Shown here: piece after piece, positions 1-64,000 of the stretch
How positions within the stretch are numbered: the first letter of the stretch is position 1
Layout: every line of letters starts with the position of its first letter
Source: Xanthomarina arctica
GTDB taxonomy: Bacteria > Bacteroidota > Bacteroidia > Flavobacteriales > Flavobacteriaceae
Assembly: GCF_014638915.1 (NCBI RefSeq)
Contig: NZ_BMFQ01000001.1
Coordinates: 1,067,142 to 1,131,141 of the forward strand
DNA: 64,000 nucleotides
Direction: 5' to 3'
Notes under the pieces: model-generated
The model's input: the letters and a program-made list of their open reading frames with translations, nothing else
Database searches by the model: none
Told to the model about the DNA's origin: nothing
Translations under genes and position numbers: made by a program

Positions 1-59
1 TTTAAATGACCATTAAATTTAATCTAAAAAAAGCGGATTACTCTTTGATAATCAGTCTA

Positions 60-1928
60 TTATTTAATTATCAAGAATTCCGAACGTCTGTTCTGAGCAT
101 CTTCTTCCTCTGTGCAATTTGCTTTACAAGCCACTTTAGGGTCTGCACTTCCAATACCTTCAGCTGAAAGTCGGTCTTTATTTATTCCTTTAGAAATAAG
201 ATACTGAACGGTTGATTGAGCACGTCTTTCAGACAGTTTTAAATTGTATTCTGGACTCCCTTGGCTGTCTGTATGTGAACGTACCAATATTTTCATATCG
301 GGATAATCATTCATTATTGTTACCAATTTATCTAATTCGAATGCACCTTGCTGTGTAATGTTACTTTTATTAAACTCGAAGTAGATGTTGTTTAATTTGA
401 CTTCGGTTTCAGTAATCATTTCATTTATTGGATTTAATGAAGCATTTACAGCTAAGGCATCTTTTTTAGTGCCTGTAACAGGTATGGTAAGGGCATCATA
501 TCCATCTTTTGAAATTGTGATATAATAATCAGGTTCGCAAGAAACATGAAAGGACGTGTTGCCTTTAGAATTACTAGACTGTTCTGTAATAGGATTATTT
601 TGAGAATCTTTAATAACTACTTTGGCTCCTGAAATTAGAGCATTTGTTTTAGCGTCTTTTACAGAAACTATAATTTCTACATGGCAAATTGGAATGGCCA
701 AATAAATATTGTCTACTCCAGAACGATTAGATGAAAAATACCCGATTTCCTTAAGTGTATTTATACTAAAAGCGAAATCGTCTCTATTAGTATTAACCGC
801 GTTTCCCAGGTTGATGGCGTCTTCATTGTTGTTTAATTCTACTTTAAAGATATCTAATCCACCAAAACCTTGTTTGCCACTTGATGCAAAATAAAGGATG
901 TTGTTGTCGCTAATAAAAGGAAAACCTTCTTTTCCAGAAGTATTTACACGTGCTCCTAAATTTTCTGGTTTGCTATAAGAATTACTGCTAATAGAAACTT
1001 TCCAAATATCAGTATCTCCTAATCCTCCAGGCATATTAGAAGTAAAAAATAGGGTTTTGCCATCCGAACTTAAACTTGGGTGACTTACAGAATAGTTAAT
1101 ACTATTGAATGGTAATGCTTGGATGTTTTCCCATTTCCCATTAACTAAATTTGCTTTATATAAGCCTTGTTGCGCTAATTTTGCCTTATTGTTTTTTAAT
1201 TTTTTGTAAGAACCTTCACTGTGTCCATCACGAGAAAAATACATGGTTTTACCATCGGCACTTAAAGTAATTGGGCCATCATGATAAGGAGTGTTTAAAC
1301 TTTTAACAGCTTCCGGTTCTGTTAAACTTCCATCCTCATTTCTTACCGATTTGTAAATGTCTAAATAAGATTGGTTTGTCCAATAATCTTCTTTTTTGCC
1401 GTTACTTCTTGTACTCACAAAATAAAGAATATTATCATTTGTTAGAATAGCCCCAAAGTCACTTCCTTCAGAATCACTTATTGTAGTTTCTTCAACCTCG
1501 AAGAATTCTGACTTATCTGTTAGTTGAGGTATATAATTTGGATTTTTCAAATGATTTTTGGCACGAATATCATTAGGCATTTTTTGCGCAAAAACATCCA
1601 TTTGCTTATTAGCCTCCTTATATTTTCCTTGAGATTTTAAAGTTTGTGCATATTTAAAATATGTTTCAGCATCTTGATCTGTTTGGACTGCTTTGGCATA
1701 CCATTTAGTAGCTTCTTCAATATTAAAAACATTGTAATAGCTGTCTGCTAATTGCTTATAAACATGCGCATCTGCTTTATTGTTCTTAATTAGTATTAAG
1801 TAGGCATCGATAGCATCGACATATTGATAACTCTCAAAAAGATTGTCAGCTTTTTCAGAATTTTTGTTTTGTCCGAAGCTGGCCGTCACAATAAGGGCGA
1901 TACTTAAAAGACTATATATTTTTTTCAT
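60..1928 (-). CDS. OmpA family protein with TPR and PD40 repeats (T9SS/adhesin-associated)
   Basis: About 622 residues. A signal peptide (MKKIYSLLSIALIVTASFG) is followed by TPR-like helices (about 25-125), PD40/WD40-like beta-propeller repeats (about 155-415, recurring S.DGKT..F.S), a carboxypeptidase-regulatory/CnaB-like domain (about 420-500) and a C-terminal OmpA peptidoglycan-binding domain (about 509-622, with SHTDSQG and NRRSEF). The ATG at 1928 is preferred over an in-frame GTG at 1937, because only it begins directly with the signal peptide. It is the last gene of a minus-strand run after a PorP/SprF protein and a giant type B adhesin, with 17 bp between its start and the porP stop. 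Proteins of this type are inferred to anchor PorP/SprF-linked surface complexes to peptidoglycan; its own function is unproven. Confidence 0.9.
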   Translation of the reverse strand: MKKIYSLLSIALIVTASFGQNKNSEKADNLFESYQYVDAIDAYLILIKNNKADAHVYKQLADSYYNVFNIEEATKWYAKAVQTDQDAETYFKYAQTLKSQGKYKEANKQMDVFAQKMPNDIRAKNHLKNPNYIPQLTDKSEFFEVEETTISDSEGSDFGAILTNDNILYFVSTRSNGKKEDYWTNQSYLDIYKSVRNEDGSLTEPEAVKSLNTPYHDGPITLSADGKTMYFSRDGHSEGSYKKLKNNKAKLAQQGLYKANLVNGKWENIQALPFNSINYSVSHPSLSSDGKTLFFTSNMPGGLGDTDIWKVSISSNSYSKPENLGARVNTSGKEGFPFISDNNILYFASSGKQGFGGLDIFKVELNNNEDAINLGNAVNTNRDDFAFSINTLKEIGYFSSNRSGVDNIYLAIPICHVEIIVSVKDAKTNALISGAKVVIKDSQNNPITEQSSNSKGNTSFHVSCEPDYYITISKDGYDALTIPVTGTKKDALAVNASLNPINEMITETEVKLNNIYFEFNKSNITQQGAFELDKLVTIMNDYPDMKILVRSHTDSQGSPEYNLKLSERRAQSTVQYLISKGINKDRLSAEGIGSADPKVACKANCTEEEDAQNRRSEFLIIK

Positions 1929-1945
1929 TTTAAACACTTTTTTTA

Positions 1946-2905
1946 TTAGAAAAATCTAGGTGAAACAGATACTTTTTTAGGGAAATTTAAATCGAATAAT
2001 AACATGATTTCATGAGAACCGGATGTTGAAATATTAAGTTCAGATGTTGTAAAATCATATGCATATCCAATTCGTATTTCCGGAGTTATTGCAAAATTTG
2101 CCATAGCTCCGATAGAATCGTCTAGACGATAGGTAGCTCCTATTTCAAATTTTTCGAAGAATAGAAAGTTTGCTGAAACATCTAATGATGTTGGTGCTTC
2201 AAACGCCGATTTAAGTAAAAACGAAGGTTTAAATTTTGTGTTAGAAGATAAATTAAACACATATCCGGCAGATAAGAAATAATGCATCACATCTGAGCCA
2301 TATTTATACTCTTGACCATTGTCTGATAAATCTAAATACGTATTATCTAACATGTTTGGGATAGACAAAGAAACATAGTATTTATCTGTGTAATAAAAGA
2401 CACCGGCTCCAATATTTAAAAAAGTATTACTCGTGTTTTCACTAAAAGCTTCATCGCCAGCATCAGGTACATATCCATTACCTATATCGCTGTAAAGACC
2501 AATTTTCTGGAATGTTGCGCCAGTTTTAACACCAAAAGCCAATTTATGTTCTCCTCCTAAATTTAAAGTATATGAGACATCTACATAAGCATTTGTTTCC
2601 TCTACTGGTCCAATTTTATCTGAAACAAGGGAAAGTCCTACTCCTACATTTTTTCCTACAGGACTGCTAGCAGAAAAAGTAGCTGTTTTAGGGGCGTCAT
2701 TTATACCAACCCATTGAGAACGATATAATAATCCAATAGATAAATCTTCTTTAGAACCTGCATATGCAGGATTTATAACATTCATAGTATACATGTATTG
2801 TGTATACTGAGGGTCTTGTTGAGCATGTACACTGCCTAAGATCATAAGTGCTAATGCGATTGTAAAATATATTTTTTTCATCTGTATTTTATATTGCTTT
2901 TTCAT
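1946..2905 (-). CDS. PorP/SprF family type IX secretion outer membrane protein
   Basis: 319 residues. The N-terminus has a signal sequence then the family hallmark QQDPQYTQYMYTMNVINPAYAG, and the rest is an outer-membrane beta-barrel rich in alternating aromatic strands. An internal ATG at 2881 (MKKIYFTIALALMILG) gives a more ordinary signal peptide and may be the true start. In flavobacteria, proteins with type B sorting domains are commonly encoded next to a dedicated SprF-like protein needed for their secretion or attachment. The gene lies 6 bp downstream of such an adhesin and upstream of an OmpA/PD40 gene, the usual three-gene layout. Its specific partnership with that adhesin is inferred from position. 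Confidence 0.92.
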   Translation of the reverse strand: MKKQYKIQMKKIYFTIALALMILGSVHAQQDPQYTQYMYTMNVINPAYAGSKEDLSIGLLYRSQWVGINDAPKTATFSASSPVGKNVGVGLSLVSDKIGPVEETNAYVDVSYTLNLGGEHKLAFGVKTGATFQKIGLYSDIGNGYVPDAGDEAFSENTSNTFLNIGAGVFYYTDKYYVSLSIPNMLDNTYLDLSDNGQEYKYGSDVMHYFLSAGYVFNLSSNTKFKPSFLLKSAFEAPTSLDVSANFLFFEKFEIGATYRLDDSIGAMANFAITPEIRIGYAYDFTTSELNISTSGSHEIMLLFDLNFPKKVSVSPRFF

Positions 2906-2911
2906 TTATGA

Positions 2912-5900
2912 TTATTCTGGGCCGTTAATAAATACCCATCCAGTTTCGGAGGTGCCATCTGCTTTCCTTAAACTGTAGAAATAGGTACCGTCTGGAAGTT
3001 CTTTTCCTTTGTCCGATTGACCATACCATTGGTTTGTATAGTTGCCAGTAAACTTAAAGACTGTTGTGCCGTAACGGTTAAAAATTTCTAAATGTGTCAC
3101 TCCGTAACCTGTTAGGTCGAAGTTGTCGTTTTTACCATTTCCATCAGGGGAAATTCCTCTTGGTATATTTTTACATGATAATCTTTCTGTTGTAAATGAA
3201 GCCGTAGTTGAACAGCTTCCAAATTCTACAGTAACTGTAAATTGCGTAGGTGCAGTAATATTTTGATTTTGATTCGCATATTCGGTGACATTAAATGTTT
3301 CCGAATTTTCACCTACTACAAGGCCATTGGCATCCATCCAAGTATATGTTACATCATTTGGATCATAAGAGTTACCAGCGGGTGATGCGGTTAACCAATA
3401 TTCTGTATCGTTACAAGCTCCTTCAATTGAAACTTCTATTTCATCAAGTATTGTAATGTCAAAAGAACTGATACTACCTTCAATACAATTAGCAAGGTCT
3501 TCGACTATTTCATAAACAATCGTGTAATTGCCCATGGCACTTGCTGAGATATTAATTTCCCCAGTAGTTGCATTGATGGACAATCCTGTTTCAGAACTAA
3601 ATACACCTCCAGGTGTAAAACCAGTCTCTAAAGTTGGTAATACATTCGTACTATCTTCACAGTAAACGTTATCAGCATAAGTAAATCCGGAAACAGTACT
3701 TGTAACTTGAACTACTTCAATAGGAGTTGTATAAGTTCCTGCTTGAGTACAATTGGCTAGATCTGCATCAATGGTGTAAACCACAGTATGTGCTCCTGCA
3801 GTTGCAGATGTTAAATCGACTTCTCCAGTAGTTGCATCAACTGTTATAGTTGTTGAACTAAATATGCCACCAGTTGTGAACCCAATTGCTAGATTAGGTA
3901 AAACCGTATCTCCTGTTAATAAACAGAATGACTGAGTTCCATAATCAAACATCGTAACTGGACTAATTGTATCCTGAATGGTTATATTAAATGTGCTTGT
4001 AGCACCTTCTAAACAGTTTGTTAAGTCTTCGGAAATAACATACGTAATGTTATAGTTTCCAGCAGTACTTGTTGTCGTATTAATTTCACCTGTTGTTGAA
4101 TTAATATTTAATCCCGTTTCTGCACTAAAAGTTCCACCTGCTGTAAATCCTGTTGCAAGATCTGGTAATATGTTACCGCTATCTGAACAATAAAGGTCTT
4201 GTGCATAGGTAAACATGGTTTCAGGAACAATTGTTTCAACTATTTCAATAGTAGTTGTAGATGTACTTCCGTCGATACAGTTTGTTGGATCTGCTTCTAA
4301 AGTATAGACAACATCGTGCATGCCTATTGTTCCAGAAGTTAAATCTATTTCTCCTGTTGTAGCATTAACTGTTAGAGTTGTAGAACTAAATACACCTCCT
4401 GTTGTGAATCCAGTAGTAAGATTTGGTAATACTGAATTGCTTGAAAGTAAGCAGAACGGTATTGTACCATAATCAAAACTGGTAACAGGTGTTATTGCAT
4501 TGGTAAATTCTATGGTTGCCGTATAAGTTCCTGCGAGTGTACATGCGTCTGTATCTCCATCAAAAGTATATACTATATCATGTATACCTGCAGTAGTAGA
4601 TGCCATGTCAATTTCACCTGTTGTAGCATCAACAGTTAAAGTAGTTGAACTAAATACACCTCCCGTTGCAAATCCGGTAGTTAATGATGGCATTGGATTA
4701 TCGGCGATTACAATACATGTTGTTGCATAACTGAAAGTTAGTTCAGGTGTAAAAGAATCGCTGACTATAACTTCAATTTCGGTACGTGGTCCTTCACAAC
4801 CATTGTCGTCAACATTTACAACATAATAAGATGTTGTTGCAATTAAAGATGTGTCTGGAGTTGGAGCTGTGGTACTTCCAGTTCCACCAACAGCTTGCGT
4901 GTACCAAAGTAAGGTGTAACTACCGGTTGGTGTTGCCGTTAACTGTTGAGCAGTATCGTTTAAGCAATATTGAACAGGTGTTTCAACAGTTGGCATATCT
5001 GCTATTCCATTATAACTGATTTCAATATCATTTTCACAATAGCTTGTTTTCCAAGTAAAGGTATAAACGCCAGGTTCTAAAAAGCCAGAAATAGTAGTTG
5101 AATTGCTATTTGCATCAGCAAAAGTGACTAAGCTAGGATTACTATCACTAGGAATCCATGTTCCAGCTCCATTGGCTTGAACGGTAGCAACGGCATCATT
5201 ACAATCAACTTCAAACGATTCTGTAATAATTTCATTGTTACCAACAATATTTACAGCGTCTATAACATTTCCAATATCATCGTTTGTGGTAGCTCTAAAA
5301 ATGAATCGGGTAGAATTTTGACCTGCTGGTACTTGATATTCTCCTGATACAAGGGTCCAAGCCATTCTAACAGCTACGTTTTCGTTAATCACGGTATAAG
5401 GACCACCAGGTGGGCCGGCAACTACTTGAAGGGAATTGTCTTCAGATCTTCCTAAATGTGCATAACTAAAATCGAATAATGTTATTTCAGATGAATCAAA
5501 GTCTCTATAATAGCCTCTAACTTCTGGGTCATTTGGATCTATTAAATTGTCATCATCGGTTCTTATTTGAACACATTGACCACCTTCATAAGGTTCAAAA
5601 CCTGAAGTCGATAAGTCTTCCCAAATAATCACTGAATTTGCTTCTTCTAAAAGGAGATTACTACGCCATCCTGTTATAACTTGTGTTGTTACAAAGCCTA
5701 GGAAACTACCAGTCCTGTCCATTAAAGGATCTTCGAAACCACCATTTACCGTTTCTACTGAACAAAGGTCTGAAGGTGTTCTTAAACATACTTTAAATTT
5801 GCGACTATTAGCTATTGTACTATTTAAAGTCAACCTTAATTTATAATCTTCACCTACAATTAATTCAGATGAATACATAGCGACTAATGCTTTGTCGTAG

Positions 5901-8900
5901 GTACACGCTAATTCTTCAAGATTACCAGCGCCATTATCTTTGTAAAGCGTCATGGTAATATCCGGATAAGCTTCATCTCCAGTTGCATAGTAAAAGGTTC
6001 CTGAAAACCCGTTAACCTCTATAATATGGATGACAGATTCAGCTGTAAAGTTAAACCAGACATCTCCTGCATTATCACCATCACAACTCATAGTTTCTGA
6101 TGAAGCAGTAGCGCCAAGGAATGACACATCTGCAGCAAAAAGATCACAGAATTCATTTGAATTTATTGGAAGAGTAGTAGCTGTTGAAACATCATCATTT
6201 CGAATGAATTTAAAAGGTCCCGACCAATAACTTTCGTCATCTGTGCCACAAATAGCTCTTACAAAGTATTCGTAAGTAGTTGCATAGGGATCAATAAAAT
6301 CTGAAGCTGTTGGTGTGTAAGAGTTTGTAGATACAAGCGTCCCAGATTGCGGTATGGTACCGTTTCCTAGAGGTTGTACAGCCACTTCCCATTGTGTTTC
6401 ACTGCCACCTGCTGTCCAAGACATGACATTTGTTGCGCTAATGGTAAGATCTGTAGGTTGTGGGCATGAAATGGCACCACATATGGCAGCACCTTCATAC
6501 ACAATAGTTCCTAGTGGAAGACCAACAGGGCTTTGATAAACTATTCCTTGTTCGTTTAAGATGTCAAACTGGTAATTATCGTATTGATGCTGTGCACTAC
6601 CTAAAGTGGAAAATAAAACTGAAAATTCTACTCCAGAACATAAAAATACCGTAAATTCTTCATCTTCTTCCCCTTCGAAATCTAATGATTGTACCACTTG
6701 GTTGTTCTGAGTAATGTCTAGAGTTGCCGATATATCATAGTCACTTGTAAGTATAAAGGTATATTGACATAGGTTTTCAAAACTACATTTTGTTAGTAAT
6801 TCTTTAGGACCAGTCCATTCGCTTTCCGAGCTGTCACAGATAGCTCTAACATAGACATCATAGCTAGTGGATGCCGTAAGTCCAGATACTGGAAACGGAT
6901 TGGTTGGAGCGCTGTATAAATAGTTAGGGTCTGTATTTCCTACAGGAGCAGGTGTTCCTGATGGTTGCACTGAAATTTCCCATTCAGTTTCATCACCATT
7001 GGTATCCCAACCTACCAGTACTTCTGTGTCTATAATGTTGTAGAACGTAATATTAGTTGGTTCGGCACATTCAGGTCTATCTTCAATATTAATATTGTCT
7101 AAAATAAGAGCTGCACCACGATAACCTTCATCCCTAGGCGGGTAAGTTGGTATGTGAAATGCGATGTTTATATCACCAACAATTCCATCTGGTAAATTAA
7201 TTATTTTAACTAAATAATTTACATTATTGATAACTACAGGGTCATCTCCAGAATCGTATAAAACGGTTGTGAATTGATCTAAACCAGTTCCATTGGTAGA
7301 AAGGAGTACTTCTAAATCTTCAATTCTCCAGTCGTAAGTCACTCTGTAGTAGTATCTTAATCGTTGATTCTCTGTGATAGTAATTGTAGGAGAAATTAAC
7401 CAGTCGTCGCTAGCACCGTTAGTTTGTGTACTAATAGCTGCTGCTTGATCTCCTTCATAGGGATATGCGACATTGTTCATTTCCCACCAATTGATATCAC
7501 CATTATTATTAACAGTTTGCCAACAATCTTCCGAAGTAGAGTCATAGTTAAATGTTTCTACAAAAGGCGTTGTAAATGGCAAGCATAAAGTATCAAATCG
7601 CATAGGGCCAACCCATACACTTCCTTCAGGGTCACAGTCTGCCATTACATAGAATTCATAAGCTGTGTCTGCTGTTAAATCTGTAGCAGTATAATTTGGA
7701 GTGGTAGTTGATTCACCTGTTGTGGTTGGTATCCCTGTTCCTTCAGGTTGAACCACAATATTCCAAGCTGTTTCTTGATATCCTGGAGTCCAAGATAAAT
7801 CTGCAGTCGTTTCTGAAGTTGTATTTACGGTTAATAGAGTAGGGTCTGGACAGTCTGGAGCATCAATTATACTCACATTATCTAGTGTCAAGGTAGATAC
7901 AGGTCCTGTAAGTTCAGTAGGTACTCTAAAGGCTATATATATGGGGCCGTTTCCGTCTATTATTATAGATCTTGTTTCGAATCCGCTATTGGTGATTATT
8001 TCCAGAGGAGAAATCACTGAAAAACTACTTGGATTTGTATTTGTTGTAGACATAAGGACCTCTATTCCATGTCGGGCAACGCTATAAAATGGTGAAAAGT
8101 CAGCTCTAACCTCAAATGTCAACAGCTTTTCGCCATCTAAATTAATTTTTGGAGAAATTAAATAATCGTCACTCCCTTCACCTTGATATATAACATTCGT
8201 TTCTCTTATCCACCATCCTGGGGAGCCATCATTATCTCCTGTAACTTCCCAACAGAACTTTTTCGTATCTGGATCATTTTCATTAAAACTTTCATAGAAT
8301 GGCGTATCATAGGATGTACATAACGTGGTAAATGGGACAGGGCCAACCCATTGACTCAAGTCATCTACTCCACAAGCAGCTCTGACATAAAATTCATATC
8401 TGTTACCTGAATCTAAACCAGTAGCTGGGTAAAGTGTATTGATATCTGTTAGAACACCAGGTGTTGTAGGTACTCCAGAATCTAGATCTTGAACTTTTAC
8501 TTCCCATTCGGTTTCATCACCACCAGGAGTCCAGAAAAACCTTGCTGAATTGTCTGTAATGATTATCGCAAATGGATCCAGTGGATCTGGACAAGATGGT
8601 TTGTCTTCAATAAACACATCATCAATAGAGTATCTAAGAGCAGTTTCAGTTGTATTAGGCTCAATAATCCAAGCTACATTTACCTCTCCAGTAATATCAG
8701 GTAAATCAACAATAAATTCTTCAAAATTTGTATTACTTATACTTGTTGGAGCTAATGCCACAATCGTAAAGTCGTCATAACCAACTCCGGTTGTTGATAA
8801 TTTTATGGTAACAACTGATGTGCCTTGCGTAGAATTTTGTTTAAAGCGTAAACGTTTTGGAGTACCATCAAAATTTATACGAGGTGAAACATAGAAATCA

Positions 8901-10705
8901 TGATTTTCGTATCGTGAGGTACGTGTTACTGTGGTTGCCCATCCGCCAATAAAATTCCAGGTAATACCATCGCCATTAGCATCAATAGTGGTCCAGCATG
9001 GTTCTGGGTTTTCGTTTGTGGCATCGTTAAAATCTGTAAAATATGGTGTGTCAAATGTTGTACATTGTGTCGTAAATGTGTCTGGATTGCTCCATATTCC
9101 TGGAGTACCATTACATACAGATCTTACATATAAATCGTAAGTAGTAGCTGTAGTTAATCCTGAAATAGCATTATCTACATTGGTACTGGTTGGTGTTCCA
9201 GAACCTGTAGGCTCTCCAGAACCAGTTGGTACTGCAATATATTCCCAAGCATTAGAAAATCCTCCAATATTATCCCAAGAGTATGCAACACTGTTTTCTG
9301 TTAAATTATTATATCCAAAATCAGCTGGAGGTGCACATTCTTGCCCTGAAATAACCAATTCAAAGCACAATCCTGCCCCCGAACCAAATACTGAAGAGAC
9401 TATTATAATATACGTTTCACCTGCTTGAACTTCTAGGTTACTTATTGATTTAGGATCTGAACCTTGTGTTGTATACGTACCTGCAAGACAATTAACACCA
9501 ACATCTTCACAACTGTTGTAAACAAGTAGTGAGCTTAAACTGTTCCAACAGTTAGTTTCTGCGTTATTATCATCATACGTAGTTTGTGTTAATGTTATTA
9601 ACCCATCTTGGGTAGGAGTGTAGGTAAAAAATACTTTATCTCCCATTAAATAGTTAGTTGTACCTGTACCTGGTATGCAACCTGAACCCTCAGTCGTATA
9701 AACTTCGTCTGGGTTTACCCAATTAGCTAAATTGTCTGCAAAAACATATGGGGTTGTCGAAATATCAGGAACAATAATAGGCTCAGCACAAGATAAACCA
9801 TATTTTAAGGTTTCAAATGTAAAAGGTCCTTCAAACGCACTTTGTGTGCCATTATCACAAATAGCAGCAATATAGATGTCAAATTCTGTTTCTGGGTCTA
9901 AACCAAACAATTCAGAACTAAAGCCTGATACACCACTACCACTTGCTGCTGGAGGGAATCCAGTTGGTACACTTTGTATTTCAAAATTAGTAGCAGTAGG
10001 GTGTGTCCATGTTACTAAAGCTGAATCTACAGTAATACTTTCAATAGTTACGTCTTCCACTCCAACGCAACCTTCTAAAATAGAAACTTGGTCAACAAAC
10101 CATTCGTCTCCCGTTGGTGTTGCGCCATCTTGTGTATTAATAGCTACGAAAGCGACATATATGTTTAACCCTGTTGGAATACCAGTTAATTGTACAACCT
10201 TTTTCTCGTATTCTGTTTGTAAGCCTGAGTTTAAATCTGATTCAGTATAAGATTGTAAAACAATATTGAAACCATCAATATCTGGTTGTGCAGCTGTAGA
10301 AACCCGTATTTGATATTCTGTACCATAGTCTATTTCACTTGCTTGTTTTGTGTAAAATTGAATTTCCCCATTTTCTGGAACAGAAATTAGTGGTGTAACC
10401 AAGAAATATTCTGCGGTGTTTTGATCACCAATATTATCTGCGCTAGGATTTATTGATACACCGTCGGTACCTAAATAGCCGTCCGTTGTAGAACTCCAAT
10501 CTATATTAGCATTAGGGTTCCCGAAAAGGGTCCATGTTGCAGGAATACCAGAATCAAATGATTCATTTAATTGGGCAAATCCTTTTCCGGAAATTAGAAA
10601 AAATAAAGATAGAATAAAAGCGAAATTAAGGCTTCTGTTTTTATCCATTCTTCTTGAAGAAAAGCAGGATTTAGTTGCTACAGTTTTGTGTAACTTGTTT
10701 ATCAT
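2912..10705 (-). CDS. Giant multidomain surface adhesin with type B T9SS (gliding motility-associated) C-terminal domain
   Basis: About 2597 residues. The ATG at 10705 is used; an ATG at 10648 (MDKNRSLNFAFILSLFFLISG) gives a cleaner signal peptide, and the codon at 10714 is TTG. The protein alternates choice-of-anchor-J/cleaved-adhesin-like domains (four, starting near residues 49, 550, 800 and 1045) with six fibronectin-III modules that open with C..P and end ..W.GP..F.T. PPC-like and carbohydrate-binding-like segments follow, then an Ig-like CHU module (about 1900-1985), five 87-90-residue tandem repeats (about 1983-2425) and a C-terminal type B sorting domain containing ISPDGNGKNDNFDL and LEIFNRYGTTVF. 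It is expected to be exported by T9SS and held at the cell surface with the adjacent PorP/SprF protein. The ligand is unknown. Confidence 0.93.
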   Translation of the reverse strand: MINKLHKTVATKSCFSSRRMDKNRSLNFAFILSLFFLISGKGFAQLNESFDSGIPATWTLFGNPNANIDWSSTTDGYLGTDGVSINPSADNIGDQNTAEYFLVTPLISVPENGEIQFYTKQASEIDYGTEYQIRVSTAAQPDIDGFNIVLQSYTESDLNSGLQTEYEKKVVQLTGIPTGLNIYVAFVAINTQDGATPTGDEWFVDQVSILEGCVGVEDVTIESITVDSALVTWTHPTATNFEIQSVPTGFPPAASGSGVSGFSSELFGLDPETEFDIYIAAICDNGTQSAFEGPFTFETLKYGLSCAEPIIVPDISTTPYVFADNLANWVNPDEVYTTEGSGCIPGTGTTNYLMGDKVFFTYTPTQDGLITLTQTTYDDNNAETNCWNSLSSLLVYNSCEDVGVNCLAGTYTTQGSDPKSISNLEVQAGETYIIIVSSVFGSGAGLCFELVISGQECAPPADFGYNNLTENSVAYSWDNIGGFSNAWEYIAVPTGSGEPTGSGTPTSTNVDNAISGLTTATTYDLYVRSVCNGTPGIWSNPDTFTTQCTTFDTPYFTDFNDATNENPEPCWTTIDANGDGITWNFIGGWATTVTRTSRYENHDFYVSPRINFDGTPKRLRFKQNSTQGTSVVTIKLSTTGVGYDDFTIVALAPTSISNTNFEEFIVDLPDITGEVNVAWIIEPNTTETALRYSIDDVFIEDKPSCPDPLDPFAIIITDNSARFFWTPGGDETEWEVKVQDLDSGVPTTPGVLTDINTLYPATGLDSGNRYEFYVRAACGVDDLSQWVGPVPFTTLCTSYDTPFYESFNENDPDTKKFCWEVTGDNDGSPGWWIRETNVIYQGEGSDDYLISPKINLDGEKLLTFEVRADFSPFYSVARHGIEVLMSTTNTNPSSFSVISPLEIITNSGFETRSIIIDGNGPIYIAFRVPTELTGPVSTLTLDNVSIIDAPDCPDPTLLTVNTTSETTADLSWTPGYQETAWNIVVQPEGTGIPTTTGESTTTPNYTATDLTADTAYEFYVMADCDPEGSVWVGPMRFDTLCLPFTTPFVETFNYDSTSEDCWQTVNNNGDINWWEMNNVAYPYEGDQAAAISTQTNGASDDWLISPTITITENQRLRYYYRVTYDWRIEDLEVLLSTNGTGLDQFTTVLYDSGDDPVVINNVNYLVKIINLPDGIVGDINIAFHIPTYPPRDEGYRGAALILDNINIEDRPECAEPTNITFYNIIDTEVLVGWDTNGDETEWEISVQPSGTPAPVGNTDPNYLYSAPTNPFPVSGLTASTSYDVYVRAICDSSESEWTGPKELLTKCSFENLCQYTFILTSDYDISATLDITQNNQVVQSLDFEGEEDEEFTVFLCSGVEFSVLFSTLGSAQHQYDNYQFDILNEQGIVYQSPVGLPLGTIVYEGAAICGAISCPQPTDLTISATNVMSWTAGGSETQWEVAVQPLGNGTIPQSGTLVSTNSYTPTASDFIDPYATTYEYFVRAICGTDDESYWSGPFKFIRNDDVSTATTLPINSNEFCDLFAADVSFLGATASSETMSCDGDNAGDVWFNFTAESVIHIIEVNGFSGTFYYATGDEAYPDITMTLYKDNGAGNLEELACTYDKALVAMYSSELIVGEDYKLRLTLNSTIANSRKFKVCLRTPSDLCSVETVNGGFEDPLMDRTGSFLGFVTTQVITGWRSNLLLEEANSVIIWEDLSTSGFEPYEGGQCVQIRTDDDNLIDPNDPEVRGYYRDFDSSEITLFDFSYAHLGRSEDNSLQVVAGPPGGPYTVINENVAVRMAWTLVSGEYQVPAGQNSTRFIFRATTNDDIGNVIDAVNIVGNNEIITESFEVDCNDAVATVQANGAGTWIPSDSNPSLVTFADANSNSTTISGFLEPGVYTFTWKTSYCENDIEISYNGIADMPTVETPVQYCLNDTAQQLTATPTGSYTLLWYTQAVGGTGSTTAPTPDTSLIATTSYYVVNVDDNGCEGPRTEIEVIVSDSFTPELTFSYATTCIVIADNPMPSLTTGFATGGVFSSTTLTVDATTGEIDMASTTAGIHDIVYTFDGDTDACTLAGTYTATIEFTNAITPVTSFDYGTIPFCLLSSNSVLPNLTTGFTTGGVFSSTTLTVNATTGEIDLTSGTIGMHDVVYTLEADPTNCIDGSTSTTTIEIVETIVPETMFTYAQDLYCSDSGNILPDLATGFTAGGTFSAETGLNINSTTGEINTTTSTAGNYNITYVISEDLTNCLEGATSTFNITIQDTISPVTMFDYGTQSFCLLTGDTVLPNLAIGFTTGGIFSSTTITVDATTGEVDLTSATAGAHTVVYTIDADLANCTQAGTYTTPIEVVQVTSTVSGFTYADNVYCEDSTNVLPTLETGFTPGGVFSSETGLSINATTGEINISASAMGNYTIVYEIVEDLANCIEGSISSFDITILDEIEVSIEGACNDTEYWLTASPAGNSYDPNDVTYTWMDANGLVVGENSETFNVTEYANQNQNITAPTQFTVTVEFGSCSTTASFTTERLSCKNIPRGISPDGNGKNDNFDLTGYGVTHLEIFNRYGTTVFKFTGNYTNQWYGQSDKGKELPDGTYFYSLRKADGTSETGWVFINGPE
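3430..4765 (-). repeat. Five in-frame tandem repeats inside the giant adhesin (order A-A-B-A-B)
   Basis: Five units of about 260-272 bp encode the recurring pattern TGF..GG.FS, then TTGEI, then a Y.I or Y.L strand and a C. Two subtypes occur: A (TLTVDATTGEID-like, near 4623, 4351 and 3831) and B (ETGLNINSTTGEIN-like, near 4090 and 3560). Reading N- to C-terminal the order is A, A, B, A, B, consistent with a duplicated A-B pair. Reading frame is preserved throughout, so this is a protein repeat and not a noncoding array. Confidence 0.85.
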
Positions 10706-10750
10706 GTCAAACAATTTCAGTTAATAATTTAGGTTAAATATATGTATATA

Positions 10751-10794
10751 TATACTATATATATAGTTTAAGACTTTGCTTTTTACCGAAATTT
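10751..10794 (-). promoter_or_regulatory. Shared upstream element of the giant adhesin (copy 1)
   Basis: TATACTATATATA begins at 10751 and CCGAAATTT at 10786, exactly 35 bp apart start to start. The same two blocks at the same spacing occur upstream of the other large secreted gene (17120 and 17155). A perfect 14-bp palindrome ACTATATATATAGT lies at 10754-10767. In the gene's orientation the order is AAATTTCGG then TATATATAGTATA, ending 46 bp before the ATG at 10705. Likely a promoter or regulator-binding region; the factor is unknown. Confidence 0.55.
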
Positions 10795-10864
10795 AAAAGG
10801 CAAGAACGCGTATTAAAACACTTTAAATCAGTGTGTTATGTTGTAAAACGCTCTTTAGAAGGAA

Positions 10865-12013
10865 TTATGAAGAAGATTTGTTGTTTTGGATGGTTTCAAC
10901 CTTTTTTTGTAGTGTATTTATGGTTTTTTTGTTTTTTCTTTCTATCAGAATAACAATTACAATGAAGAGAATCACTATTGATATAATCCAGTTGAGTCTA
11001 TTCCTGAATTGCGATTTAATATGATTTAATTCTTCATTTAAATTTTTAGAATTCTCTTTAATTGAATCGCTAACCGAGTTTCGTTCAGATTTTTTTACCT
11101 CTAATTGTGTCTTTAAAAACAACTCGTAATATTTCTGATAATCATCTGATTTGTTTAGGGCTAAATAGTTTTCAAAGAGCCCTTTGTAAATACCTAAATT
11201 TAAAACTAAATCGCCTACATTTTTGGAATTATTTAGAGCCTCCAATAATAATATAACAGCCTCATTATATTTGCCTTCTAAGGTGAGCACTTCTGCCATG
11301 CCTTTTTGTGCAAAAGATACCAAGCTAGTAGCATTTTCAAGATTGGCAAACTCAATAGCTTTGCTAAAACTCTGTTTTGCATTGCTGTATTCTGACAATT
11401 GAATATAGCAGTTCCCTTTATTGTAATATCCAATACTTCTATTATGATAGTTTTGCCCAATCCCATCATATACATTAAGGGCTTTATTGAAAAATTCGAG
11501 AGCTATGTCGCAATTCAGATTATCCTTATATATAAACCCTTTTACTAAATAACTTGCAGCCAATATGGTTGTTACAGAGTCTCGTTCAGAATAAATGAGA
11601 TATCGATTTTCAATTTCTTCCATTGATTCGATGGACTTATCATAGATTTTTAGTTGCTGATATTGAACACCTGTCATGAATAGAATTTGAATTTGCAGTT
11701 TTTTGTCATCCAGATGACTTGAAAATTCTTTTGCTTTAATAATATACTCTAAAGCTTTTTTGTAGTCTCTTTTGGATGAGTAGCCAGTGGATACCACAAT
11801 TAAAGCCCGAGTTCTTGATTCTATAGAATAGGATGTGTTATTAAAAATTGATAAGGCAGCTTCAATCGTTTTATTTGGGTTTTCATATACATTTTTTGTT
11901 GCAGCACTTAACAAGCTATCAACTTGTTTTTTCTGTAACTCTGTTGCGTTAATAGACACTATACTTATAAAAAGCATATAAAAAGGAAGATGATATTTAA
12001 ACTTTATACTCAT
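10865..12013 (-). CDS. TPR-repeat membrane protein, HTH-less partner of the upstream AraC-type regulator
   Basis: 382 residues. It has an N-terminal signal segment (LPFYMLFISIVSINA), TPR-like helical repeats over about residues 30-310, one transmembrane helix (about 335-355, WIISIVILFIVIVILI) and a short charged tail of about 20 residues. The start codon overlaps the stop of the preceding regulator (ATGA, 12010-12013), so translational coupling is likely. The architecture mirrors the TPR-TM part of that regulator but lacks the DNA-binding domain, so it may be a co-sensor or a modulator. No function can be named with certainty. Confidence 0.8.
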   Translation of the reverse strand: MSIKFKYHLPFYMLFISIVSINATELQKKQVDSLLSAATKNVYENPNKTIEAALSIFNNTSYSIESRTRALIVVSTGYSSKRDYKKALEYIIKAKEFSSHLDDKKLQIQILFMTGVQYQQLKIYDKSIESMEEIENRYLIYSERDSVTTILAASYLVKGFIYKDNLNCDIALEFFNKALNVYDGIGQNYHNRSIGYYNKGNCYIQLSEYSNAKQSFSKAIEFANLENATSLVSFAQKGMAEVLTLEGKYNEAVILLLEALNNSKNVGDLVLNLGIYKGLFENYLALNKSDDYQKYYELFLKTQLEVKKSERNSVSDSIKENSKNLNEELNHIKSQFRNRLNWIISIVILFIVIVILIERKNKKTINTLQKKVETIQNNKSSS

Positions 12014-13599
12014 TTAGTATTCTTTTTAATTTCTTCTCTTTCTGTTTTTAATAAATTTATAAATGTGGCTGGAGACATCCCTATTATCGATTTAAATATA
12101 GTTGCGAAACTACTATGAGTAGAAAAACCACTTTCTTCTGCCAAAAAACTGATTTTATAATTCATATAATTTGAATCAGTTTTTAATTTTTCAATAATAT
12201 AATTAATTCTAAGTTTATTAATGAAGGTATTAAAATTGTCATTATAGTGCTTGTTTATAATCTCTGAAAGGTATTTTGTGTTAGTTTCAAATTGACCAGC
12301 TAAAACAGCAAGCGACATATCATTATTTAAATATTTTAAGGATTTTTCAAAGCGTTTTAGTTTTAATAAAATATTTTGTTCTGTTTCTTCAGGAATAATG
12401 AAACGTTTCGAGGTTTTTTTGATTGAAGGTTTTACCTTTAAGAAGTTAGTTCTACTTACCTCCAAATAATTAATAATTTCTTTTATACGTTTTTTTCTAT
12501 TTTCACTTTTTATAAGTATTAATATTCCTACGATTATAATAAAGAAAAGGACAGCCAATAAAAAGTATAAATAATTGGTGAATTTTTGATTTTCGGTTCT
12601 TAATTGTTTTTCTTCTTGACCACTAAAAATATTGTAAAATGTATTTACAGATTCTTGTTCTATTTGTTCAACTGAATTGTTTAAAACCAAAAATTCATCA
12701 TTATAAGCTTTGTGTTGATTTTTTTGATTTGAAGCCAAATAACTAATGGCTAAATCATTGTTTATTTGTTCTAAAAGAAAGGGATTGTTTATAATTTCAG
12801 CGAATCTTAAAGCAATAAAAAGATTCTCTTTACATTTTTCAAATTCCTTTTTTTGTAAATATAAATGGCCTAATTCTTTATAAATTAGGGCTTTCTCATA
12901 AAGATTATTTTTAGGAGAAGAATTTAATAAGTCGAGGGTTTTCTCAATGTATACAAAGGCAGAATCGTATTTAGAGAGGCTGAAAAAAGCACGTTCTTTA
13001 ACAAGATAAAAGGCTCTTTTTTCGTCAAAATTAGTTATTAAGAAACTTTTAAACTGAATTTTAGCTTTGTCAATGGCTGTAATTGCTTCGTCCGTGTTAA
13101 GCCTGTCTAGAAGCATATGTATGTGTTCTAAAGAGATCTGACTTTCGAATAGGTTTTTATCAGATATTAATTTGGAAGTTAATAAGCTGGCTTTGTTGAG
13201 ATATTCTTGCGATTGTTGGTCTAGATAGAGCTTTCTTAAGAGCGTAGCTTTAATTATATGATTTTCTATTCGAGTCTTAATATCAATTCTATCAAGTTGA
13301 TTGGTGTCATCAAATGCATGAATTATAGCATTATTATAATCGCCTTTAACTAAATACCCTTTAGACAACAGCAAGTTAGCTATGGCTCTTTCTTGTGGTT
13401 CTTGGTTGGAATTTAAAATGTGAGACGCAATTTTAATAGCCTCATCTGGATTGGAGTAAATAAGCTCTTCTGCTTTTAAGGCAAGATTATCTTGTTGCGA
13501 ATACAAACTAATTGAAATCAAGAAGCTAATAATCGTAATGAATAAAGTCTTATTTAGTATAAGTCTTTTTAAACAATCCTGTTTTTTTCTGCTTATCAA
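12010..13599 (-). CDS. TPR-containing membrane-bound AraC family transcriptional regulator
   Basis: 529 residues. It has an N-terminal signal/anchor (LFITIISFLISISLYSQ), a periplasmic TPR array (about 40-320), a transmembrane helix (about 343-363) and a C-terminal AraC-type double helix-turn-helix (about 430-520; SLAVLAGQFETNTKYLSEII, then ISFLAEESGFSTHSSFATIF). The only usable start upstream of the signal segment is TTG at 13599; an in-frame stop lies seven codons further upstream and no ATG is available. A TATATTTG promoter box sits only about 30 bp upstream, which supports the TTG start. It probably senses an envelope signal and regulates nearby surface genes (inference). Confidence 0.85.
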   Translation of the reverse strand: MISRKKQDCLKRLILNKTLFITIISFLISISLYSQQDNLALKAEELIYSNPDEAIKIASHILNSNQEPQERAIANLLLSKGYLVKGDYNNAIIHAFDDTNQLDRIDIKTRIENHIIKATLLRKLYLDQQSQEYLNKASLLTSKLISDKNLFESQISLEHIHMLLDRLNTDEAITAIDKAKIQFKSFLITNFDEKRAFYLVKERAFFSLSKYDSAFVYIEKTLDLLNSSPKNNLYEKALIYKELGHLYLQKKEFEKCKENLFIALRFAEIINNPFLLEQINNDLAISYLASNQKNQHKAYNDEFLVLNNSVEQIEQESVNTFYNIFSGQEEKQLRTENQKFTNYLYFLLAVLFFIIIVGILILIKSENRKKRIKEIINYLEVSRTNFLKVKPSIKKTSKRFIIPEETEQNILLKLKRFEKSLKYLNNDMSLAVLAGQFETNTKYLSEIINKHYNDNFNTFINKLRINYIIEKLKTDSNYMNYKISFLAEESGFSTHSSFATIFKSIIGMSPATFINLLKTEREEIKKNTK

Positions 13600-13627
13600 A
13601 AAGTTTATTATGTTTTAATTTTTTTTA

Positions 13628-13635
13628 CAAATATA
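13628..13635 (-). promoter_or_regulatory. Promoter -7 box (TATATTTG) of the TPR-AraC regulator operon
   Basis: On the minus strand TATATTTG matches the Bacteroidota -7 consensus TAnnTTTG. Transcription would begin near 13621, giving a leader of only about 20 nt to the TTG start at 13599. No clear TTG -33 box was found at the usual distance. An imperfect palindrome around TTCGAA (13636-13648) adjoins the box. Confidence 0.5.
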
Positions 13636-13791
13636 GCTTTCGAAGCTTAACGTAGGCCATTTTAGTTGAAAAACTATAATATAGTAAAGATACTAAACTT
13701 TAAAAGACGATTGTTTTTATGTCTTAATTTTGGGTATTAAATTAAAATTATATACCATTTGTTTTCTGTTTTTCCTTCTTTATAAAACATA

Positions 13792-13820
13792 AAAAAAGCA
13801 GCCATTGTGGCTGCTTTTTT
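13792..13820 (-). terminator. Intrinsic terminator after the type A secreted protein gene
   Basis: Perfect inverted repeat: AAAAAAGCAGCCA, a TTG loop, then TGGCTGCTTTTTT. The 7-bp GC-rich core is flanked by A and T tracts on both sides, so it could work in both directions. It lies about 155 bp beyond the stop of the minus-strand gene at 13976. Confidence 0.85.
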
Positions 13821-13975
13821 CTGAAAAAAACTACTCTTTTTAGAGTAAATAATAAACACCTTAATTTAGTTTGGGTAAAATAAGAGTATTTATTTTTTGA
13901 TTTAAAACTCGGACTATCAGTTAAAAGATAGCCCATGTTTTATTTTTGCTATTAATCAAAATAAGGTCTAAATAT

Positions 13976-16900
13976 TTATCTTTTAATCACTTTGATTGTT
14001 TTTTGTGAACCATTGATCGTTACTGTAACAAAGTAAACTCCATTATTTAATTCATCCATATTAATGGTTGTTTTTAAGTTGTTTGGAGTAACTAATTTCA
14101 CCTGTTGACCAATAATGTTATAGATACTAACATTTGAGATGTTGTCTTTAGATTCAACAGTTAATGTGTTAATTACTGGGTTAGGGTAGTATTTAAACGA
14201 TTCGAAATTATAAGATTCCACACCTATAGTTTCACTTGGATATATTGTTAAATTAAATTCACCAGTTTTATAATAATTACTTACTTGAATTAAATACGTT
14301 TGCCCAGCTTCTAATTCTGGAGCTATTTCCGTACCATTATAGCAACCAGTTCCTGCTAGAAGGTCATCGTATACTAGTTCAGAACAATTGTCAGAATTAT
14401 ATATTGCTAATCTTGGGGAATCTGTAGTTTGCTCCGTTATAAAGTTATATACGCCTGAATTAGTAGGTGTAAAGTTATACCAAATAGTATTACTTGAATT
14501 ACAAACATTCTCTGAAGAAGGATATGCATTCTCAAAAGTACCTGTTACCATGTTATTACCAGTCGCGTCTTCCGATTCCAGAATCACAATAGAGTTTGAA
14601 CAATCGTTGTTTGCAACAGGATCTGGTAATTGATAGATACATAATTCAAAGTCTACACTAGGAGCCGTGTTAGAAGTTCTAACCATAATATATACAGTTT
14701 CTGAAGCATCCATGAAAATAACTTGTGGGGAACTTCCATTGTTTGTACAATTATCATCAACTGGAGCTAAAGCACCACAAGTTCCTGAATATACATTAAG
14801 GTATAAGCCTGGTTCAAAATATTCAGTTATTCTCGTATAATTAAGTTGATATGCACCAGCATCTCCTGATGTAAAAGAATACCATACATCTCCCCATCCT
14901 TCTGTGTATTGATCATTACAAGAATTGTCTGTAGAAGTGGTAGCTCCTAAAGTATTACCAGTTATTACATTGTTACAAGTCTCATCGGTAGAGACTGTTA
15001 TTTCAATAGCTCCAGTACACTCGTCGTTTGCAGGCGGTGTTGTTGGTAATCTTAAACACATATCATAAGTATGAGCCAATTCACCACTACTTCTTGAGCT
15101 ATTTCTAATATAATATGTATCACCTACTGTTAAATTAGAAAAAAGTACATAATCGCTACGGAAACAGCCAAGGCTTGTAAAAGTACCACAGTTTCCTGAT
15201 AGTAACTCAGTAGATTGCTTAGTGTTATAATCATCTTCTACACCAATTACACCCACTATATTAGAATATTCTAAAATGATGGTTTCATTAGTAGCAACAA
15301 ATTCATACCAAACGTCATTCGTATTTGCAAAACCTGCTTCACAGTTGATAGGATTAGCAGCATTTTCTGTTGCTCCTGCATTGGTTCCGCTATAAATTGT
15401 AGTACAGTTTTCATCGGTGTTTACCGTTAACTCAATGCTATTTCCACAATCATCGTTTGCTGGTGGGCAAAAATAATAGGTCTCAGCTACAGTATAACAA
15501 TCGGAATTATCATTATTGGTTAATGTTAATTCTGTTGTAGATCCATTACTAAAAACACCTATATTTACTATTCCAGTATTAGTAATATTAATTGGAGTAG
15601 CTCCGCCAGTTAAAGTTAATGAATTAGCAAGTCCTAAATAGGTAATATCAACATCAATTGTATAATAGCCATCTGAACAAACGGGAATTGGTGTTAGTGT
15701 AAATTCAGGATTAATACAATCATTTTCTACTATTGTAAGATTATATGCAATTGTACTATCAAATCCATTACTACTAGCTACAAAAAAGTACGAGTTACCA
15801 GCGGATAAAACAAGCTCTTGTATCTCTTCTCCAGTATTAATGTCATCGACACACTCTGCTGTTCCTGAATCTGGACAACCATTAAAAATATGAAGTCCTC
15901 CATAACTACCCGTGGTTACATTAAAATAAACATTTATTGAAATATCTGTGGCTGGTGTGATTTCATAAAATACATCATATCCATCGATATAGTTTGTATT
16001 ATATCCAAAACAAGGACCTTCATTCACATTATTTTCAAAGTTTACTGTATTTTGTGAATTAGTGTATACACCCGCGCTTAAATCTATAGTAAGTGGCATT
16101 GAACATGTAGCACCTACATCTGGTGTACTACGAGTTGTAAAACTATTTTCAGTACAATCTACAGTTGCAGATCCTATACCATTAAAAGGTACAATGTTAA
16201 CAAAATATTCAGTTTCAAATAACAAACCAAGTCCATCTAACGAATAACTAGTTTCGCTTGTTGTTCCTGCATTTAAAATATCACTTAGTCCAGAGGCAGT
16301 TCCAATTGAAACGCTATATCCTGTTGGTAAACCAGTGGCAGCTTGCCATGTTAAAGTGGCATCTGGATTTACATCATCAGCACCATTTAAAGGTGATAAT
16401 AACGTTACATCGCAATTTGGTACTTCTGATGCTACTTGTACAATAGAAATATTGTCTATAAGAGTCGTTAATACCCAGTTGTTAACGTCAGCAAAAACGA
16501 CAAATCGTGCTTGAAAATTACTTCCTGCTGTAAGAACACCAAGATCTGTAGCAGGTACAGAATAACAACTTCCAGTAAATGTAAAGTTAGAGTCATCTAC
16601 TGTTACACCAGTAATCCAAGTCGCTCCACTATCTAAAGAGTACTCCATAGTAACACTTCCCCAAGGCGTAGCAGGTCCAGCAGGCGCAGGTGGCCAGCCC
16701 CAACCTTCTGTATATGTATTCACTGAAAAACTAACGGTTAATTCAGTCGCATTGGTTACAGTTGTATAATTTGGTGTGGTTAAAGTGGCAATTGCTTGGG
16801 TTACGCCATCAGGGTATTGTGTTACTGTAATACCCTTTCCAGTTGCTTCACACGTTGTGCCAGCTGAAACTCCAAAGCCTCCAGTTTCAGTCCAACCTGT

Positions 16901-17005
16901 AGGAATACCGAAATCTGTGGTGGTGTCAAAATTTTCAACAATATCTACTTGAGAGAATGCTGTAATGCTTAAGAGCATCATTAATAAAAAAGTAATCTTC
17001 TTCAT
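13976..17005 (-). CDS. Large secreted protein with type A T9SS C-terminal sorting domain
   Basis: 1009 residues. A signal peptide (MKKITFLLMMLLSITAFSQ) is followed by a choice-of-anchor-J-like jelly-roll domain (about 20-195), a fibronectin-III-like domain (about 200-295) and a series of PPC-like domains. Three of these open with the motif NDDC/NDEC/NNDC plus a hydrophobic strand and include DVWY.F or TIWYNF. The C-terminus is a type A T9SS sorting domain (FKYYPNPVINTLTVES ... GVYFVTVTINGSQKTIKVIKR). It is expected to be exported across the outer membrane and anchored or released; no catalytic domain was recognised. It shares an upstream DNA element with the giant adhesin. Confidence 0.9.
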   Translation of the reverse strand: MKKITFLLMMLLSITAFSQVDIVENFDTTTDFGIPTGWTETGGFGVSAGTTCEATGKGITVTQYPDGVTQAIATLTTPNYTTVTNATELTVSFSVNTYTEGWGWPPAPAGPATPWGSVTMEYSLDSGATWITGVTVDDSNFTFTGSCYSVPATDLGVLTAGSNFQARFVVFADVNNWVLTTLIDNISIVQVASEVPNCDVTLLSPLNGADDVNPDATLTWQAATGLPTGYSVSIGTASGLSDILNAGTTSETSYSLDGLGLLFETEYFVNIVPFNGIGSATVDCTENSFTTRSTPDVGATCSMPLTIDLSAGVYTNSQNTVNFENNVNEGPCFGYNTNYIDGYDVFYEITPATDISINVYFNVTTGSYGGLHIFNGCPDSGTAECVDDINTGEEIQELVLSAGNSYFFVASSNGFDSTIAYNLTIVENDCINPEFTLTPIPVCSDGYYTIDVDITYLGLANSLTLTGGATPINITNTGIVNIGVFSNGSTTELTLTNNDNSDCYTVAETYYFCPPANDDCGNSIELTVNTDENCTTIYSGTNAGATENAANPINCEAGFANTNDVWYEFVATNETIILEYSNIVGVIGVEDDYNTKQSTELLSGNCGTFTSLGCFRSDYVLFSNLTVGDTYYIRNSSRSSGELAHTYDMCLRLPTTPPANDECTGAIEITVSTDETCNNVITGNTLGATTSTDNSCNDQYTEGWGDVWYSFTSGDAGAYQLNYTRITEYFEPGLYLNVYSGTCGALAPVDDNCTNNGSSPQVIFMDASETVYIMVRTSNTAPSVDFELCIYQLPDPVANNDCSNSIVILESEDATGNNMVTGTFENAYPSSENVCNSSNTIWYNFTPTNSGVYNFITEQTTDSPRLAIYNSDNCSELVYDDLLAGTGCYNGTEIAPELEAGQTYLIQVSNYYKTGEFNLTIYPSETIGVESYNFESFKYYPNPVINTLTVESKDNISNVSIYNIIGQQVKLVTPNNLKTTINMDELNNGVYFVTVTINGSQKTIKVIKR

Positions 17006-17119
17006 TTTTTTTTGTTTAAATTAGTAATTAGTTAAGTTTTTTTAAGAACGTTTTTAGAGATGAAAATTATGATGTAAACATTTTCGGAATGTCGTTCAGA
17101 GTTGAAATATATAAATAGA

Positions 17120-17163
17120 TATACTATATATAAAGAGGATGTCTTTTGTATTTCCCGAAATTT
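17120..17163 (-). promoter_or_regulatory. Shared upstream element (copy 2), upstream of the type A secreted protein
   Basis: TATACTATATATA starts at 17120 and CCGAAATTT at 17155, the same 35-bp offset as at 10751/10786. Further similarity continues outward (CATATTAAAA versus CGTATTAAAA; both regions end near GTGTTATG). The element ends 115 bp from the ATG at 17005. Confidence 0.55.
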
Positions 17164-17492
17164 GAAAGCAGAAAAAACATATTAAAATGTTGATTAATAG
17201 TGATTTAAAGTGTTATGGGGGTTTTTATATAATTTTATAATTTGGGGATTGTAATTAAGAGAATTTGGAGTTTATCCTTGTTGATTTATAGCCCTTTGAT
17301 GAGAAATTAAGCATTAAATTGCAAAAGTAATTTTTCATGTACTTAATCCATAAACTCATTTATTGAATAGTTAAGAGTTAAAGTTTCTGAATTTATTACC
17401 ACATAATCTTAGTAGTGCCTGTTGGGCTGTTTTTGTTCTCAACTAAATTGATATTGAAGATGAGTTTTTAAATCATTTTCAAAATAATAAAA

Positions 17493-17522
17493 TTGCTGAA
17501 GTATAAAATTTGTATATATTTG
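17493..17522 (+). promoter_or_regulatory. Consensus Bacteroidota promoter (TTG, 19 bp, TATATTTG)
   Basis: TTG at 17493-17495, a 19-bp spacer, and TATATTTG at 17515-17522 match the flavobacterial -33/-7 pattern, as does the tRNA-Leu promoter in this window. Transcription would start near 17529. The next confident plus-strand gene begins almost 570 bp later, so this promoter may drive a noncoding transcript. Confidence 0.5.
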
Positions 17523-17528
17523 CAGTCT

Positions 17529-17802
17529 TATTTTTTAACAAAAGAGTCATTTTTATTGAGATACTTTTTATAAAGCTAAGTTCATAAAAAAAATAGAAAC
17601 TTGTATAAATAAGTAATGCAAGAATAAATAGTTCGGGTAGTCTAAAATCCGTTCAAAGTATTATATTATTTTAAGCCCCTTAAGTCTTAAATAATATCAA
17701 AAATTTAGTTGTGTTGTTTTGACAGGTGTAGTAGTCTGTCAATGGTAGTAAAGTTGAAGGTTTTCAGCTTTATCCAATGGAAAGCTTTCCTTTTTTCTTT
17801 TT
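17529..17802 (+). ncRNA. Candidate small RNA, unassigned
   Basis: The interval begins just after a consensus promoter. It contains two stem-loops, ATATTATTTTAAG pairing with CTTAAATAATAT (about 17662-17697) and TTGACAG pairing with CTGTCAA (about 17719-17742), and ends at an AGCTTT/AAAGCT stem followed by a T-rich run (17767-17802). No known RNA family was recognised. Existence and ends are inference. Confidence 0.25.
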
Positions 17803-18098
17803 AGAAGATTGGGATGCTTTTTTGTTTTTAGACATTTCATTATTAAACCTACTATTATACATAGTTAGTTTATTCTTATCTTCTCCAACCTTCCTTCTTT
17901 ATAAGTATAACATTAATTTAACTCTTAATTTAAATCTTTTTCACCTTTTTAAAGGGATCGAAAAATTTTAACAATTAATGCTTTCTGGCTTTTAAACTGT
18001 TTATTAAAAAATTCTCTAAAAGCTGTATGAATGACGTGAATATTTATTAATTTCGAATGATTCTAAATAAGGATTGTAAATAATTTAAAATACCTATT

Positions 18099-18443
18099 AT
18101 GAAAGTAGCATCATTAGTCTATAATTTGGAGTATAATGAAACAAAACCAGCCATTCAAGTTTTAATGGAAACCGAAACGGGCAAGGAAATTAGAATTGCA
18201 TTTAAAGAAGGACACGTAATGAAAGAGCATAAAACTCCTTTTCCTATTGTAGTTGAAGTTTTTGAAGGTGCTATAGATTTTGGTGTAAATGGAGAAGTCC
18301 ACCATTTAAAAAAAGGCGATTTAATTGCCTTAGAAGGAGGTGTGCCTCACGATTTAACTGCCATTAAAACGAGCACAGTGCGCTTAAGCTTAAATAAAAT
18401 GGATTCTGCAAAACGTGTGGAAGATGTTGCTAACAAATCTTAA
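18099..18443 (+). CDS. Cupin domain-containing protein
   Basis: 114 residues, a single small cupin barrel. Conserved positions are visible: a possible metal-site His in KEHKTPFPIVVEVFEG, the turn LKKGDLIALEGGVPHDL with a Pro-His pair, and a hydrophobic closing strand. No signal peptide, so it is cytoplasmic. Small stand-alone cupins of this kind have varied or unknown functions; the substrate cannot be told. It stands alone, 173 bp before the next gene. Confidence 0.85.
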   Translation: MKVASLVYNLEYNETKPAIQVLMETETGKEIRIAFKEGHVMKEHKTPFPIVVEVFEGAIDFGVNGEVHHLKKGDLIALEGGVPHDLTAIKTSTVRLSLNKMDSAKRVEDVANKS

Positions 18444-18616
18444 TTTTTTATAACGCTTAAAAAACAAGGTGAAATAAATCTCTAAATATTTATTTATTAA
18501 GTCAATATATAAATGTTTTGAGCCAATCTGCCTTTTATAATATTGGTAGTTTTGAGAGTTGAAAAATGCATTTTATGTGTTTTTAACAAATATATATAAA
18601 CTCTAAAACTATTATT

Positions 18617-19264
18617 ATGGCAGAAATTAAAATTGAAAAGAAAAAACCAGTATGGCCATGGATTTTGGGCTTTATTATTTTGTTGGGTCTTGTTGCTTAT
18701 TTCGTTTATGAAAATAACGAAAACGAAGATTATTCAGACGATGTGAATTCTGAAGAAATCTACAATAAGAATACCGATACAATATATAAAAACAATACCT
18801 ACCAAGATACGCAAGCTTCTCCAGACTCTAACTTCAAGGTCGCTTTGATGGATTATAGTGAATCAATTAGTGATTCCACTAGAATTGGTGTAGATTCTAC
18901 TTACACAAAAACAGCTTTGTATTATTTATCTAATGTTGTTATTGCAACTGCAACACAACACGACTTAGAAAGTTCCAAAGCCTGGAATGATCTTGAACAA
19001 TATGCGTCTCAGGAAGTTGGGATGAACACTTCCGACATGCCAGAAAGATCAGGGATTTCTAAAAACCTGAAATCAGTTACTAATAATATTGTAACTGTTT
19101 TGGAAACGCTTCAAACCAAAAATTTTCCAGCGCTACAAGCTGAGGTTGCCAATTTGAAAGCCACTTCTAATAAGCTTACTTCATCAACTATTGATAAACA
19201 AAAAACAACACTTCAGACATTTTTTAGAAAGGCGAATGAAGTGCTTATCAAAATGAACTCTTAA
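18617..19264 (+). CDS. Hypothetical membrane-anchored protein
   Basis: 215 residues. A basic N-terminus is followed by one transmembrane helix (about residues 13-32, PWILGFIILLGLVAYFVY), an acidic Asn/Asp-rich linker (35-75) and a helical extracytoplasmic domain (about 80-215). No family was recognised. It ends 11 bp before a PRC-barrel gene, so the two are probably co-transcribed and may act together in an envelope or stress response (inference). Confidence 0.8.
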   Translation: MAEIKIEKKKPVWPWILGFIILLGLVAYFVYENNENEDYSDDVNSEEIYNKNTDTIYKNNTYQDTQASPDSNFKVALMDYSESISDSTRIGVDSTYTKTALYYLSNVVIATATQHDLESSKAWNDLEQYASQEVGMNTSDMPERSGISKNLKSVTNNIVTVLETLQTKNFPALQAEVANLKATSNKLTSSTIDKQKTTLQTFFRKANEVLIKMNS

Positions 19265-19275
19265 ATTAAAACATC

Positions 19276-20022
19276 ATGACAGAACATAAAAAACATCTCT
19301 ATTATATGAATGAACTTTCAGATTATAAAATATCTGAAGGTTACCCAGACGTGAGAGGCTGGGATGTGAAAGATTTTAACAATCGTGTTATTGGAAAAGT
19401 GGATAATCTGTTAGTGAATCCTGAGGCTGAACGTGTTGTTTATTTGGATGTAGAGGTTGATAAATCCATTATTGATGCAAAACACGATCCATACGGAAGA
19501 CCAAGTCATGTGGAAGTACGTGAATTTGTGAATAAAGATGGAGAAAACCACATTATTATTCCAATAGGTTTGGCAGATTTAAATACGGATTCAAAATATG
19601 TGTATACCGATATATTAGACCATCAAACATTTTCTGAAACCAAACGTTACCGTAAAGGTGATAACGTTAATAGGGATTATGAAATGCAGGTTTTGAACTC
19701 CTACGAAAGAAGAACGAGCCCTAAAGAAAATGACAATATTATTATTGGGAATGATGAGGTGAATTTTGGAGAAATTCCGAATGAGGCACGTATTAGGAAA
19801 ATAGTTCGTGAAGAAATAAGAGCCTATCACAACATTAGAAATACTGGAGATTTAGATGGATTAGGGAATTCTGATGTTGATGAGACCGTGATTTTTACTG
19901 ATGATGAATCTGAAATTGAAAGAAGACAAAGAAACAATCATATTTATGATGACGACCGTTTTTACCAAAGAAAGGAGTTCGATGACGAACAGTTTAGAAA
20001 AAATCGTAATCCAAGATTTTAG
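19276..20022 (+). CDS. PRC-barrel domain-containing protein
   Basis: 248 residues. Residues about 15-115 fit a PRC-barrel (DVRGWDVKDFNNRVIGKVDN, then strands with VVYLDVEVD and HIIIPIGLADL). The remaining half is highly charged and probably disordered, ending in an Arg/Asp-rich tail. PRC-barrel proteins resemble the H subunit of photosynthetic reaction centres and often occur as stress-related proteins in bacteria, but no specific activity can be assigned. Pairs with the membrane protein gene 11 bp upstream. Confidence 0.85.
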   Translation: MTEHKKHLYYMNELSDYKISEGYPDVRGWDVKDFNNRVIGKVDNLLVNPEAERVVYLDVEVDKSIIDAKHDPYGRPSHVEVREFVNKDGENHIIIPIGLADLNTDSKYVYTDILDHQTFSETKRYRKGDNVNRDYEMQVLNSYERRTSPKENDNIIIGNDEVNFGEIPNEARIRKIVREEIRAYHNIRNTGDLDGLGNSDVDETVIFTDDESEIERRQRNNHIYDDDRFYQRKEFDDEQFRKNRNPRF

Positions 20023-20043
20023 TTACCTATTTAATTTAATAAG

Positions 20044-20076
20044 AAAAAGCTTCACTTATACTGAAGCTTTTTTTAT
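20044..20076. terminator. Bidirectional terminator between convergent genes
   Basis: AAAAAGCTTCA pairs with TGAAGCTTTTT around a short loop (20055-20061), followed by further T residues. It lies between the PRC-barrel gene (plus) and the DUF2254 gene (minus), whose stop is at 20073. Confidence 0.75.
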
Positions 20077-21413
20077 ATAATATTTTCAGTATTTGAATTC
20101 TTGTTTTTAAGTTGTTTATGCCCCTGTTTTGGTAAAGATTGATATAGCTCCTCTATGCGTTTTAAATCCGTAGCGTTTGTTATAGTTTGTTTTGTGTCTT
20201 CATATAATAGTTTGGCTTCTTCAATAAGAGCATCATGGTATTCTGGAAAATGGATTTCCTGTAAAAGTAAATACTTGAACATGATAAATAATTTTTGAAT
20301 GCAACTTAAATCGTGCTTGCAGTAGGTTCTATAAGAAACCATAACCTGGTAAAGTATCTCTCTAAAATTAACAGTAGTTATTTCAATCAATGGATCACTA
20401 TTTTTCGAAGTAAAAATGGTTCTATCATTTTTCTTCAGTCTTATAGCAAACAATTCAGTTAAATAATCAATGGTACTTAAAGCCGTCCCAGGATCATTTA
20501 TTCCAGGAGACATGGCTTTTATTCCTATTTCAGTAATTTGCTTAAAGGCAAGAACATAATTATCTTCAACAAATTCACCTCTTGCAAAATTGAAATTAGA
20601 TAATACCTGTTTTACTAAATTGTTATCAATTTCTTTACTAATTTGAATAATTGGGATCTCTTGTAAAACAAACATGCCTTGAAAAGGAAGTATTTTCAAC
20701 TGAATACCTTGGTCTTCACAAACATCTTTTAAATTATTTATAGCTACATTTTGAAAATAACCAGTTTTTGAACTGTAATATGTTTTCCAATTGGAACTAT
20801 CTGGGAAATTAGGCGCTTTTTCCGATTCATTTTCCAATAAGGATTCTAGACGTTCTTTTGCCTTGCCATAAATATTGTCTAAAATATTATTTATTTGAAT
20901 GGCTTGAGAAATGGAATGAATAAAATATAGGAAGGCACCCAGACAAATAACGGTGAAAATAATACCAATAAGAACAGAGAAACCGGGTAATTGGTATTTG
21001 TCTGTTTCTCGTGGGTTTATTCCAACAAGTGTGAAGATATTATATAAAATGGTAGCCAAATAGATTCCTAAAATATATTGATGGCTTCTATTGGAGATCA
21101 AGTCCGGTAGTACACGGGGTGAAAAATTACTGGATGCCTGATTCAACATCACCATTACCATAGAAAAACTAAATACCATAATTGAAATTATGCCACCAGT
21201 TAAAAAGCTTAAAAGTGTTTTTGCTGTGTCTGCATTGTTTATAACTAGTTGCGGAACATGCTCTAAAACAAATGCTGAAATCCCTTTTTTTTCTAGATAA
21301 AGCATAAGTATGGCAAAACTAAAACCGGCAATACTGAACAATGTTGGGTAAAAGGCTATTTTGCCCTGAATGGTATGTATAAAACTTATAAATTTATTGT
21401 AAAGCGATTTCAT
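20073..21413 (-). CDS. DUF2254 domain-containing membrane protein
   Basis: 446 residues. Four predicted transmembrane segments lie in the N-terminal third (about 20-170), with the family-typical stretch GGIISIMVFSFSMVMVMLNQASSNFSPR, followed by a cytoplasmic domain containing ISPGINDPGTA-like sequence (AMSPGINDPGTALSTIDYL). DUF2254 proteins are widespread inner-membrane proteins of unknown function. It is convergent with the PRC-barrel operon and shares its terminator region. Confidence 0.9.
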   Translation of the reverse strand: MKSLYNKFISFIHTIQGKIAFYPTLFSIAGFSFAILMLYLEKKGISAFVLEHVPQLVINNADTAKTLLSFLTGGIISIMVFSFSMVMVMLNQASSNFSPRVLPDLISNRSHQYILGIYLATILYNIFTLVGINPRETDKYQLPGFSVLIGIIFTVICLGAFLYFIHSISQAIQINNILDNIYGKAKERLESLLENESEKAPNFPDSSNWKTYYSSKTGYFQNVAINNLKDVCEDQGIQLKILPFQGMFVLQEIPIIQISKEIDNNLVKQVLSNFNFARGEFVEDNYVLAFKQITEIGIKAMSPGINDPGTALSTIDYLTELFAIRLKKNDRTIFTSKNSDPLIEITTVNFREILYQVMVSYRTYCKHDLSCIQKLFIMFKYLLLQEIHFPEYHDALIEEAKLLYEDTKQTITNATDLKRIEELYQSLPKQGHKQLKNKNSNTENII

Positions 21414-21860
21414 ATATTGGTTTGAGTCTACAAGTTACCAACATTTTTTTGATTTATAAACAAGATGATTAAGACACTTTAATGTATTTGATAATGGAAT
21501 CCATTTTCATGAAAATAATTAATTTCTGAATTTTATTTTGTAGGCAAATACATATATTTATGCTTTTTGTCGATAAAAAAACGCTTTTTATCGTGTTTAT
21601 TGTTTTTTATTTGTACCTTAGAGTATATTTACAGCCCTTCTTAAGTCCCTAAATCGATTTATTCAGCTTAAATAAGGTTAATTATTCCATTCAAGACATA
21701 GTTGTCTTACTCCCTCATGTTAATAAAATATGTTTGTAATTAATTTATGCACATGTTTTAAAAATAAATTAATATATCCATTTATTCCCTCTATTAGAGT
21801 TTTGTAAAAAACAAAACTTGTTAAACATTATTTATTTGTTAACCCTAAAATTGAGAATAT
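21414..21860. other. 447-bp intergenic region
   Basis: No convincing gene. It contains a perfect 9-bp inverted repeat CGATAAAAA-AACGC-TTTTTATCG (21571-21593) and AT-rich sequence that probably holds the promoters for the DUF2254 gene (minus) and the small secreted peptide gene (plus). Confidence 0.5.
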
Positions 21861-22049
21861 ATGAAATCCCTAACAATTACTTTATTAGTCGTATTATTTT
21901 GCGTAACCGTATCTGGAGTTAATCTGCAAGATCCAGTAATAACTAAACCAACTAAAGAGAAAAATATTTCGAGTGTTGACAACTTCAAGTATAATTTTGA
22001 AGTTAATAGACATGTTAAAAAAGGAGTGAAAGTACCTGAGCAAGGATAG
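21861..22049 (+). CDS. Small secreted hypothetical protein
   Basis: 62 residues. An ATG start and a clear signal peptide (MKSLTITLLVVLFCVTVSG) leave a mature peptide of about 43 residues that is polar, cysteine-free and basic near the end. No family was recognised. It lies about 160 bp upstream of a TPR histidine kinase and response regulator pair in the same direction; a regulatory or ligand relation is possible but unproven. Confidence 0.6.
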   Translation: MKSLTITLLVVLFCVTVSGVNLQDPVITKPTKEKNISSVDNFKYNFEVNRHVKKGVKVPEQG

Positions 22050-22175
22050 TAGTTCTTTCACTTCATCAAATATAAGCGCGTTTTTTATTTTATAATAGGC
22101 GTGCTTTTTCATGTCATTAAATGAGGATTTTTAATCATATTATGAGATAGATGGTATTCGTGTCATAAAAAATTA

Positions 22176-22183
22176 TAAATTTG
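22176..22183 (+). promoter_or_regulatory. Promoter -7 box (TAAATTTG) of the histidine kinase operon
   Basis: TAAATTTG fits TAnnTTTG and lies 24 bp upstream of the TTG start codon at 22207, so the transcript leader would be under 20 nt. No clear TTG -33 box was found. Confidence 0.45.
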
Positions 22184-22206
22184 AAAGACACTGAAATAAA
22201 TCTGTA

Positions 22207-24231
22207 TTGTATTATAAAATAGTCTTTATACTATCCTTATTTTTAAGCTTACCCTTAAAAGCGCAAAATACACCTTCTAATACACTATTAGATAGTATCA
22301 GTTATTATCGAAATTTGGCACAAATAGATTTAGATGCTGATAAGAGATTATATTACATTAAATATGCCATAAAATTATCTGAGGCTTCCAAACAAGATTC
22401 CACAATATTAAAAAGTAAGCGCATTCTTGCTACACTCTATCTCAGGGAAAGAAATGTAGATTCCTTATTCGATTTAAACCACGAAAATTTAAAGCTTGCA
22501 ACCAAAATAAATGATTCTTTAGCACTTGGCTACATAAATAATGTTTTAGGCTGGTATCATAAACAAAAAGAGCAAAAAGACAGCGCCTATTTTTACTTTT
22601 ATAATGCTTCAAAACTGTTTAAAAAATTAAATAAAAGTCAAAAAGAAGCAGAAGTATTGGCTAGTATGGCCGATATTCAATTCGAAGAAAGAGATTATAT
22701 AGGTTGTGAACAAAATGCTTTTAATGCCATAAGAATTTATCAGAATCTTCCAGATTCGGAAGTGAAATTCGATAATTTATGGGCATTATACAATTTAATA
22801 GCTATTGCTTCTGATGAATTGGGTATATACGATAAGGCTATAGAATATCATGAAAAGGCTTTAACGTATAGCGATAAAATACAAGATAATTTTATTTACA
22901 CCCTATATTCAAATAGTAATATAGCCTTAATATATAAAGAATTAAAACAGTATGATAAAGCTTTAAAAATCTATCAAAACTTATTTCAAAATAAAAAAAT
23001 TCTACTTAAGGAGCCTGAAAATTATTCTCTTATTTTAGGTGATTATGCCTATATAAAACATTTGTCAAAAAAATACAGTTTAGATGAAATAGGAGATATG
23101 TTTTCAGAAGCATATCAAATTAGTGATAGTATACAAGATCCTTATAGTATGATGTCTGTTAGTTTAAATGCTTCTGAATTTTATTTAGACCAAGACAATA
23201 AAGATTCGGCACTTTTCTTCGCAAATAAAGCATACACATTAGGATTGGAAACTAGTTCTAATAATGTGATTCTGAAATCCCTTATGCTTAAATCAAAAAT
23301 AGAAGATGAAGTAAGTGCTAAAACCCATTTAACAGAATATGTAATTCTAAGTGATAGTCTTCAAAATAAGGAAAGAGCTATCAGAAATAAATTTGCTAGA
23401 ATAGAATTTGAAACAGACCAAATTGTAGAGAAAAATATACAGATTTCAAAAGAAAGACTGTGGTTGCTATTTTTATCAATAGGGTTGATTTTTACCTTAT
23501 TATTATTGTATATCATTGTTACCCAAAGAACCAAAAACAAAGAATTAAAGTTCAATCAACAGCAGCAGGAAACCAACGAAGAAATATATAATTTAATGCT
23601 GTCTCAACAGGATCAAATAGATGAAGCAAGAGTTGCAGAGAAAAAAAGAATTTCGCAAGAAATGCACGATGGTATTTTAGGCAGACTCTTTGGAATTAGA
23701 TTGAGTTTGGATAGTTTAAATATGAGTTCTAAGCCAGAAGCCATAGATTCTAGAGAAAAATATTTAGGTGACCTTAAAGAAATTGAAGAAGACATACGGA
23801 AAGTGTCCCATGAATTAAATACAGATTTTGTTTCTGGTTCAAATTATATAAGCATTATCAAAACCCTTTTAGAAACCCAAACCAAAGCATATCAACTAAA
23901 TTATGTTTTAAGAAACGACGATAATATTGACTGGGATGGTATTTCCAACAAAACAAAAATCCACTATTACAGAATTATTCAAGAATCTATTCAAAATATT
24001 TACAAGCATGCCAATGCAACAGAAATTCATATTAGCTTTAACCAAATAAATAATGTAATTTGCTTAGCAATTGCAGATAATGGTACTGGATTCGATGTTA
24101 ATAAAGCTAGAAAAGGTATCGGATTAAAAAATATAAATTCAAGAGTTAAAGAAATTGATGGAGAATTAGACATAATTTCTTCTATGGATTCTGGAACAAC
24201 ATTAACTATAAAAGCCCCAATTTTAACCTAA
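22207..24231 (+). CDS. TPR-containing sensor histidine kinase (HisKA_3 type)
   Basis: 674 residues. It has a signal peptide (IVFILSLFLSLPLKAQ), a periplasmic TPR array (about 30-380), a transmembrane helix (about 420-440), a coiled linker, a HisKA_3 dimerisation/phosphoacceptor domain (KKRISQEMHDGILG, His near residue 487) and an HATPase domain (N box about 580-600; ADNGTGFD and GIGLKNI). Only a TTG start fits: an in-frame stop lies five codons upstream and no ATG precedes the signal peptide. The response regulator follows after 8 bp, forming a two-component pair. The signal is unknown. Confidence 0.92.
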   Translation: MYYKIVFILSLFLSLPLKAQNTPSNTLLDSISYYRNLAQIDLDADKRLYYIKYAIKLSEASKQDSTILKSKRILATLYLRERNVDSLFDLNHENLKLATKINDSLALGYINNVLGWYHKQKEQKDSAYFYFYNASKLFKKLNKSQKEAEVLASMADIQFEERDYIGCEQNAFNAIRIYQNLPDSEVKFDNLWALYNLIAIASDELGIYDKAIEYHEKALTYSDKIQDNFIYTLYSNSNIALIYKELKQYDKALKIYQNLFQNKKILLKEPENYSLILGDYAYIKHLSKKYSLDEIGDMFSEAYQISDSIQDPYSMMSVSLNASEFYLDQDNKDSALFFANKAYTLGLETSSNNVILKSLMLKSKIEDEVSAKTHLTEYVILSDSLQNKERAIRNKFARIEFETDQIVEKNIQISKERLWLLFLSIGLIFTLLLLYIIVTQRTKNKELKFNQQQQETNEEIYNLMLSQQDQIDEARVAEKKRISQEMHDGILGRLFGIRLSLDSLNMSSKPEAIDSREKYLGDLKEIEEDIRKVSHELNTDFVSGSNYISIIKTLLETQTKAYQLNYVLRNDDNIDWDGISNKTKIHYYRIIQESIQNIYKHANATEIHISFNQINNVICLAIADNGTGFDVNKARKGIGLKNINSRVKEIDGELDIISSMDSGTTLTIKAPILT

Positions 24232-24239
24232 AAAAATTC

Positions 24240-24914
24240 ATGCAAGAATCTATTCGCATTTTAATGACAGACGATCATCCCATGATTATAGAAGGATATC
24301 AAAATACGTTGTTAGCGACTAAAAAAGAGAGTCAAGATATAAAAATTGATATTGCAAATAATTGCGACGAATCCATTAAATTAATGAATAAAGCCATTGC
24401 GCTAGATTACCCATATGATATTTTATTTATGGACATTAGTTTACCACCATCTTCCGATGGTAAATATACTTCGGGCGAAGATCTAGCCATGCATGCGCGA
24501 AGCATCATGCCAAATGCAAAAATAGTAATCCTTACTATGTTTAATGAAACCTATCGGGTGAATAACATTGTAAAAACCATCAATCCAGAAGGATTTTTAA
24601 TTAAAAGCGATTTAACTTCTAGGGAATTAGCAAATGCTTTTCAGGCGGTTCTGGCTAACCCTCCATTTTATAGTGGTACAGTAAATAAGATTATTAGAAA
24701 AACAATTTCTACAGATCTAGTTGTAGACGAAGTAAACAGAAAAATTCTTCACTTATTATCACAAGGGATTAAAACTAAAAGCCTCACGGACTCTATAGAT
24801 CTATCCATGAGTGCCATTGAAAAACGAAAAAAACACTTAAAAGAACTTTTTAGAATTTCGGATGGAAGTGATGAAACCTTGCTGGAAGAAGCAAGAAAAA
24901 AGGGTTTTATATAA
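24240..24914 (+). CDS. LuxR/NarL-type response regulator
   Basis: 224 residues. The N-terminal receiver domain has the acidic pair DD at 11-12, the phosphoacceptor Asp65 in LFMDISLPP, and Lys in FLIKSDLTSREL. The C-terminal helix-turn-helix (about 160-215) includes ILHLLSQGIKTKSLTDSIDLSMSAIEKRKKHLKELF, somewhat divergent from the LuxR consensus. It is the cognate partner of the kinase encoded 8 bp upstream; targets are unknown. Confidence 0.9.
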   Translation: MQESIRILMTDDHPMIIEGYQNTLLATKKESQDIKIDIANNCDESIKLMNKAIALDYPYDILFMDISLPPSSDGKYTSGEDLAMHARSIMPNAKIVILTMFNETYRVNNIVKTINPEGFLIKSDLTSRELANAFQAVLANPPFYSGTVNKIIRKTISTDLVVDEVNRKILHLLSQGIKTKSLTDSIDLSMSAIEKRKKHLKELFRISDGSDETLLEEARKKGFI

Positions 24915-24995
24915 AATATCTATCAAAAAGTGTTAAAATTTCGGTTTTTGAGCTAATTACAACCTGTCAAAATCCTTGATGTCATTGATAATTAC

Positions 24996-25031
24996 GGTTT
25001 TACCGTAACTATCTTGTGGTTTTACCGTAAC
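24996..25031 (+). repeat. Pair of 14-bp direct repeats, 22 bp apart
   Basis: GGTTTTACCGTAAC occurs at 24996-25009 and again at 25018-25031. The first copy is also the right half of a stem TTACGGT-TTT-ACCGTAA. The 22-bp period equals about two helical turns, so a protein-binding site is conceivable, although the location is between convergent genes. Confidence 0.4.
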
Positions 25032-25120
25032 AAAATATTAAATATTCACTTTATATTTGACCTATCAACAACATTTAATTAATCCCTCAGAAGTAATTAG
25101 TTGATAATAGCATTTACACT

Positions 25121-25165
25121 AACCTTGTGGTTTTAACATCTGTTAAAGCTACAAGGTTTCTTCTT
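25121..25165 (+). terminator. Long terminator hairpin between convergent genes
   Basis: AACCTTGT-GG-TTTTAACA pairs with TGTTAAAG-CT-ACAAGGTT around a TC loop, an 18-bp stem in RNA with two G-U pairs, followed by a pyrimidine-rich TTCTTCTTTCT. It lies after the response regulator gene and next to the stop of the minus-strand DUF456 gene. Confidence 0.65.
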
Positions 25166-25166
25166 T

Positions 25167-25676
25167 CTAGAAACTAAAGATGTCACTTTTATATTCCCAA
25201 AACTTCTTAATAAAAAATCCAAAGTAGATTACAGCGACAATAAATTTTATAAATGTCCCGGTTAAAAAACCAAGAAAGGACCCAAATGCCGCTTTTGCCG
25301 CCGTTTTAGAATCAGACTTATTTAATATTTCTCCAATAAAAGCACCAACAAAAGGCCATACTATAATTCCAAAAACCCCTAAAATTGGAAAAATAATAGC
25401 AACTATTAACCCCAGTGTTGTACCAATAACGCCATATTTACTGCCTCCAAATTTTTTAGTTCCCAATGCAGGAATAATATAATCCAATGCAAAAACTATT
25501 AATGCAATTGCTAAAGTAATGCCTAAAAACAACCAATTATTAGGGATGGCATTTGTTAAATACAGTAGTAGTAATCCAACCCAACTTAATGGAGGTCCAG
25601 GGAGTATGGGTAGAAAGCTTCCTAAAACACCAAGTATCATAAATAGCAAGCCTAAGAGAGTCAAAAAAATGTCCAT
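25167..25676 (-). CDS. DUF456 domain-containing membrane protein
   Basis: 169 residues, nearly all hydrophobic, with four to five predicted transmembrane helices. The Gly/Pro-rich loop FLPILPGPPLSWVGLLLLY and FVGAFIGEILNKSD with following AAKAAFGSFLGFLTGT are typical of DUF456. This family of small inner-membrane proteins has no assigned function. Single gene, divergent from the BlaI operon. Confidence 0.88.
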   Translation of the reverse strand: MDIFLTLLGLLFMILGVLGSFLPILPGPPLSWVGLLLLYLTNAIPNNWLFLGITLAIALIVFALDYIIPALGTKKFGGSKYGVIGTTLGLIVAIIFPILGVFGIIVWPFVGAFIGEILNKSDSKTAAKAAFGSFLGFLTGTFIKFIVAVIYFGFFIKKFWEYKSDIFSF

Positions 25677-25725
25677 AAATTTTTAGTTATAAGACGAAGA
25701 TATAAAATGATTGTTACATTTTATT

Positions 25726-25787
25726 AACTAATTTATTAGTTTAAACTAAATATTTAGTTATATTTGTATTCAACTAAGTTTTTAGTT
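25726..25787 (+). promoter_or_regulatory. Three 16-bp palindromic operators overlapping the blaI-like promoter
   Basis: AACTAATTTATTAGTT (25726-25741), AACTAAATATTTAGTT (25744-25759) and AACTAAGTTTTTAGTT (25772-25787) all fit AACTAA-N4-TTAGTT. A TATATTTG promoter box (25759-25766) lies between the second and third. The third copy ends 11 bp before the BlaI-type repressor start at 25799. This is the expected layout for an autoregulated BlaI/MecI repressor. Confidence 0.75.
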
Positions 25788-25798
25788 TTAAATAATTC

Positions 25799-26176
25799 AT
25801 GAAAATTATGCAGCCCACAAAACAACTCACCAAAGCCGAAGAAGAAATCATGCAGGTGTTATGGCAACTTGAAAAAGCAAATGTCAAACAAATTATAGAT
25901 CTCTTGCCAGAACCGAAACCAGCCTATAATACAGTTTCAACCATAGTTCGAATTTTGGAAAGCAAAGGGTTTGTAGACTATGAAAAACAAGGGAAAGGGC
26001 ATATCTATTTTCCCATATTAAAAAAGCAGGATTACAGCAATCAAAGCTTGAATTCGCTTGTGGATAATTACTTTCAAGGTTCTTTTAAAAGCATGGTATC
26101 CTTTTTTGTGAAGAAAAACGACATCAGTTTACAAGATTTGGAATCTGTTTTAAAAGACATTAATAAAAAAGATTAA
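25799..26176 (+). CDS. BlaI/MecI/CopY family transcriptional repressor
   Basis: 125 residues. A winged helix (LTKAEEEIMQVLWQLEKANVKQIIDLL, then PAYNTVSTIVRILESKGFV) precedes a C-terminal dimerisation region whose middle would hold the cleavage site in classical BlaI. An internal ATG at 25808 is a possible start. It is the first gene of an operon with an M56 peptidase 2 bp downstream, and the promoter is covered by three palindromes. Classical BlaI is cleaved after BlaR1 signalling; here the inducing signal is unknown and need not be a beta-lactam. Confidence 0.92.
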   Translation: MKIMQPTKQLTKAEEEIMQVLWQLEKANVKQIIDLLPEPKPAYNTVSTIVRILESKGFVDYEKQGKGHIYFPILKKQDYSNQSLNSLVDNYFQGSFKSMVSFFVKKNDISLQDLESVLKDINKKD

Positions 26177-26178
26177 TT

Positions 26179-27615
26179 ATGGTACCATATATCATTCAAG
26201 CAATCGCATTTCAGTTATTCTTTTTAATAGTTTATGATGCATTCTTAAAAAAGCAAACCTTCTTTAATTGGAATAGAGCTTACCTTTTAATAACCGCAAC
26301 TTTATCTTTTGTGTTGCCCATTATTAAAATTGAGATGTTTAAAAACATCGTTCCACAACAATATATTATCACACTTCCAGAAGTTTTTATTGGAAAACAA
26401 AACCCTATAGTTTTAGACGAAGTTTTAATTGAAGGAGTTAATCAGGCTTCGAGTTTCTCTTGGTCTTGGATGTATTTGTTCTACATTGGATCCACTATTG
26501 CTTTTGCCTTTTTTGCTTATAAACTGATTAACATTTTCCGATTAATATATAACAATGAAAAACACGTAGAATCTAATTTGAAAATAGTGAATTTAGAAAA
26601 TAGTCGGGATGCTTTTTCCTTTTTTAATTACATTTTTATGGGTATGCAATTAGAAAACGAAGAAAGAGATACCATTTTAAAACACGAGTTGGTCCATGTG
26701 AAACAAAAACACAGTTTCGATATGTTATTTTTCGAAATCCTTAGAATTCTGTTTTGGTTTAATCCATTCATTTACATGTATCAAAATAGAATTTCGGTGG
26801 TACACGAATTTATAGCAGATGCTGAAGCTGTAAAACACAATAAAAAACAATATTATCAAAACCTGTTATCGCAAGTTTTTAATGCCCAACAGGTATCATT
26901 CATCAATCCATTTTTTAAACAATCATTAATCAAAAAACGAATCGTTATGTTACAAAAATCAAAATCAAAACAAGTCCAATTAGTAAGGTATGCACTATTA
27001 ATTCCCATGGTCTTTGGGATGTTAATTTATTCTTCTTGTAGTGATACAAATCAAGAAAGTATTGCTGTTTTAAGCGAAAATCCTCAAGAAGATCAATTAA
27101 AAATGATCATTGAATCCTTTGACACCGATGGGAAATTAAATGACACCGAAAAGGAAGAGATGTCAGCCTATTTTTTAGATGTAATTAAAGCAAATGTTCA
27201 AGGTCAGGATGTTTCAACAAAATCAATTAGCACCTCTGATTTTGATAAAAAAGAAGATGTGCCATTTTCAGTTATAGATCAAGTTCCAGTATTTCCAGGT
27301 TGTGAAAGTGGCAGTACTAACGAGGAACAGAAATTATGTATGAGTAAACAAATTAATACACTTGTTGCTAAAAACTTCAATACAGATCTAGGAAAAACAT
27401 TAAACTTAACGGGTATAGTAAATATAGCTGTTTATTTTAAAATAGATAATCAAGGAAATATTATTGAAGCTAAAGCAAGAGCAGAAAACCCAGAACTGGT
27501 AGAAGAAGCTCTTCGCGTTGTAAATATGTTGCCAAAAATGATACCTGGAAAGCACAATGGAAAAGCTGTTAATGTTCCTTATTACTTGCCAATTAAGTTT
27601 CAAATAAATGAGTAG
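26179..27615 (+). CDS. M56 family (BlaR1-like) membrane metallopeptidase with C-terminal TonB-like domain
   Basis: 478 residues. Three N-terminal transmembrane helices, a zinc-peptidase motif HELVH (about 169-173) with a downstream EFIADAEAV helix, and another transmembrane segment near 270-290 match BlaR1/MecR1 topology. Instead of a penicillin-sensor domain the C-terminus carries a TonB_C-like module (about 370-478: VPVFPGCE, LCMSKQI, VYFKIDNQGNI, YYLPIKFQI). It is preceded by the BlaI gene and overlaps a TPR gene by 8 bp. It presumably relays an envelope signal to BlaI. Confidence 0.9.
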   Translation: MVPYIIQAIAFQLFFLIVYDAFLKKQTFFNWNRAYLLITATLSFVLPIIKIEMFKNIVPQQYIITLPEVFIGKQNPIVLDEVLIEGVNQASSFSWSWMYLFYIGSTIAFAFFAYKLINIFRLIYNNEKHVESNLKIVNLENSRDAFSFFNYIFMGMQLENEERDTILKHELVHVKQKHSFDMLFFEILRILFWFNPFIYMYQNRISVVHEFIADAEAVKHNKKQYYQNLLSQVFNAQQVSFINPFFKQSLIKKRIVMLQKSKSKQVQLVRYALLIPMVFGMLIYSSCSDTNQESIAVLSENPQEDQLKMIIESFDTDGKLNDTEKEEMSAYFLDVIKANVQGQDVSTKSISTSDFDKKEDVPFSVIDQVPVFPGCESGSTNEEQKLCMSKQINTLVAKNFNTDLGKTLNLTGIVNIAVYFKIDNQGNIIEAKARAENPELVEEALRVVNMLPKMIPGKHNGKAVNVPYYLPIKFQINE

Positions 27616-28741
27616 ATATTTAGTTCTATTTATAATATTCACCTTTTTTAAAACCGAAGCTCAAACTTCGGTTTTAATGCTTGCAGATAGTTTGTATTCC
27701 AATGGATATTATACCAAAGCCATTGAAACCTATAAAACCCATCAAAATCAGGAAGATGTCTATGAGAAAATTGCCAATGCGTATATAGCTATTGGAAATT
27801 ATAACGAAGCACTCGCAAACTATAAATTGTGTATGGACGCACATCCAGATAATTCACTTTTAAAGATTGAGCACGCTAGATTGTTATTTAAAACGAAGGA
27901 TTTTAAATCGGCTTCTACCGAGTTTAAAAAGTTAATTTCTATAGATTCATTAAACCCAAATTATCATTATGAATATGGATTGGTGTTAGAGAAAGAAGCT
28001 GACTCCTTGGCTGTTTTAGAATTTATGAATGCCATTAAATTAGATAGTTTGCATCAAAAAGCCATTTATAAAGTGGCAAAATATCATTTGCAAAAAAGAC
28101 AGTTTAAAACGGTTGAAGAATTGGTAGACATGGGTTTACAATCAAATGATTTTAATTTGGAACTTATAAGTTTAAAGGCTCAGAATTATTTTTGGCAACA
28201 GGATTATCATAAAGCTATTCTTTGGTTTGAGAAATTGCTGGCATTGGGTGAGTCATCACAATTTATTTATGAAAAGTTAAGTGAGTCTTACAGTAAAACT
28301 TATAGAGAAAAACAGGCGATAGCGTATGGTTTGCAAGCGCTTAAATTTGAGCCAAATAACACAAAGAATTTGTTTATACAAGGACGACTTTATGAAAAAG
28401 TTAAGGATTATACTGCAGCAGAAACCTATTATACATTAGCATTAAAAATTGAAGATATTCCGTTAGATAAACAATATGTGCAATTAGGCAGAGTCCTAAA
28501 TTATCAGAAGAAATACAAAGAAGCTATTACCGTTTTAAATAAAGCACTTCAAGAAAACCCTAGAAATGACATGGCGGCATTTTATTTACTACAAACAAAA
28601 AATGCCTATTATAAAGATATCGATGTAAAAATAAAGCTCTACGAAAAATTTATCAAAGAATTCCCCGAAAGTGTTCTCAATGCCGTTGCTGCACAACAAT
28701 TATCTGAACTAAAACAAGAAAAGTTTATGAATACAGATTAA
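27608..28741 (+). CDS. Secreted/periplasmic TPR-repeat protein
   Basis: 377 residues. A short signal peptide (YLVLFIIFTFFKTEAQ) is followed by about nine TPR units covering nearly the whole protein (recurring A..Y...G.Y..A and A-Y-L-A-.-.-Y patterns). The start overlaps the M56 gene by 8 bp, so translation is probably coupled. It is probably a scaffold for envelope protein contacts in the BlaI/M56 system; partner unknown. Confidence 0.85.
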   Translation: MSRYLVLFIIFTFFKTEAQTSVLMLADSLYSNGYYTKAIETYKTHQNQEDVYEKIANAYIAIGNYNEALANYKLCMDAHPDNSLLKIEHARLLFKTKDFKSASTEFKKLISIDSLNPNYHYEYGLVLEKEADSLAVLEFMNAIKLDSLHQKAIYKVAKYHLQKRQFKTVEELVDMGLQSNDFNLELISLKAQNYFWQQDYHKAILWFEKLLALGESSQFIYEKLSESYSKTYREKQAIAYGLQALKFEPNNTKNLFIQGRLYEKVKDYTAAETYYTLALKIEDIPLDKQYVQLGRVLNYQKKYKEAITVLNKALQENPRNDMAAFYLLQTKNAYYKDIDVKIKLYEKFIKEFPESVLNAVAAQQLSELKQEKFMNTD

Positions 28742-28780
28742 AATCTAAAAAAATTGTACTTTTCCGTTTCAAATCTGTGT

Positions 28781-29257
28781 ATGAAACATTTGTGCCTTTT
28801 ATTTGGTTTTTTATTGTTTGTTTCTTGCAATTATTTTGATGTCAAGAAAACAACATCAGATGCTATTTTAAATGAAGAATTAAAAACATTTAATTGGAGT
28901 GATGTAGACGATTATCCTTCTTTTGCATCTTGTAATGATGGTGTTTCAAAAGAAGAAAAAAAGCGCTGTTTTCAAAATACCTTAACAGTTATTATCAGCA
29001 ATAAAATTCAAAAAGATACCATTGTAGTATCTCAAAATATTGATGACACTATTTATATTAAGTTTCAAATTTCAGAAACTGGAAAATTGTCATTTATTGA
29101 AGCTAAAGTAGACTCTGTCACGCTCCGAGAAATCCCAAATATTAACGAGTTACTTGCAAATAGTTTGGATTCCTTGCCTACAATTTATCCTGCAATAAAA
29201 CGTGGACAGCAAGTAAAAACAGCTTTTACCTTACCAGTTATTATAAGAGTCAATTAA
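28781..29257 (+). CDS. Lipoprotein with TonB-like C-terminal module
   Basis: 158 residues from the ATG at 28781; a TTG nine codons upstream is less likely. A lipobox (LFVSC) follows a hydrophobic signal. The body resembles the C-terminal part of the M56 protein of the same operon: both carry a Cys followed after about 13 residues by a second Cys (YPSFASCND...KKRC versus VFPGCES...QKLC) and then the IYIKFQISETGKL / VYFKIDNQGNI strand. It looks like a detached paralogous module. Last gene of the operon. Confidence 0.8.
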   Translation: MKHLCLLFGFLLFVSCNYFDVKKTTSDAILNEELKTFNWSDVDDYPSFASCNDGVSKEEKKRCFQNTLTVIISNKIQKDTIVVSQNIDDTIYIKFQISETGKLSFIEAKVDSVTLREIPNINELLANSLDSLPTIYPAIKRGQQVKTAFTLPVIIRVN

Positions 29258-29267
29258 AATTTTCTAG

Positions 29268-30155
29268 CTACAAGTTAAATTTAAAGCCAACCGCGAAATC
29301 CACTGGAAAGTTTCCTTGATTTTCAGAAAATATGGCAAACAAGCTATTATAAGCAAGCGTTATATAGCCGTTTTTAGATACTTTAATATCACTACCTAAC
29401 CCAAAGCTAAATGGTGCATTAAAACCAGAACCGGATTGTTCTAAAGTGAGATATGATCCTGGGTTTTCAGGATCTTCATAAACTAAAACTTCATTGTAAA
29501 AGGTATAAGTGGCAAAAGTTGCGTTGGCGTAAACACTAAACGTTTCTTTATCGATAAAACGGAATCTATAGCCTAAAGCTAATTGTGTTGCAGAGTAATT
29601 GATATCGTCAGAATCCAAGGCTGTTCTTAAACTAAAATACCCTGCATGACGTTTAAATTTTCCATCGCTATAAATTTCGAGTTCGGCACCAAAAGAAGGA
29701 ACCAATGTGTTGCTAGGATTAGAAATAAAAGGCTGATTGGTGAAACCACCGAATGCTCCTAGTCGCAATTTTAATTTAGATTGCGGCTCGAAGTTGTAAC
29801 TTAAATCACTTGTAGAATTATAAACGTTTATATAATTTTTTAAACTTGGGAATGTAAATTTAACTTTTTCGGCTGTAAGACCATATTCTTGTGTTAAGCC
29901 ATTTAGAGTAGTTATATATTCTTGCTGATTTTTCCCGGTTTCAGAGTTTTTAGTATCTACCAATTCTATAATAGAGCCATCTGTAGTTCTAACAAAATAG
30001 CGAGACTTTCTTGTATTAGCTGTCCAAAGTAAATCTAAATTACCGCTAACTTCAGTTTTAAGTTCTAAGGTTTCACCATTTATTGTATAAGTTTCCTGTG
30101 CTTTAAGAGTTAAAAACGGTAGTAATAAACACAAAATAAGGACTATTCTTTTCAT
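29268..30155 (-). CDS. Outer membrane beta-barrel protein, uncharacterised
   Basis: 295 residues from the ATG at 30155, where the signal peptide (MKRIVLILCLLLPFLTLKAQ) begins; the upstream in-frame GTG at 30209 would add a non-hydrophobic extension. The C-terminal half shows alternating beta-strands typical of a porin-like barrel and ends in VDFAVGFKFNL, with a terminal hydrophobic residue. The N-terminal part has a small domain with TTDGSIIEL. Function unknown. It lies 53 bp after the GT2 gene in the same direction. Confidence 0.8.
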   Translation of the reverse strand: MKRIVLILCLLLPFLTLKAQETYTINGETLELKTEVSGNLDLLWTANTRKSRYFVRTTDGSIIELVDTKNSETGKNQQEYITTLNGLTQEYGLTAEKVKFTFPSLKNYINVYNSTSDLSYNFEPQSKLKLRLGAFGGFTNQPFISNPSNTLVPSFGAELEIYSDGKFKRHAGYFSLRTALDSDDINYSATQLALGYRFRFIDKETFSVYANATFATYTFYNEVLVYEDPENPGSYLTLEQSGSGFNAPFSFGLGSDIKVSKNGYITLAYNSLFAIFSENQGNFPVDFAVGFKFNL

Positions 30156-30208
30156 TGGATTTAGGATTTCAATTCTTGTAAATTTAGCAAAAATAAATGA
30201 TTTGCACA

Positions 30209-31333
30209 CTATTTTTTAAAGTCTCTATCTTTCCATTTGTAGCTTGAAAAAAGGGACAGACTGGCAATGTAAACGGTGAAAAAGGGGTACATAAAAGCAC
30301 TAATAAGATAACTTTTAAAAAGCCTTTTTTGATTAAAAAATATAGCAGTTTTAAAAAGCAAAATAAAATCAACAGACAGTTTTAAAATCAAAATAATTAA
30401 TAGAATTTTTAAATTTAAGGATATAATTATAGTTAATAATAAGGAAGAAATAGTAACAGCATTCATTAATAAAACCAGCAAACCTGTAAGCTTTCCAAAG
30501 GTGTTTTTATAATGTGTTGTTTTCGAAGCCCATCTCACTCTCTGCGATTTTAAACTTGAAAAATCCGGTTGTGGTTTGGTTAAAACAATGGCTTCTTTAG
30601 CTTTTAAAAATAATACAGAATCTCTGTGTTGTTCTATGGCTTTTTGTAATAAAAACACATCGTCTCCACTAGCTATTTCAGAATTACCGTCAAAACCATT
30701 TAGTTTTTTAAAGAACTCTTTTTTGTAGGCTAAATTGGCTCCATTACTTAAAAAAGGCCTTTTCAAGCCAAATCCACCAATAGTTGCTCCAATTAAACTC
30801 AAAAAGTCAAAGGCTTGAAATTTGTCTAAAAGCGTTTGAAGCCTATAATAGGCAACGGGACCAACAACCATGTTGCAATGGGTTTTGTTAATAAAGCTAT
30901 TGAAACATTCAAGCCACAAATTAGGTAGCAAACAATCGGCATCCGTGGTTATAATCCATTCGTGTTGTGCTGTTATAATGGCTGTTGAAATGGCATCCTT
31001 TTTTGGAGATTTTGAAGTTCTTTTATTCTGAATGATTTTGAAATTTATCTCAGTTGTATCAAGATAATTTCTAATGATTTCAACCGAAGTGTCTTCAGAT
31101 TCATCGTTGACAAAAATGAATTCAAAGTTTGAAGGTGTGTATTTTAGTTTAGAAATGGAATCTAATAATTCGGGTAGGTTTTCGGCTTCATTCCTAAAAG
31201 GAATAATCACTGAAAATTTGATTTTTTTTGATGTCTTTTCAAATTCAAAATCATCAACTTTATCAAAACCATAAATAAAACTTCCTATTAAAATAACATA
31301 TAAGAACGTGATGATAAGAAAAAAACCGATCAT
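30209..31333 (-). CDS. Family 2 glycosyltransferase, membrane-associated
   Basis: 374 residues. An N-terminal transmembrane helix, then a GT-A fold catalytic domain: FSVIIPFRNEAENLPELLDS, the DxD-type site TTDADC, the acceptor-side GDDVFLLQKA and QRVRW motif, followed by two to three C-terminal transmembrane helices. This is the layout of processive or lipid-acceptor GT2 enzymes. The start overlaps the end of the upstream UPF0104 gene by 4 bp. It probably transfers a sugar to a lipid or polyprenol-linked acceptor; donor and product are unknown. Confidence 0.9.
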   Translation of the reverse strand: MIGFFLIITFLYVILIGSFIYGFDKVDDFEFEKTSKKIKFSVIIPFRNEAENLPELLDSISKLKYTPSNFEFIFVNDESEDTSVEIIRNYLDTTEINFKIIQNKRTSKSPKKDAISTAIITAQHEWIITTDADCLLPNLWLECFNSFINKTHCNMVVGPVAYYRLQTLLDKFQAFDFLSLIGATIGGFGLKRPFLSNGANLAYKKEFFKKLNGFDGNSEIASGDDVFLLQKAIEQHRDSVLFLKAKEAIVLTKPQPDFSSLKSQRVRWASKTTHYKNTFGKLTGLLVLLMNAVTISSLLLTIIISLNLKILLIILILKLSVDFILLFKTAIFFNQKRLFKSYLISAFMYPFFTVYIASLSLFSSYKWKDRDFKK

Positions 31334-32301
31334 GATTCGACGTTTTTTGGAAGTTTAAAATTTAAAACATACACACTTCCAAGGATACTTGGAAATACAA
31401 AATTTAAAAGCCACATACAAGTTACGATACTTAAAGTAGTGAGTTCGTTAACGCCAATAATGGAGAATAAATAAACAGCAACACTTCCTTTGATAACCAC
31501 ATCGAAAATAAAAATTGATGGAATAATAGAAGCTAATAAATACATAGATGTTATAATAATCATAGCATTTTTATATGCTAATTCCGTCCCAAATAATTGT
31601 AATAAAAAGTAGAATTGAAATGAAAAAATTAGATATCTAAGAACTGAAAACATGAAGCAAAACAGATAGTTTTTGAATGGTATATTTTTAAAAAAGATTA
31701 TGACTTTTTCAATAGAAACACCTTTAACAGTGACTTCTTTTTTCTTCAAACCCAAAAAGATAACACTTGAAATTACTAATAAAACAGTTAAAAACCCGAA
31801 GCTATTAAGGTAATTGATGTCTATTTGATGTTTTGTTATAAATAAATATAAGCCAATACCTCCAAAAACAACAGTCACTAGCATTTGCATCATGTTTCCA
31901 AGGAAAGTTAGTAGGACTATTTTTTTTCTTAATTCTGAAGAAAAAAACATGGCTTTCGCTCCATATTCTCCAATACGGTTTGGGGTAAATACCGAAGCTG
32001 TTAAGGAACCTAAACTTTGTTGAAGCGCATTTTGAAATGATATTTTTTTGAAAATAAACACTAAATCTTGCCATTTTAAAATTTCCAATAACCAGTTAAA
32101 ACAACTTAAAATTATTAAAAAAGTGATGTTTTTTAAAGAAAATATCCTGTTTTCATGTAAAAAACGACTAAAAACCTTAAAATCTAATTGGTTGTTTGTG
32201 GTTAGTTTGAAATAAATAAAATAAAATGCACCAACTACCAAGCTTATTTTAAGAAGCACAAAAAAGAATTGTTTAGTTTTGTATGGTAAGGTTCTAAGCA
32301 T
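31330..32301 (-). CDS. UPF0104/lysylphosphatidylglycerol synthase TM region family protein
   Basis: 323 residues with about seven to eight transmembrane helices and the family signature TASVFTPNRIGEYGAKAMFF in a cytoplasmic loop near residue 105. This superfamily includes the flippase part of MprF and many uncharacterised proteins next to glycosyltransferases, suggesting a role in lipid or lipid-linked sugar translocation. It overlaps the GT2 gene by 4 bp, so the two are probably translated together. Confidence 0.88.
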   Translation of the reverse strand: MLRTLPYKTKQFFFVLLKISLVVGAFYFIYFKLTTNNQLDFKVFSRFLHENRIFSLKNITFLIILSCFNWLLEILKWQDLVFIFKKISFQNALQQSLGSLTASVFTPNRIGEYGAKAMFFSSELRKKIVLLTFLGNMMQMLVTVVFGGIGLYLFITKHQIDINYLNSFGFLTVLLVISSVIFLGLKKKEVTVKGVSIEKVIIFFKNIPFKNYLFCFMFSVLRYLIFSFQFYFLLQLFGTELAYKNAMIIITSMYLLASIIPSIFIFDVVIKGSVAVYLFSIIGVNELTTLSIVTCMWLLNFVFPSILGSVYVLNFKLPKNVES

Positions 32302-32349
32302 TTTTAGAATGACACATTTATTTGCCGCAAATTAAACAATATCCTTTAT

Positions 32350-32988
32350 ATGAACACATTTTTTATAAACTTCAAACAAGCTTCTGTTTCCATTGTTTTT
32401 CTCTTCCTTTCAATTTCAGGTTTTAGTCAAGCTGAAACTAGTAAATGGAAAGTGCAATTAGCAGTAGGTGTAAACAGTCCGAGTTCTAGTGGATTTATTC
32501 CCGGCCTGGAAGCAAACCCTATTAATTTTCCAACTATTAATTTAGGAGTTCAACACATGTTTAAAAGACAGTTTGGTGCTAAGTTAGATTTTGGCTACAA
32601 CAGGTTTTCTAATGAGAGTTCATCCCCATTTTTTAAAGTGAACTACACAAGAATAAACGCCCAGTTTATTTACGACCCAACACCAATAATAACCTTTTTG
32701 CCAATGGGTTTTGGGGTAGTAGCGCATGCTGGACCTGGTTTTAGCATGATAAAACCTTTGGGGGAATATGGGGCAAACAAAACATCCTATTTAAATGTTA
32801 TGGGTGGAATAGAATTTCATTATAGCATAACACAATTGTTAACTGTTTATTTGGACGGATCTTATATTTATGGAGTTAGTAGCGATTTCGATCCTGTTTC
32901 AGAAGGTTATGGCTCGTTTAACGGGAATTTATTAACAGCAACCATTGGTGTGTCTTATTCTTTAAGTGGTTGTTATTATTGCGATTAA
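32350..32988 (+). CDS. Outer membrane beta-barrel protein
   Basis: 212 residues. A signal peptide (about 1-27, ending SISGFSQ) precedes a small eight-stranded OmpW/OmpA-barrel-like domain with alternating aromatic strands ([26 protein letters not shown]) and a cysteine pair at the end (GCYYCD). Its stop overlaps the ruvC start (TAATG, 32986-32990). Function unknown. Confidence 0.8.
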
Positions 32989-33542
32989 TGAGCAAAGAAA
33001 AAATTATACTAGGTATTGATCCAGGAACAACCATTATGGGATTTGGTCTTATAAAAGTGGTTGGAAAGAACATGCAGTTTATGCAATTAAACGAATTGGA
33101 TTTAAAAAAATACGACGACCATTATTTAAAGCTGAAGCTTATTTTTGAGCGAACTATTGAGCTTATTGAAACGCATCATCCAGACGAAATTGCGATAGAA
33201 GCGCCTTTTTTTGGAAAGAATGTTCAAAGTATGCTTAAGTTAGGAAGAGCTCAAGGAGTTGCCATGGCTGCGGGTTTGAGTAGAGAAATTCCTATTACAG
33301 AATATGCGCCAAAAAAAATAAAAATGGCCATTACTGGAAATGGAAATGCTAGTAAAGAGCAAGTGGCCAAAATGCTTCAAAGTTTGTTAGGTATTAAAAC
33401 ACTTCCAAAAAATTTAGATTCTATGGATGGCTTAGCTGCTGCTGTTTGTCATTTCTACAACGAGGGCAGAATTGAGATTGGAAAAAGTTATTCTGGTTGG
33501 GCAAGTTTTGTGAAGCAGAATGAAGATCGGGTTAAGAAGTAA
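32988..33542 (+). CDS. ruvC: Crossover junction endodeoxyribonuclease RuvC
   Basis: 184 residues. RNase H-like fold with catalytic residues in [12 protein letters not shown] (Asp), [12 protein letters not shown] (Glu), and the C-terminal [14 protein letters not shown] (Asp). RuvC resolves Holliday junctions together with RuvAB. The ATG at 32988 overlaps the stop of the preceding barrel gene and is preferred to longer in-frame starts, since RuvC proteins begin just before this motif. Followed by hemW. Confidence 0.96.
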
Positions 33543-33588
33543 GCAGTGGTCAGTGGCAGCTTACAGACTGCTAAATAATAAAAAAAGC

Positions 33589-34755
33589 ATGAAGAATATT
33601 ATGGAATCTGATCGTTCAGAAAAAAAAGAAAAAGCAGGAATCTACATCCACATCCCATTTTGCAAGCAAGCCTGTTTTTATTGCGACTTTCATTTTTCGA
33701 CATCATTAAAAAAGAAGGATGAATTAATTGAGGCCTTAGCTAAAGAGTTGGAACTCCGTAAAGATGAATTTGAAGGTCTAACAGTTAATACTATTTATTT
33801 TGGAGGAGGAACCCCAAGTTTATTAACGATTGATGAATTACGATTTTTGATTGCTGAAGTATATAGAAATTTTAAGGTTTCCGAAAATCCAGAAATTACT
33901 TTAGAAGCTAATCCAGACGATTTAAGTGATAATCAAATAATAGAACTTTCTAAATCTCCAATTAATCGTTTAAGTATAGGCATTCAATCTTTTTTTGAAG
34001 ACGATTTAAAATCTATGAATCGGGCACATTCTTCGGAAGAAGCAAAAAACTGTTTGTCCGTTGCAACCCGTTATTTCGATAATATTACCATCGATTTAAT
34101 TTACGGAATTCCAAACATGAGCTTGGGAAAATGGCATGAGAATCTTCAAATAGCTTTTGGGTATGGTGTAAACCATATTTCAAGTTATGCTTTAACAGTG
34201 GAGCCAAAAACAGCTTTAGATACCTTTATTAAAAATGGTAAGTATCCTGCAATGAATGATGAGTTGGCGCAACTTCATTTTAACCATTTAATGTCAGAAA
34301 CAGAAAAACAGGGTTTTATTCATTATGAGATTTCAAATTTTGGCAAACCAAATTATTTTTCTAAACACAATACAAGTTATTGGCAAGGTAAGCCCTATTT
34401 AGGGATTGGACCTTCGGCTCATTCATTTCATGGAAATACAAGAAGCTGGAATGTTTCAAACAATACCAAGTATATTAAAAGTATAAATGAGACTGTCTTG
34501 CCGTGTACTAAAGAAATTCTGACCGTTCAAGAGCAATATAACGAATATGTAATGACGGGTTTAAGGACTATTTGGGGGGTATCTCTGGAAAAAGTGGAAC
34601 AAGATTTTGGTGAAGATTATAAAACCTACCTTTTAGATCAGTCGAGGAAGCATTTGAATCAACAATTACTGAGGCTTGATAATGATAAATTGGTAGTTAC
34701 TTTAAAAGGGAAATTTTTAACAGATGGAATTGCTTCAGAGCTATTTATGATTTAG
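33589..34755 (+). CDS. hemW: Radical SAM heme chaperone HemW (coproporphyrinogen III oxidase-like)
   Basis: 388 residues. The radical SAM cysteines are in IPFCKQACFYCDFHF (CxxxCxxC), followed by FGGGTPSLL and the HemN-type C-terminal domain (YNEYVMTGLRTIWGV, DGIASELFMI). HemW-type proteins bind heme and act in its delivery; they lack the second-SAM features of true HemN. A second ATG at 33601 is nearly as good a start. The 47 bp between ruvC and this gene contain a CAGTGGTCAGTGGCAGC-like degenerate repeat. Confidence 0.92.
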   Translation: MKNIMESDRSEKKEKAGIYIHIPFCKQACFYCDFHFSTSLKKKDELIEALAKELELRKDEFEGLTVNTIYFGGGTPSLLTIDELRFLIAEVYRNFKVSENPEITLEANPDDLSDNQIIELSKSPINRLSIGIQSFFEDDLKSMNRAHSSEEAKNCLSVATRYFDNITIDLIYGIPNMSLGKWHENLQIAFGYGVNHISSYALTVEPKTALDTFIKNGKYPAMNDELAQLHFNHLMSETEKQGFIHYEISNFGKPNYFSKHNTSYWQGKPYLGIGPSAHSFHGNTRSWNVSNNTKYIKSINETVLPCTKEILTVQEQYNEYVMTGLRTIWGVSLEKVEQDFGEDYKTYLLDQSRKHLNQQLLRLDNDKLVVTLKGKFLTDGIASELFMI

Positions 34756-34801
34756 TATCTTTGAAATAATAACAGAAAATCATTCAATTAATACCCTTTT
34801 C

Positions 34802-35551
34802 ATGCTGGCAACCATTCAATACAATTCAAAAAAACACCAAATAGATTTATCGAAACCTTTAGATATTTCCATTCCATTAAGAGCATCAAAAAGCAATGTG
34901 AATGCTTGGTATTTAGAAGAACCTAAAATAGAGCCGGTAAAAGATGGCGAGTGGATTGCAAGTGTGGCAGAAGGAGCAGATGTTAATTTTAATAATATTT
35001 GGTTTAATCCGCATGCACATGGCACACATACCGAATGTGTTGGTCATATTACCGAAAAAGTACATTCTATCAATCAGCAATTAAAGCAGTTTTTCTTTTT
35101 GGCTGAAGTAATTACGGTTGCGCCAGAAAAAAAAGGAGACGATTTTGTTATTTCCAAAAAGCAAATTCAATTTGCCTTAGGGAATAAAAAACGTGATGCC
35201 GTTGTAATTAGAACAATCCCAAACACAACCGAAAAATTATCTCATCAATATTCTCATACTAATCCGCCATATTTATTATCGGAGGCAGCCATTTATTTAC
35301 GTGAAAAAGGCGTGAATCATTTATTAATAGATTTGCCAAGTGTGGATAAAGAAGAAGATAACGGGGAACTGTTGGCACATAACGCATTTTGGAATACAGC
35401 GGGAAGAAAAAGAATGGATGCTACCATTACCGAATTTATTTTTGTTCCAAATTCAGTGGAAGATGGTACGTACTTTTTAAACATACAAATTGCACCTTTT
35501 GAAAATGATGCTACGCCAAGTAAGCCAGTTTTATATGAAATTTTAGAGTAG
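34802..35551 (+). CDS. Cyclase family protein (kynurenine formamidase-like)
   Basis: 249 residues. The metal-binding motif FNPHAHGTHTECVGHI is visible near residue 75, with a second conserved part LLIDLPSVD and AHNAFWNTAG. Members are metal-dependent hydrolases including kynurenine formamidase, but many have unknown substrates. ATG at 34802. It follows hemW in the same direction. Confidence 0.85.
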   Translation: MLATIQYNSKKHQIDLSKPLDISIPLRASKSNVNAWYLEEPKIEPVKDGEWIASVAEGADVNFNNIWFNPHAHGTHTECVGHITEKVHSINQQLKQFFFLAEVITVAPEKKGDDFVISKKQIQFALGNKKRDAVVIRTIPNTTEKLSHQYSHTNPPYLLSEAAIYLREKGVNHLLIDLPSVDKEEDNGELLAHNAFWNTAGRKRMDATITEFIFVPNSVEDGTYFLNIQIAPFENDATPSKPVLYEILE

Positions 35552-35734
35552 ATTCAAATTTCTCTTACCCTGTTCAGAAATATCTTTTTTTCTGTTTTCG
35601 AATATTAATGGATTTTGATTTTTTATAAAAATACATTGACAATTAATAGAGCATACTTTTTATTTTTTTTTTATTTTGATGTTAACTTTTAATGGTTCCT
35701 TCCATTAAAGAGAGAACAATATAAATTGAAAATT

Positions 35735-36085
35735 ATGGAATCAGTAAAAGACACCCCAAAAGTAACTATCGTTAATGAAGGAAAAAACATAGCTGTAATT
35801 GCTTACATCACAATTATTGGATTAATTATAGCATTTGTTATGAATAATGAAAAGAAAAATCCTTTTGCTTCCTATCACATCAAACAATCTTTAGGGTTGG
35901 CTTTAACGGGTCTAGCTTTAGGAGTTATTGGTATGATTCCCATACTAGGATGGATTATTAATATTATAGGCATTTTTGTTTTGATTTATATGTGGATCAT
36001 GGGATTGGTCAATGCCATTAATGGAAATGAAAAACCAGTACCTATTTTGGGAAACAAATATTTAGAGTGGTTTAAAAATTTATAG
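35735..36085 (+). CDS. DUF4870 domain-containing membrane protein
   Basis: 116 residues from the ATG at 35735 (a TTG at 35726 is less likely). Contains three hydrophobic segments (IAVIAYITIIGLIIAFV; LGLALTGLALGVIGMI; IIGIFVLIYMWIMGLV) separated by the family motif KNPFASYHIKQSL. DUF4870 proteins are small membrane proteins of unknown function. The next gene starts 12 bp after it. Confidence 0.87.
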   Translation: MESVKDTPKVTIVNEGKNIAVIAYITIIGLIIAFVMNNEKKNPFASYHIKQSLGLALTGLALGVIGMIPILGWIINIIGIFVLIYMWIMGLVNAINGNEKPVPILGNKYLEWFKNL

Positions 36086-36097
36086 AATAACTTAATT

Positions 36098-36805
36098 ATG
36101 AAAACATACGTTTTAGTATTTCTCAGCTTTTTAGCATGCAATATATTTTATTCGCAGGCCCAGCCAAAAATTGAAGATTATTCTTTGGGAAGTTTAGATG
36201 TTAATGTCATGGTTATACCTTTTGGTATGGAAAATCCAATTAAAGTGGGAACCATGTCCAAGTCGGGAGACATTATATTAGACTTTTCAAAAGAGCTTCC
36301 TGACATTTCTAAGGAAGAAAAAGAAAGTGATTCATCAAAATTATGGTACACCCTATTTTCTCAATGCGAAAATCGCTTTGAAATAGTAGAAGAAAAAGAT
36401 AATATTTTTTCGTTTGATACAGGCGCATTATCACTTTGGACCAGTGATGAACGTTATGTAGGCGTGATTTTTACGGTATCAGATGAAAATTTGGTACCAT
36501 GGATTGAAGATCCAGCTTACATGGAACCAATTATGGCGTCTTATTTCGAATTGATTTATGTTGCTAAACCATTTCAATATAAAGGAAACTGTAATACAAC
36601 AAGAATGATGGAAGAGGGCGAAGAAGATGTAAAAATAGATTATACCTACAATCTAAATTTAAAAGCGGGTTTTAATTTTATAGAATACAGAATTGAAAGC
36701 ATCTATAAAACAGATCCAAATATCATGGCTTCTTTTCCAGACAAAATTTCCGTAACCTCTGTGGAAGGGATTCCAAATTGTAAATGGGTTGGGAAGTATT
36801 TTTAA
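36098..36805 (+). CDS. Hypothetical secreted protein
   Basis: 235 residues with a signal peptide (YVLVFLSFLACNIFYSQA). The mature part is acidic, with two Cys pairs and a region rich in Tyr/Phe. No family recognised. It begins 12 bp after the DUF4870 gene, and a hairpin (36831-36863) follows it. Confidence 0.75.
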   Translation: MKTYVLVFLSFLACNIFYSQAQPKIEDYSLGSLDVNVMVIPFGMENPIKVGTMSKSGDIILDFSKELPDISKEEKESDSSKLWYTLFSQCENRFEIVEEKDNIFSFDTGALSLWTSDERYVGVIFTVSDENLVPWIEDPAYMEPIMASYFELIYVAKPFQYKGNCNTTRMMEEGEEDVKIDYTYNLNLKAGFNFIEYRIESIYKTDPNIMASFPDKISVTSVEGIPNCKWVGKYF

Positions 36806-36830
36806 AATGACATAAAAATTTAGTATTTTT

Positions 36831-36864
36831 AAACACGTTCAAGCATTAAATTTGAACGTGTTTT
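36831..36864 (+). terminator. 12-bp stem hairpin ending three bases before the MmcQ start
   Basis: AAACACGTTCAA pairs with TTGAACGTGTTT around a 9-nt loop and is followed by T residues, so it could be a terminator for the preceding gene. It ends only about 3 bp before the ATG at 36867, so it could also hide that gene's ribosome-binding region. Confidence 0.55.
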
Positions 36865-36866
36865 CT

Positions 36867-37229
36867 ATGAATATCGAACAACTTCGCAATTATTGTTTAA
36901 GTAAAAAAGGAACCACTGAAGATTTTCCCTTTGATAAAGACACTCTAGTATTTAAAGTGCTTGGAAAAATGTTTGCTTTAATCGGACTTAAAAAATGGGA
37001 AGCAGGCGAGAAGGCTATTAACCTAAAATGCAACCCGGATTATGCGGAAGAACTTCGTGAAGAATACAGTAGCATTCGCGCAGGTTATCACATGAGCAAA
37101 AAACATTGGAATACTCTTTATATACATGAAGGGGAATTGCCTCCAAAATTTATTTGCGAACTAGTCGACCATTCCTATGATATGGTAGTAAAAGGCATGA
37201 CTAAAAAAATGCGTGATTCTCTTCAATAA
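36867..37229 (+). CDS. MmcQ/YjbR family DNA-binding protein
   Basis: 120 residues from the ATG at 36867. The YjbR/CyaY-like fold is suggested by LRNYCLSKKGTTEDFPFDKDTLVFKV, KMFALIGL, INLKCNPDYAEELREEY and YHMSKKHWNTLYI. A TTG five codons upstream is rejected because it falls in the hairpin. Small DNA-binding protein of unresolved role. Confidence 0.9.
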   Translation: MNIEQLRNYCLSKKGTTEDFPFDKDTLVFKVLGKMFALIGLKKWEAGEKAINLKCNPDYAEELREEYSSIRAGYHMSKKHWNTLYIHEGELPPKFICELVDHSYDMVVKGMTKKMRDSLQ

Positions 37230-37286
37230 AAACACTATTTTTGCAACTCAGAAATCTGACTTCTGAAATCAAAAATCTAACATCCC

Positions 37287-37865
37287 ATGAGTATATTACA
37301 AACATTACAAGAAAGAAGCAACAATACTTGCGAATTATGTACTTCTACCGATAGTTTAACACAATATACATTACCACCATCTTTAAACGAAAATGTAGAT
37401 AACAGTGTGTTGGTTTGTAAAAACTGTCTGGACCAAATTGAAGGTAATGCAGATATGGACGTAAATCATTGGAGATGTTTAAACGATTGTATGTGGAATG
37501 AAAATGTAGCAGTACAAATTCTTTCTTGGAGAATGTTACAAAGACTTCGTGCAGAAGGGTGGCCAAAAGATTTATTGGACATGATGTATTTAGATGATGA
37601 AGCCATGGCTTTAGCCAGAGCTACTGGAGAACATGAAGATGAAGCGAGCAAAATAATCCACAGAGATTTAAATGGTGTTATATTAGAAAACGGAGATTCG
37701 GTTGTGTTAATTAAAGACTTGAAAGTAAAAGGATCAAGTATGGTTGCTAAGCAGGGAACAGCTGTTAGAAACATTCGTTTAGACCACGAAAATGCAGAAT
37801 ATATAGAAGGAAAAGTAGATGGTCAGAATATTGTCATTATAACCAAGTATGTAAAGAAAACATAA
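37287..37865 (+). CDS. PhnA domain-containing (alkylphosphonate utilization-like) zinc-ribbon protein
   Basis: 192 residues. An N-terminal zinc ribbon (CELC at about 13, CKNC at about 46) and a C-terminal SH3-like PhnA domain (DLNGVILENGDSVVLIKDLKVKGSS to the end). The name derives from a phn operon link, but a direct phosphonate role is not established for this family. A TATTTTTG promoter box lies at 37236-37243, and a CAGAA...TTCTG repeat follows it. Confidence 0.9.
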   Translation: MSILQTLQERSNNTCELCTSTDSLTQYTLPPSLNENVDNSVLVCKNCLDQIEGNADMDVNHWRCLNDCMWNENVAVQILSWRMLQRLRAEGWPKDLLDMMYLDDEAMALARATGEHEDEASKIIHRDLNGVILENGDSVVLIKDLKVKGSSMVAKQGTAVRNIRLDHENAEYIEGKVDGQNIVIITKYVKKT

Positions 37866-38070
37866 TTTGTAAAATTCTTATTTACAAGTTGTTAAGAAAT
37901 GATTGTTGAAATTAAGTAGTTTGTCGGAAAAAGAAACACCTATCCTTACTTTAACTAATTCTTACGGGTTTTGTCGAGTATTTTATTTGTAAATCACTAA
38001 TCATTATATATTTACAGCATCGAACCTGATTAATAGCATAAACAGATAGATTAACTTAATTTATGTTATT

Positions 38071-38349
38071 ATGAACCTTACAATCACTCACTACAACAAT
38101 TTTTTTAAAGTTACAGGTATTTTAAACAGACATACTGTTGGAATGTTTCAGAATGAATTCCAAGATGTTTTTGAAAAACTACAAACTGTTACCATTAGTA
38201 TCGAAGGCTTAGAAAGCATCGATAAAGATGGTGTAAATGCTTTAGCAAAACTACATAATGAATCTATTTCATTAAAAAAACAGCTTTCAATTATTGGTTT
38301 TGGATGTAAGGATTTGTACGATCATTTTAAATCCAATGACGCAGCCTAA
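38071..38349 (+). CDS. STAS-like small protein
   Basis: 92 residues. The alternating pattern (FFKVTGILNRHTVGMFQNEFQ, VTISIEGLESIDKDGVNALAKLHNES, LSIIGFGCKDLYDHF) resembles a STAS/anti-sigma-antagonist fold, but with a Lys-Asp pair where a phosphorylatable Ser would usually be. No adjacent anti-sigma kinase. Function uncertain. Confidence 0.7.
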   Translation: MNLTITHYNNFFKVTGILNRHTVGMFQNEFQDVFEKLQTVTISIEGLESIDKDGVNALAKLHNESISLKKQLSIIGFGCKDLYDHFKSNDAA

Positions 38350-38781
38350 TTAGCAGGACATATCTGCAATTATTTTCCATTCCCCATTAATTTTTTTGAA
38401 GATTATAATAAAGACGCCATTGGCATTTCCAACATCTCTGGTTAAATGGTATTCGCCCATAACCCAATATGTGTTGTTTTCAATTTTAGAAATATCGTTT
38501 ATTACAAATTTTAAAATACCACTTTCAGCTTTAGTGGGGTAACCTTTTTTGTAGTTGGCTAAGGTTTTATCCCAGCCAAGGGTTAAACCACTTCCACCAT
38601 AAAATTTAAGGGAGTCATTTTTCCAATAACCTTTCATGAAACCTTCAAGATCGTGATTGTTCCATGCTGTTTCTTGTAATTCCAAAACAGCTAAAATGGC
38701 ATTTTTGTCATCATTAAATTGGGTTTGTGCCGAACAAAAAACCGTAGAAACGAATAAAATTATAGAAACGAATTTTTTCAT
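38350..38781 (-). CDS. SnoaL/NTF2-like (DUF4440-type) secreted protein
   Basis: 143 residues. A signal peptide (VSIILFVSTVFCSAQT) is followed by a small alpha-beta barrel domain typical of NTF2-like folds (VLELQETAWNNHDLEGFMKGYW, and C-terminal GVFIIIFKKINGEWKIIADMS). Members include isomerases and ligand-binding proteins; the substrate is unknown. Its stop abuts that of the convergent STAS-like gene. Confidence 0.85.
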   Translation of the reverse strand: MKKFVSIILFVSTVFCSAQTQFNDDKNAILAVLELQETAWNNHDLEGFMKGYWKNDSLKFYGGSGLTLGWDKTLANYKKGYPTKAESGILKFVINDISKIENNTYWVMGEYHLTRDVGNANGVFIIIFKKINGEWKIIADMSC

Positions 38782-38824
38782 AGTAGTTATTTTAGTTTAC
38801 AAATTTAAAGATACTAACAAAAAT

Positions 38825-38832
38825 TAACTTTG
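38825..38832 (+). promoter_or_regulatory. Possible promoter -7 box (TAACTTTG) ahead of the acyl carrier protein operon
   Basis: TAACTTTG fits TAnnTTTG. It would give a leader of about 215 nt before the ATG at 39055; no clear -33 box was found. Confidence 0.35.
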
Positions 38833-39006
38833 CTATCTGGGAAATAAGATGTTTTTGTAACTTTAATCTGATTTTTTATAACTTTAACGAATAGTTTAAG
38901 GGCCTGTTTTTTAGTTTAGTAAAAATAGGATATATTAGTCTCGTTAACTTTTTGTTATCTAAAACTATTTAATTTCTCCCTAATTAAATTAATAGCACAG
39001 ATAAGG

Positions 39007-39024
39007 CTCTAATAGGTATTAGAG
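39007..39024 (+). promoter_or_regulatory. 18-bp perfect palindrome upstream of the acyl carrier protein
   Basis: CTCTAATA-GG-TATTAGAG lies 31 bp before the ATG at 39055 and is followed by a T-rich tract. It could be an operator, or an RNA hairpin in the leader (7-bp stem with AGGT loop). Confidence 0.45.
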
Positions 39025-39054
39025 TTGGTTTAATTTTTTAAATTAATATGCCCG

Positions 39055-39315
39055 ATGAAAAACACAAACGACGTAAAAGCCGAAATTAAAAAATATATTT
39101 TAGAAGCATCTTTATCAGATATCAAAGATGTGGAAGACGATGCCTTAATTTTTGAAAATGGCTTATTGGACTCCATGGGATTATTATTTCTTATTGAATT
39201 TTTAGGTGAAAGTTTTGAAGTAGAAGTTACAGACGAGGAGTTAAATCCAAAAAATTTCGAATCCATCAATAATATTGTCTCTTTTGTTTCTAATAAACTT
39301 TCTGTAAAAGTTTAA
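39055..39315 (+). CDS. Acyl carrier protein (stand-alone)
   Basis: 86 residues. The phosphopantetheine attachment site is GLLDSMGLLF, with Ser40 in the family motif DS(L/M). Very acidic otherwise, and it lacks the fatty-acid-synthase ACP neighbourhood (no fabF). It opens an operon-like run with an asparagine synthase (29 bp later), a NAD-synthase-like gene and an AMP-forming ligase, so it probably carries the acyl intermediate of this pathway (inference). Confidence 0.9.
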   Translation: MKNTNDVKAEIKKYILEASLSDIKDVEDDALIFENGLLDSMGLLFLIEFLGESFEVEVTDEELNPKNFESINNIVSFVSNKLSVKV

Positions 39316-39344
39316 TTTCTTCAGCAATCAACAACTAACGTAAT

Positions 39345-41318
39345 ATGTGTGGCATAGCTGGCTTTTATGGCGATTTAGATAAGGAGAAATCCGTATCTAC
39401 ACTACAACACATGCTTACTAGAATCAAACATCGTGGTCCAGACCAAAGTGGTGTATATGTTTCTAATAAGGCAGGTTTGGGTAGTGTTAGATTAAGCATT
39501 ATTGATTTAAGTTCTGGCACCATGCCTATTTCTAATCAAGATGATAGCTTATGGATTGTTTTTAATGGCGAAGTTTTCAACTACATTGAGTTAAGAGAAG
39601 ACTTGCTCCAAAAAAATCACACTTTTAAAACGCAAACCGATACCGAGGTTATTCTGCATCTTTATGAAGAATATGGTCCAGAATGTTTGAATATGCTTAA
39701 TGGACAATTTGCTATTGCCATTTGGGATAAAAACAAAGAAGAGTTGTTTCTAGCCAGAGATCGCGTTGGCATTAGACCCTTATTTTATACACAAACTGAG
39801 AATGCCTTTGTATTTGCTTCCGAAATAAAATCCTTTCTAGAATATCCAGAAATAAATTTAAAATTTTCAAGTAAAGCGCTTTCAGAATATGTTACTTTTT
39901 GGACAGCATTATCACCAAATACAGTCTTTGAAGATGTTTTTGAAGTGCCTCCAGGAACTTACATGCTTATTAATTCTGTAGGGATTTCAAAAACAACCTT
40001 TTGGGAACTGCCAATAGTAAAACCAGATGACTATAAGTTTACAAACCTTGAAGAAGCTAAAAAAGCTTTTGAAGACATTTTTCTAGATTCAATTAAACTA
40101 AGACTTCGCGCAGATGTGCCTGTAGCCGCTTATTTAAGCGGAGGCATTGATTCTAGTATTACAACCGCTTTTATTAAGCAGATTTCACCAGAAAGACTGA
40201 GAACCTTTTCTATTGGTTTTACAGAAAAAGATTTTGACGAATCATCTTATCAAAACATAGCTGCGGCATATTTTAACACAGAACATTCTAGTGTTACTTG
40301 TAGTGAAAACGATATTTCAAATCACTTTAAAGAGGTAGTTTGGTTTACTGAAGCACCACTTTTAAGAACGGCTCCAACACCAATGAGTTTACTTTCTAAA
40401 AGTGTGAGAGACCAAAATATAAAAGTGGTAATAACCGGGGAAGGCGCCGATGAACTTTTAGGAGGTTATAATATTTTTAAAGAAACAAAAATCAAACACT
40501 TTTGGGCTAAAGATCCAAAATCGAAATACAGGCCTTTATTATTGAAAAAGCTGTATCCATATCTGCCACAGATTAGCAATTCTAGTAGTAACATGCTAAA
40601 AATGTTTTTTGGGTATAAACTAAGTGAAACCGAGTCTCCAATTTATTCACATCTTTTAAGATGGCATAATACCAGCAGAATTAAGAATTATTTTTCTGAA
40701 GAGATTAAAGAAAATATTAAAGATTATAAACCTATTGAAGATTTAGGAAAACAATTGGAGTCTAAATTAAAGGGCTACGATTATCTCACAAAAGCACAAT
40801 GGTTAGAGATCCATTTGTTTATGTCAGGCTATTTATTGTCTTCACAAGGAGATAGAATGGGAATGGCTAATTCTATTGAAGGTCGTTATCCATTTTTAGA
40901 TCATCGCGTTATTGAATTCTGCATGAATTTACATCCAGATTTAAAACTTCATGGGTTAAACGAAAAATACCTTCTAAAGAAAATGATGGCAGGCAGATTA
41001 CCAGAAGAAATTTTAAACAGATCTAAGCAAGCTTATCGAGCTCCAATTAGAAGCCTTTTTGTTTCAGAAGCCTTGCCGGAATATTTAAAAATCATGCTTT
41101 CAGAAGATAGCATTAAAGAATTTGGTGTTTTTAATGTAGACCATGTTAAAACATTACATTCAAAAATAACATCAAATAAAGGAGTTTCAGAAATAGATAA
41201 TATGGCTATGACAGCTATTTTGTCTATCCAGATTTTATACGATTTGTTTATAAAAAAATCAATCCCTAAACTCTCTGAAACCGAATTAATTACACTAGAT
41301 AAAATAATTGTTGAATAA
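39345..41318 (+). CDS. Glutamine-dependent asparagine synthase family protein (AsnB-like)
   Basis: 657 residues. It has an N-terminal Ntn glutaminase domain starting with Cys2 (MCGIAGFYG) including VFNGEVFNY, then an ATP-pyrophosphatase domain with the P-loop YLSGGIDSS and GEGADELLGGY. Free asparagine synthesis is possible, but the neighbours (ACP, NAD-synthase-like enzyme, acyl-AMP ligase) suggest amide formation on another carboxylate. It is 12 bp before the NAD-synthase-like gene. Confidence 0.9.
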   Translation: MCGIAGFYGDLDKEKSVSTLQHMLTRIKHRGPDQSGVYVSNKAGLGSVRLSIIDLSSGTMPISNQDDSLWIVFNGEVFNYIELREDLLQKNHTFKTQTDTEVILHLYEEYGPECLNMLNGQFAIAIWDKNKEELFLARDRVGIRPLFYTQTENAFVFASEIKSFLEYPEINLKFSSKALSEYVTFWTALSPNTVFEDVFEVPPGTYMLINSVGISKTTFWELPIVKPDDYKFTNLEEAKKAFEDIFLDSIKLRLRADVPVAAYLSGGIDSSITTAFIKQISPERLRTFSIGFTEKDFDESSYQNIAAAYFNTEHSSVTCSENDISNHFKEVVWFTEAPLLRTAPTPMSLLSKSVRDQNIKVVITGEGADELLGGYNIFKETKIKHFWAKDPKSKYRPLLLKKLYPYLPQISNSSSNMLKMFFGYKLSETESPIYSHLLRWHNTSRIKNYFSEEIKENIKDYKPIEDLGKQLESKLKGYDYLTKAQWLEIHLFMSGYLLSSQGDRMGMANSIEGRYPFLDHRVIEFCMNLHPDLKLHGLNEKYLLKKMMAGRLPEEILNRSKQAYRAPIRSLFVSEALPEYLKIMLSEDSIKEFGVFNVDHVKTLHSKITSNKGVSEIDNMAMTAILSIQILYDLFIKKSIPKLSETELITLDKIIVE

Positions 41319-41330
41319 AAACAGAACATC

Positions 41331-42311
41331 ATGAAATCAGAATCACGTAAACCTTTTTCAAAAGACATTATTCATATTGAAAACATAGACCAAGTTTGTA
41401 ATGATATTATTGCCAAACTTAAAACAGATGTCGCAAAAAACTTACAACGTCGTGGTGCCATTGTTGGTATTAGTGGAGGAATCGATTCGTCGGTTTGTCT
41501 GGCTTTGTCTGCAAAAGCTTTTGGTTCTAAAAATGTCTTAGGCATCATGCTTCCTGAACAGGATTCTAGTGATGACAGTAGACAATTAGCCGAAGAATTA
41601 GCAGCTACTTATGGTGTAAGTACCTTAATTGAAGATATTACAAAGGCCTTGGATGGTTTTGGTTGTTATGAAAGGAGAGACGACGCCATTTTAAGAGTTA
41701 TTCCAGGTTTCGATAAAAAAGTGGATAAAGCTAAGATTGAAATTAAGCAGAATATTGCTGAAAATATTCCGGCTATTTTCTCTATTACAGTTATTAAACC
41801 TAATGGAGATGTTGTTAGTAAGCTATTACCAGCAAGAGAATATTTGCAAATTGTAGCTTCTACTAATTTTAAACAACGTAGCAGAATGTCTATGTTATAT
41901 TATCATGCCGAACGTATGCATTATGCCGTTATTGGAACGCCTAACAAACATGAAGTAGAACAAGGGTTTTTTGTTAAATATGGTGACGGTGGAGCAGATG
42001 TTATGCCAATTGGGCATTTTTATAAAACACAGGTGTATCAATTAGCAAAACACTTAGGTGTACCACAAGGAATTATTGATAGAACACCAACAACTGATAC
42101 ATATACAGCCGAACAATCTCAAGAAGATTTCTTCTACCAAATGCCTTTTGAATCTATGGATTTAATATGGTATGGTTGGGAAAATGACTATCCGGCAGAT
42201 GAGGTTGGGAAAGTGATGGACAAGACAACCAAAGAGATTGAAAACATCTATAAAAGCTTTGAAAGAAAAAGAAAAACAACTGAATATTTAAGAATGAAAC
42301 CTATTTTCTAA
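41331..42311 (+). CDS. NAD-synthase-like ATP pyrophosphatase, enlarged form
   Basis: 326 residues. ATP-binding loop VGISGGIDSSV (48-54), then after an insertion of about 60 residues (roughly 115-175) the conserved part NFKQRSRMSMLYYHAERMHYAVIGTPNKHE and GDGGADVMPIGHFYKTQVYQLAKHLGVP. Ordinary ammonia-dependent NadE proteins are shorter (about 270 residues) and lack this insertion; the NH3 would come from elsewhere, perhaps the adjacent glutaminase. Its location between AsnB-like and ligase genes argues against a pure NAD-synthesis role. Substrate unproven. Confidence 0.85.
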   Translation: MKSESRKPFSKDIIHIENIDQVCNDIIAKLKTDVAKNLQRRGAIVGISGGIDSSVCLALSAKAFGSKNVLGIMLPEQDSSDDSRQLAEELAATYGVSTLIEDITKALDGFGCYERRDDAILRVIPGFDKKVDKAKIEIKQNIAENIPAIFSITVIKPNGDVVSKLLPAREYLQIVASTNFKQRSRMSMLYYHAERMHYAVIGTPNKHEVEQGFFVKYGDGGADVMPIGHFYKTQVYQLAKHLGVPQGIIDRTPTTDTYTAEQSQEDFFYQMPFESMDLIWYGWENDYPADEVGKVMDKTTKEIENIYKSFERKRKTTEYLRMKPIF

Positions 42312-42321
42312 ATCCTAAAAC

Positions 42322-43779
42322 ATGAATGTTTTCGATTACTTTTTTGAATCTACTAAAAACCTTGGAAAGGACTTTCTCTTGGGTTCAAAAGAAACTATTT
42401 CTTTCAAAAAACTGTATAACAACAGCTTAAAAATTGCCACATTTTTAAACAGATATATTGGAGCAAACAAGAATATTATTTTAATTAGTCCGAATTCGAA
42501 ATACTTTATAACGGCTTATTTGGGCATATTAAAATCGGGGAATACATGCGTGCCCTTAAACTTTGCCATAGAACAGGAAAACCTGGATTTTATATTAAAT
42601 ACAACGGAATGTGATACTGTTTTTATGGCAAAAAGTGCCAGATCTAAGTATAAAATCCCTTCACATATTCAAGTTATCGAGGAAGAAGATTTAGATCAAA
42701 TTATAGCTAATCAATCTATAGTGGATTATTATGTTGAGGTTGAAAAGAATCAACTAGCAGAAATTATTTTCACTTCTGGCTCAACAGGAATCCCTAAAGG
42801 TGTCATGATTAGTCATGAAAATATTATAGCCAATACAAATTCGATTATTTCCTATTTAAACCTCACCTCTAAAGATACTATGTGCGTGGTTTTACCTTTC
42901 TTTTATTGCTATGGATTATCCCTTTTGCATACACATTTAAGAGTTGGTGGTTCCATTGTTTTAAATAACAGTTTCATGTTTTTAGGCGCTGTTTTAAACG
43001 ATTTAAATGACTACAAATGTACTGGTTTTGCAGGTGTTCCTAGTCATTTTCAAATATTATTAAAGAAATCAAAAACATTCAAAACAACCCCATTTCCAGA
43101 TTTAAGATATGTCACCCAAGCCGGAGGGAAACTGCATACCGTTTTTATAGATGAATTTGTAAAAGCTTTTCCAAAGAAAGAATTTTATGTCATGTACGGA
43201 CAAACAGAAGCAACAGCGAGATTGTCTTATTTAGAGCCAAAAATGATTCATAAAAAAACAAGCTCTATTGGAAAACCCATTCCAGATGTCACTTTTAAAA
43301 TTGTGGACGACATGGGCAAAACACTTGGTGTTAATCAAGAAGGAGAGTTGTTGGCAAAAGGGAAAAATATCATGTTAGGCTATTATAAAGAGCAGAGTGA
43401 AACTAAAATGGCTATTAAAAATAGCTGGCTTTATACTGGAGATGTTGCCGTAGTTGATGAAGACGGATACTATTATTTAAAGGCCAGAAAGAAAGAAATT
43501 TTAAAGGTTGCTGGAAAAAGAGTGAGTCCAAAAGAAATTGAAGAAGTTATCCTTTCTGTTGAAGAAGTTATGGATTGTACTATTTCTGGTTATGACGACG
43601 ATTTATTTGGGGAAGCCATTCAAGCAACGATAGTCGCAAATGGCAATTTTGATGAAGTCCAATTAAAAGAAAAAATACTTCATGCCTGTTCTAAAAAATT
43701 GGCACTTTATAAAATACCTCAAAAAGTTATTTTTGAAAAAGTAATGAAAATGAGCGCTTCCGGAAAAAAAGTAAAGTAA
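42322..43779 (+). CDS. AMP-forming acyl-CoA/acyl-ACP ligase family enzyme
   Basis: 485 residues. The ATP-binding loop is FTSGSTGIPKGV (about 150-161), followed by GQTEATARLSY and YTGDVAVVDEDGYYYLKARKKEILKVAGKRVSP. The C-terminal catalytic Lys is expected in MKMSASGKKVK at the very end. Such enzymes activate a carboxylate as its adenylate and pass it to CoA or a carrier protein; the ACP of the same operon is the likely acceptor (inference). Confidence 0.9.
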   Translation: MNVFDYFFESTKNLGKDFLLGSKETISFKKLYNNSLKIATFLNRYIGANKNIILISPNSKYFITAYLGILKSGNTCVPLNFAIEQENLDFILNTTECDTVFMAKSARSKYKIPSHIQVIEEEDLDQIIANQSIVDYYVEVEKNQLAEIIFTSGSTGIPKGVMISHENIIANTNSIISYLNLTSKDTMCVVLPFFYCYGLSLLHTHLRVGGSIVLNNSFMFLGAVLNDLNDYKCTGFAGVPSHFQILLKKSKTFKTTPFPDLRYVTQAGGKLHTVFIDEFVKAFPKKEFYVMYGQTEATARLSYLEPKMIHKKTSSIGKPIPDVTFKIVDDMGKTLGVNQEGELLAKGKNIMLGYYKEQSETKMAIKNSWLYTGDVAVVDEDGYYYLKARKKEILKVAGKRVSPKEIEEVILSVEEVMDCTISGYDDDLFGEAIQATIVANGNFDEVQLKEKILHACSKKLALYKIPQKVIFEKVMKMSASGKKVK

Positions 43780-43783
43780 AATA

Positions 43784-44458
43784 CTATTTGGTAACTGCCT
43801 TCCTGTTGATTGACTTATTATAAAAATCTAAATACTCCTTTGAAACTACTTCATATTTGATAGATTTTATAAATAAAAAATAAGACACATTTCTAACAAT
43901 ATAGGGACTAAACCCAGCATAGCTATAAGATCTAGTGGTGTTAATGTTCTTTACTTCTCCAAAGGTTATGGCGTATTTAGCTCCTAAATCTTTACTTTTT
44001 TCTGCCACATCGTATAAGAAGGCAGGAATTATTCCCATGCCTCTATATTTAGGAACTGTAAAAACATTTTCCAATAACACTTCGTCTTGCTTAAGTTGTG
44101 GGAATCTATTTCCCCAAGTGGCTCTTAATTTATTGTTTTCTGATGAATCAATTAACCAAACTCTAGCACACGGCACTTGTTCTTTTGTCTCACCAATATA
44201 ACAGGTATTAAATTTAAGAATGAAACCATTGTTTGGGTTGTCTATAAAAAAGGGTTTATCTGCTTCCGTAAATTCTCGAATGCTAATAGGTTTAAGCGTT
44301 CTGGGTTTTTTAAACGGAATACTTAAATCTCGCTTAAAACCAAAAGCTATTTCTTTAGAATATAATCTGTTTGAAAATGCGTTCCAAAGATATTTAGCTT
44401 TACCATCTTTTATTAATTTTGGTAATAAAGCAATTTTGCTAAATAAATTACTGCTCAT
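43784..44458 (-). CDS. GNAT-like acetyltransferase family protein
   Basis: 225 residues from the ATG at 44458 (MSSNLFSKIALLPKLIKDG); a longer in-frame start at 44533 would add a Ser/Asn-rich extension. A GNAT fold is suggested by VLLENVFTVPKYRGMGIIPAFLYDVAEKSKDLGAKYAITFGEVKNI, with a pocket-type R/Q..G.G pattern. It is convergent with the operon and ends 4 bp from its last gene. It might acylate or amidate the operon's product, but the link is positional only. Confidence 0.75.
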   Translation of the reverse strand: MSSNLFSKIALLPKLIKDGKAKYLWNAFSNRLYSKEIAFGFKRDLSIPFKKPRTLKPISIREFTEADKPFFIDNPNNGFILKFNTCYIGETKEQVPCARVWLIDSSENNKLRATWGNRFPQLKQDEVLLENVFTVPKYRGMGIIPAFLYDVAEKSKDLGAKYAITFGEVKNINTTRSYSYAGFSPYIVRNVSYFLFIKSIKYEVVSKEYLDFYNKSINRKAVTK

Positions 44459-44544
44459 AAATTTATAATTACAACTGTTAGAGGTATTTGTAAAAATAAA
44501 CATAAAGTTTAAATTCTTATTAAAAACCTCCAATTGATTACAAA

Positions 44545-45648
44545 TTATTTGAGGGCTTGTTGTTGTTTTTGCATAAAAGCATCTGCCTGTAATTGCATAA
44601 GTTCTCGGGCTTTTTTGCGCTTGTAATTATAAAGTTCCTCTTCATCTGCAATATCATTGTAAACCTTGTTGTTAATTTCAATATCAGTTTTTAGCAACAC
44701 TTGTCTTTCTTTCACATTTCTTTCAGACCACGTTTTTATGGCGCTTTCAGAGTCTTCAAGTTTATAGTCGTAAGTTCCTTTTGGCGAAAGAAGTTTTGCT
44801 ATAATTGGAGACGTTTCAATGGCTAAAAACAATAGAAAGATGAAAAATGAAGGTAACCATGGTAATTCGTTTAAAGCGGTCACACGAGCCATTAAACCAT
44901 CAAAACTACTGATAATGGGTTGCGTAGCTATCACTCTAGAATTATAATTGCTTTCTAATTCTGAAATCTGTGTTTCTAGACCAGCGATTTTAGCTTTATT
45001 TTCTGTTTTTAGTTCCTGTAGTTCTACTATTCCAACATCATGCTTGTCTCTTTTTTCTTTGTAAACAGGTCCTTTTCCTAACAATTTGGTGCCGGCTGTG
45101 CCTTCAGCTTCATTAATATATATGTCGTATAGCTTATTAACTTCTTCATTTTTTGCCAAAATTTGAAGTTCTAAACCAGCAATTTCGTTGTTTAAATCTG
45201 TGATTTTCGGATTGTATTGTTGTGCAATTTGATCTTTATTAGCAAGAGTCAATTCGTTTTTTTGTTCTAAAAGAACCTGATTGATTTCCTTTTCAAAAAT
45301 TTTCAATTCTAAGGGTTTTGAAATCACGATGGCAATAATGATTGCTAGAATAATTCTTGGTATCGCCTGTATAAATTCATCTAGAAAGCGATCACGTTTC
45401 TTAATGGTTGAAACAATAAAACGGTCTAAATTAAAAATAAGTAAACCCCAAACAAGTCCGAAACCAATGGCGATAAATGCATTATCGAAAACAGTAAAAA
45501 GGGCATAACTGGATGCAATAAAAGCCATTACAGCTGTAAAAAACACGGTAGCTCCAATACCTGCATATTTGTTTTGCTCACCATTGGAACAAGTCTCTAA
45601 AATGTCTGAATCTGATCCAGAACATAAGATGAAGAATTTCTTTAACAT
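44545..45648 (-). CDS. DUF4407 domain-containing membrane protein
   Basis: 367 residues from the ATG at 45648 (MLKKFFILCSGSDSDIL), preferred to the TTG at 45687. Transmembrane segments at the N-terminus (KYAGIGATVFFTAVMAFIASSYALF; AIGFGLVWGLLIFNLDRFIVSTIKKRDR) are followed by a long coiled-coil (about 140-250) and a further transmembrane helix (WLPSFFIFLLFLAIETSPIIAKL). These features match DUF4407. Function unknown. Confidence 0.9.
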   Translation of the reverse strand: MLKKFFILCSGSDSDILETCSNGEQNKYAGIGATVFFTAVMAFIASSYALFTVFDNAFIAIGFGLVWGLLIFNLDRFIVSTIKKRDRFLDEFIQAIPRIILAIIIAIVISKPLELKIFEKEINQVLLEQKNELTLANKDQIAQQYNPKITDLNNEIAGLELQILAKNEEVNKLYDIYINEAEGTAGTKLLGKGPVYKEKRDKHDVGIVELQELKTENKAKIAGLETQISELESNYNSRVIATQPIISSFDGLMARVTALNELPWLPSFFIFLLFLAIETSPIIAKLLSPKGTYDYKLEDSESAIKTWSERNVKERQVLLKTDIEINNKVYNDIADEEELYNYKRKKARELMQLQADAFMQKQQQALK

Positions 45649-45710
45649 GATTTGATTGATTTTGATTGATAGACTATTAGAACGCAATTCTTGTCTATTT
45701 GTTACAAAAA

Positions 45711-45735
45711 AAAGCCTCGAAATTTCGAGGCTTTA
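45711..45735 (-). terminator. Intrinsic terminator after the second M56 gene
   Basis: GCCTCGAAATTTCGAGGC is an 18-bp perfect palindrome (45714-45731), followed on the minus strand by an eight-base T run. It lies just beyond the stop at 45758. Confidence 0.85.
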
Positions 45736-45757
45736 GAATAGGTTGATTTTCTCTATG

Positions 45758-47530
45758 TTAATCGTCTATTGTAATTGGTTCTTTACTCAAGTAAACTTCA
45801 GGATTTTTAGAAGTTGAATTTTTAGAAGAAATATTGATTGATTTATTGTCTTTTAAAAGTTTTATTGCTTCATCTGAAGTGATGCTTTTTTCTTCATAAT
45901 AAAATGCAGCATTCTTTTTAGCCATCTCAATCACAAAATCTAAAGGTGCTTTTGGAGGAGGTGGAGGAGGAATATTTGACATTTCACCTTTTTTCGCCAT
46001 GTTGTTCTGAACTTTATTTTGTTCTTCAATGGAAGTAAAACGAACTGTTCCAGCGTGATTCTCAATATTGGTTGTAATAATTATATATGGCTCCTTTTGA
46101 GTAATTTTCAAAATTTCATCATATGAAACAGCTTTTCCGTTGTAAGAGTATGAAATATTATCATTTTTTAGACTTAAAACATAGTCGTAAGCAGATTTAT
46201 GTGGAGGTGGTGGAGGCAAGTCATTAGCTTTTTTCATTTTTGAAGCTGGAGCAGGAGTTGCAGGTGGAGGAGGTGGTGGCGGAATAAAACTTTTTTCACC
46301 TTCTTTCACAATTGGCGAATTTGTGTAATTTTCATCGTTTTTATCCACTAATTGAATTACAATGGGCATTTTTATATGTGAAGTTGTTGGTCTTATACTA
46401 AAAATCTGAATTAAATTGCTCATTGGATTCTCGTATAATAAGGCAACGGCTTCTTTATTTAAAGTATTACCAGTTATTTTAACCGCTGGTTTACCTATAA
46501 ATTTAATAACAAAACTGCTAATAGCTTCGCCAGTATTGGTTCCTAGAATAAATTTTTCAGCAGCTTCCTTCGTTAAATTAACTGTACAACCATTGCAAGG
46601 AACACCATTAATGGTTGCAATGGTTTCTTGCATTGCTTCAGGAGTTATTTCACTAATAACTTTAGTTTCTTTTTCAATGACATCCTTCGTACTAAAACTA
46701 TAAATTAATAATGCTAAAATTGGGAGAAGTACGATGCTTCTCAACCAAATACCTGTTTTTGATGATGATGTTTTCATAACTGTAAATCGTTTTTTGATTG
46801 ATGAATAATTGATGGCTGTTGCCAATTGAGGTTCTAATACATTTGATGAGAATGCTAATAATATTTGTTGATAGGCCGATAAAGTGATGCCTTTTTTAAT
46901 GACTTCTCTATCTGCTAAAAATTCATGATTTAATTTGATGTCTCTTTTCAAGAGATAAATTAGCGGATTAAACCATAATACAATTTGAAAAATTTCAATA
47001 AATAGGATGTCTAAGGAATGCTTCTGATAAACGTGAGCTTCTTCATGAATCAATACTTCTTTAGGGATTTTTTGAGATTCAAAAAGTATTTTATTTAGAA
47101 AAATATATTTTAAAAAAGTGTGTGGAACTATTAATTCTTCTAATAAAACGTTTATCGACTTCTGAGTTTTTAACTTCGGATTTCGACTTATTTTAAGCAA
47201 GATGCTACTTAAGTTGTAAATGAATTTTAAACCAAAAAACAGAACACCTAATAAATACACAGCCCATAAAATGTATGGTAAATAATTTACAGACTCTTCA
47301 ATAAGAATTAAAGGTGTTGAAGTGGAATTGTTAATTGCAGCTTCATTTATAGTTATTGGAGCTTCAACAATTTGCGTAAAGGTTATAAAAGGAATCCCAA
47401 TGGAAATTATTAGAGAGGCTAATAGGTAAACCCTTTTAAAAATATGCATGTTTTCCTTCTCTAAAACGAATTTGTAAAAGAGTAAGAAAATTGCAAGACA
47501 AGCGCTGGATTTTATGATGTATTCTACCAT
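45758..47530 (-). CDS. M56 family (BlaR1-like) metallopeptidase with proline-rich repeated C-terminus
   Basis: 590 residues. Three N-terminal transmembrane helices, the zinc motif HEEAHVYQKHS (near residue 163) and a second transmembrane part near 265-285 match BlaR1-like topology. The rest is unusual: runs of PPPPPPP (near 420 and 520) alternate with a short domain repeated at least twice (DYVLSLKNDNISYSYNGKAVSYDE; DFVIEMAKKNAAFYYEEKSITSDE). A third, more distant copy may lie near 345-385. It shares its operon with a BlaI-type repressor, 2 bp apart. Confidence 0.9.
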   Translation of the reverse strand: MVEYIIKSSACLAIFLLFYKFVLEKENMHIFKRVYLLASLIISIGIPFITFTQIVEAPITINEAAINNSTSTPLILIEESVNYLPYILWAVYLLGVLFFGLKFIYNLSSILLKISRNPKLKTQKSINVLLEELIVPHTFLKYIFLNKILFESQKIPKEVLIHEEAHVYQKHSLDILFIEIFQIVLWFNPLIYLLKRDIKLNHEFLADREVIKKGITLSAYQQILLAFSSNVLEPQLATAINYSSIKKRFTVMKTSSSKTGIWLRSIVLLPILALLIYSFSTKDVIEKETKVISEITPEAMQETIATINGVPCNGCTVNLTKEAAEKFILGTNTGEAISSFVIKFIGKPAVKITGNTLNKEAVALLYENPMSNLIQIFSIRPTTSHIKMPIVIQLVDKNDENYTNSPIVKEGEKSFIPPPPPPPATPAPASKMKKANDLPPPPPHKSAYDYVLSLKNDNISYSYNGKAVSYDEILKITQKEPYIIITTNIENHAGTVRFTSIEEQNKVQNNMAKKGEMSNIPPPPPPKAPLDFVIEMAKKNAAFYYEEKSITSDEAIKLLKDNKSINISSKNSTSKNPEVYLSKEPITIDD

Positions 47531-47532
47531 GG

Positions 47533-47901
47533 CTATTTATTTTTAATTTCGGAATCAATTAATTTTTTTAAATCTTCTAATTCTTCTTTGGTTAGGTTGG
47601 TTTCCTGGGTAAAAAACGAGGCGAATTGAGATGCGCTATCATTGAAAAAGTTTTTAATCAAGCCGTTAACATGTTTAGAGAAGTAGTCTTTCTTCTTAAC
47701 CAATGGAAAGTATTCTCTGGATTTACCATATAATTTATAGTCAACAAACCCTTTATCTGTCATGCGTTTTAATAGGGTAGCTACTGTAGTTGTAGCTGGT
47801 TTTGGTTCTGGATAGGAGTCGAGTAGATCTTTCATAAAAGCTTTTTCATGCTTCCATAAATGGTTCATTAAATCTTCTTCAGTTTTGGATAAGGATTGCA
47901 T
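47533..47901 (-). CDS. BlaI/MecI/CopY family transcriptional repressor (second copy)
   Basis: 122 residues. Winged helix with LSKTEEDLMNHLWKHEKAFMKDLLDSYPEPKPATTTVATLLKRMTDKGFV, then a dimerisation tail. It is similar in layout to the repressor at 25799 but with differing recognition helix residues (PATTTVATLLKRM versus PAYNTVSTIVRIL). The M56 gene follows after 2 bp. Operator copies with a different sequence lie upstream (47905-47938). Confidence 0.92.
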   Translation of the reverse strand: MQSLSKTEEDLMNHLWKHEKAFMKDLLDSYPEPKPATTTVATLLKRMTDKGFVDYKLYGKSREYFPLVKKKDYFSKHVNGLIKNFFNDSASQFASFFTQETNLTKEELEDLKKLIDSEIKNK

Positions 47902-47904
47902 TGC

Positions 47905-47938
47905 TCTACAGATTTAGAATGTATTCTACAAATGTAGA
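47905..47938 (-). promoter_or_regulatory. Two operators overlapping the second blaI-like promoter
   Basis: TCTACAGATTTAGA (47905-47918) and TCTACAAATGTAGA (47925-47938) are 20 bp apart; the second has perfect 6-bp arms TCTACA/TGTAGA. On the minus strand TACATTTG (47928-47935), a -7 box, falls within the second copy. These resemble the classical TACA/TGTA operator of BlaI-type repressors and differ from the AACTAA/TTAGTT sites of the first system. Confidence 0.65.
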
Positions 47939-47987
47939 GTAAAATTTAAATATTCCAAATATTTTTAACCTTTATTTTATAATCACA

Positions 47988-47995
47988 TATCTTTG
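47988..47995 (+). promoter_or_regulatory. Promoter -7 box (TATCTTTG) of the M28 peptidase gene
   Basis: TATCTTTG fits TAnnTTTG and lies 28 bp upstream of the ATG at 48024; no clear TTG -33 box was found. Divergent from the second BlaI promoter. Confidence 0.5.
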
Positions 47996-48023
47996 TACCT
48001 GATTTAATGAATCTAAAGAATAG

Positions 48024-49391
48024 ATGAAAAGACTTGTAATTAGTTTGTTGGTTTTAATTTCAATTAACTCTTTTGGACAAACTGTTCAAGATTTAATTGA
48101 TAAAGTAGATGTTGATAGATTAGAAATATCTGTTCGTGAGTTTTCTGGGGAACAAGCAACTCAGGTCAATGGAACAGAAGTTACCATCATAAATAGGCAA
48201 CATACAAACAACGATTTGGCTGCCGAATACCTAAAGGAAAGACTGCAACAATTTGATGATTTAACTATTGAAGAGCAACTTTTTAATACAACTGGTAAAA
48301 ATATTATTGCGACACAATTAGGGAAAATAAATCCAAACGATATTTACCTGGTTAGTGCACATTATGATGCTACTGCCGATTATTGTGCAGACGATAATGC
48401 CACTGGAACTGCGGCTGTTTTAGAAATAGCGAGAATTCTTTCCACTCAATGCATGGAAAATACCATTGTCTATGCTTTCTGGGATGAAGAGGAAATAGGT
48501 TTACGAGGTTCTCGGTATTATGCAGAACAAGCAAATAGTGCTAACCTAAACATTCTTGGAGTGATTAATTTGGATATGGTGGGTTATGATGGCGATGCAC
48601 CAGGAGAATCTGGAGATAACGATTTTGATATTGACGTTAGAGATGTGCATGGTTCTTTAGCCATTAAAGACGATTTAATGAGTATCCTAAATACCTATAC
48701 CTTTAATTTAAATCCAATAATTGTAAATCCTGGAACTTCAGCAAGTGATCATGCATCTTTTTGGACAAATAGCTTTCCTGCAGTTTTGGTTGGAGAATCT
48801 TGGGAAACCAGCGATGAAACACCTTTTTATCACTCTTCGGCAGATAGATTGAGCACATTAGATTTACCTTATTTTACAGAAATAACCAAGTTAGTAACAG
48901 CTTATATGGTTACCAAAGGCAGCTTACTTTCTATAAATAATACTTTATCTAGTTCTTCAACATCTATACAGGCAAACCAAAATGGAGCCAGCTATCAGTG
49001 GTATAATTGTGATACAAATACCTTGTTGGAAGGGGAAACAAATCAATCATATTACCCAATAATTTCTGGGAATTATTCTGTAGAAATATCTATGGAATCA
49101 TGCACAGAAAAGAGTGATTGTTCTTCATTTACATCTCTTTCCATTGAAGAATCTATTTCTGATTATTTTGAGATTACGCCCAATCCTGTAACATCTATTT
49201 TAACTATAGATTCTTCTTTAGAATCATTTATTTATTTTCAATTATATAATGTTTCAGGACAATTAGTATTAGAATCCTCTTCTAATAAAAAGAAATCTGT
49301 AATAGATATGTCGGCTTTTGCAACAGGTATTTATTATTTAAAAATAAAAGGAAACGAAAAAATAAGCACTTTTAAAGTTGTAAAAGAATAA
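48024..49391 (+). CDS. M28 family aminopeptidase with type A T9SS sorting domain
   Basis: 455 residues. A signal peptide (MKRLVISLLVLISINSFGQ) precedes an M28 zinc-peptidase domain: VSAHYDATADYCADDNATGTAA (zinc His, Asp), FWDEEEIGLRGS (catalytic Glu pair), NLDMVGYDG and SDHASFW. After an Ig-like linker the protein ends with a type A T9SS sorting domain (YFEITPNPVTSILTI ... IYYLKIKGNEKISTFKVVKE). It is expected to be secreted or surface-bound and to trim peptides. Confidence 0.93.
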   Translation: MKRLVISLLVLISINSFGQTVQDLIDKVDVDRLEISVREFSGEQATQVNGTEVTIINRQHTNNDLAAEYLKERLQQFDDLTIEEQLFNTTGKNIIATQLGKINPNDIYLVSAHYDATADYCADDNATGTAAVLEIARILSTQCMENTIVYAFWDEEEIGLRGSRYYAEQANSANLNILGVINLDMVGYDGDAPGESGDNDFDIDVRDVHGSLAIKDDLMSILNTYTFNLNPIIVNPGTSASDHASFWTNSFPAVLVGESWETSDETPFYHSSADRLSTLDLPYFTEITKLVTAYMVTKGSLLSINNTLSSSSTSIQANQNGASYQWYNCDTNTLLEGETNQSYYPIISGNYSVEISMESCTEKSDCSSFTSLSIEESISDYFEITPNPVTSILTIDSSLESFIYFQLYNVSGQLVLESSSNKKKSVIDMSAFATGIYYLKIKGNEKISTFKVVKE

Positions 49392-49410
49392 GCTTATTCA
49401 AAAGGAACAA

Positions 49411-49446
49411 AAAAAAATCCGTTCAATTTTTGAACGGATTTTTTTA
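49411..49446. terminator. Bidirectional terminator between the peptidase genes
   Basis: AAAAAATCCGTTCA pairs with TGAACGGATTTTTT around a short loop. T tracts lie on both sides of the stem, serving the convergent M28 (plus) and M20 (minus) genes. Confidence 0.85.
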
Positions 49447-49452
49447 GTTTTA

Positions 49453-50841
49453 TTATTTACTTAGCTCAGTAAAATATTTATAGAATAAAGGTATAGTTTC
49501 AATGCCTTTATAATAATTAAACAAACCAAAATGTTCATTTGGAGAATGAATAGCATCGCTATCTAAACCAAATCCCATTAAAATGGTTTTGCTTTTTAAT
49601 TCTTGCTCGAATAAGGCTACAATTGGAATACTTCCGCCGCTGCGTTGTGGAATAGGTGTCTTTCCAAAAGTATCAAAATAGGCTTTGCTAGCAGCCTTAT
49701 AACCTATGCTGTCAATTGGAGTGACATAGCCTTGCCCACCATGATGAGGGGTTACTTTTACGGTTACGCCTTTTGGAGCAATGCTTTCAAAGTGTTTTTT
49801 AAATAATTGAGTGATTTCTTCCCAATCTTGATTTGGAACCAATCTCATAGAGATTTTTGCAAAGGCTTGACTTGCAATAACTGTTTTGGCTCCTTCACCA
49901 GTGTAACCTCCCCAAATACCATTAACATCTAAAGTTGGACGAATGGAATTTCTTTCGTTGGTAGTATATCCTGCTTCACCATAAACAGCATCGATATCCA
50001 ACGATTTTTTATAAGCTTCTAATGAAAAAGGTGCTTTTGCCATTTCTGCGCGTTCTTCTTTTGAAAGCTCTTCTACTTTATCATAAAATCCAGGAATGGT
50101 AATATGATTGTTTTCATCATGCAATGACGCAATCATTTTTGTTAAAACATTAATAGGGTTTGCAACTGCACCACCATATAAACCAGAGTGTAAATCTCTA
50201 TTTGGTCCAGTAACCTCCACTTCAACATAACTTAAACCACGAAGGCCAGTAGTAATTGAAGGCACGTCTTTAGCAATCATTCCAGTATCTGAAATCAAGA
50301 TCACATCATTTTTTAATTTCTCTTGGTTGTTTTTTACAAATATGGCGAGATTCGAACTTCCTACTTCCTCTTCCCCTTCAATCATGAATTTTACATTACA
50401 AGGCAATTGATTTGTTTTGGTCATCAATTCCATGGCCTTTACGTGCATGTACATTTGACCTTTGTCATCGCAAGCGCCACGAGCAAAAATAGCTCCATCG
50501 GGATGTATCTCTGTTTTTTTGATAACAGGTTCAAAAGGAGGTGAGTTCCATAAATTTAATGGATCTGGCGGTTGCACGTCGTAATGACCATAAACTAAAA
50601 TAGTTGGTAAATTTTTATCGATTATTTTTTCCCCATAAACAATAGGGTAGCCAGCAGTTTCACAAATTTCAACATGATCGCAACCAGCTTCTTCTAGTCT
50701 TGTTTTAACAACTTCAGACGTATGTATCACATCTTTTTTATAAGCTGAATCTGCACTTATAGATGGAATTTTAAGTAAGTCGATAAGTTCGTTTAAAAAA
50801 CGATCCTTATTTTCATTGACATAATTAGATATATTCTTCAT
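49453..50841 (-). CDS. M20 family dipeptidase
   Basis: 462 residues. Metal-site motifs are YGHYDVQPPDP (His, Asp), ARGACDDKGQMY (Asp), EGEEEVGS (catalytic Glu pair) and SDTGM, with a dimerisation domain between. No signal peptide, so probably cytoplasmic, hydrolysing dipeptides. Convergent with the M28 gene and upstream of no operon partner; the tRNA-Leu gene follows to the right. Confidence 0.93.
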   Translation of the reverse strand: MKNISNYVNENKDRFLNELIDLLKIPSISADSAYKKDVIHTSEVVKTRLEEAGCDHVEICETAGYPIVYGEKIIDKNLPTILVYGHYDVQPPDPLNLWNSPPFEPVIKKTEIHPDGAIFARGACDDKGQMYMHVKAMELMTKTNQLPCNVKFMIEGEEEVGSSNLAIFVKNNQEKLKNDVILISDTGMIAKDVPSITTGLRGLSYVEVEVTGPNRDLHSGLYGGAVANPINVLTKMIASLHDENNHITIPGFYDKVEELSKEERAEMAKAPFSLEAYKKSLDIDAVYGEAGYTTNERNSIRPTLDVNGIWGGYTGEGAKTVIASQAFAKISMRLVPNQDWEEITQLFKKHFESIAPKGVTVKVTPHHGGQGYVTPIDSIGYKAASKAYFDTFGKTPIPQRSGGSIPIVALFEQELKSKTILMGFGLDSDAIHSPNEHFGLFNYYKGIETIPLFYKYFTELSK

Positions 50842-50988
50842 GTGTTTATATTTATTATTTTTTATTAATCGGATGCAACTTCCATATAATTAGTACCTTT
50901 TTTAAGGATAAATCATAGATGTTTCATAGAAATTTTTTGAATTTCATCAAAAATACAAAACATGTTGAACTTTTTTGATAAGATACGA

Positions 50989-51017
50989 TTGTATATTAAA
51001 ACTAATTTTTATATTTG
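50989..51017 (+). promoter_or_regulatory. Promoter of tRNA-Leu (TTG, 18 bp, TATATTTG)
   Basis: TTG at 50989-50991, an 18-bp spacer and TATATTTG at 51010-51017 fit the Bacteroidota consensus. The tRNA starts 12 bp later. Confidence 0.7.
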
Positions 51018-51028
51018 CACTCCTTATC

Positions 51029-51110
51029 GCGGGCGTGGTGGAATTGGTAGACACGCCAGACTTAGGATCTGGTGCCGCGAGGTGTGGGAGTTCGAGTCTC
51101 CCCGCCCGCA
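51029..51110 (+). tRNA. tRNA-Leu (anticodon TAG)
   Basis: The 7-bp acceptor stem GCGGGCG/CGCCCGC, D-arm, anticodon stem CCAGA/TCTGG with loop CTTAGGA, a class II variable arm (GCCGCGAGGTGTG) and T-arm with TTCGAGTC are all visible. The discriminator base is A at 51110 and CCA is not encoded. The length of 82 bases and long variable arm fit leucine. Confidence 0.95.
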
Positions 51111-51126
51111 CAACGATGAGAAGATG

Positions 51127-51160
51127 AAGCTTTGATACTATTTAGTATTGAAGCTTTTTT
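51127..51160 (+). terminator. Terminator of tRNA-Leu
   Basis: AAGCTTTGATACT pairs with AGTATTGAAGCTT (two wobble pairs), followed by TTTT. It starts 17 bp after the tRNA. Confidence 0.75.
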
Positions 51161-51302
51161 CGTTTTGATATTCTCCTGTTTTTACCCCAAATATTTACGG
51201 TTGTTTTTAAATTCTTCTCATGTCTATGTTATTTAAATATGCAGTTATCTTAATTTTAGAATCTTAAAACGAAGGAACACATAATTTAATTTTTATCATA
51301 AA

Positions 51303-51333
51303 AAAAAAGGTTCAACCGAAGTCGAACCTTTAA
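51303..51333 (-). terminator. Terminator after the alpha-amylase gene (UUCG tetraloop)
   Basis: On the minus strand AAAGGTTCGAC, loop TTCG, GTTGAACCTTT form an 11-bp stem with one G-U pair and a C(UUCG)G loop, followed by a T run. The opposite strand would have a mismatch, so the hairpin is oriented for the amylase gene, whose stop is at 51369. Confidence 0.8.
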
Positions 51334-51368
51334 ATATTCAAATAGTGCTATTAATTAATACAATTCTC

Positions 51369-54248
51369 TCAGATTTTCACAAGTTTAGTGGTTAAATGTC
51401 CTCCTGAGATATTTTGCGCTTTTATGATATAGATACCACTGTTTAAAGAAGTAATATCGAATTCATTGTTTCTTGAAAAGTTACCAGAATAGTTTTGAAT
51501 TAGTTTTCCAGTAATATCATATATTTCTACGTTAGTGATGTCTTGACTAAATCTAAAACTAGTATGAGCTGGGTTTGGGTAAATTTTGAATGCTTGAGCT
51601 TCTGTAAACTGTTGGGTACTCAATGTACTCGCATTTCCGAAAATTTTAAATTGACCCGGTGCAATTGTAATAGGGCTAGTTGTATTACTTACTTCTATAC
51701 TTGTGCTACCAGTTTCATCCATTAATTCAAACCATGTTCCAGTGTTTGGAAAATTAGGATTGATGTTTTGACTCACTACATCAAAATTCGTGATTATTAT
51801 AACATCTTTTAATTGATTAGAAGGAATGGCATCATCCCAAATATGAATTCTGGGTGTTAGATTGCCAGATTCTATAGTATAGCTTCCTTCAAAGACAGGT
51901 TCATTAACTTTCAAATCATTTAGTCTTGCCCAATCGTTATATATTTGATTGCGATTTGTTATTCCCAACCAATCATCAGTCCATTGTGGTTGAGGTTTGG
52001 TGTCTAGTTTACAATCACCGTCTGTTCCATCTGGAGTATTTACCGTTCCATTACTACAGGTGAAGATGGAGTTTTGCATCCCAAGATCTCCAAAATGCCA
52101 AATCATTTTTGGTCCAGGAATGGTTAATGTTACTGCTCCTAGTGCTGACATTCTTGCTAACGACGTGTCTAAATCTTGAACATCATAACTCGCATTTGAA
52201 TTCCCGTATTGAAGGTTTTTATACATCAAGCGTTCTTCGTCATGACTTTCTGCATATCCAACTAATCTTGGTGCATCAAACCCTCTAGAATCGCTTCCCA
52301 TTCGGTTTATATTTGAATTACTTGCATAACCCATTGTTAATTGGTTATATGGGTCTGTCATTTTTCCCCACATCATGATTCCTTTGCTAACAGCGTCTGT
52401 TAATCTATAATTAGCCCACTGTTGTTCTTCAGTAGCAGAACCTAAATGCTCAAAAATGACGTAATGCGATTCATCTAAACTCCAGCTATAATCGGCGTAG
52501 TCTTTTAATACATCTACACGATCTTGTTGGTAGCTATTGGTACAGCCTTCATCACTAGCCGTACAGTTTTGAGTAAAACCTTTAGTTAAATCCCATCTGA
52601 AACCATCTATATTGAAGTCTTCAACCCAATGTTTTATAACATTCTGAACATATTTTTGTGTTCTAGGTTGTTGGTGATTAAAATCTTCACCTACATTGTA
52701 GGAGTGTCTTGCTACTGTGTTGAAATAAGGGTTTTCCGTACTTGGACTTCCCCAGCCATCTCCATCAGGATCTTCCATCCACATACGAACCATTGGGTTT
52801 CTACCAAAGGCATGATTAAGTGCAATGTCTAAGATAACTGCGATATCGTTTTGATGACATAAATCAATAAACTCTTTTAATTTATCTTCTGTGCCATAAT
52901 ATTTATCTAAAGCCATATGAAAAGAAGTGTTATAACCCCAGCTTTCATTGCCTTCGTATTCCATAACTGGCATTAATTGAATGGCATTGACATTTAAATT
53001 TTTGAAATAATCTATTCTATCAATTAAATCTTGATAATTACGATTGGCATCGAAATCACGAATTAATACTTCATAAATAACTAAATCTTCTTTAGCAGGT
53101 TTCGTGAAGTTGGTTACTTGCCAATTATATGGTGTTTGTCCAGTTTTTAAAACGGTAACTTCTCTTTCTTGGCCAACAGGATACGTTGGCATATTTGGAT
53201 AGGAATTACTTGGTATTCCTGGATCGTCAAATGGCGAAAGAACTAATGTTGAAAATGGATCCGCAGTCTTCACCATGACAGGTGAATTTGCAATTGGTGA
53301 TTCGTCAACAACCCAATATTGATATGTATAATCTACACCTGAAGTTAATCCTGTTAATTCTAACCAGAATTTAGAACTTGAAGGGTCTTTTTTCATTCCA
53401 TAAGATGTGTCCGGTGACCAATTGTTAAAGCTACCAGCTACATATACAAAATCTTTATTAGGAGCATCTAAAACTAAAATTGCTTTTGTGTTATCGTTTT
53501 CATTGTAGTTAATACCTTCATCTAAATTAGCTGGTAATGCTTCTTCTGATACATTAGGATCTATAATAACAGCAAATGTTTTTGATAGGGTAGTTCCTGC
53601 TTGCGTAACATCTAATACATAGTTTTGATTGGATGTTATACCTGTATGAGTGTATGTGAAATTGGAAGTACTAGAATTTGAATTTAATAGTGATCCGTTA
53701 GCATATAACTGATAATTAGCAACTCCATTCGTGTTTGACGCAGCGATGTTGAAGCTATTTGTGGATAATACCGTTGTGCTGCCTTCAGTTGGATTCGTTA
53801 ATGTGACTTGAAAAGAACCAACATTTATAAAAAAATCTGAACAGCCATTGTCTTTAAGTTCCTGAGAACCGTCGGCGCTTCTAAATACCATTCCCATTTT
53901 AGTAGCATTTGTAGCTTGCGTGGCATTTAAACTATAATAGGTTTCAGGAATGAAGGTGATACTCCAAACTCCGTTTCCGTTGTTTGTCATTTCACCTACA
54001 CCATCATCTTGTCCCCAATTTCCAACTACTCCAAACCCCCATGGGTCAGAGTCCTCACCAATTCCCGAATGCAAGTATATTTTAGTAGGGTTGTTTAAGT
54101 TATTACAGTCTGTTACACTGTTTATATTATTTAAATCCAGCGTTATTGTTATGGATTCATCCGTATTAAAAGGGTTTGGATTGATAGTAATCTGTGAGTA
54201 CCCTACATAGCAGGATAATGTAATAAATAGAAATAGTAATTTTTTCAT
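51369..54248 (-). CDS. GH13 alpha-amylase, secreted, with type A T9SS sorting domain
   Basis: 959 residues from the ATG at 54248 (MKKLLFLFITLSCYVGYSQ); the longer start at 54278 would fall in a terminator. Order: signal peptide; an N-terminal all-beta starch-binding-like region (about 20-250); a CBM48-like module (about 252-335, FVYVAGSFNNWSPD); a GH13 catalytic barrel (from about 380) with DGFRWD (nucleophile Asp near 553), IFEHLG (acid/base Glu near 600) and ESHDEERL (near 669); and a C-terminal type A sorting domain (FKIYPNPAHTSFRFS). It hydrolyses alpha-1,4-glucans at the cell surface for the Sus system. Confidence 0.95.
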   Translation of the reverse strand: MKKLLFLFITLSCYVGYSQITINPNPFNTDESITITLDLNNINSVTDCNNLNNPTKIYLHSGIGEDSDPWGFGVVGNWGQDDGVGEMTNNGNGVWSITFIPETYYSLNATQATNATKMGMVFRSADGSQELKDNGCSDFFINVGSFQVTLTNPTEGSTTVLSTNSFNIAASNTNGVANYQLYANGSLLNSNSSTSNFTYTHTGITSNQNYVLDVTQAGTTLSKTFAVIIDPNVSEEALPANLDEGINYNENDNTKAILVLDAPNKDFVYVAGSFNNWSPDTSYGMKKDPSSSKFWLELTGLTSGVDYTYQYWVVDESPIANSPVMVKTADPFSTLVLSPFDDPGIPSNSYPNMPTYPVGQEREVTVLKTGQTPYNWQVTNFTKPAKEDLVIYEVLIRDFDANRNYQDLIDRIDYFKNLNVNAIQLMPVMEYEGNESWGYNTSFHMALDKYYGTEDKLKEFIDLCHQNDIAVILDIALNHAFGRNPMVRMWMEDPDGDGWGSPSTENPYFNTVARHSYNVGEDFNHQQPRTQKYVQNVIKHWVEDFNIDGFRWDLTKGFTQNCTASDEGCTNSYQQDRVDVLKDYADYSWSLDESHYVIFEHLGSATEEQQWANYRLTDAVSKGIMMWGKMTDPYNQLTMGYASNSNINRMGSDSRGFDAPRLVGYAESHDEERLMYKNLQYGNSNASYDVQDLDTSLARMSALGAVTLTIPGPKMIWHFGDLGMQNSIFTCSNGTVNTPDGTDGDCKLDTKPQPQWTDDWLGITNRNQIYNDWARLNDLKVNEPVFEGSYTIESGNLTPRIHIWDDAIPSNQLKDVIIITNFDVVSQNINPNFPNTGTWFELMDETGSTSIEVSNTTSPITIAPGQFKIFGNASTLSTQQFTEAQAFKIYPNPAHTSFRFSQDITNVEIYDITGKLIQNYSGNFSRNNEFDITSLNSGIYIIKAQNISGGHLTTKLVKI

Positions 54249-54264
54249 AGTTTTAAACTTTAAA

Positions 54265-54294
54265 AAAAAGGCTACCATTAGTGGTAGCCTTTTT
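54265..54294 (-). terminator. Internal terminator between the SusE/F genes and the amylase
   Basis: AAAAAGGCTACCA pairs perfectly (13 bp) with TGGTAGCCTTTTT around a TTAG loop and is followed on the minus strand by a T run. It lies between the stop at 54307 and the amylase ATG at 54248, so it would cut or attenuate read-through. Confidence 0.85.
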
Positions 54295-54306
54295 AATGAA
54301 AACAGT

Positions 54307-55614
54307 TTAGTTTAGTGTAAGTGTATATGTATAAGCTCTTGCCACACTTAAATCAAGAGTAACTGTATAATTTCCTGCTGTAGGAACTGTAATGTTAGTA
54401 CCTCCTAGCTCTAAGAAGCCATCTGCATCTGTATCCCCATAATCCAATTCCCATTCGTCATTCGCACGGAATTTAATTTCTTCTGCAGTTAAATCTAATG
54501 TTACAGACCATGTACCACTACCAGCATCATAGGTCATATCTTGGTCATCATTCCAACTTCCAGTTCCAGATCCAATTAAACCCCAAGATGTTTGAGTTTC
54601 AGAATATGTTAGAGCATCAGTATCTGCTTGAATAAAATAATAACCTGCGGTTGCTGTACAATTTACTTCGCCATCTTCTACTAAAATTCCAGTAAAAGTA
54701 CCGTTATCTCCCCAATCAGGATTTCCCCAATCAAAGTTTCCATCGGCATCAGGGCCTAAGAATTTATGTTCGCCATCTAACCAAACATAACCTTCATAAT
54801 CTGCAGTCAAACCAGATGATGCAGCTAATAAGGGTGCCGATGCTGGATCCCATCCTTGATGATTTCCTGGTACAGCAAGTTTAGGTTGTATAATTAGGGT
54901 TAACTCTACAGTGAAATTAACAAGATCTACATCGATTTTATATATTCCTGAATCATAGCCTGAAAGATTCGTGCCTCCAAATTTAGTTAGTAAACCGGAA
55001 TCAGTTGCTATTTCTTGCCAAATTGTTTCTCCTGTTATATTATCTTCTATAAAATTAAAATCGTCTGTATCCGTTAATTCAACAGTGGCTGAAAAAACAT
55101 TATATTCAACTAAAGTCATAGCTGTAGCCGTACTTGGGTCAAAAGAATTAAATGAGGCATTTACGTACAATTGTTCAACAGTTTGTATAAACGGAGTTAC
55201 CAAAAGTGTAATAACATTTGAGTACTCGCCTGCCGCATTTTTTACTCTTACATCAACATTTGATTCTACACTATGGCCAATTCTTACTGTTTCTAAAAGA
55301 AATGTATTTAATTCGCCAGCAGTCCAAGACATGTTATTCTCATCTGTTACTCCTGCAATAAAAGGTTCTGCAAATAAAGTAGAAGTTTCCGCAAACTCTA
55401 CAGTATAGTTTTCTCCATCAGTATCTTCCCAAACTATTGTTAGAACCACATTATTCATATTAGTATCATCGATAATAATATTAGTTCCTGTTTCAGGTGT
55501 CTCTATTTGAAATGAAGCTGCAGTAGGTTTATAACCAAAGTCATCATTATTTTCGCACGAGGCAAATCCTAATATAACGGCTAAGCCTAAAAGAATTTTA
55601 TAAATATTTTTCAT
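54307..55614 (-). CDS. SusE/SusF-type outer membrane starch-binding lipoprotein
   Basis: 435 residues. Lipobox LGFASC at the signal-peptide end, then SusE-like Ig domains and a C-terminal tandem of starch-binding (CBM-like) modules with AVPGNHQGWDPASAPLL, GYVWLDGEHKFLGP and SWGLIGSGTGSWNDDQDM. The C-terminal 190 residues are closely related to those of the neighbouring gene, marking a tandem duplication. Surface lipoprotein helping bind malto-oligosaccharides for SusC/D. Confidence 0.9.
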   Translation of the reverse strand: MKNIYKILLGLAVILGFASCENNDDFGYKPTAASFQIETPETGTNIIIDDTNMNNVVLTIVWEDTDGENYTVEFAETSTLFAEPFIAGVTDENNMSWTAGELNTFLLETVRIGHSVESNVDVRVKNAAGEYSNVITLLVTPFIQTVEQLYVNASFNSFDPSTATAMTLVEYNVFSATVELTDTDDFNFIEDNITGETIWQEIATDSGLLTKFGGTNLSGYDSGIYKIDVDLVNFTVELTLIIQPKLAVPGNHQGWDPASAPLLAASSGLTADYEGYVWLDGEHKFLGPDADGNFDWGNPDWGDNGTFTGILVEDGEVNCTATAGYYFIQADTDALTYSETQTSWGLIGSGTGSWNDDQDMTYDAGSGTWSVTLDLTAEEIKFRANDEWELDYGDTDADGFLELGGTNITVPTAGNYTVTLDLSVARAYTYTLTLN

Positions 55615-55618
55615 AGTT

Positions 55619-56683
55619 TTAATTTTGTATTAATAGGTATGTATACTCACGAGGGACACTTAAATCTAAAACAACTGTATAATTGCCTGCAGCAGGAACA
55701 GCGATATTATCGGGAGAATTCAAATCTAGAAATCCATCGGCACCTGTATCTCCATAATTCCAATCCCAAGCATCATTTGCTCTAAATTTAATTTCACCAG
55801 ATGTAAGTGAAATATCCAATCTCCAAGTTTGAGTTGCCGGATCATAAGTTAAATCAGTATCGCCATCCCAACCTCCAGGAGTTGCGTCACCAATTATTCC
55901 CCAACTACTATAATTGGTTTCACTATAGGTTAAAAGTACTGTATCTACTTTTACATAATAGTAACCAGCGGCCGCCAAACAATTAACCTCATCCTCTTCT
56001 ACTAAATGTCCAGTAAAAGTACCATCATCACCCCAATCTGTATTCCCCCATTCGAAAGCTAAACTTTCATTAGGAGCAAGAAATTTGTGTTCACCATCAA
56101 GCCAAACATATCCTTCGTAATCTGAAGCCGCGAAGCCTGAAGATGCTAATAATGGTGCTGTTGGAGGATCCCATCCTTGATGATTTCCTGGGACAGCTAT
56201 TTTTGGTAAATCTGTAGTAAATGTCGTTACAAGAATAGTTACAGTCTCTGAATATTGAACCAATTGGCTAGGGTCTCCTATTGAAGACTTGATTCGAATA
56301 TCGATACTTGTTTCTGTAAAAGGAGTTACTCCTAACCCGGCTAATGTTGCATTGAAGTCTGCGATATTCATTGTAAAATATGTCTGATCAATGGTCGCAG
56401 GAATAGCTACATCACTAAAGTCTGTACCACTTAAAGCCATTTCGATAGCGTAGTTTATATTAGTGGGTGTTTCATAACTAGAATCATCCCAAGAGAATGT
56501 AATAGCGGTATTTGTTTGTTCTTCAAATTGATTAAGAATAAAATGTTGACCATCCGAAGGTGTCAAAATAGTACTAGAACTTTCTGGTGCTACTATTAGC
56601 TTTTCATCATCCTCGGAACATGCTCCTATTAGTAAAGCTAAAGCAAATAAATATGATATTTTTATGATATTTTTCATTTTCAT
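55619..56683 (-). CDS. SusE domain-containing outer membrane lipoprotein
   Basis: 354 residues (an internal ATG at 56677 is also possible). A lipobox LIGAC follows the signal peptide, then a SusE-type domain, then the shared C-terminal modules (AVPGNHQGWDPPTAPLL, GYVWLDGEHKFLAP, SWGIIGDATPGGWDGDTDL). It is spaced 4 bp from its paralogue downstream and 10 bp from SusD upstream. Expected to be surface-exposed and to bind alpha-glucans. Confidence 0.9.
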   Translation of the reverse strand: MKMKNIIKISYLFALALLIGACSEDDEKLIVAPESSSTILTPSDGQHFILNQFEEQTNTAITFSWDDSSYETPTNINYAIEMALSGTDFSDVAIPATIDQTYFTMNIADFNATLAGLGVTPFTETSIDIRIKSSIGDPSQLVQYSETVTILVTTFTTDLPKIAVPGNHQGWDPPTAPLLASSGFAASDYEGYVWLDGEHKFLAPNESLAFEWGNTDWGDDGTFTGHLVEEDEVNCLAAAGYYYVKVDTVLLTYSETNYSSWGIIGDATPGGWDGDTDLTYDPATQTWRLDISLTSGEIKFRANDAWDWNYGDTGADGFLDLNSPDNIAVPAAGNYTVVLDLSVPREYTYLLIQN

Positions 56684-56693
56684 TATTTTAAAA

Positions 56694-58235
56694 TTAGTAG
56701 CCTGGATTCTGTTCTAAGTTGGGATTAGCATTTAATGCTGATTCTGGAATTGGAAATAAATTGTAGTTTGTAGAAATAGACGTACCATTTTGTACATTCC
56801 CTTTCCATGGCCATAGGTAAGAGCTACCTGTAAATTTCCCAAACCTGATAAGATCAGTTCTTCTATGTCCTTCAAGGTTTAACTCTCTGGCTCTTTCATC
56901 TAGAATATAATCTAAGGTTAAATCACTCATAGTGATTGGAGTGGCATTAGATCTAGTTCTAACCGCATTAACTAAACTAAGTGCTTTTGTCATGTCGGTT
57001 CCTGCAGCGCCCTGTAGCGCACATTCTGCGTACATAAGATTGGCATCGGCAAGTCTGTAAAGCGGAAAATCTGTACCTGAAAATTGTGTTGCTCCAGATG
57101 AACTACCATCAGAATCAGTATTTCTAAATTTAATTGAAGGGTAACCGTCCGTCCATGCTTTATAATCTGCCATGACATAATTATGTCCTGTAGTCCAAAA
57201 TAAAGAAGCTCGTGCATCAACAGAAGTCCCTAGGTCTCCAAATAATCCGTACCATGCTTCGGTGGCACGATGTCCAGACCAGCCTTCAGAGGCTCCAAAA
57301 TCAGATAAATTCATAGTCTCTGTACCTAAGTTTCCATTTACAATGTAAGTTGTGTTACCAAAACTTTGGCTAAAAACGGCATCTGCTATTAGTGGAAAAA
57401 TAATTTCAGAAGAATTATCGTTATCTCCAGAAAAATTCTGTACAAAATTAGTAGCTAACGCGTATCCGCCTTCGTCAATTACAACATTTAAATAAGTTAA
57501 AGCATCAGTATATCTACTCGTTCCAGTATAAACTTCAGCGTTCATGTATAATTTTGCTAAAAGCATAGAGACAACATAACGATTTGCTCTTCCATAGTCA
57601 TTATTTAATGAAATTAAGGGTTGGATTTCAAGCAATTCAGATTCCACAAAATTAAACAACTCTTCTCTAGAAGCTTCAGGTAAAGGCGTGGTTTCGTTTA
57701 AATTTTCTTCAGTAACTAAAACACCCTTTCCAAATATATCGATTATATAGAAGTAAGCAAGGGAGCGTAAAAAACGTGCTTCATAAATGGCTTCTTCAGA
57801 ATCTGGAATATCTGTTGCAGTATTTAAAATACTTAATAAGTTGTTACATTGTGGGATCGTGTAATAAGCTCTGTTGTATAGGTATCTAAAAAACTTATTG
57901 TTAGCATCCCAATTGGATGTTGTAGTCAACTGGTCTAACCCATCATCTCCCCATCTATTTTTCATGCCATCTGCAGTGAAATCTTGTAAATTAATAATTC
58001 CTCTTAAAAATGGTGATTCCCCAGCATCGTCACTAATATCAGATTCTGTCGGTCCATTAGGTCCAGATAGTGCAAAAGAAGCATAAAGCCTTGATACAAT
58101 ACCTTCAATGGCATTTGGGTCATTAGCTAAAATCTCTTCTAAAGATAATTGCACTTTAGGTTCGGTATCTAAATCGTTGGAACATGAAAATAGTGTCAGT
58201 GCCAAAAATCCAGTTAATATTAATATTTTTTTCAT
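56694..58235 (-). CDS. SusD family nutrient-binding lipoprotein
   Basis: 513 residues. The signal peptide ends in a lipobox (LTLFSC), followed by a helical SusD/RagB TPR-like fold (e.g. ARFLRSLAYFYIIDIFG, LLAKLYMNAEVYTG, C-terminal DERARELNLEGHRRTDLIRFGKF). It caps the SusC transporter and binds malto-oligosaccharides; the glucan specificity is inferred from the amylase. Ten bp from SusC. Confidence 0.96.
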   Translation of the reverse strand: MKKILILTGFLALTLFSCSNDLDTEPKVQLSLEEILANDPNAIEGIVSRLYASFALSGPNGPTESDISDDAGESPFLRGIINLQDFTADGMKNRWGDDGLDQLTTTSNWDANNKFFRYLYNRAYYTIPQCNNLLSILNTATDIPDSEEAIYEARFLRSLAYFYIIDIFGKGVLVTEENLNETTPLPEASREELFNFVESELLEIQPLISLNNDYGRANRYVVSMLLAKLYMNAEVYTGTSRYTDALTYLNVVIDEGGYALATNFVQNFSGDNDNSSEIIFPLIADAVFSQSFGNTTYIVNGNLGTETMNLSDFGASEGWSGHRATEAWYGLFGDLGTSVDARASLFWTTGHNYVMADYKAWTDGYPSIKFRNTDSDGSSSGATQFSGTDFPLYRLADANLMYAECALQGAAGTDMTKALSLVNAVRTRSNATPITMSDLTLDYILDERARELNLEGHRRTDLIRFGKFTGSSYLWPWKGNVQNGTSISTNYNLFPIPESALNANPNLEQNPGY

Positions 58236-58245
58236 AGTTTATTTT

Positions 58246-61200
58246 TTAAAAGTCAAAATTAACACCCATTGTAATGGTAGTTGGGATTGGATAAAAATCA
58301 CGATCTATGCCTCCAAAATTTTGAGGATCCATACCAGAATAGTTTGTAATTGTAAATGGATTTGAAACAGCTCCATAAAATCTTACATTACCATCCTTAA
58401 TCATATCATAAAAGGTGTAACCTAAAACAATATTATTACATCTCAAGAATGTTGCATCTTCTAAGTAATAGTCAGAAAACTGGATGTTACCATTTACGTT
58501 TTCAAATGCTGGATTGGCAGCGCCACTGTAAAAATCTAAAGCGTTAGTAATACTATTCGTGTTATTTGGCACTACTGTTTCCGTAAAACCGTAGTTTAAT
58601 TTGTTGAAATTATATAAGTTCCCACCAACTTGTCCAATAAATCCACTTGACAAATCCCAGTTTTTATAATTAATATCTAAGCCAAAACCGTAATTCCAGT
58701 TTGGAGCTATTTGCGCAAAGTATCTATCTTCGTCGGTAATAATATTGTCGCCATTTAAATCTGCAAAGGCTCCGGCAACTGGGTTTCCATTAGTGTCATA
58801 AACTTGTTTAAACACATAGGCACTTTGTGCTTGTTGTCCAACAACATCTCTCTGTAGAAATGCTCCAGTACCTCTTAAACTACCGCTTCTGTTTATATCA
58901 CTCTGACCCCCAATATTTGTTACTTCATTATAGATGTATGTTAAATTACCATTGACAGAAACTGATATCGCATCGGTTTGTATTGGGTTTAATATTAAAT
59001 TTAATTCAAATCCTTTTCCATCTATTGCGCCAACGTTTTTTACAAAAGTATCTGAAAAACCTTGTCCAGGTGGAACATTTACTCGAGCCAATAAATCTTG
59101 AGTCTCTCTTTTGTATATGTCGAAAGATCCAGACACGAAATTCTGTTTAAAGAAACTAAAATCAACACCCAAGTTTAAGGTAGTTGTTTTTTCCCATGTT
59201 AAATAAGGATTAAAAGGTAATGCAGAATATAAGCCTGCACCAGGAAGATATTGACTATTATTACCACCAGCAGTAAATAAGGGTGTTGTAGGGTAGTAAC
59301 CAACAGCGCCAGAAATGTCCTGTTGTCCAGTTTCACCCCAACCAATTCTTAATTTTAAGTCATTGACAAAATTGGCATTTTCCATAAACTTTTCACTAGT
59401 AATTTTCCAAGCAAAAGCTGCAGCAGGGAAGAAACCCCATGCATTTGGATCCCAAGGATCATCGTCAACGAATAATGAAGAACCATCAGCTCTAAATGAA
59501 ACGGTAAAAAGATATTTGTTTAGAAGATCTAAATTAGCTCTTCCAAAAAATGATTGCAAGTTCATAACATTATAATAGCGGTTATTCGGGTTGCTTTCGT
59601 TGTATACTTCATAACGTAGTCCTGTATCGTCATTATATAAATAGCGATCTTGGTTTCCATCATTTTTAAAGTTTTGATATGAATAACCAATTTGAGCATC
59701 TAATTTACTGACAAATTTATCTTCATAAGATTTAGTGTATTGTAAAAAGGCATCTAAAGTGGTATTTGTTAGCGCTTGATTTTCGCTGTAATTTACACCA
59801 GGATTAAACACATAATTAGTATTAATATTATTGTCAGAGCCATTGAATCTGTAAGTGCTAGCTGCGTTATCAAAGTAATTTTCTACAATTTTCGATTTTG
59901 AAGCATCAAGCCCTGCATTTACAACAGCTCTCAATCCAGGTAAGAAATCGAATGAATAATCTAATTCTAAATTTCCTAAAAATCTTGTGGTGGTTTCTGG
60001 TCTTTCACGTTGTTCTAGTAATGCTAACGGATTGTATTGACCATCAATTCTTAAATAATTACCGTCCACATTTGTATTAAAGTAATAACCACCAAAACGG
60101 TTGTCTGTGGCGTTGTTGTAAACTGGTTTAGTTGGGTCAAAAACCAAAGAACCACCCAAAGCGCCTCCAGAGTCTACAGAATTTTTATCAGCATAAGTAA
60201 GTTTGGCATTTGCAGTAACTTTTAATTTATCGTCAAAGAATTTTGGTGATAAATTAATGCTACCAGTTACTCTTTCATAATCATCTCCAATAACAACACC
60301 TTCTGCATTGGTATAACCAATAGATGCTCTAAAAGGCAACGCGTCAAATAAATATGCTCTTGCACTAAAATTCGTATTTGAACTAAACGCAGTTCTTAAA
60401 ACATTGTCTCTCCAATCTGTGTCATATATAGCACGATCACCGACGGATGTACTTATAATTTGCGTGACAGGTTCGTTGGTTTCAACGGATCCTACGGGCA
60501 CTCCAAGATTCTTAACATAATCAGGATGATATTCTTGTATAAACCTCACGTAGGCATCACTATCCATCATATCCAAGCCTTCACTTGCTTGATTAACCGA
60601 AATGTTGGTTGAAAAATTGAATTGCGTTTCTCCAGAGGTTCCCTTTTTTGTGTTAATGATGATCACACCATTTGAGGCTCTTGACCCATAAATGGCAGTT
60701 GCAGAAGCATCTTTTAATATTGAAAAACTTTCAACATCATTCGGATTTACTAATGACAAAGGGTTACTAACTCCCGCAGGGTTAATGTTCGATAATGGAA
60801 CTCCGTCAATAACAATAAGCGGATTGTTATTTCCAGTTAGAGATGCACCACCTCTAATTCTAATATTTGGAGCAGCATCTGTTTGACCTCCAGAAGGTGT
60901 TATTCTAACACCTGCAACTTTACCATTGATTAATTGATCTGAAGAAACCATGTTCCCTTTATTAAAGTCTTTATCTGTAATTAAGGAGATAGATCCAGTA
61001 ACGTCAGATTGTTTGACACTACCATAACCAATCAATACAATTTCATCTAATTGATTTGTGTCTTCTTCCAACGTTAAGTTTAATTGTGTTTCACCCTTAT
61101 AGGTGATTTCTTTAGTAAAATATCCTATAAAAGAAAATACTAATATATCGCCATCAGTCGCTTGAATTTCATATATCCCATCAAAATTTGTAATCGCTCC

Positions 61201-61350
61201 TGTAGTTGTACCTTTAATAACGATATTTACGCCAGGCATAGGCATCATAGATGATAGTTCGGTAACTGTTCCTGTTACTTGCTTCTGACCAAACATAAAT
61301 GTTGGTAATAGAAATAGTATAAACAGTACGCTATTTATTGTTGTTTTCAT
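58246..61350 (-). CDS. SusC/RagA family TonB-dependent outer membrane transporter
   Basis: 1034 residues. A signal peptide precedes a carboxypeptidase-regulatory-like domain (KQVTGTVTELSSMMPMPGVNI), a TonB-box/plug domain (about 110-230; DEIVLIGYGSVKQSDVTGS, VRIRGGASL, DASATAIYGSRASNGVIIINTKKG) and a C-terminal 22-strand barrel ending in TITMGVNFDF. It imports oligosaccharides bound by SusD. First gene of the minus-strand operon, with a LacI operator in its upstream region. Confidence 0.97.
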   Translation of the reverse strand: MKTTINSVLFILFLLPTFMFGQKQVTGTVTELSSMMPMPGVNIVIKGTTTGAITNFDGIYEIQATDGDILVFSFIGYFTKEITYKGETQLNLTLEEDTNQLDEIVLIGYGSVKQSDVTGSISLITDKDFNKGNMVSSDQLINGKVAGVRITPSGGQTDAAPNIRIRGGASLTGNNNPLIVIDGVPLSNINPAGVSNPLSLVNPNDVESFSILKDASATAIYGSRASNGVIIINTKKGTSGETQFNFSTNISVNQASEGLDMMDSDAYVRFIQEYHPDYVKNLGVPVGSVETNEPVTQIISTSVGDRAIYDTDWRDNVLRTAFSSNTNFSARAYLFDALPFRASIGYTNAEGVVIGDDYERVTGSINLSPKFFDDKLKVTANAKLTYADKNSVDSGGALGGSLVFDPTKPVYNNATDNRFGGYYFNTNVDGNYLRIDGQYNPLALLEQRERPETTTRFLGNLELDYSFDFLPGLRAVVNAGLDASKSKIVENYFDNAASTYRFNGSDNNINTNYVFNPGVNYSENQALTNTTLDAFLQYTKSYEDKFVSKLDAQIGYSYQNFKNDGNQDRYLYNDDTGLRYEVYNESNPNNRYYNVMNLQSFFGRANLDLLNKYLFTVSFRADGSSLFVDDDPWDPNAWGFFPAAAFAWKITSEKFMENANFVNDLKLRIGWGETGQQDISGAVGYYPTTPLFTAGGNNSQYLPGAGLYSALPFNPYLTWEKTTTLNLGVDFSFFKQNFVSGSFDIYKRETQDLLARVNVPPGQGFSDTFVKNVGAIDGKGFELNLILNPIQTDAISVSVNGNLTYIYNEVTNIGGQSDINRSGSLRGTGAFLQRDVVGQQAQSAYVFKQVYDTNGNPVAGAFADLNGDNIITDEDRYFAQIAPNWNYGFGLDINYKNWDLSSGFIGQVGGNLYNFNKLNYGFTETVVPNNTNSITNALDFYSGAANPAFENVNGNIQFSDYYLEDATFLRCNNIVLGYTFYDMIKDGNVRFYGAVSNPFTITNYSGMDPQNFGGIDRDFYPIPTTITMGVNFDF

Positions 61351-61383
61351 ATAAAGCTTTTGAATTAGTCTTAATTATATTCG

Positions 61384-61400
61384 TTATATTTTCACTTCTC
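61384..61400. repeat. 17-bp repeat TTATATTTTCACTTCTC (copy 1)
   Basis: This sequence lies 33 bp upstream of the SusC ATG and is repeated exactly at 62660-62676, ahead of the MFS transporter gene. Confidence 0.45.
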
Positions 61401-61458
61401 GAAGTTAAATCTAGGTAATTAAAATGTAAATAAAATGTTGAACGTTGCGATATTCGTA

Positions 61459-61474
61459 ACGAAAACGTTTTCGT
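61459..61474. promoter_or_regulatory. LacI-type operator between susC and lacI
   Basis: ACGAAAACGTTTTCGT is a perfect 16-bp palindrome with the central CG core typical of LacI/GalR operators. It lies about 110 bp from the SusC ATG and 90 bp from the LacI ATG, so it could control both divergent promoters. An imperfect second site (CGTTGCGATATTCGTAACG) adjoins on the left. Confidence 0.85.
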
Positions 61475-61564
61475 GTTAACAACTTTTTAAGATATTCGCT
61501 GTTTGCACAAGAAAAACATTCAAATATGCACTTCAAGTGGTATATTTATTAAATAATTAAATTT

Positions 61565-62605
61565 ATGAAGAAGAAAGTTACATTAAAACAAATGGCACGA
61601 GAATTAGATGTTTCTATTTCAACTGTGTCGAAAGCTTTAAGGAATAGTAAGGAAATTAGTGAGGACACTCGAGATAAAGTGCAAGCATTTGCTAAGCTAT
61701 ACAACTATCGCCCAAACAATATTGCATTAAGCCTAAAGAACAGAAAGACAAAAACGATAGGTATAATTATACCAGAGATTGTTCATCATTTTTTCTCTAA
61801 AGTTATTCGGGGTATAGAATTAGTAGCGAATAAAAGGGGGTACAATGTAATTGTAGGGTTATCTAATGAGTCGTTTGATAAAGAGGTTATTAATATGGAG
61901 ATGTTGGCCAATGGTAGTATAGATGGGTTTATTCTTTCTATATCCAAAGAGACTTTACAGCAACAAGATTATCACCATTTTAATGAGACCATAAGTCAAG
62001 GTATGCCTATAGTTATGTTTGACCGCGTAGTAAATGAGATCAATTGCGATAAGGTTATTGTGGATGATATTTTAGGGTCAAAAAAAGCAGTAAATAAATT
62101 AATTGAAACAGGCTGCAAAAACATAGCCATAATAACTACTAAAGACTATGTAAGCGTTGGTAGATTAAGAACTCAGGGGTATTTAGAAGCTTTAGAAGAA
62201 CATAAAAGAATTCCGGAATCAAGGTTAATATTGAAAGTAGACGACAAATTAGTTTCAGAAGATCATTTAGAGGTTCTTGAAACTGAAATAGAATTGCTTT
62301 TTGAGCAAAATAAAGATTTAGATGGCATTTTTGCTGTAAATGAATTGTACGCCATTATAGCTATGAAAGTTGCTAGAAAGCATAATAAACGTATTCCGGA
62401 GGATATTCAAGTTATAGGGTTTACAGATGGCGTATTATCTAAACACGCTACGCCTAGCTTGACAACCGTAAGTCAGCATGGGCAAAAAATAGGAGAGAAA
62501 ACAGCCGTATTATTAATTGATAAGTTAGAAAATGAAGATGAGGAAGAACGGTATCAAACTGTTATTATTGAAACAGAATTGATTGAAAGAGAATCGACAA
62601 AATAA
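61565..62605 (+). CDS. LacI family transcriptional regulator
   Basis: 346 residues. The N-terminal helix-turn-helix (VTLKQMARELDVSISTVSKALRNSKEIS; about 5-27) and hinge (NNIALSLKNRKTKTIGIIIP) precede a periplasmic-binding-like sensor domain ending in QHGQKIGEKTAVLLIDKL. Divergent from SusC with a palindromic operator between them, so it is the likely repressor of this alpha-glucan locus, probably relieved by a maltodextrin or glucan-derived ligand (inference). Confidence 0.95.
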   Translation: MKKKVTLKQMARELDVSISTVSKALRNSKEISEDTRDKVQAFAKLYNYRPNNIALSLKNRKTKTIGIIIPEIVHHFFSKVIRGIELVANKRGYNVIVGLSNESFDKEVINMEMLANGSIDGFILSISKETLQQQDYHHFNETISQGMPIVMFDRVVNEINCDKVIVDDILGSKKAVNKLIETGCKNIAIITTKDYVSVGRLRTQGYLEALEEHKRIPESRLILKVDDKLVSEDHLEVLETEIELLFEQNKDLDGIFAVNELYAIIAMKVARKHNKRIPEDIQVIGFTDGVLSKHATPSLTTVSQHGQKIGEKTAVLLIDKLENEDEEERYQTVIIETELIERESTK

Positions 62606-62653
62606 AAATTAATACATCATAATTTAAAATATTTTATATATTTACACCCTATT

Positions 62654-62689
62654 CAAAACTTATATTTTCACTTCTCACCATAAGTTTTG
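62654..62689 (+). promoter_or_regulatory. Inverted repeat and 17-bp repeat (copy 2) upstream of the MFS gene
   Basis: CAAAACTTAT at 62654-62663 pairs with ATAAGTTTTG at 62680-62689. The enclosed segment contains the exact 17-bp repeat TTATATTTTCACTTCTC (62660-62676) also found upstream of SusC. It could be a leader hairpin or a regulator site. Confidence 0.45.
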
Positions 62690-62736
62690 ATAAGTAATTA
62701 AGCTTGTCAAAATAGTATTAATCTAAATATACTATT

Positions 62737-64000
62737 ATGAAAAAGCGTATCCTTGGATTTTGGGAAATTTGGAACATGAGTTTCGGATTTTTGGGAATTC
62801 AATTTGGCTTTGCCCTACAAGGAGGCTTTATGTCTCGTATTTTTCAAACGCTTGGAGCAGAAAAAGATGCCATCCCATTATTGTGGATTGCAGCACCCTT
62901 AACTGGATTATTGGTTCAACCAATAGTTGGTTATTTAAGCGATAGAACTTGGCATCCTAAATTAGGTCGACGCCGACCATATTTTTTAATTGGAGCCATA
63001 TTAAGTTCCTTCGCTTTGTTTTTCGTTCCAAACTCTCCCACATTATGGATGGCTGCCGGATTTTTATGGATCCTAGACGCGTCTATTAATATTTCTATGG
63101 AACCCTTTCGAGCTCTTGTAGCCGACAAGTTGCCTCAATCTCAACGCTCTTATGGCTTTGTTGTACAAACACTAATAATTGGAATAGGAACTTGGATAGC
63201 AAGTAATTTACCTTGGATGGTATCTCAATTAGGGGTTAGTAATTCTGCCGAATCTGGAGTCGTTCCAATGTCGGTTAAAGTCGCATTTGCAATTGGTGCA
63301 TTTGTGTTTTTAGCCAGTATTCTCTTTACAGTATTTAAAACAACCGAGTATCCGCCAGAGGATATGGAAGAGTTTGAACGTGAGAAAGCTAAAAAAAATC
63401 AATTTATTCCAGACATACTTAAAAACATAGGAAGCATGCCTTTAACTATGAAAAAACTTGGAATCATCCAGTTTTTCTCATGGTTTGCGTTTTTTACCAT
63501 GTGGAGTATGGCTAACCCGGCGTTAACGGAACATGTTTATCACACCCCAGCACCTCTAGAATCTAATTTTGATTTGGCTATTGTGGCGCAAGCAGACGCT
63601 TTTAACATTGCAAATACCGCTTTTCAAGAATCTTCAAATGCTGTTGGATCTGCCATGGGAGTTTATGGTCTATCGTCTATGGCTTTTGCTTTACTGCTAA
63701 CTTTTTACACTTCCAAAAGGAGAATTAATAGAAAACTAGTTCATATGTTTTCTTTAATGTTAGGAGGATTAGGGTTCTTACTTATGAGCTCAGCATCCCC
63801 AGAAAATTTAAAATACTGTTTTGTTCTTATTGGTTTTGCTTGGGGTAGTATACTATCTATGCCTTATGCTATGCTTTCTAGTTCTGTAGACCCTAAAAAA
63901 ATGGGGGTAATTATGGGAATTTTCAACATGTTTATAGTAATCCCTCAAATAATTGCGGCCTTAGGTGGTATCAATTTTGTGTCCGGATTATTAGGAGACG
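62737..64000 (+). CDS. MFS sugar (maltose-type) transporter, partial at window end
   Basis: The ATG at 62737 opens at least 421 codons with no stop before the edge. Repeated transmembrane segments, the motif DRTWHPKLGRRRPY between helices 2 and 3 and the AxPxxGxxxD signature match the SLC45/maltose-type MFS (sugar:cation symporter) group. Together with LacI, SusC/D and amylase it is expected to carry the imported maltose or maltodextrin across the inner membrane. The substrate is inferred. C-terminus not seen. Confidence 0.92.
   Translation, partial: MKKRILGFWEIWNMSFGFLGIQFGFALQGGFMSRIFQTLGAEKDAIPLLWIAAPLTGLLVQPIVGYLSDRTWHPKLGRRRPYFLIGAILSSFALFFVPNSPTLWMAAGFLWILDASINISMEPFRALVADKLPQSQRSYGFVVQTLIIGIGTWIASNLPWMVSQLGVSNSAESGVVPMSVKVAFAIGAFVFLASILFTVFKTTEYPPEDMEEFEREKAKKNQFIPDILKNIGSMPLTMKKLGIIQFFSWFAFFTMWSMANPALTEHVYHTPAPLESNFDLAIVAQADAFNIANTAFQESSNAVGSAMGVYGLSSMAFALLLTFYTSKRRINRKLVHMFSLMLGGLGFLLMSSASPENLKYCFVLIGFAWGSILSMPYAMLSSSVDPKKMGVIMGIFNMFIVIPQIIAALGGINFVSGLLGD

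Follow-up and report, generated by a model that had tools for sequence, protein, structure and literature searches.

Four adjacent genes of Xanthomarina arctica, encoding an acyl carrier protein (ACP), an AsnB-type glutamine amidotransferase, a NadE-like ATP pyrophosphatase and an adenylate-forming acyl ligase, almost certainly constitute one functional module, and the NadE-like protein in it belongs to a divergent subfamily found alongside an ordinary NAD synthase. The genes lie in a 64,000-nucleotide stretch of DNA (the window, meaning the whole stretch that was analysed) and run head to tail on the plus strand in the order ACP, AsnB, NadE-like protein and ligase, with gaps of 29, 12 and 10 bp (Table 1). 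Coordinates, strand and gaps agree with a sequence-only reading of the window, which had described a cassette of four plus-strand genes at 10-29 bp spacing. The same reading had remarked on the absence of fatty-acid, NRPS and polysaccharide biosynthesis genes next to it; no fatty-acid, NRPS or capsule-export gene was found among the scanned genes flanking the cassette. A GT2 glycosyltransferase gene lies 7.7 kb upstream (30209-31333, minus strand), and no link between it and the cassette was made. Promoter and terminator scans at the cassette gave no signal above that of shuffled sequences. A role as an anti-phage system was dropped after a PADLOC search with five proteins returned no match.

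Table 1 Positions of the cassette genes, the NadE-like insert and the adjoining minus-strand gene in the window
Feature	Position	Strand	Description
Acyl carrier protein (ACP)	39055-39315	+	86 aa; DSMG phosphopantetheine site
AsnB-type glutamine amidotransferase	39345-41318	+	657 aa; both active sites intact
NadE-like ATP pyrophosphatase, subfamily PRK00876	41331-42311	+	326 aa
NadE-like subfamily insert	41661-41825	+	residues 111-165; GCYxRRD motif
Adenylate-forming acyl ligase	42322-43779	+	485 aa
Weakly GNAT-like neighbour	43784-44458	-	224 aa; lineage-specific, outside conserved core

The proposal that these genes belong together was upheld by their distribution. Strict searches with the NadE-like protein, AsnB and the ligase matched the same six genomes and no others among 299 sampled genomes of the family. 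The wider survey covered Bacteroidota and proteobacterial plasmids, and all four genes were present in 58 of its 63 loci, which are related to one another. By set, these comprise 30 of the 31 named Bacteroidota loci, all 20 plasmid loci and 8 of the 12 phylum-sample loci; the ACP is present in 62 of the 63, and the genes occur in eight different orders. The plasmid loci were picked among the matches listed, 20 of 121 matching records, and one of them (L059) is labelled Roseateles, a betaproteobacterium, in a record marked unverified. The exception among the named loci (L047) has a split cassette with a partial AsnB match. Within the stretches examined, AsnB is missing from L049 and L101 and the ligase from L094, and two further loci (L095 and L100) carry a ligase homolog of 33-34% identity on the opposite strand. 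A NadE-AsnB fusion suggested by a 955-aa ORF in L102 was rejected, as the coordinates place the NadE match in another frame. Because the same genomes were matched and the genes are found jointly in these loci, their co-occurrence goes beyond chance; the changes in gene order from locus to locus also favour the cassette.

The window NadE-like protein exceeds the curated cut-off of the NCBI subfamily NF002048/PRK00876 (426.5 bits against 313; the protein of locus L052 scores 532.7) and also that of TIGR00552 (161.4 against 63.65). The insertion noticed from the sequence alone is real, measuring 54-56 residues in all 44 cassette copies compared and 0-9 residues in 15 ordinary NadE enzymes; the enlarged enzyme is not a new form, since PRK00876 already describes the longer form. 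In the annotated plasmid records shown, the NadE-like proteins of the cassette are named NAD(+) synthase. The cassette proteins belong to the same sequence family as NadE, the NH3-dependent NAD synthase, and share with the 15 ordinary enzymes the ATP pyrophosphatase core (SGGxDS, N, R, R, GTxN, E, GD and K). They differ from them in the insert, in a loop that is of the [ST]ADLW type in ordinary enzymes and TTDTY in the cassette, and at three switched positions, each invariant in the 44 cassette copies: Q182 (alanine in 14 of 15 ordinary NadE), V215 (threonine in 15 of 15) and T257 (leucine in 14 of 15). A further NAD synthase is encoded in 35 of the 37 searched genomes and in the window's own genome, which rules out the NadE-like protein as the only NAD synthase of the cell. 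It is highly probable that the NadE-like protein does not make NAD. That it is instead a second working NAD synthase kept in the operon, with a pathway consisting of the ACP, ligase and AsnB only, appears very unlikely. Such a role would agree with the subfamily's NCBI name, NAD(+) synthase, with the TIGR00552 score and with the retained ATP core, as well as with the AsnB-ligase-ACP sets without NadE that are known from exopolysaccharide clusters. It fits poorly with an insert and three switched positions found in every copy, with the presence of the ordinary enzyme in nearly all genomes searched, and with the persistence of the NadE-like protein beside the ACP and ligase in the two loci where AsnB is missing.

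The other three proteins were compared with known families in the same manner. The window AsnB exceeds the cut-off of TIGR01536 (518.8 bits against 267.1) and stays below that of the N-acetylglutaminylglutamine amidotransferase family TIGR03104 (353.6 against 570.1), and the residues of both active sites are invariant in the 43 cassette copies compared. A separate AsnB of 554-558 aa elsewhere in the genome rules out the cassette protein as the only AsnB. The sequence-only reading had held that the cassette idea would fail with a sole NAD synthase, a sole AsnB and random neighbours in relatives; tests of these points found a second enzyme of each kind and the same partners in relatives. The DSMG site of the ACP is shared with the other 28 Bacteroidota ACPs listed. 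The window ACP has no match in Pfam and weak carrier matches below every cut-off in NCBIfam (best 35.1 bits against 80), the best of these sub-cut-off matches being a cispentacin ACP and an ornithine-lipid ACP. The window ligase scores 237.2 bits against PF00501. The pocket position that we take to be that of the amino-binding aspartate is cysteine in the window ligase and variable in the family (42 ligases compared), and the substrates may therefore differ. An amino-acid-activating ligase is not favoured, because the aspartate position is not conserved.

Several known systems resemble parts of the cassette. DltA/DltC is alike in manner of working only, with a ligase and a small carrier protein that supply a surface polymer; it differs at the aspartate position, and the window proteins fall far below both cut-offs (ligase against DltA, 180.3 and 559.85; ACP against DltC, 27.5 and 52.35). 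The window ligase and AsnB have among their closest families the TIGR03098 ligase and the TIGR03108 amidotransferase of XrtA/PEP-CTERM systems, and one neighbour in L023 has the TIGR03019 FemAB protein among its own, with all three scores far below the cut-offs (279.4 against 592.35, 421.7 against 816.9 and 32 against 260, respectively). To our knowledge, the XrtA/PEP-CTERM exopolysaccharide sets described so far contain no NadE-like enzyme. A further likeness is to the Sinorhizobium meliloti pair SMb20651/SMb20650 on pSymB, in which a gene for an AMP ligase comes after that for an ACP, reportedly first described by Ramos-Vega et al. in 2009; locus L052 has such a pair between AsnB and a PRK00876 NadE. 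The cassette ACP-ligase pair probably corresponds to SMb20651/SMb20650, and the L052 pair is likely this very pair because the other two carrier-domain matches on pSymB have no ligase homolog within 3.1-3.2 kb around each. The L052 ACP itself has no match to PF00550. In its available parts, PMC7232532 reports that the ligase of the pair acylates its partner ACP in E. coli and does not replace FadD, describes the loading of the ACP while leaving its role unsettled, and makes no mention of AsnB and NadE. The S. meliloti cassette also differs from that of the window in gene order, and its NadE shares about 43% identity with the window protein. No description of the four-gene set was found in the available parts of PMC7232532, PMC9386255, PMC5686131, PMC12794305, PMC3684757 and PMC9012009.

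Glycan genes surround many of the cassette loci, and the acyltransferases found next to the cassette are of several unrelated types. Homologs of Wza and Wzc occur in 8 of the 63 loci and sugar-transferase homologs in 18. A chance expectation was computed for Wza (PF02563) only, in 25 genomes whose Wza genes were counted: it was found in 7 loci against 0.29 expected (P 2.5e-8), or P 0.003 when the count is reduced to about three independent lineages. The cassette comes after a series of glycosyltransferase genes and an O-antigen ligase family gene in two annotated Azospirillum records. A double-GNAT-like protein accompanies the cassette in two loci of Bacteroidota and in 15 of the 20 on plasmids, the four Azospirillum loci have another GNAT, and a hexapeptide acyltransferase gene lies directly upstream of the cassette in 10 of 31 loci. 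The double-GNAT family had no match in the window's own genome in a search run without a positive control. The GNAT gene that the sequence-only reading had added to the cassette does end 4 bp from the ligase gene. Its product scores below the PF00583 cut-off (17.5 bits against 20.7), and it adjoins the cassette in only 5 of the 31 named Bacteroidota loci (four Xanthomarina and one MAG; in L036 a homolog lies 5 kb away), so it was rejected as a fifth core gene. Profile comparison showed no relation to the double-GNAT family; the gene is a lineage-specific neighbour.

We infer the chemistry and product of the cassette as follows. The ligase would adenylate a carboxylic acid and load it onto the phosphopantetheine arm of the ACP. 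AsnB, with ammonia from glutamine, would carry out an ATP-driven amidation of a carboxylate or related group on the ACP-bound acid, and the NadE-like enzyme, with free or handed-over ammonia, a second one. An acyltransferase (double-GNAT-like, hexapeptide or FemAB-like, depending on lineage) would then attach the amidated acyl moiety to a surface-polysaccharide precursor at an amino or hydroxyl group, and the polysaccharide genes that adjoin the cassette in many relatives would assemble and export the decorated glycan. We lean towards the formation of an amidated acyl donor on the ACP, and a surface glycan is somewhat favoured as the acceptor; the entire route to a surface-glycan amide stands at about an even chance. 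The two ATP pyrophosphatases might also act in series on one group, converting a carboxylate of the ACP-bound acid to an amide and then to an amidine or nitrile. Two different enzymes of this kind in one small module call for two nitrogen steps, and nitrile- and amidine-forming enzymes exist among relatives of this fold family, but two separate carboxylates explain the enzyme pair equally well and we consider the serial scheme quite unlikely. Distinctly improbable, too, is its extension, in which a NAD-synthase fold recruited from coenzyme synthesis into a carrier-protein pathway would, with AsnB, create by these steps a new class of surface-glycan substituent in Bacteroidota and rhizobia, concealed by the NAD(+) synthase annotation.

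The earlier guess of a surface-glycan product agrees with the glycan genes around many relatives but not with the window itself, where, as in the other Xanthomarina loci, the tests run found no polysaccharide export or sugar-transferase homolog beside the cassette. The three Wza homologs of the genome all lie away from it. The S. meliloti cassette is 2.5 kb from minCDE and has no polysaccharide gene among its annotated neighbours. These loci would suit a module whose product is a lipid amide or a small metabolite that diffuses, made on the ACP or released from it, with the glycan genes incidental or co-regulated; pathways to small molecules can also draw on a carrier protein and ligase, and the best sub-cut-off matches of the ACP are of that kind. 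We nevertheless hold this to be rather unlikely, given that glycan export or sugar-transferase genes recur across unrelated loci and that the scan of cassette neighbours identified no gene for a PKS or NRPS, although a single ACP synthase III gene is found close to L035.

If the preferred reading of a surface-glycan amide is true, the NAD(+) synthase label on these proteins would be wrong, and the enzymes would be signs of an amide modification not described before. For the rhizobial ACP-ligase pair, the cassette supplies genetic partners and a testable pathway, as well as a connection to gene clusters for surface glycans in Azospirillum and Bacteroidota.

The four genes of the Xanthomarina arctica cassette, encoding an acyl carrier protein (ACP), an AsnB, a NadE-like protein and an AMP ligase, form a real module in which content is conserved while order is not. 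Their positions agree with those of the sequence-only reading, with gaps of 29, 12 and 10 bp. Pfam and NCBIfam assignments in the window are clear for the AsnB, the NAD synthase and the AMP ligase; the 86-aa ACP has the DSMG site and weak carrier-family matches. The neighbouring GNAT gene does end 4 bp from the cassette, as that reading proposed, while its match to the GNAT family is weak.

Coordinates of features in the window and in compared loci
Feature	Location	Strand	Description
ACP	39055-39315	+	
AsnB	39345-41318	+	
NadE-like	41331-42311	+	
Ligase	42322-43779	+	
GNAT	43784-44458	-	
Adhesin-like protein	2912-10714	-	2600 aa; fn3, cleaved-adhesin and CHU_C type IX secretion domains
Gene pair 1	25799-27615	+	122-125-aa protein plus larger one; homologous to pair 2
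Gene pair 2	45758-47901	-	As pair 1; both look like BlaI/BlaR1, since the larger protein here is BlaR1/M56-type
Sus-like glucan utilisation locus	51369-61350	-	TonB receptor, SusD, two SusE-type proteins, alpha-amylase with type IX secretion tail
Ordinary NadE	C1:60577 (contig of same genome)		268 aa
RecG helicase	L026:12633-15167		Internal DUF559 domain, unmatched in the L024 homolog
PrmC-type paralog	L054:14154-14879		Also in eight further plasmid loci; adjoins double-GNAT gene in 8/9

Strict searches of 299 same-family genomes for the NadE-like protein, the ligase and the AsnB each returned six genomes, the identical six including X. arctica; in the phylum sample the NadE-like protein was found in 13 of 395 genomes, X. 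arctica counted. The 31 loci from named genomes have record titles in Bacteroidota except for two metagenome-assembled genomes titled Chlorobiota (L033 and L047); the tree places the cassette NadE of both within Bacteroidota, through either transfer or mislabelled bins. All four genes are present in 30 of these loci and the X. arctica order is kept in 28. L047 is split, with its ACP and an incomplete AsnB match located over 3 kb past the ligase, and no AsnB match was found in the 21 kb examined of L049. Matches occurred in 121 plasmid records, and each of the 20 examined (19 alphaproteobacterial; one, L059, with a Roseateles label flagged as unverified) holds all four genes, as do 8 of the 12 other phylum-sample loci. 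Among the latter, L099 gave no match for the ACP, L094 none for the ligase, and L096 (a 4.7-kb contig) and L101 none for the AsnB; the AsnB of L095 is in pieces, and L095 and L100 have a ligase homolog (33-34% identity) on the opposite strand. The complete set thus occurs in 58 of 63 loci, in eight distinct orders. Such constant content in shuffled order suggests selection for the four genes working together. The AsnB and ligase of L025 and the AsnB of L095 look truncated or frame-shifted. One metagenome assembly carries two copies (L032 and L034) with wider intergenic gaps, and L034 is accompanied by a second AsnB, a phosphatidylserine decarboxylase, an ATP-grasp protein and a glycosyltransferase.

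Gene orders of the cassette
Order	Loci
ACP-AsnB-NadE-ligase	28 named loci, L091, L092
NadE-ACP-ligase-AsnB	L042
ACP-AsnB-ligase-NadE	L093
AsnB-NadE-ACP-ligase	L097, L098
NadE-AsnB-ACP-ligase	L102; L100 (ligase turned)
AsnB-ACP-ligase-NadE	15 plasmid loci
ACP-ligase-AsnB-NadE	4 Azospirillum loci
NadE-AsnB-ligase-ACP	L061

Because the NadE-like protein best matches NCBI subfamily NF002048 (PRK00876), this longer form is already known to the database, as an NAD(+) synthase. It is very probably not the enzyme on which the cell relies for NAD synthesis. The possibility raised earlier, that it and the cassette AsnB might be the only such enzymes of the organism, does not hold, as the genome encodes an ordinary NadE and three other AsnB-family genes. 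A separate NAD synthase was found in 35 of 37 cassette-bearing genomes (11 by one search and 24 by another), those of G322 and G427 scoring lower (120.9 and 101.6 bits); none was found in G308 and G316, both metagenome assemblies that may be incomplete. Comparison of 44 cassette proteins with 15 ordinary NadE demonstrated a common ATP core and an insert of 54-56 residues in 44/44 cassette proteins versus 0-9 in ordinary NadE. All 44 have Q182 in place of an ordinary A (14/15), V215 in place of T (15/15) and T257 in place of L (14/15) of the ADLW-type loop. In a 53-protein tree, with long branches and uncertain deep order, the branch leading to the lone ordinary NadE is very long, and the alphaproteobacterial proteins cluster with Bacteroidota L099-L102, apart from the main Bacteroidota group. 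The module thus has a diverged NadE-family enzyme.

The AsnB and ligase look active by their retained residues. The AsnB glutaminase and synthetase residues are kept in 43/43 proteins compared, and the ligase ATP motif and C-terminal lysine in 41/42 sequences, L032 being truncated before the lysine. There are two ligase subtypes, and the position that holds the amino-binding Asp in amino-acid ligases is variably occupied by C, D, G, S or T. Two further X. arctica AsnB-family genes, on contigs C2 and C3, share their contigs with a Wza homolog (about 11 and 31 kb away, respectively); no PRK00876 NadE match was found beside either.

In Sinorhizobium meliloti, portions of one report (PMC7232532) describe cotranscription of the ligase SMb20650 with the ACP SMb20651, acylation of SMb20651 by SMb20650 in E. 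coli, and failure of SMb20650 to replace the long-chain acyl-CoA synthetase FadD; an excerpt of another (PMC5686131) describes SMb20651 function as needing further investigation. The ACP-ligase pair of the pSymB cassette is probably SMb20651/SMb20650, since no ligase was found within 3.1-3.2 kb around each of the two other carrier-domain matches on pSymB.

Transferases and PrmC-type genes neighbour the core (ACYLTRANSFERASES). A double-GNAT family (~360 aa; weak GNAT similarity, all Pfam matches below cut-off) occurs in 15/20 plasmid loci and in Bacteroidota L099 and L100, with 22-27% identity across phyla (E 1e-22 to 1e-44); it lies ~10.5 kb from the cassette in S. meliloti and is mostly adjacent in other plasmid loci. 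In the four Azospirillum loci NadE is immediately followed by a different GNAT, which may be a distant relative (hhalign E 1.6e-4, probability 51). A hexapeptide acyltransferase lies just upstream of the ACP in 10/31 named loci, FemAB/GNAT-type genes come after the ligase in L023, and the GNAT in the window represents another type, for which profile comparison detected no relation to the double-GNAT family. This variety of transferases around a constant core would be consistent with the core producing an acyl donor and the transferases suiting different acceptors. A PrmC-type methyltransferase paralog stands beside 9/20 plasmid loci, the three copies scanned being below the PrmC cut-off and without the N-terminal part of the profile. 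Six Bacteroidota loci have as a neighbour a PrmC-like gene (cluster c13) that may be the ordinary PrmC, since the one copy scanned exceeds the cut-off (206.5 versus 199.1). Because PrmC, per its family name, methylates a glutamine side-chain amide, methylation of the amide could serve as a tailoring step.

Flanking genes vary between loci, but glycan genes appear repeatedly. Homologs of Wza and Wzc occur in 8/63 loci (L037, L038, L044-L048 and L092) and sugar-transferase homologs in 18/63, one starting 5 bp past the ligase (L033); further loci have glycosyltransferases, flippase-family genes, or RmlA-, RmlD- or UDP-GlcNAc-epimerase-type genes. Across 25 genomes with counted Wza genes, 7 loci with Wza were observed versus 0.29 expected by chance (P 2.5e-8), or P = 0.003 when counted as about three independent lineages by our own grouping. 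The window and other Xanthomarina loci gave no match to the Wza, Wzc or sugar-transferase queries, the three Wza homologs of X. arctica all lie far from the cassette, and the S. meliloti cassette is near minCDE, which counts against the glycan link. AsnB-type genes are documented in exopolysaccharide clusters of other bacteria in parts of two reports (PMC3684757, PMC9012009). Most likely, the module makes an amide-bearing acyl group on its ACP, destined for surface glycans.
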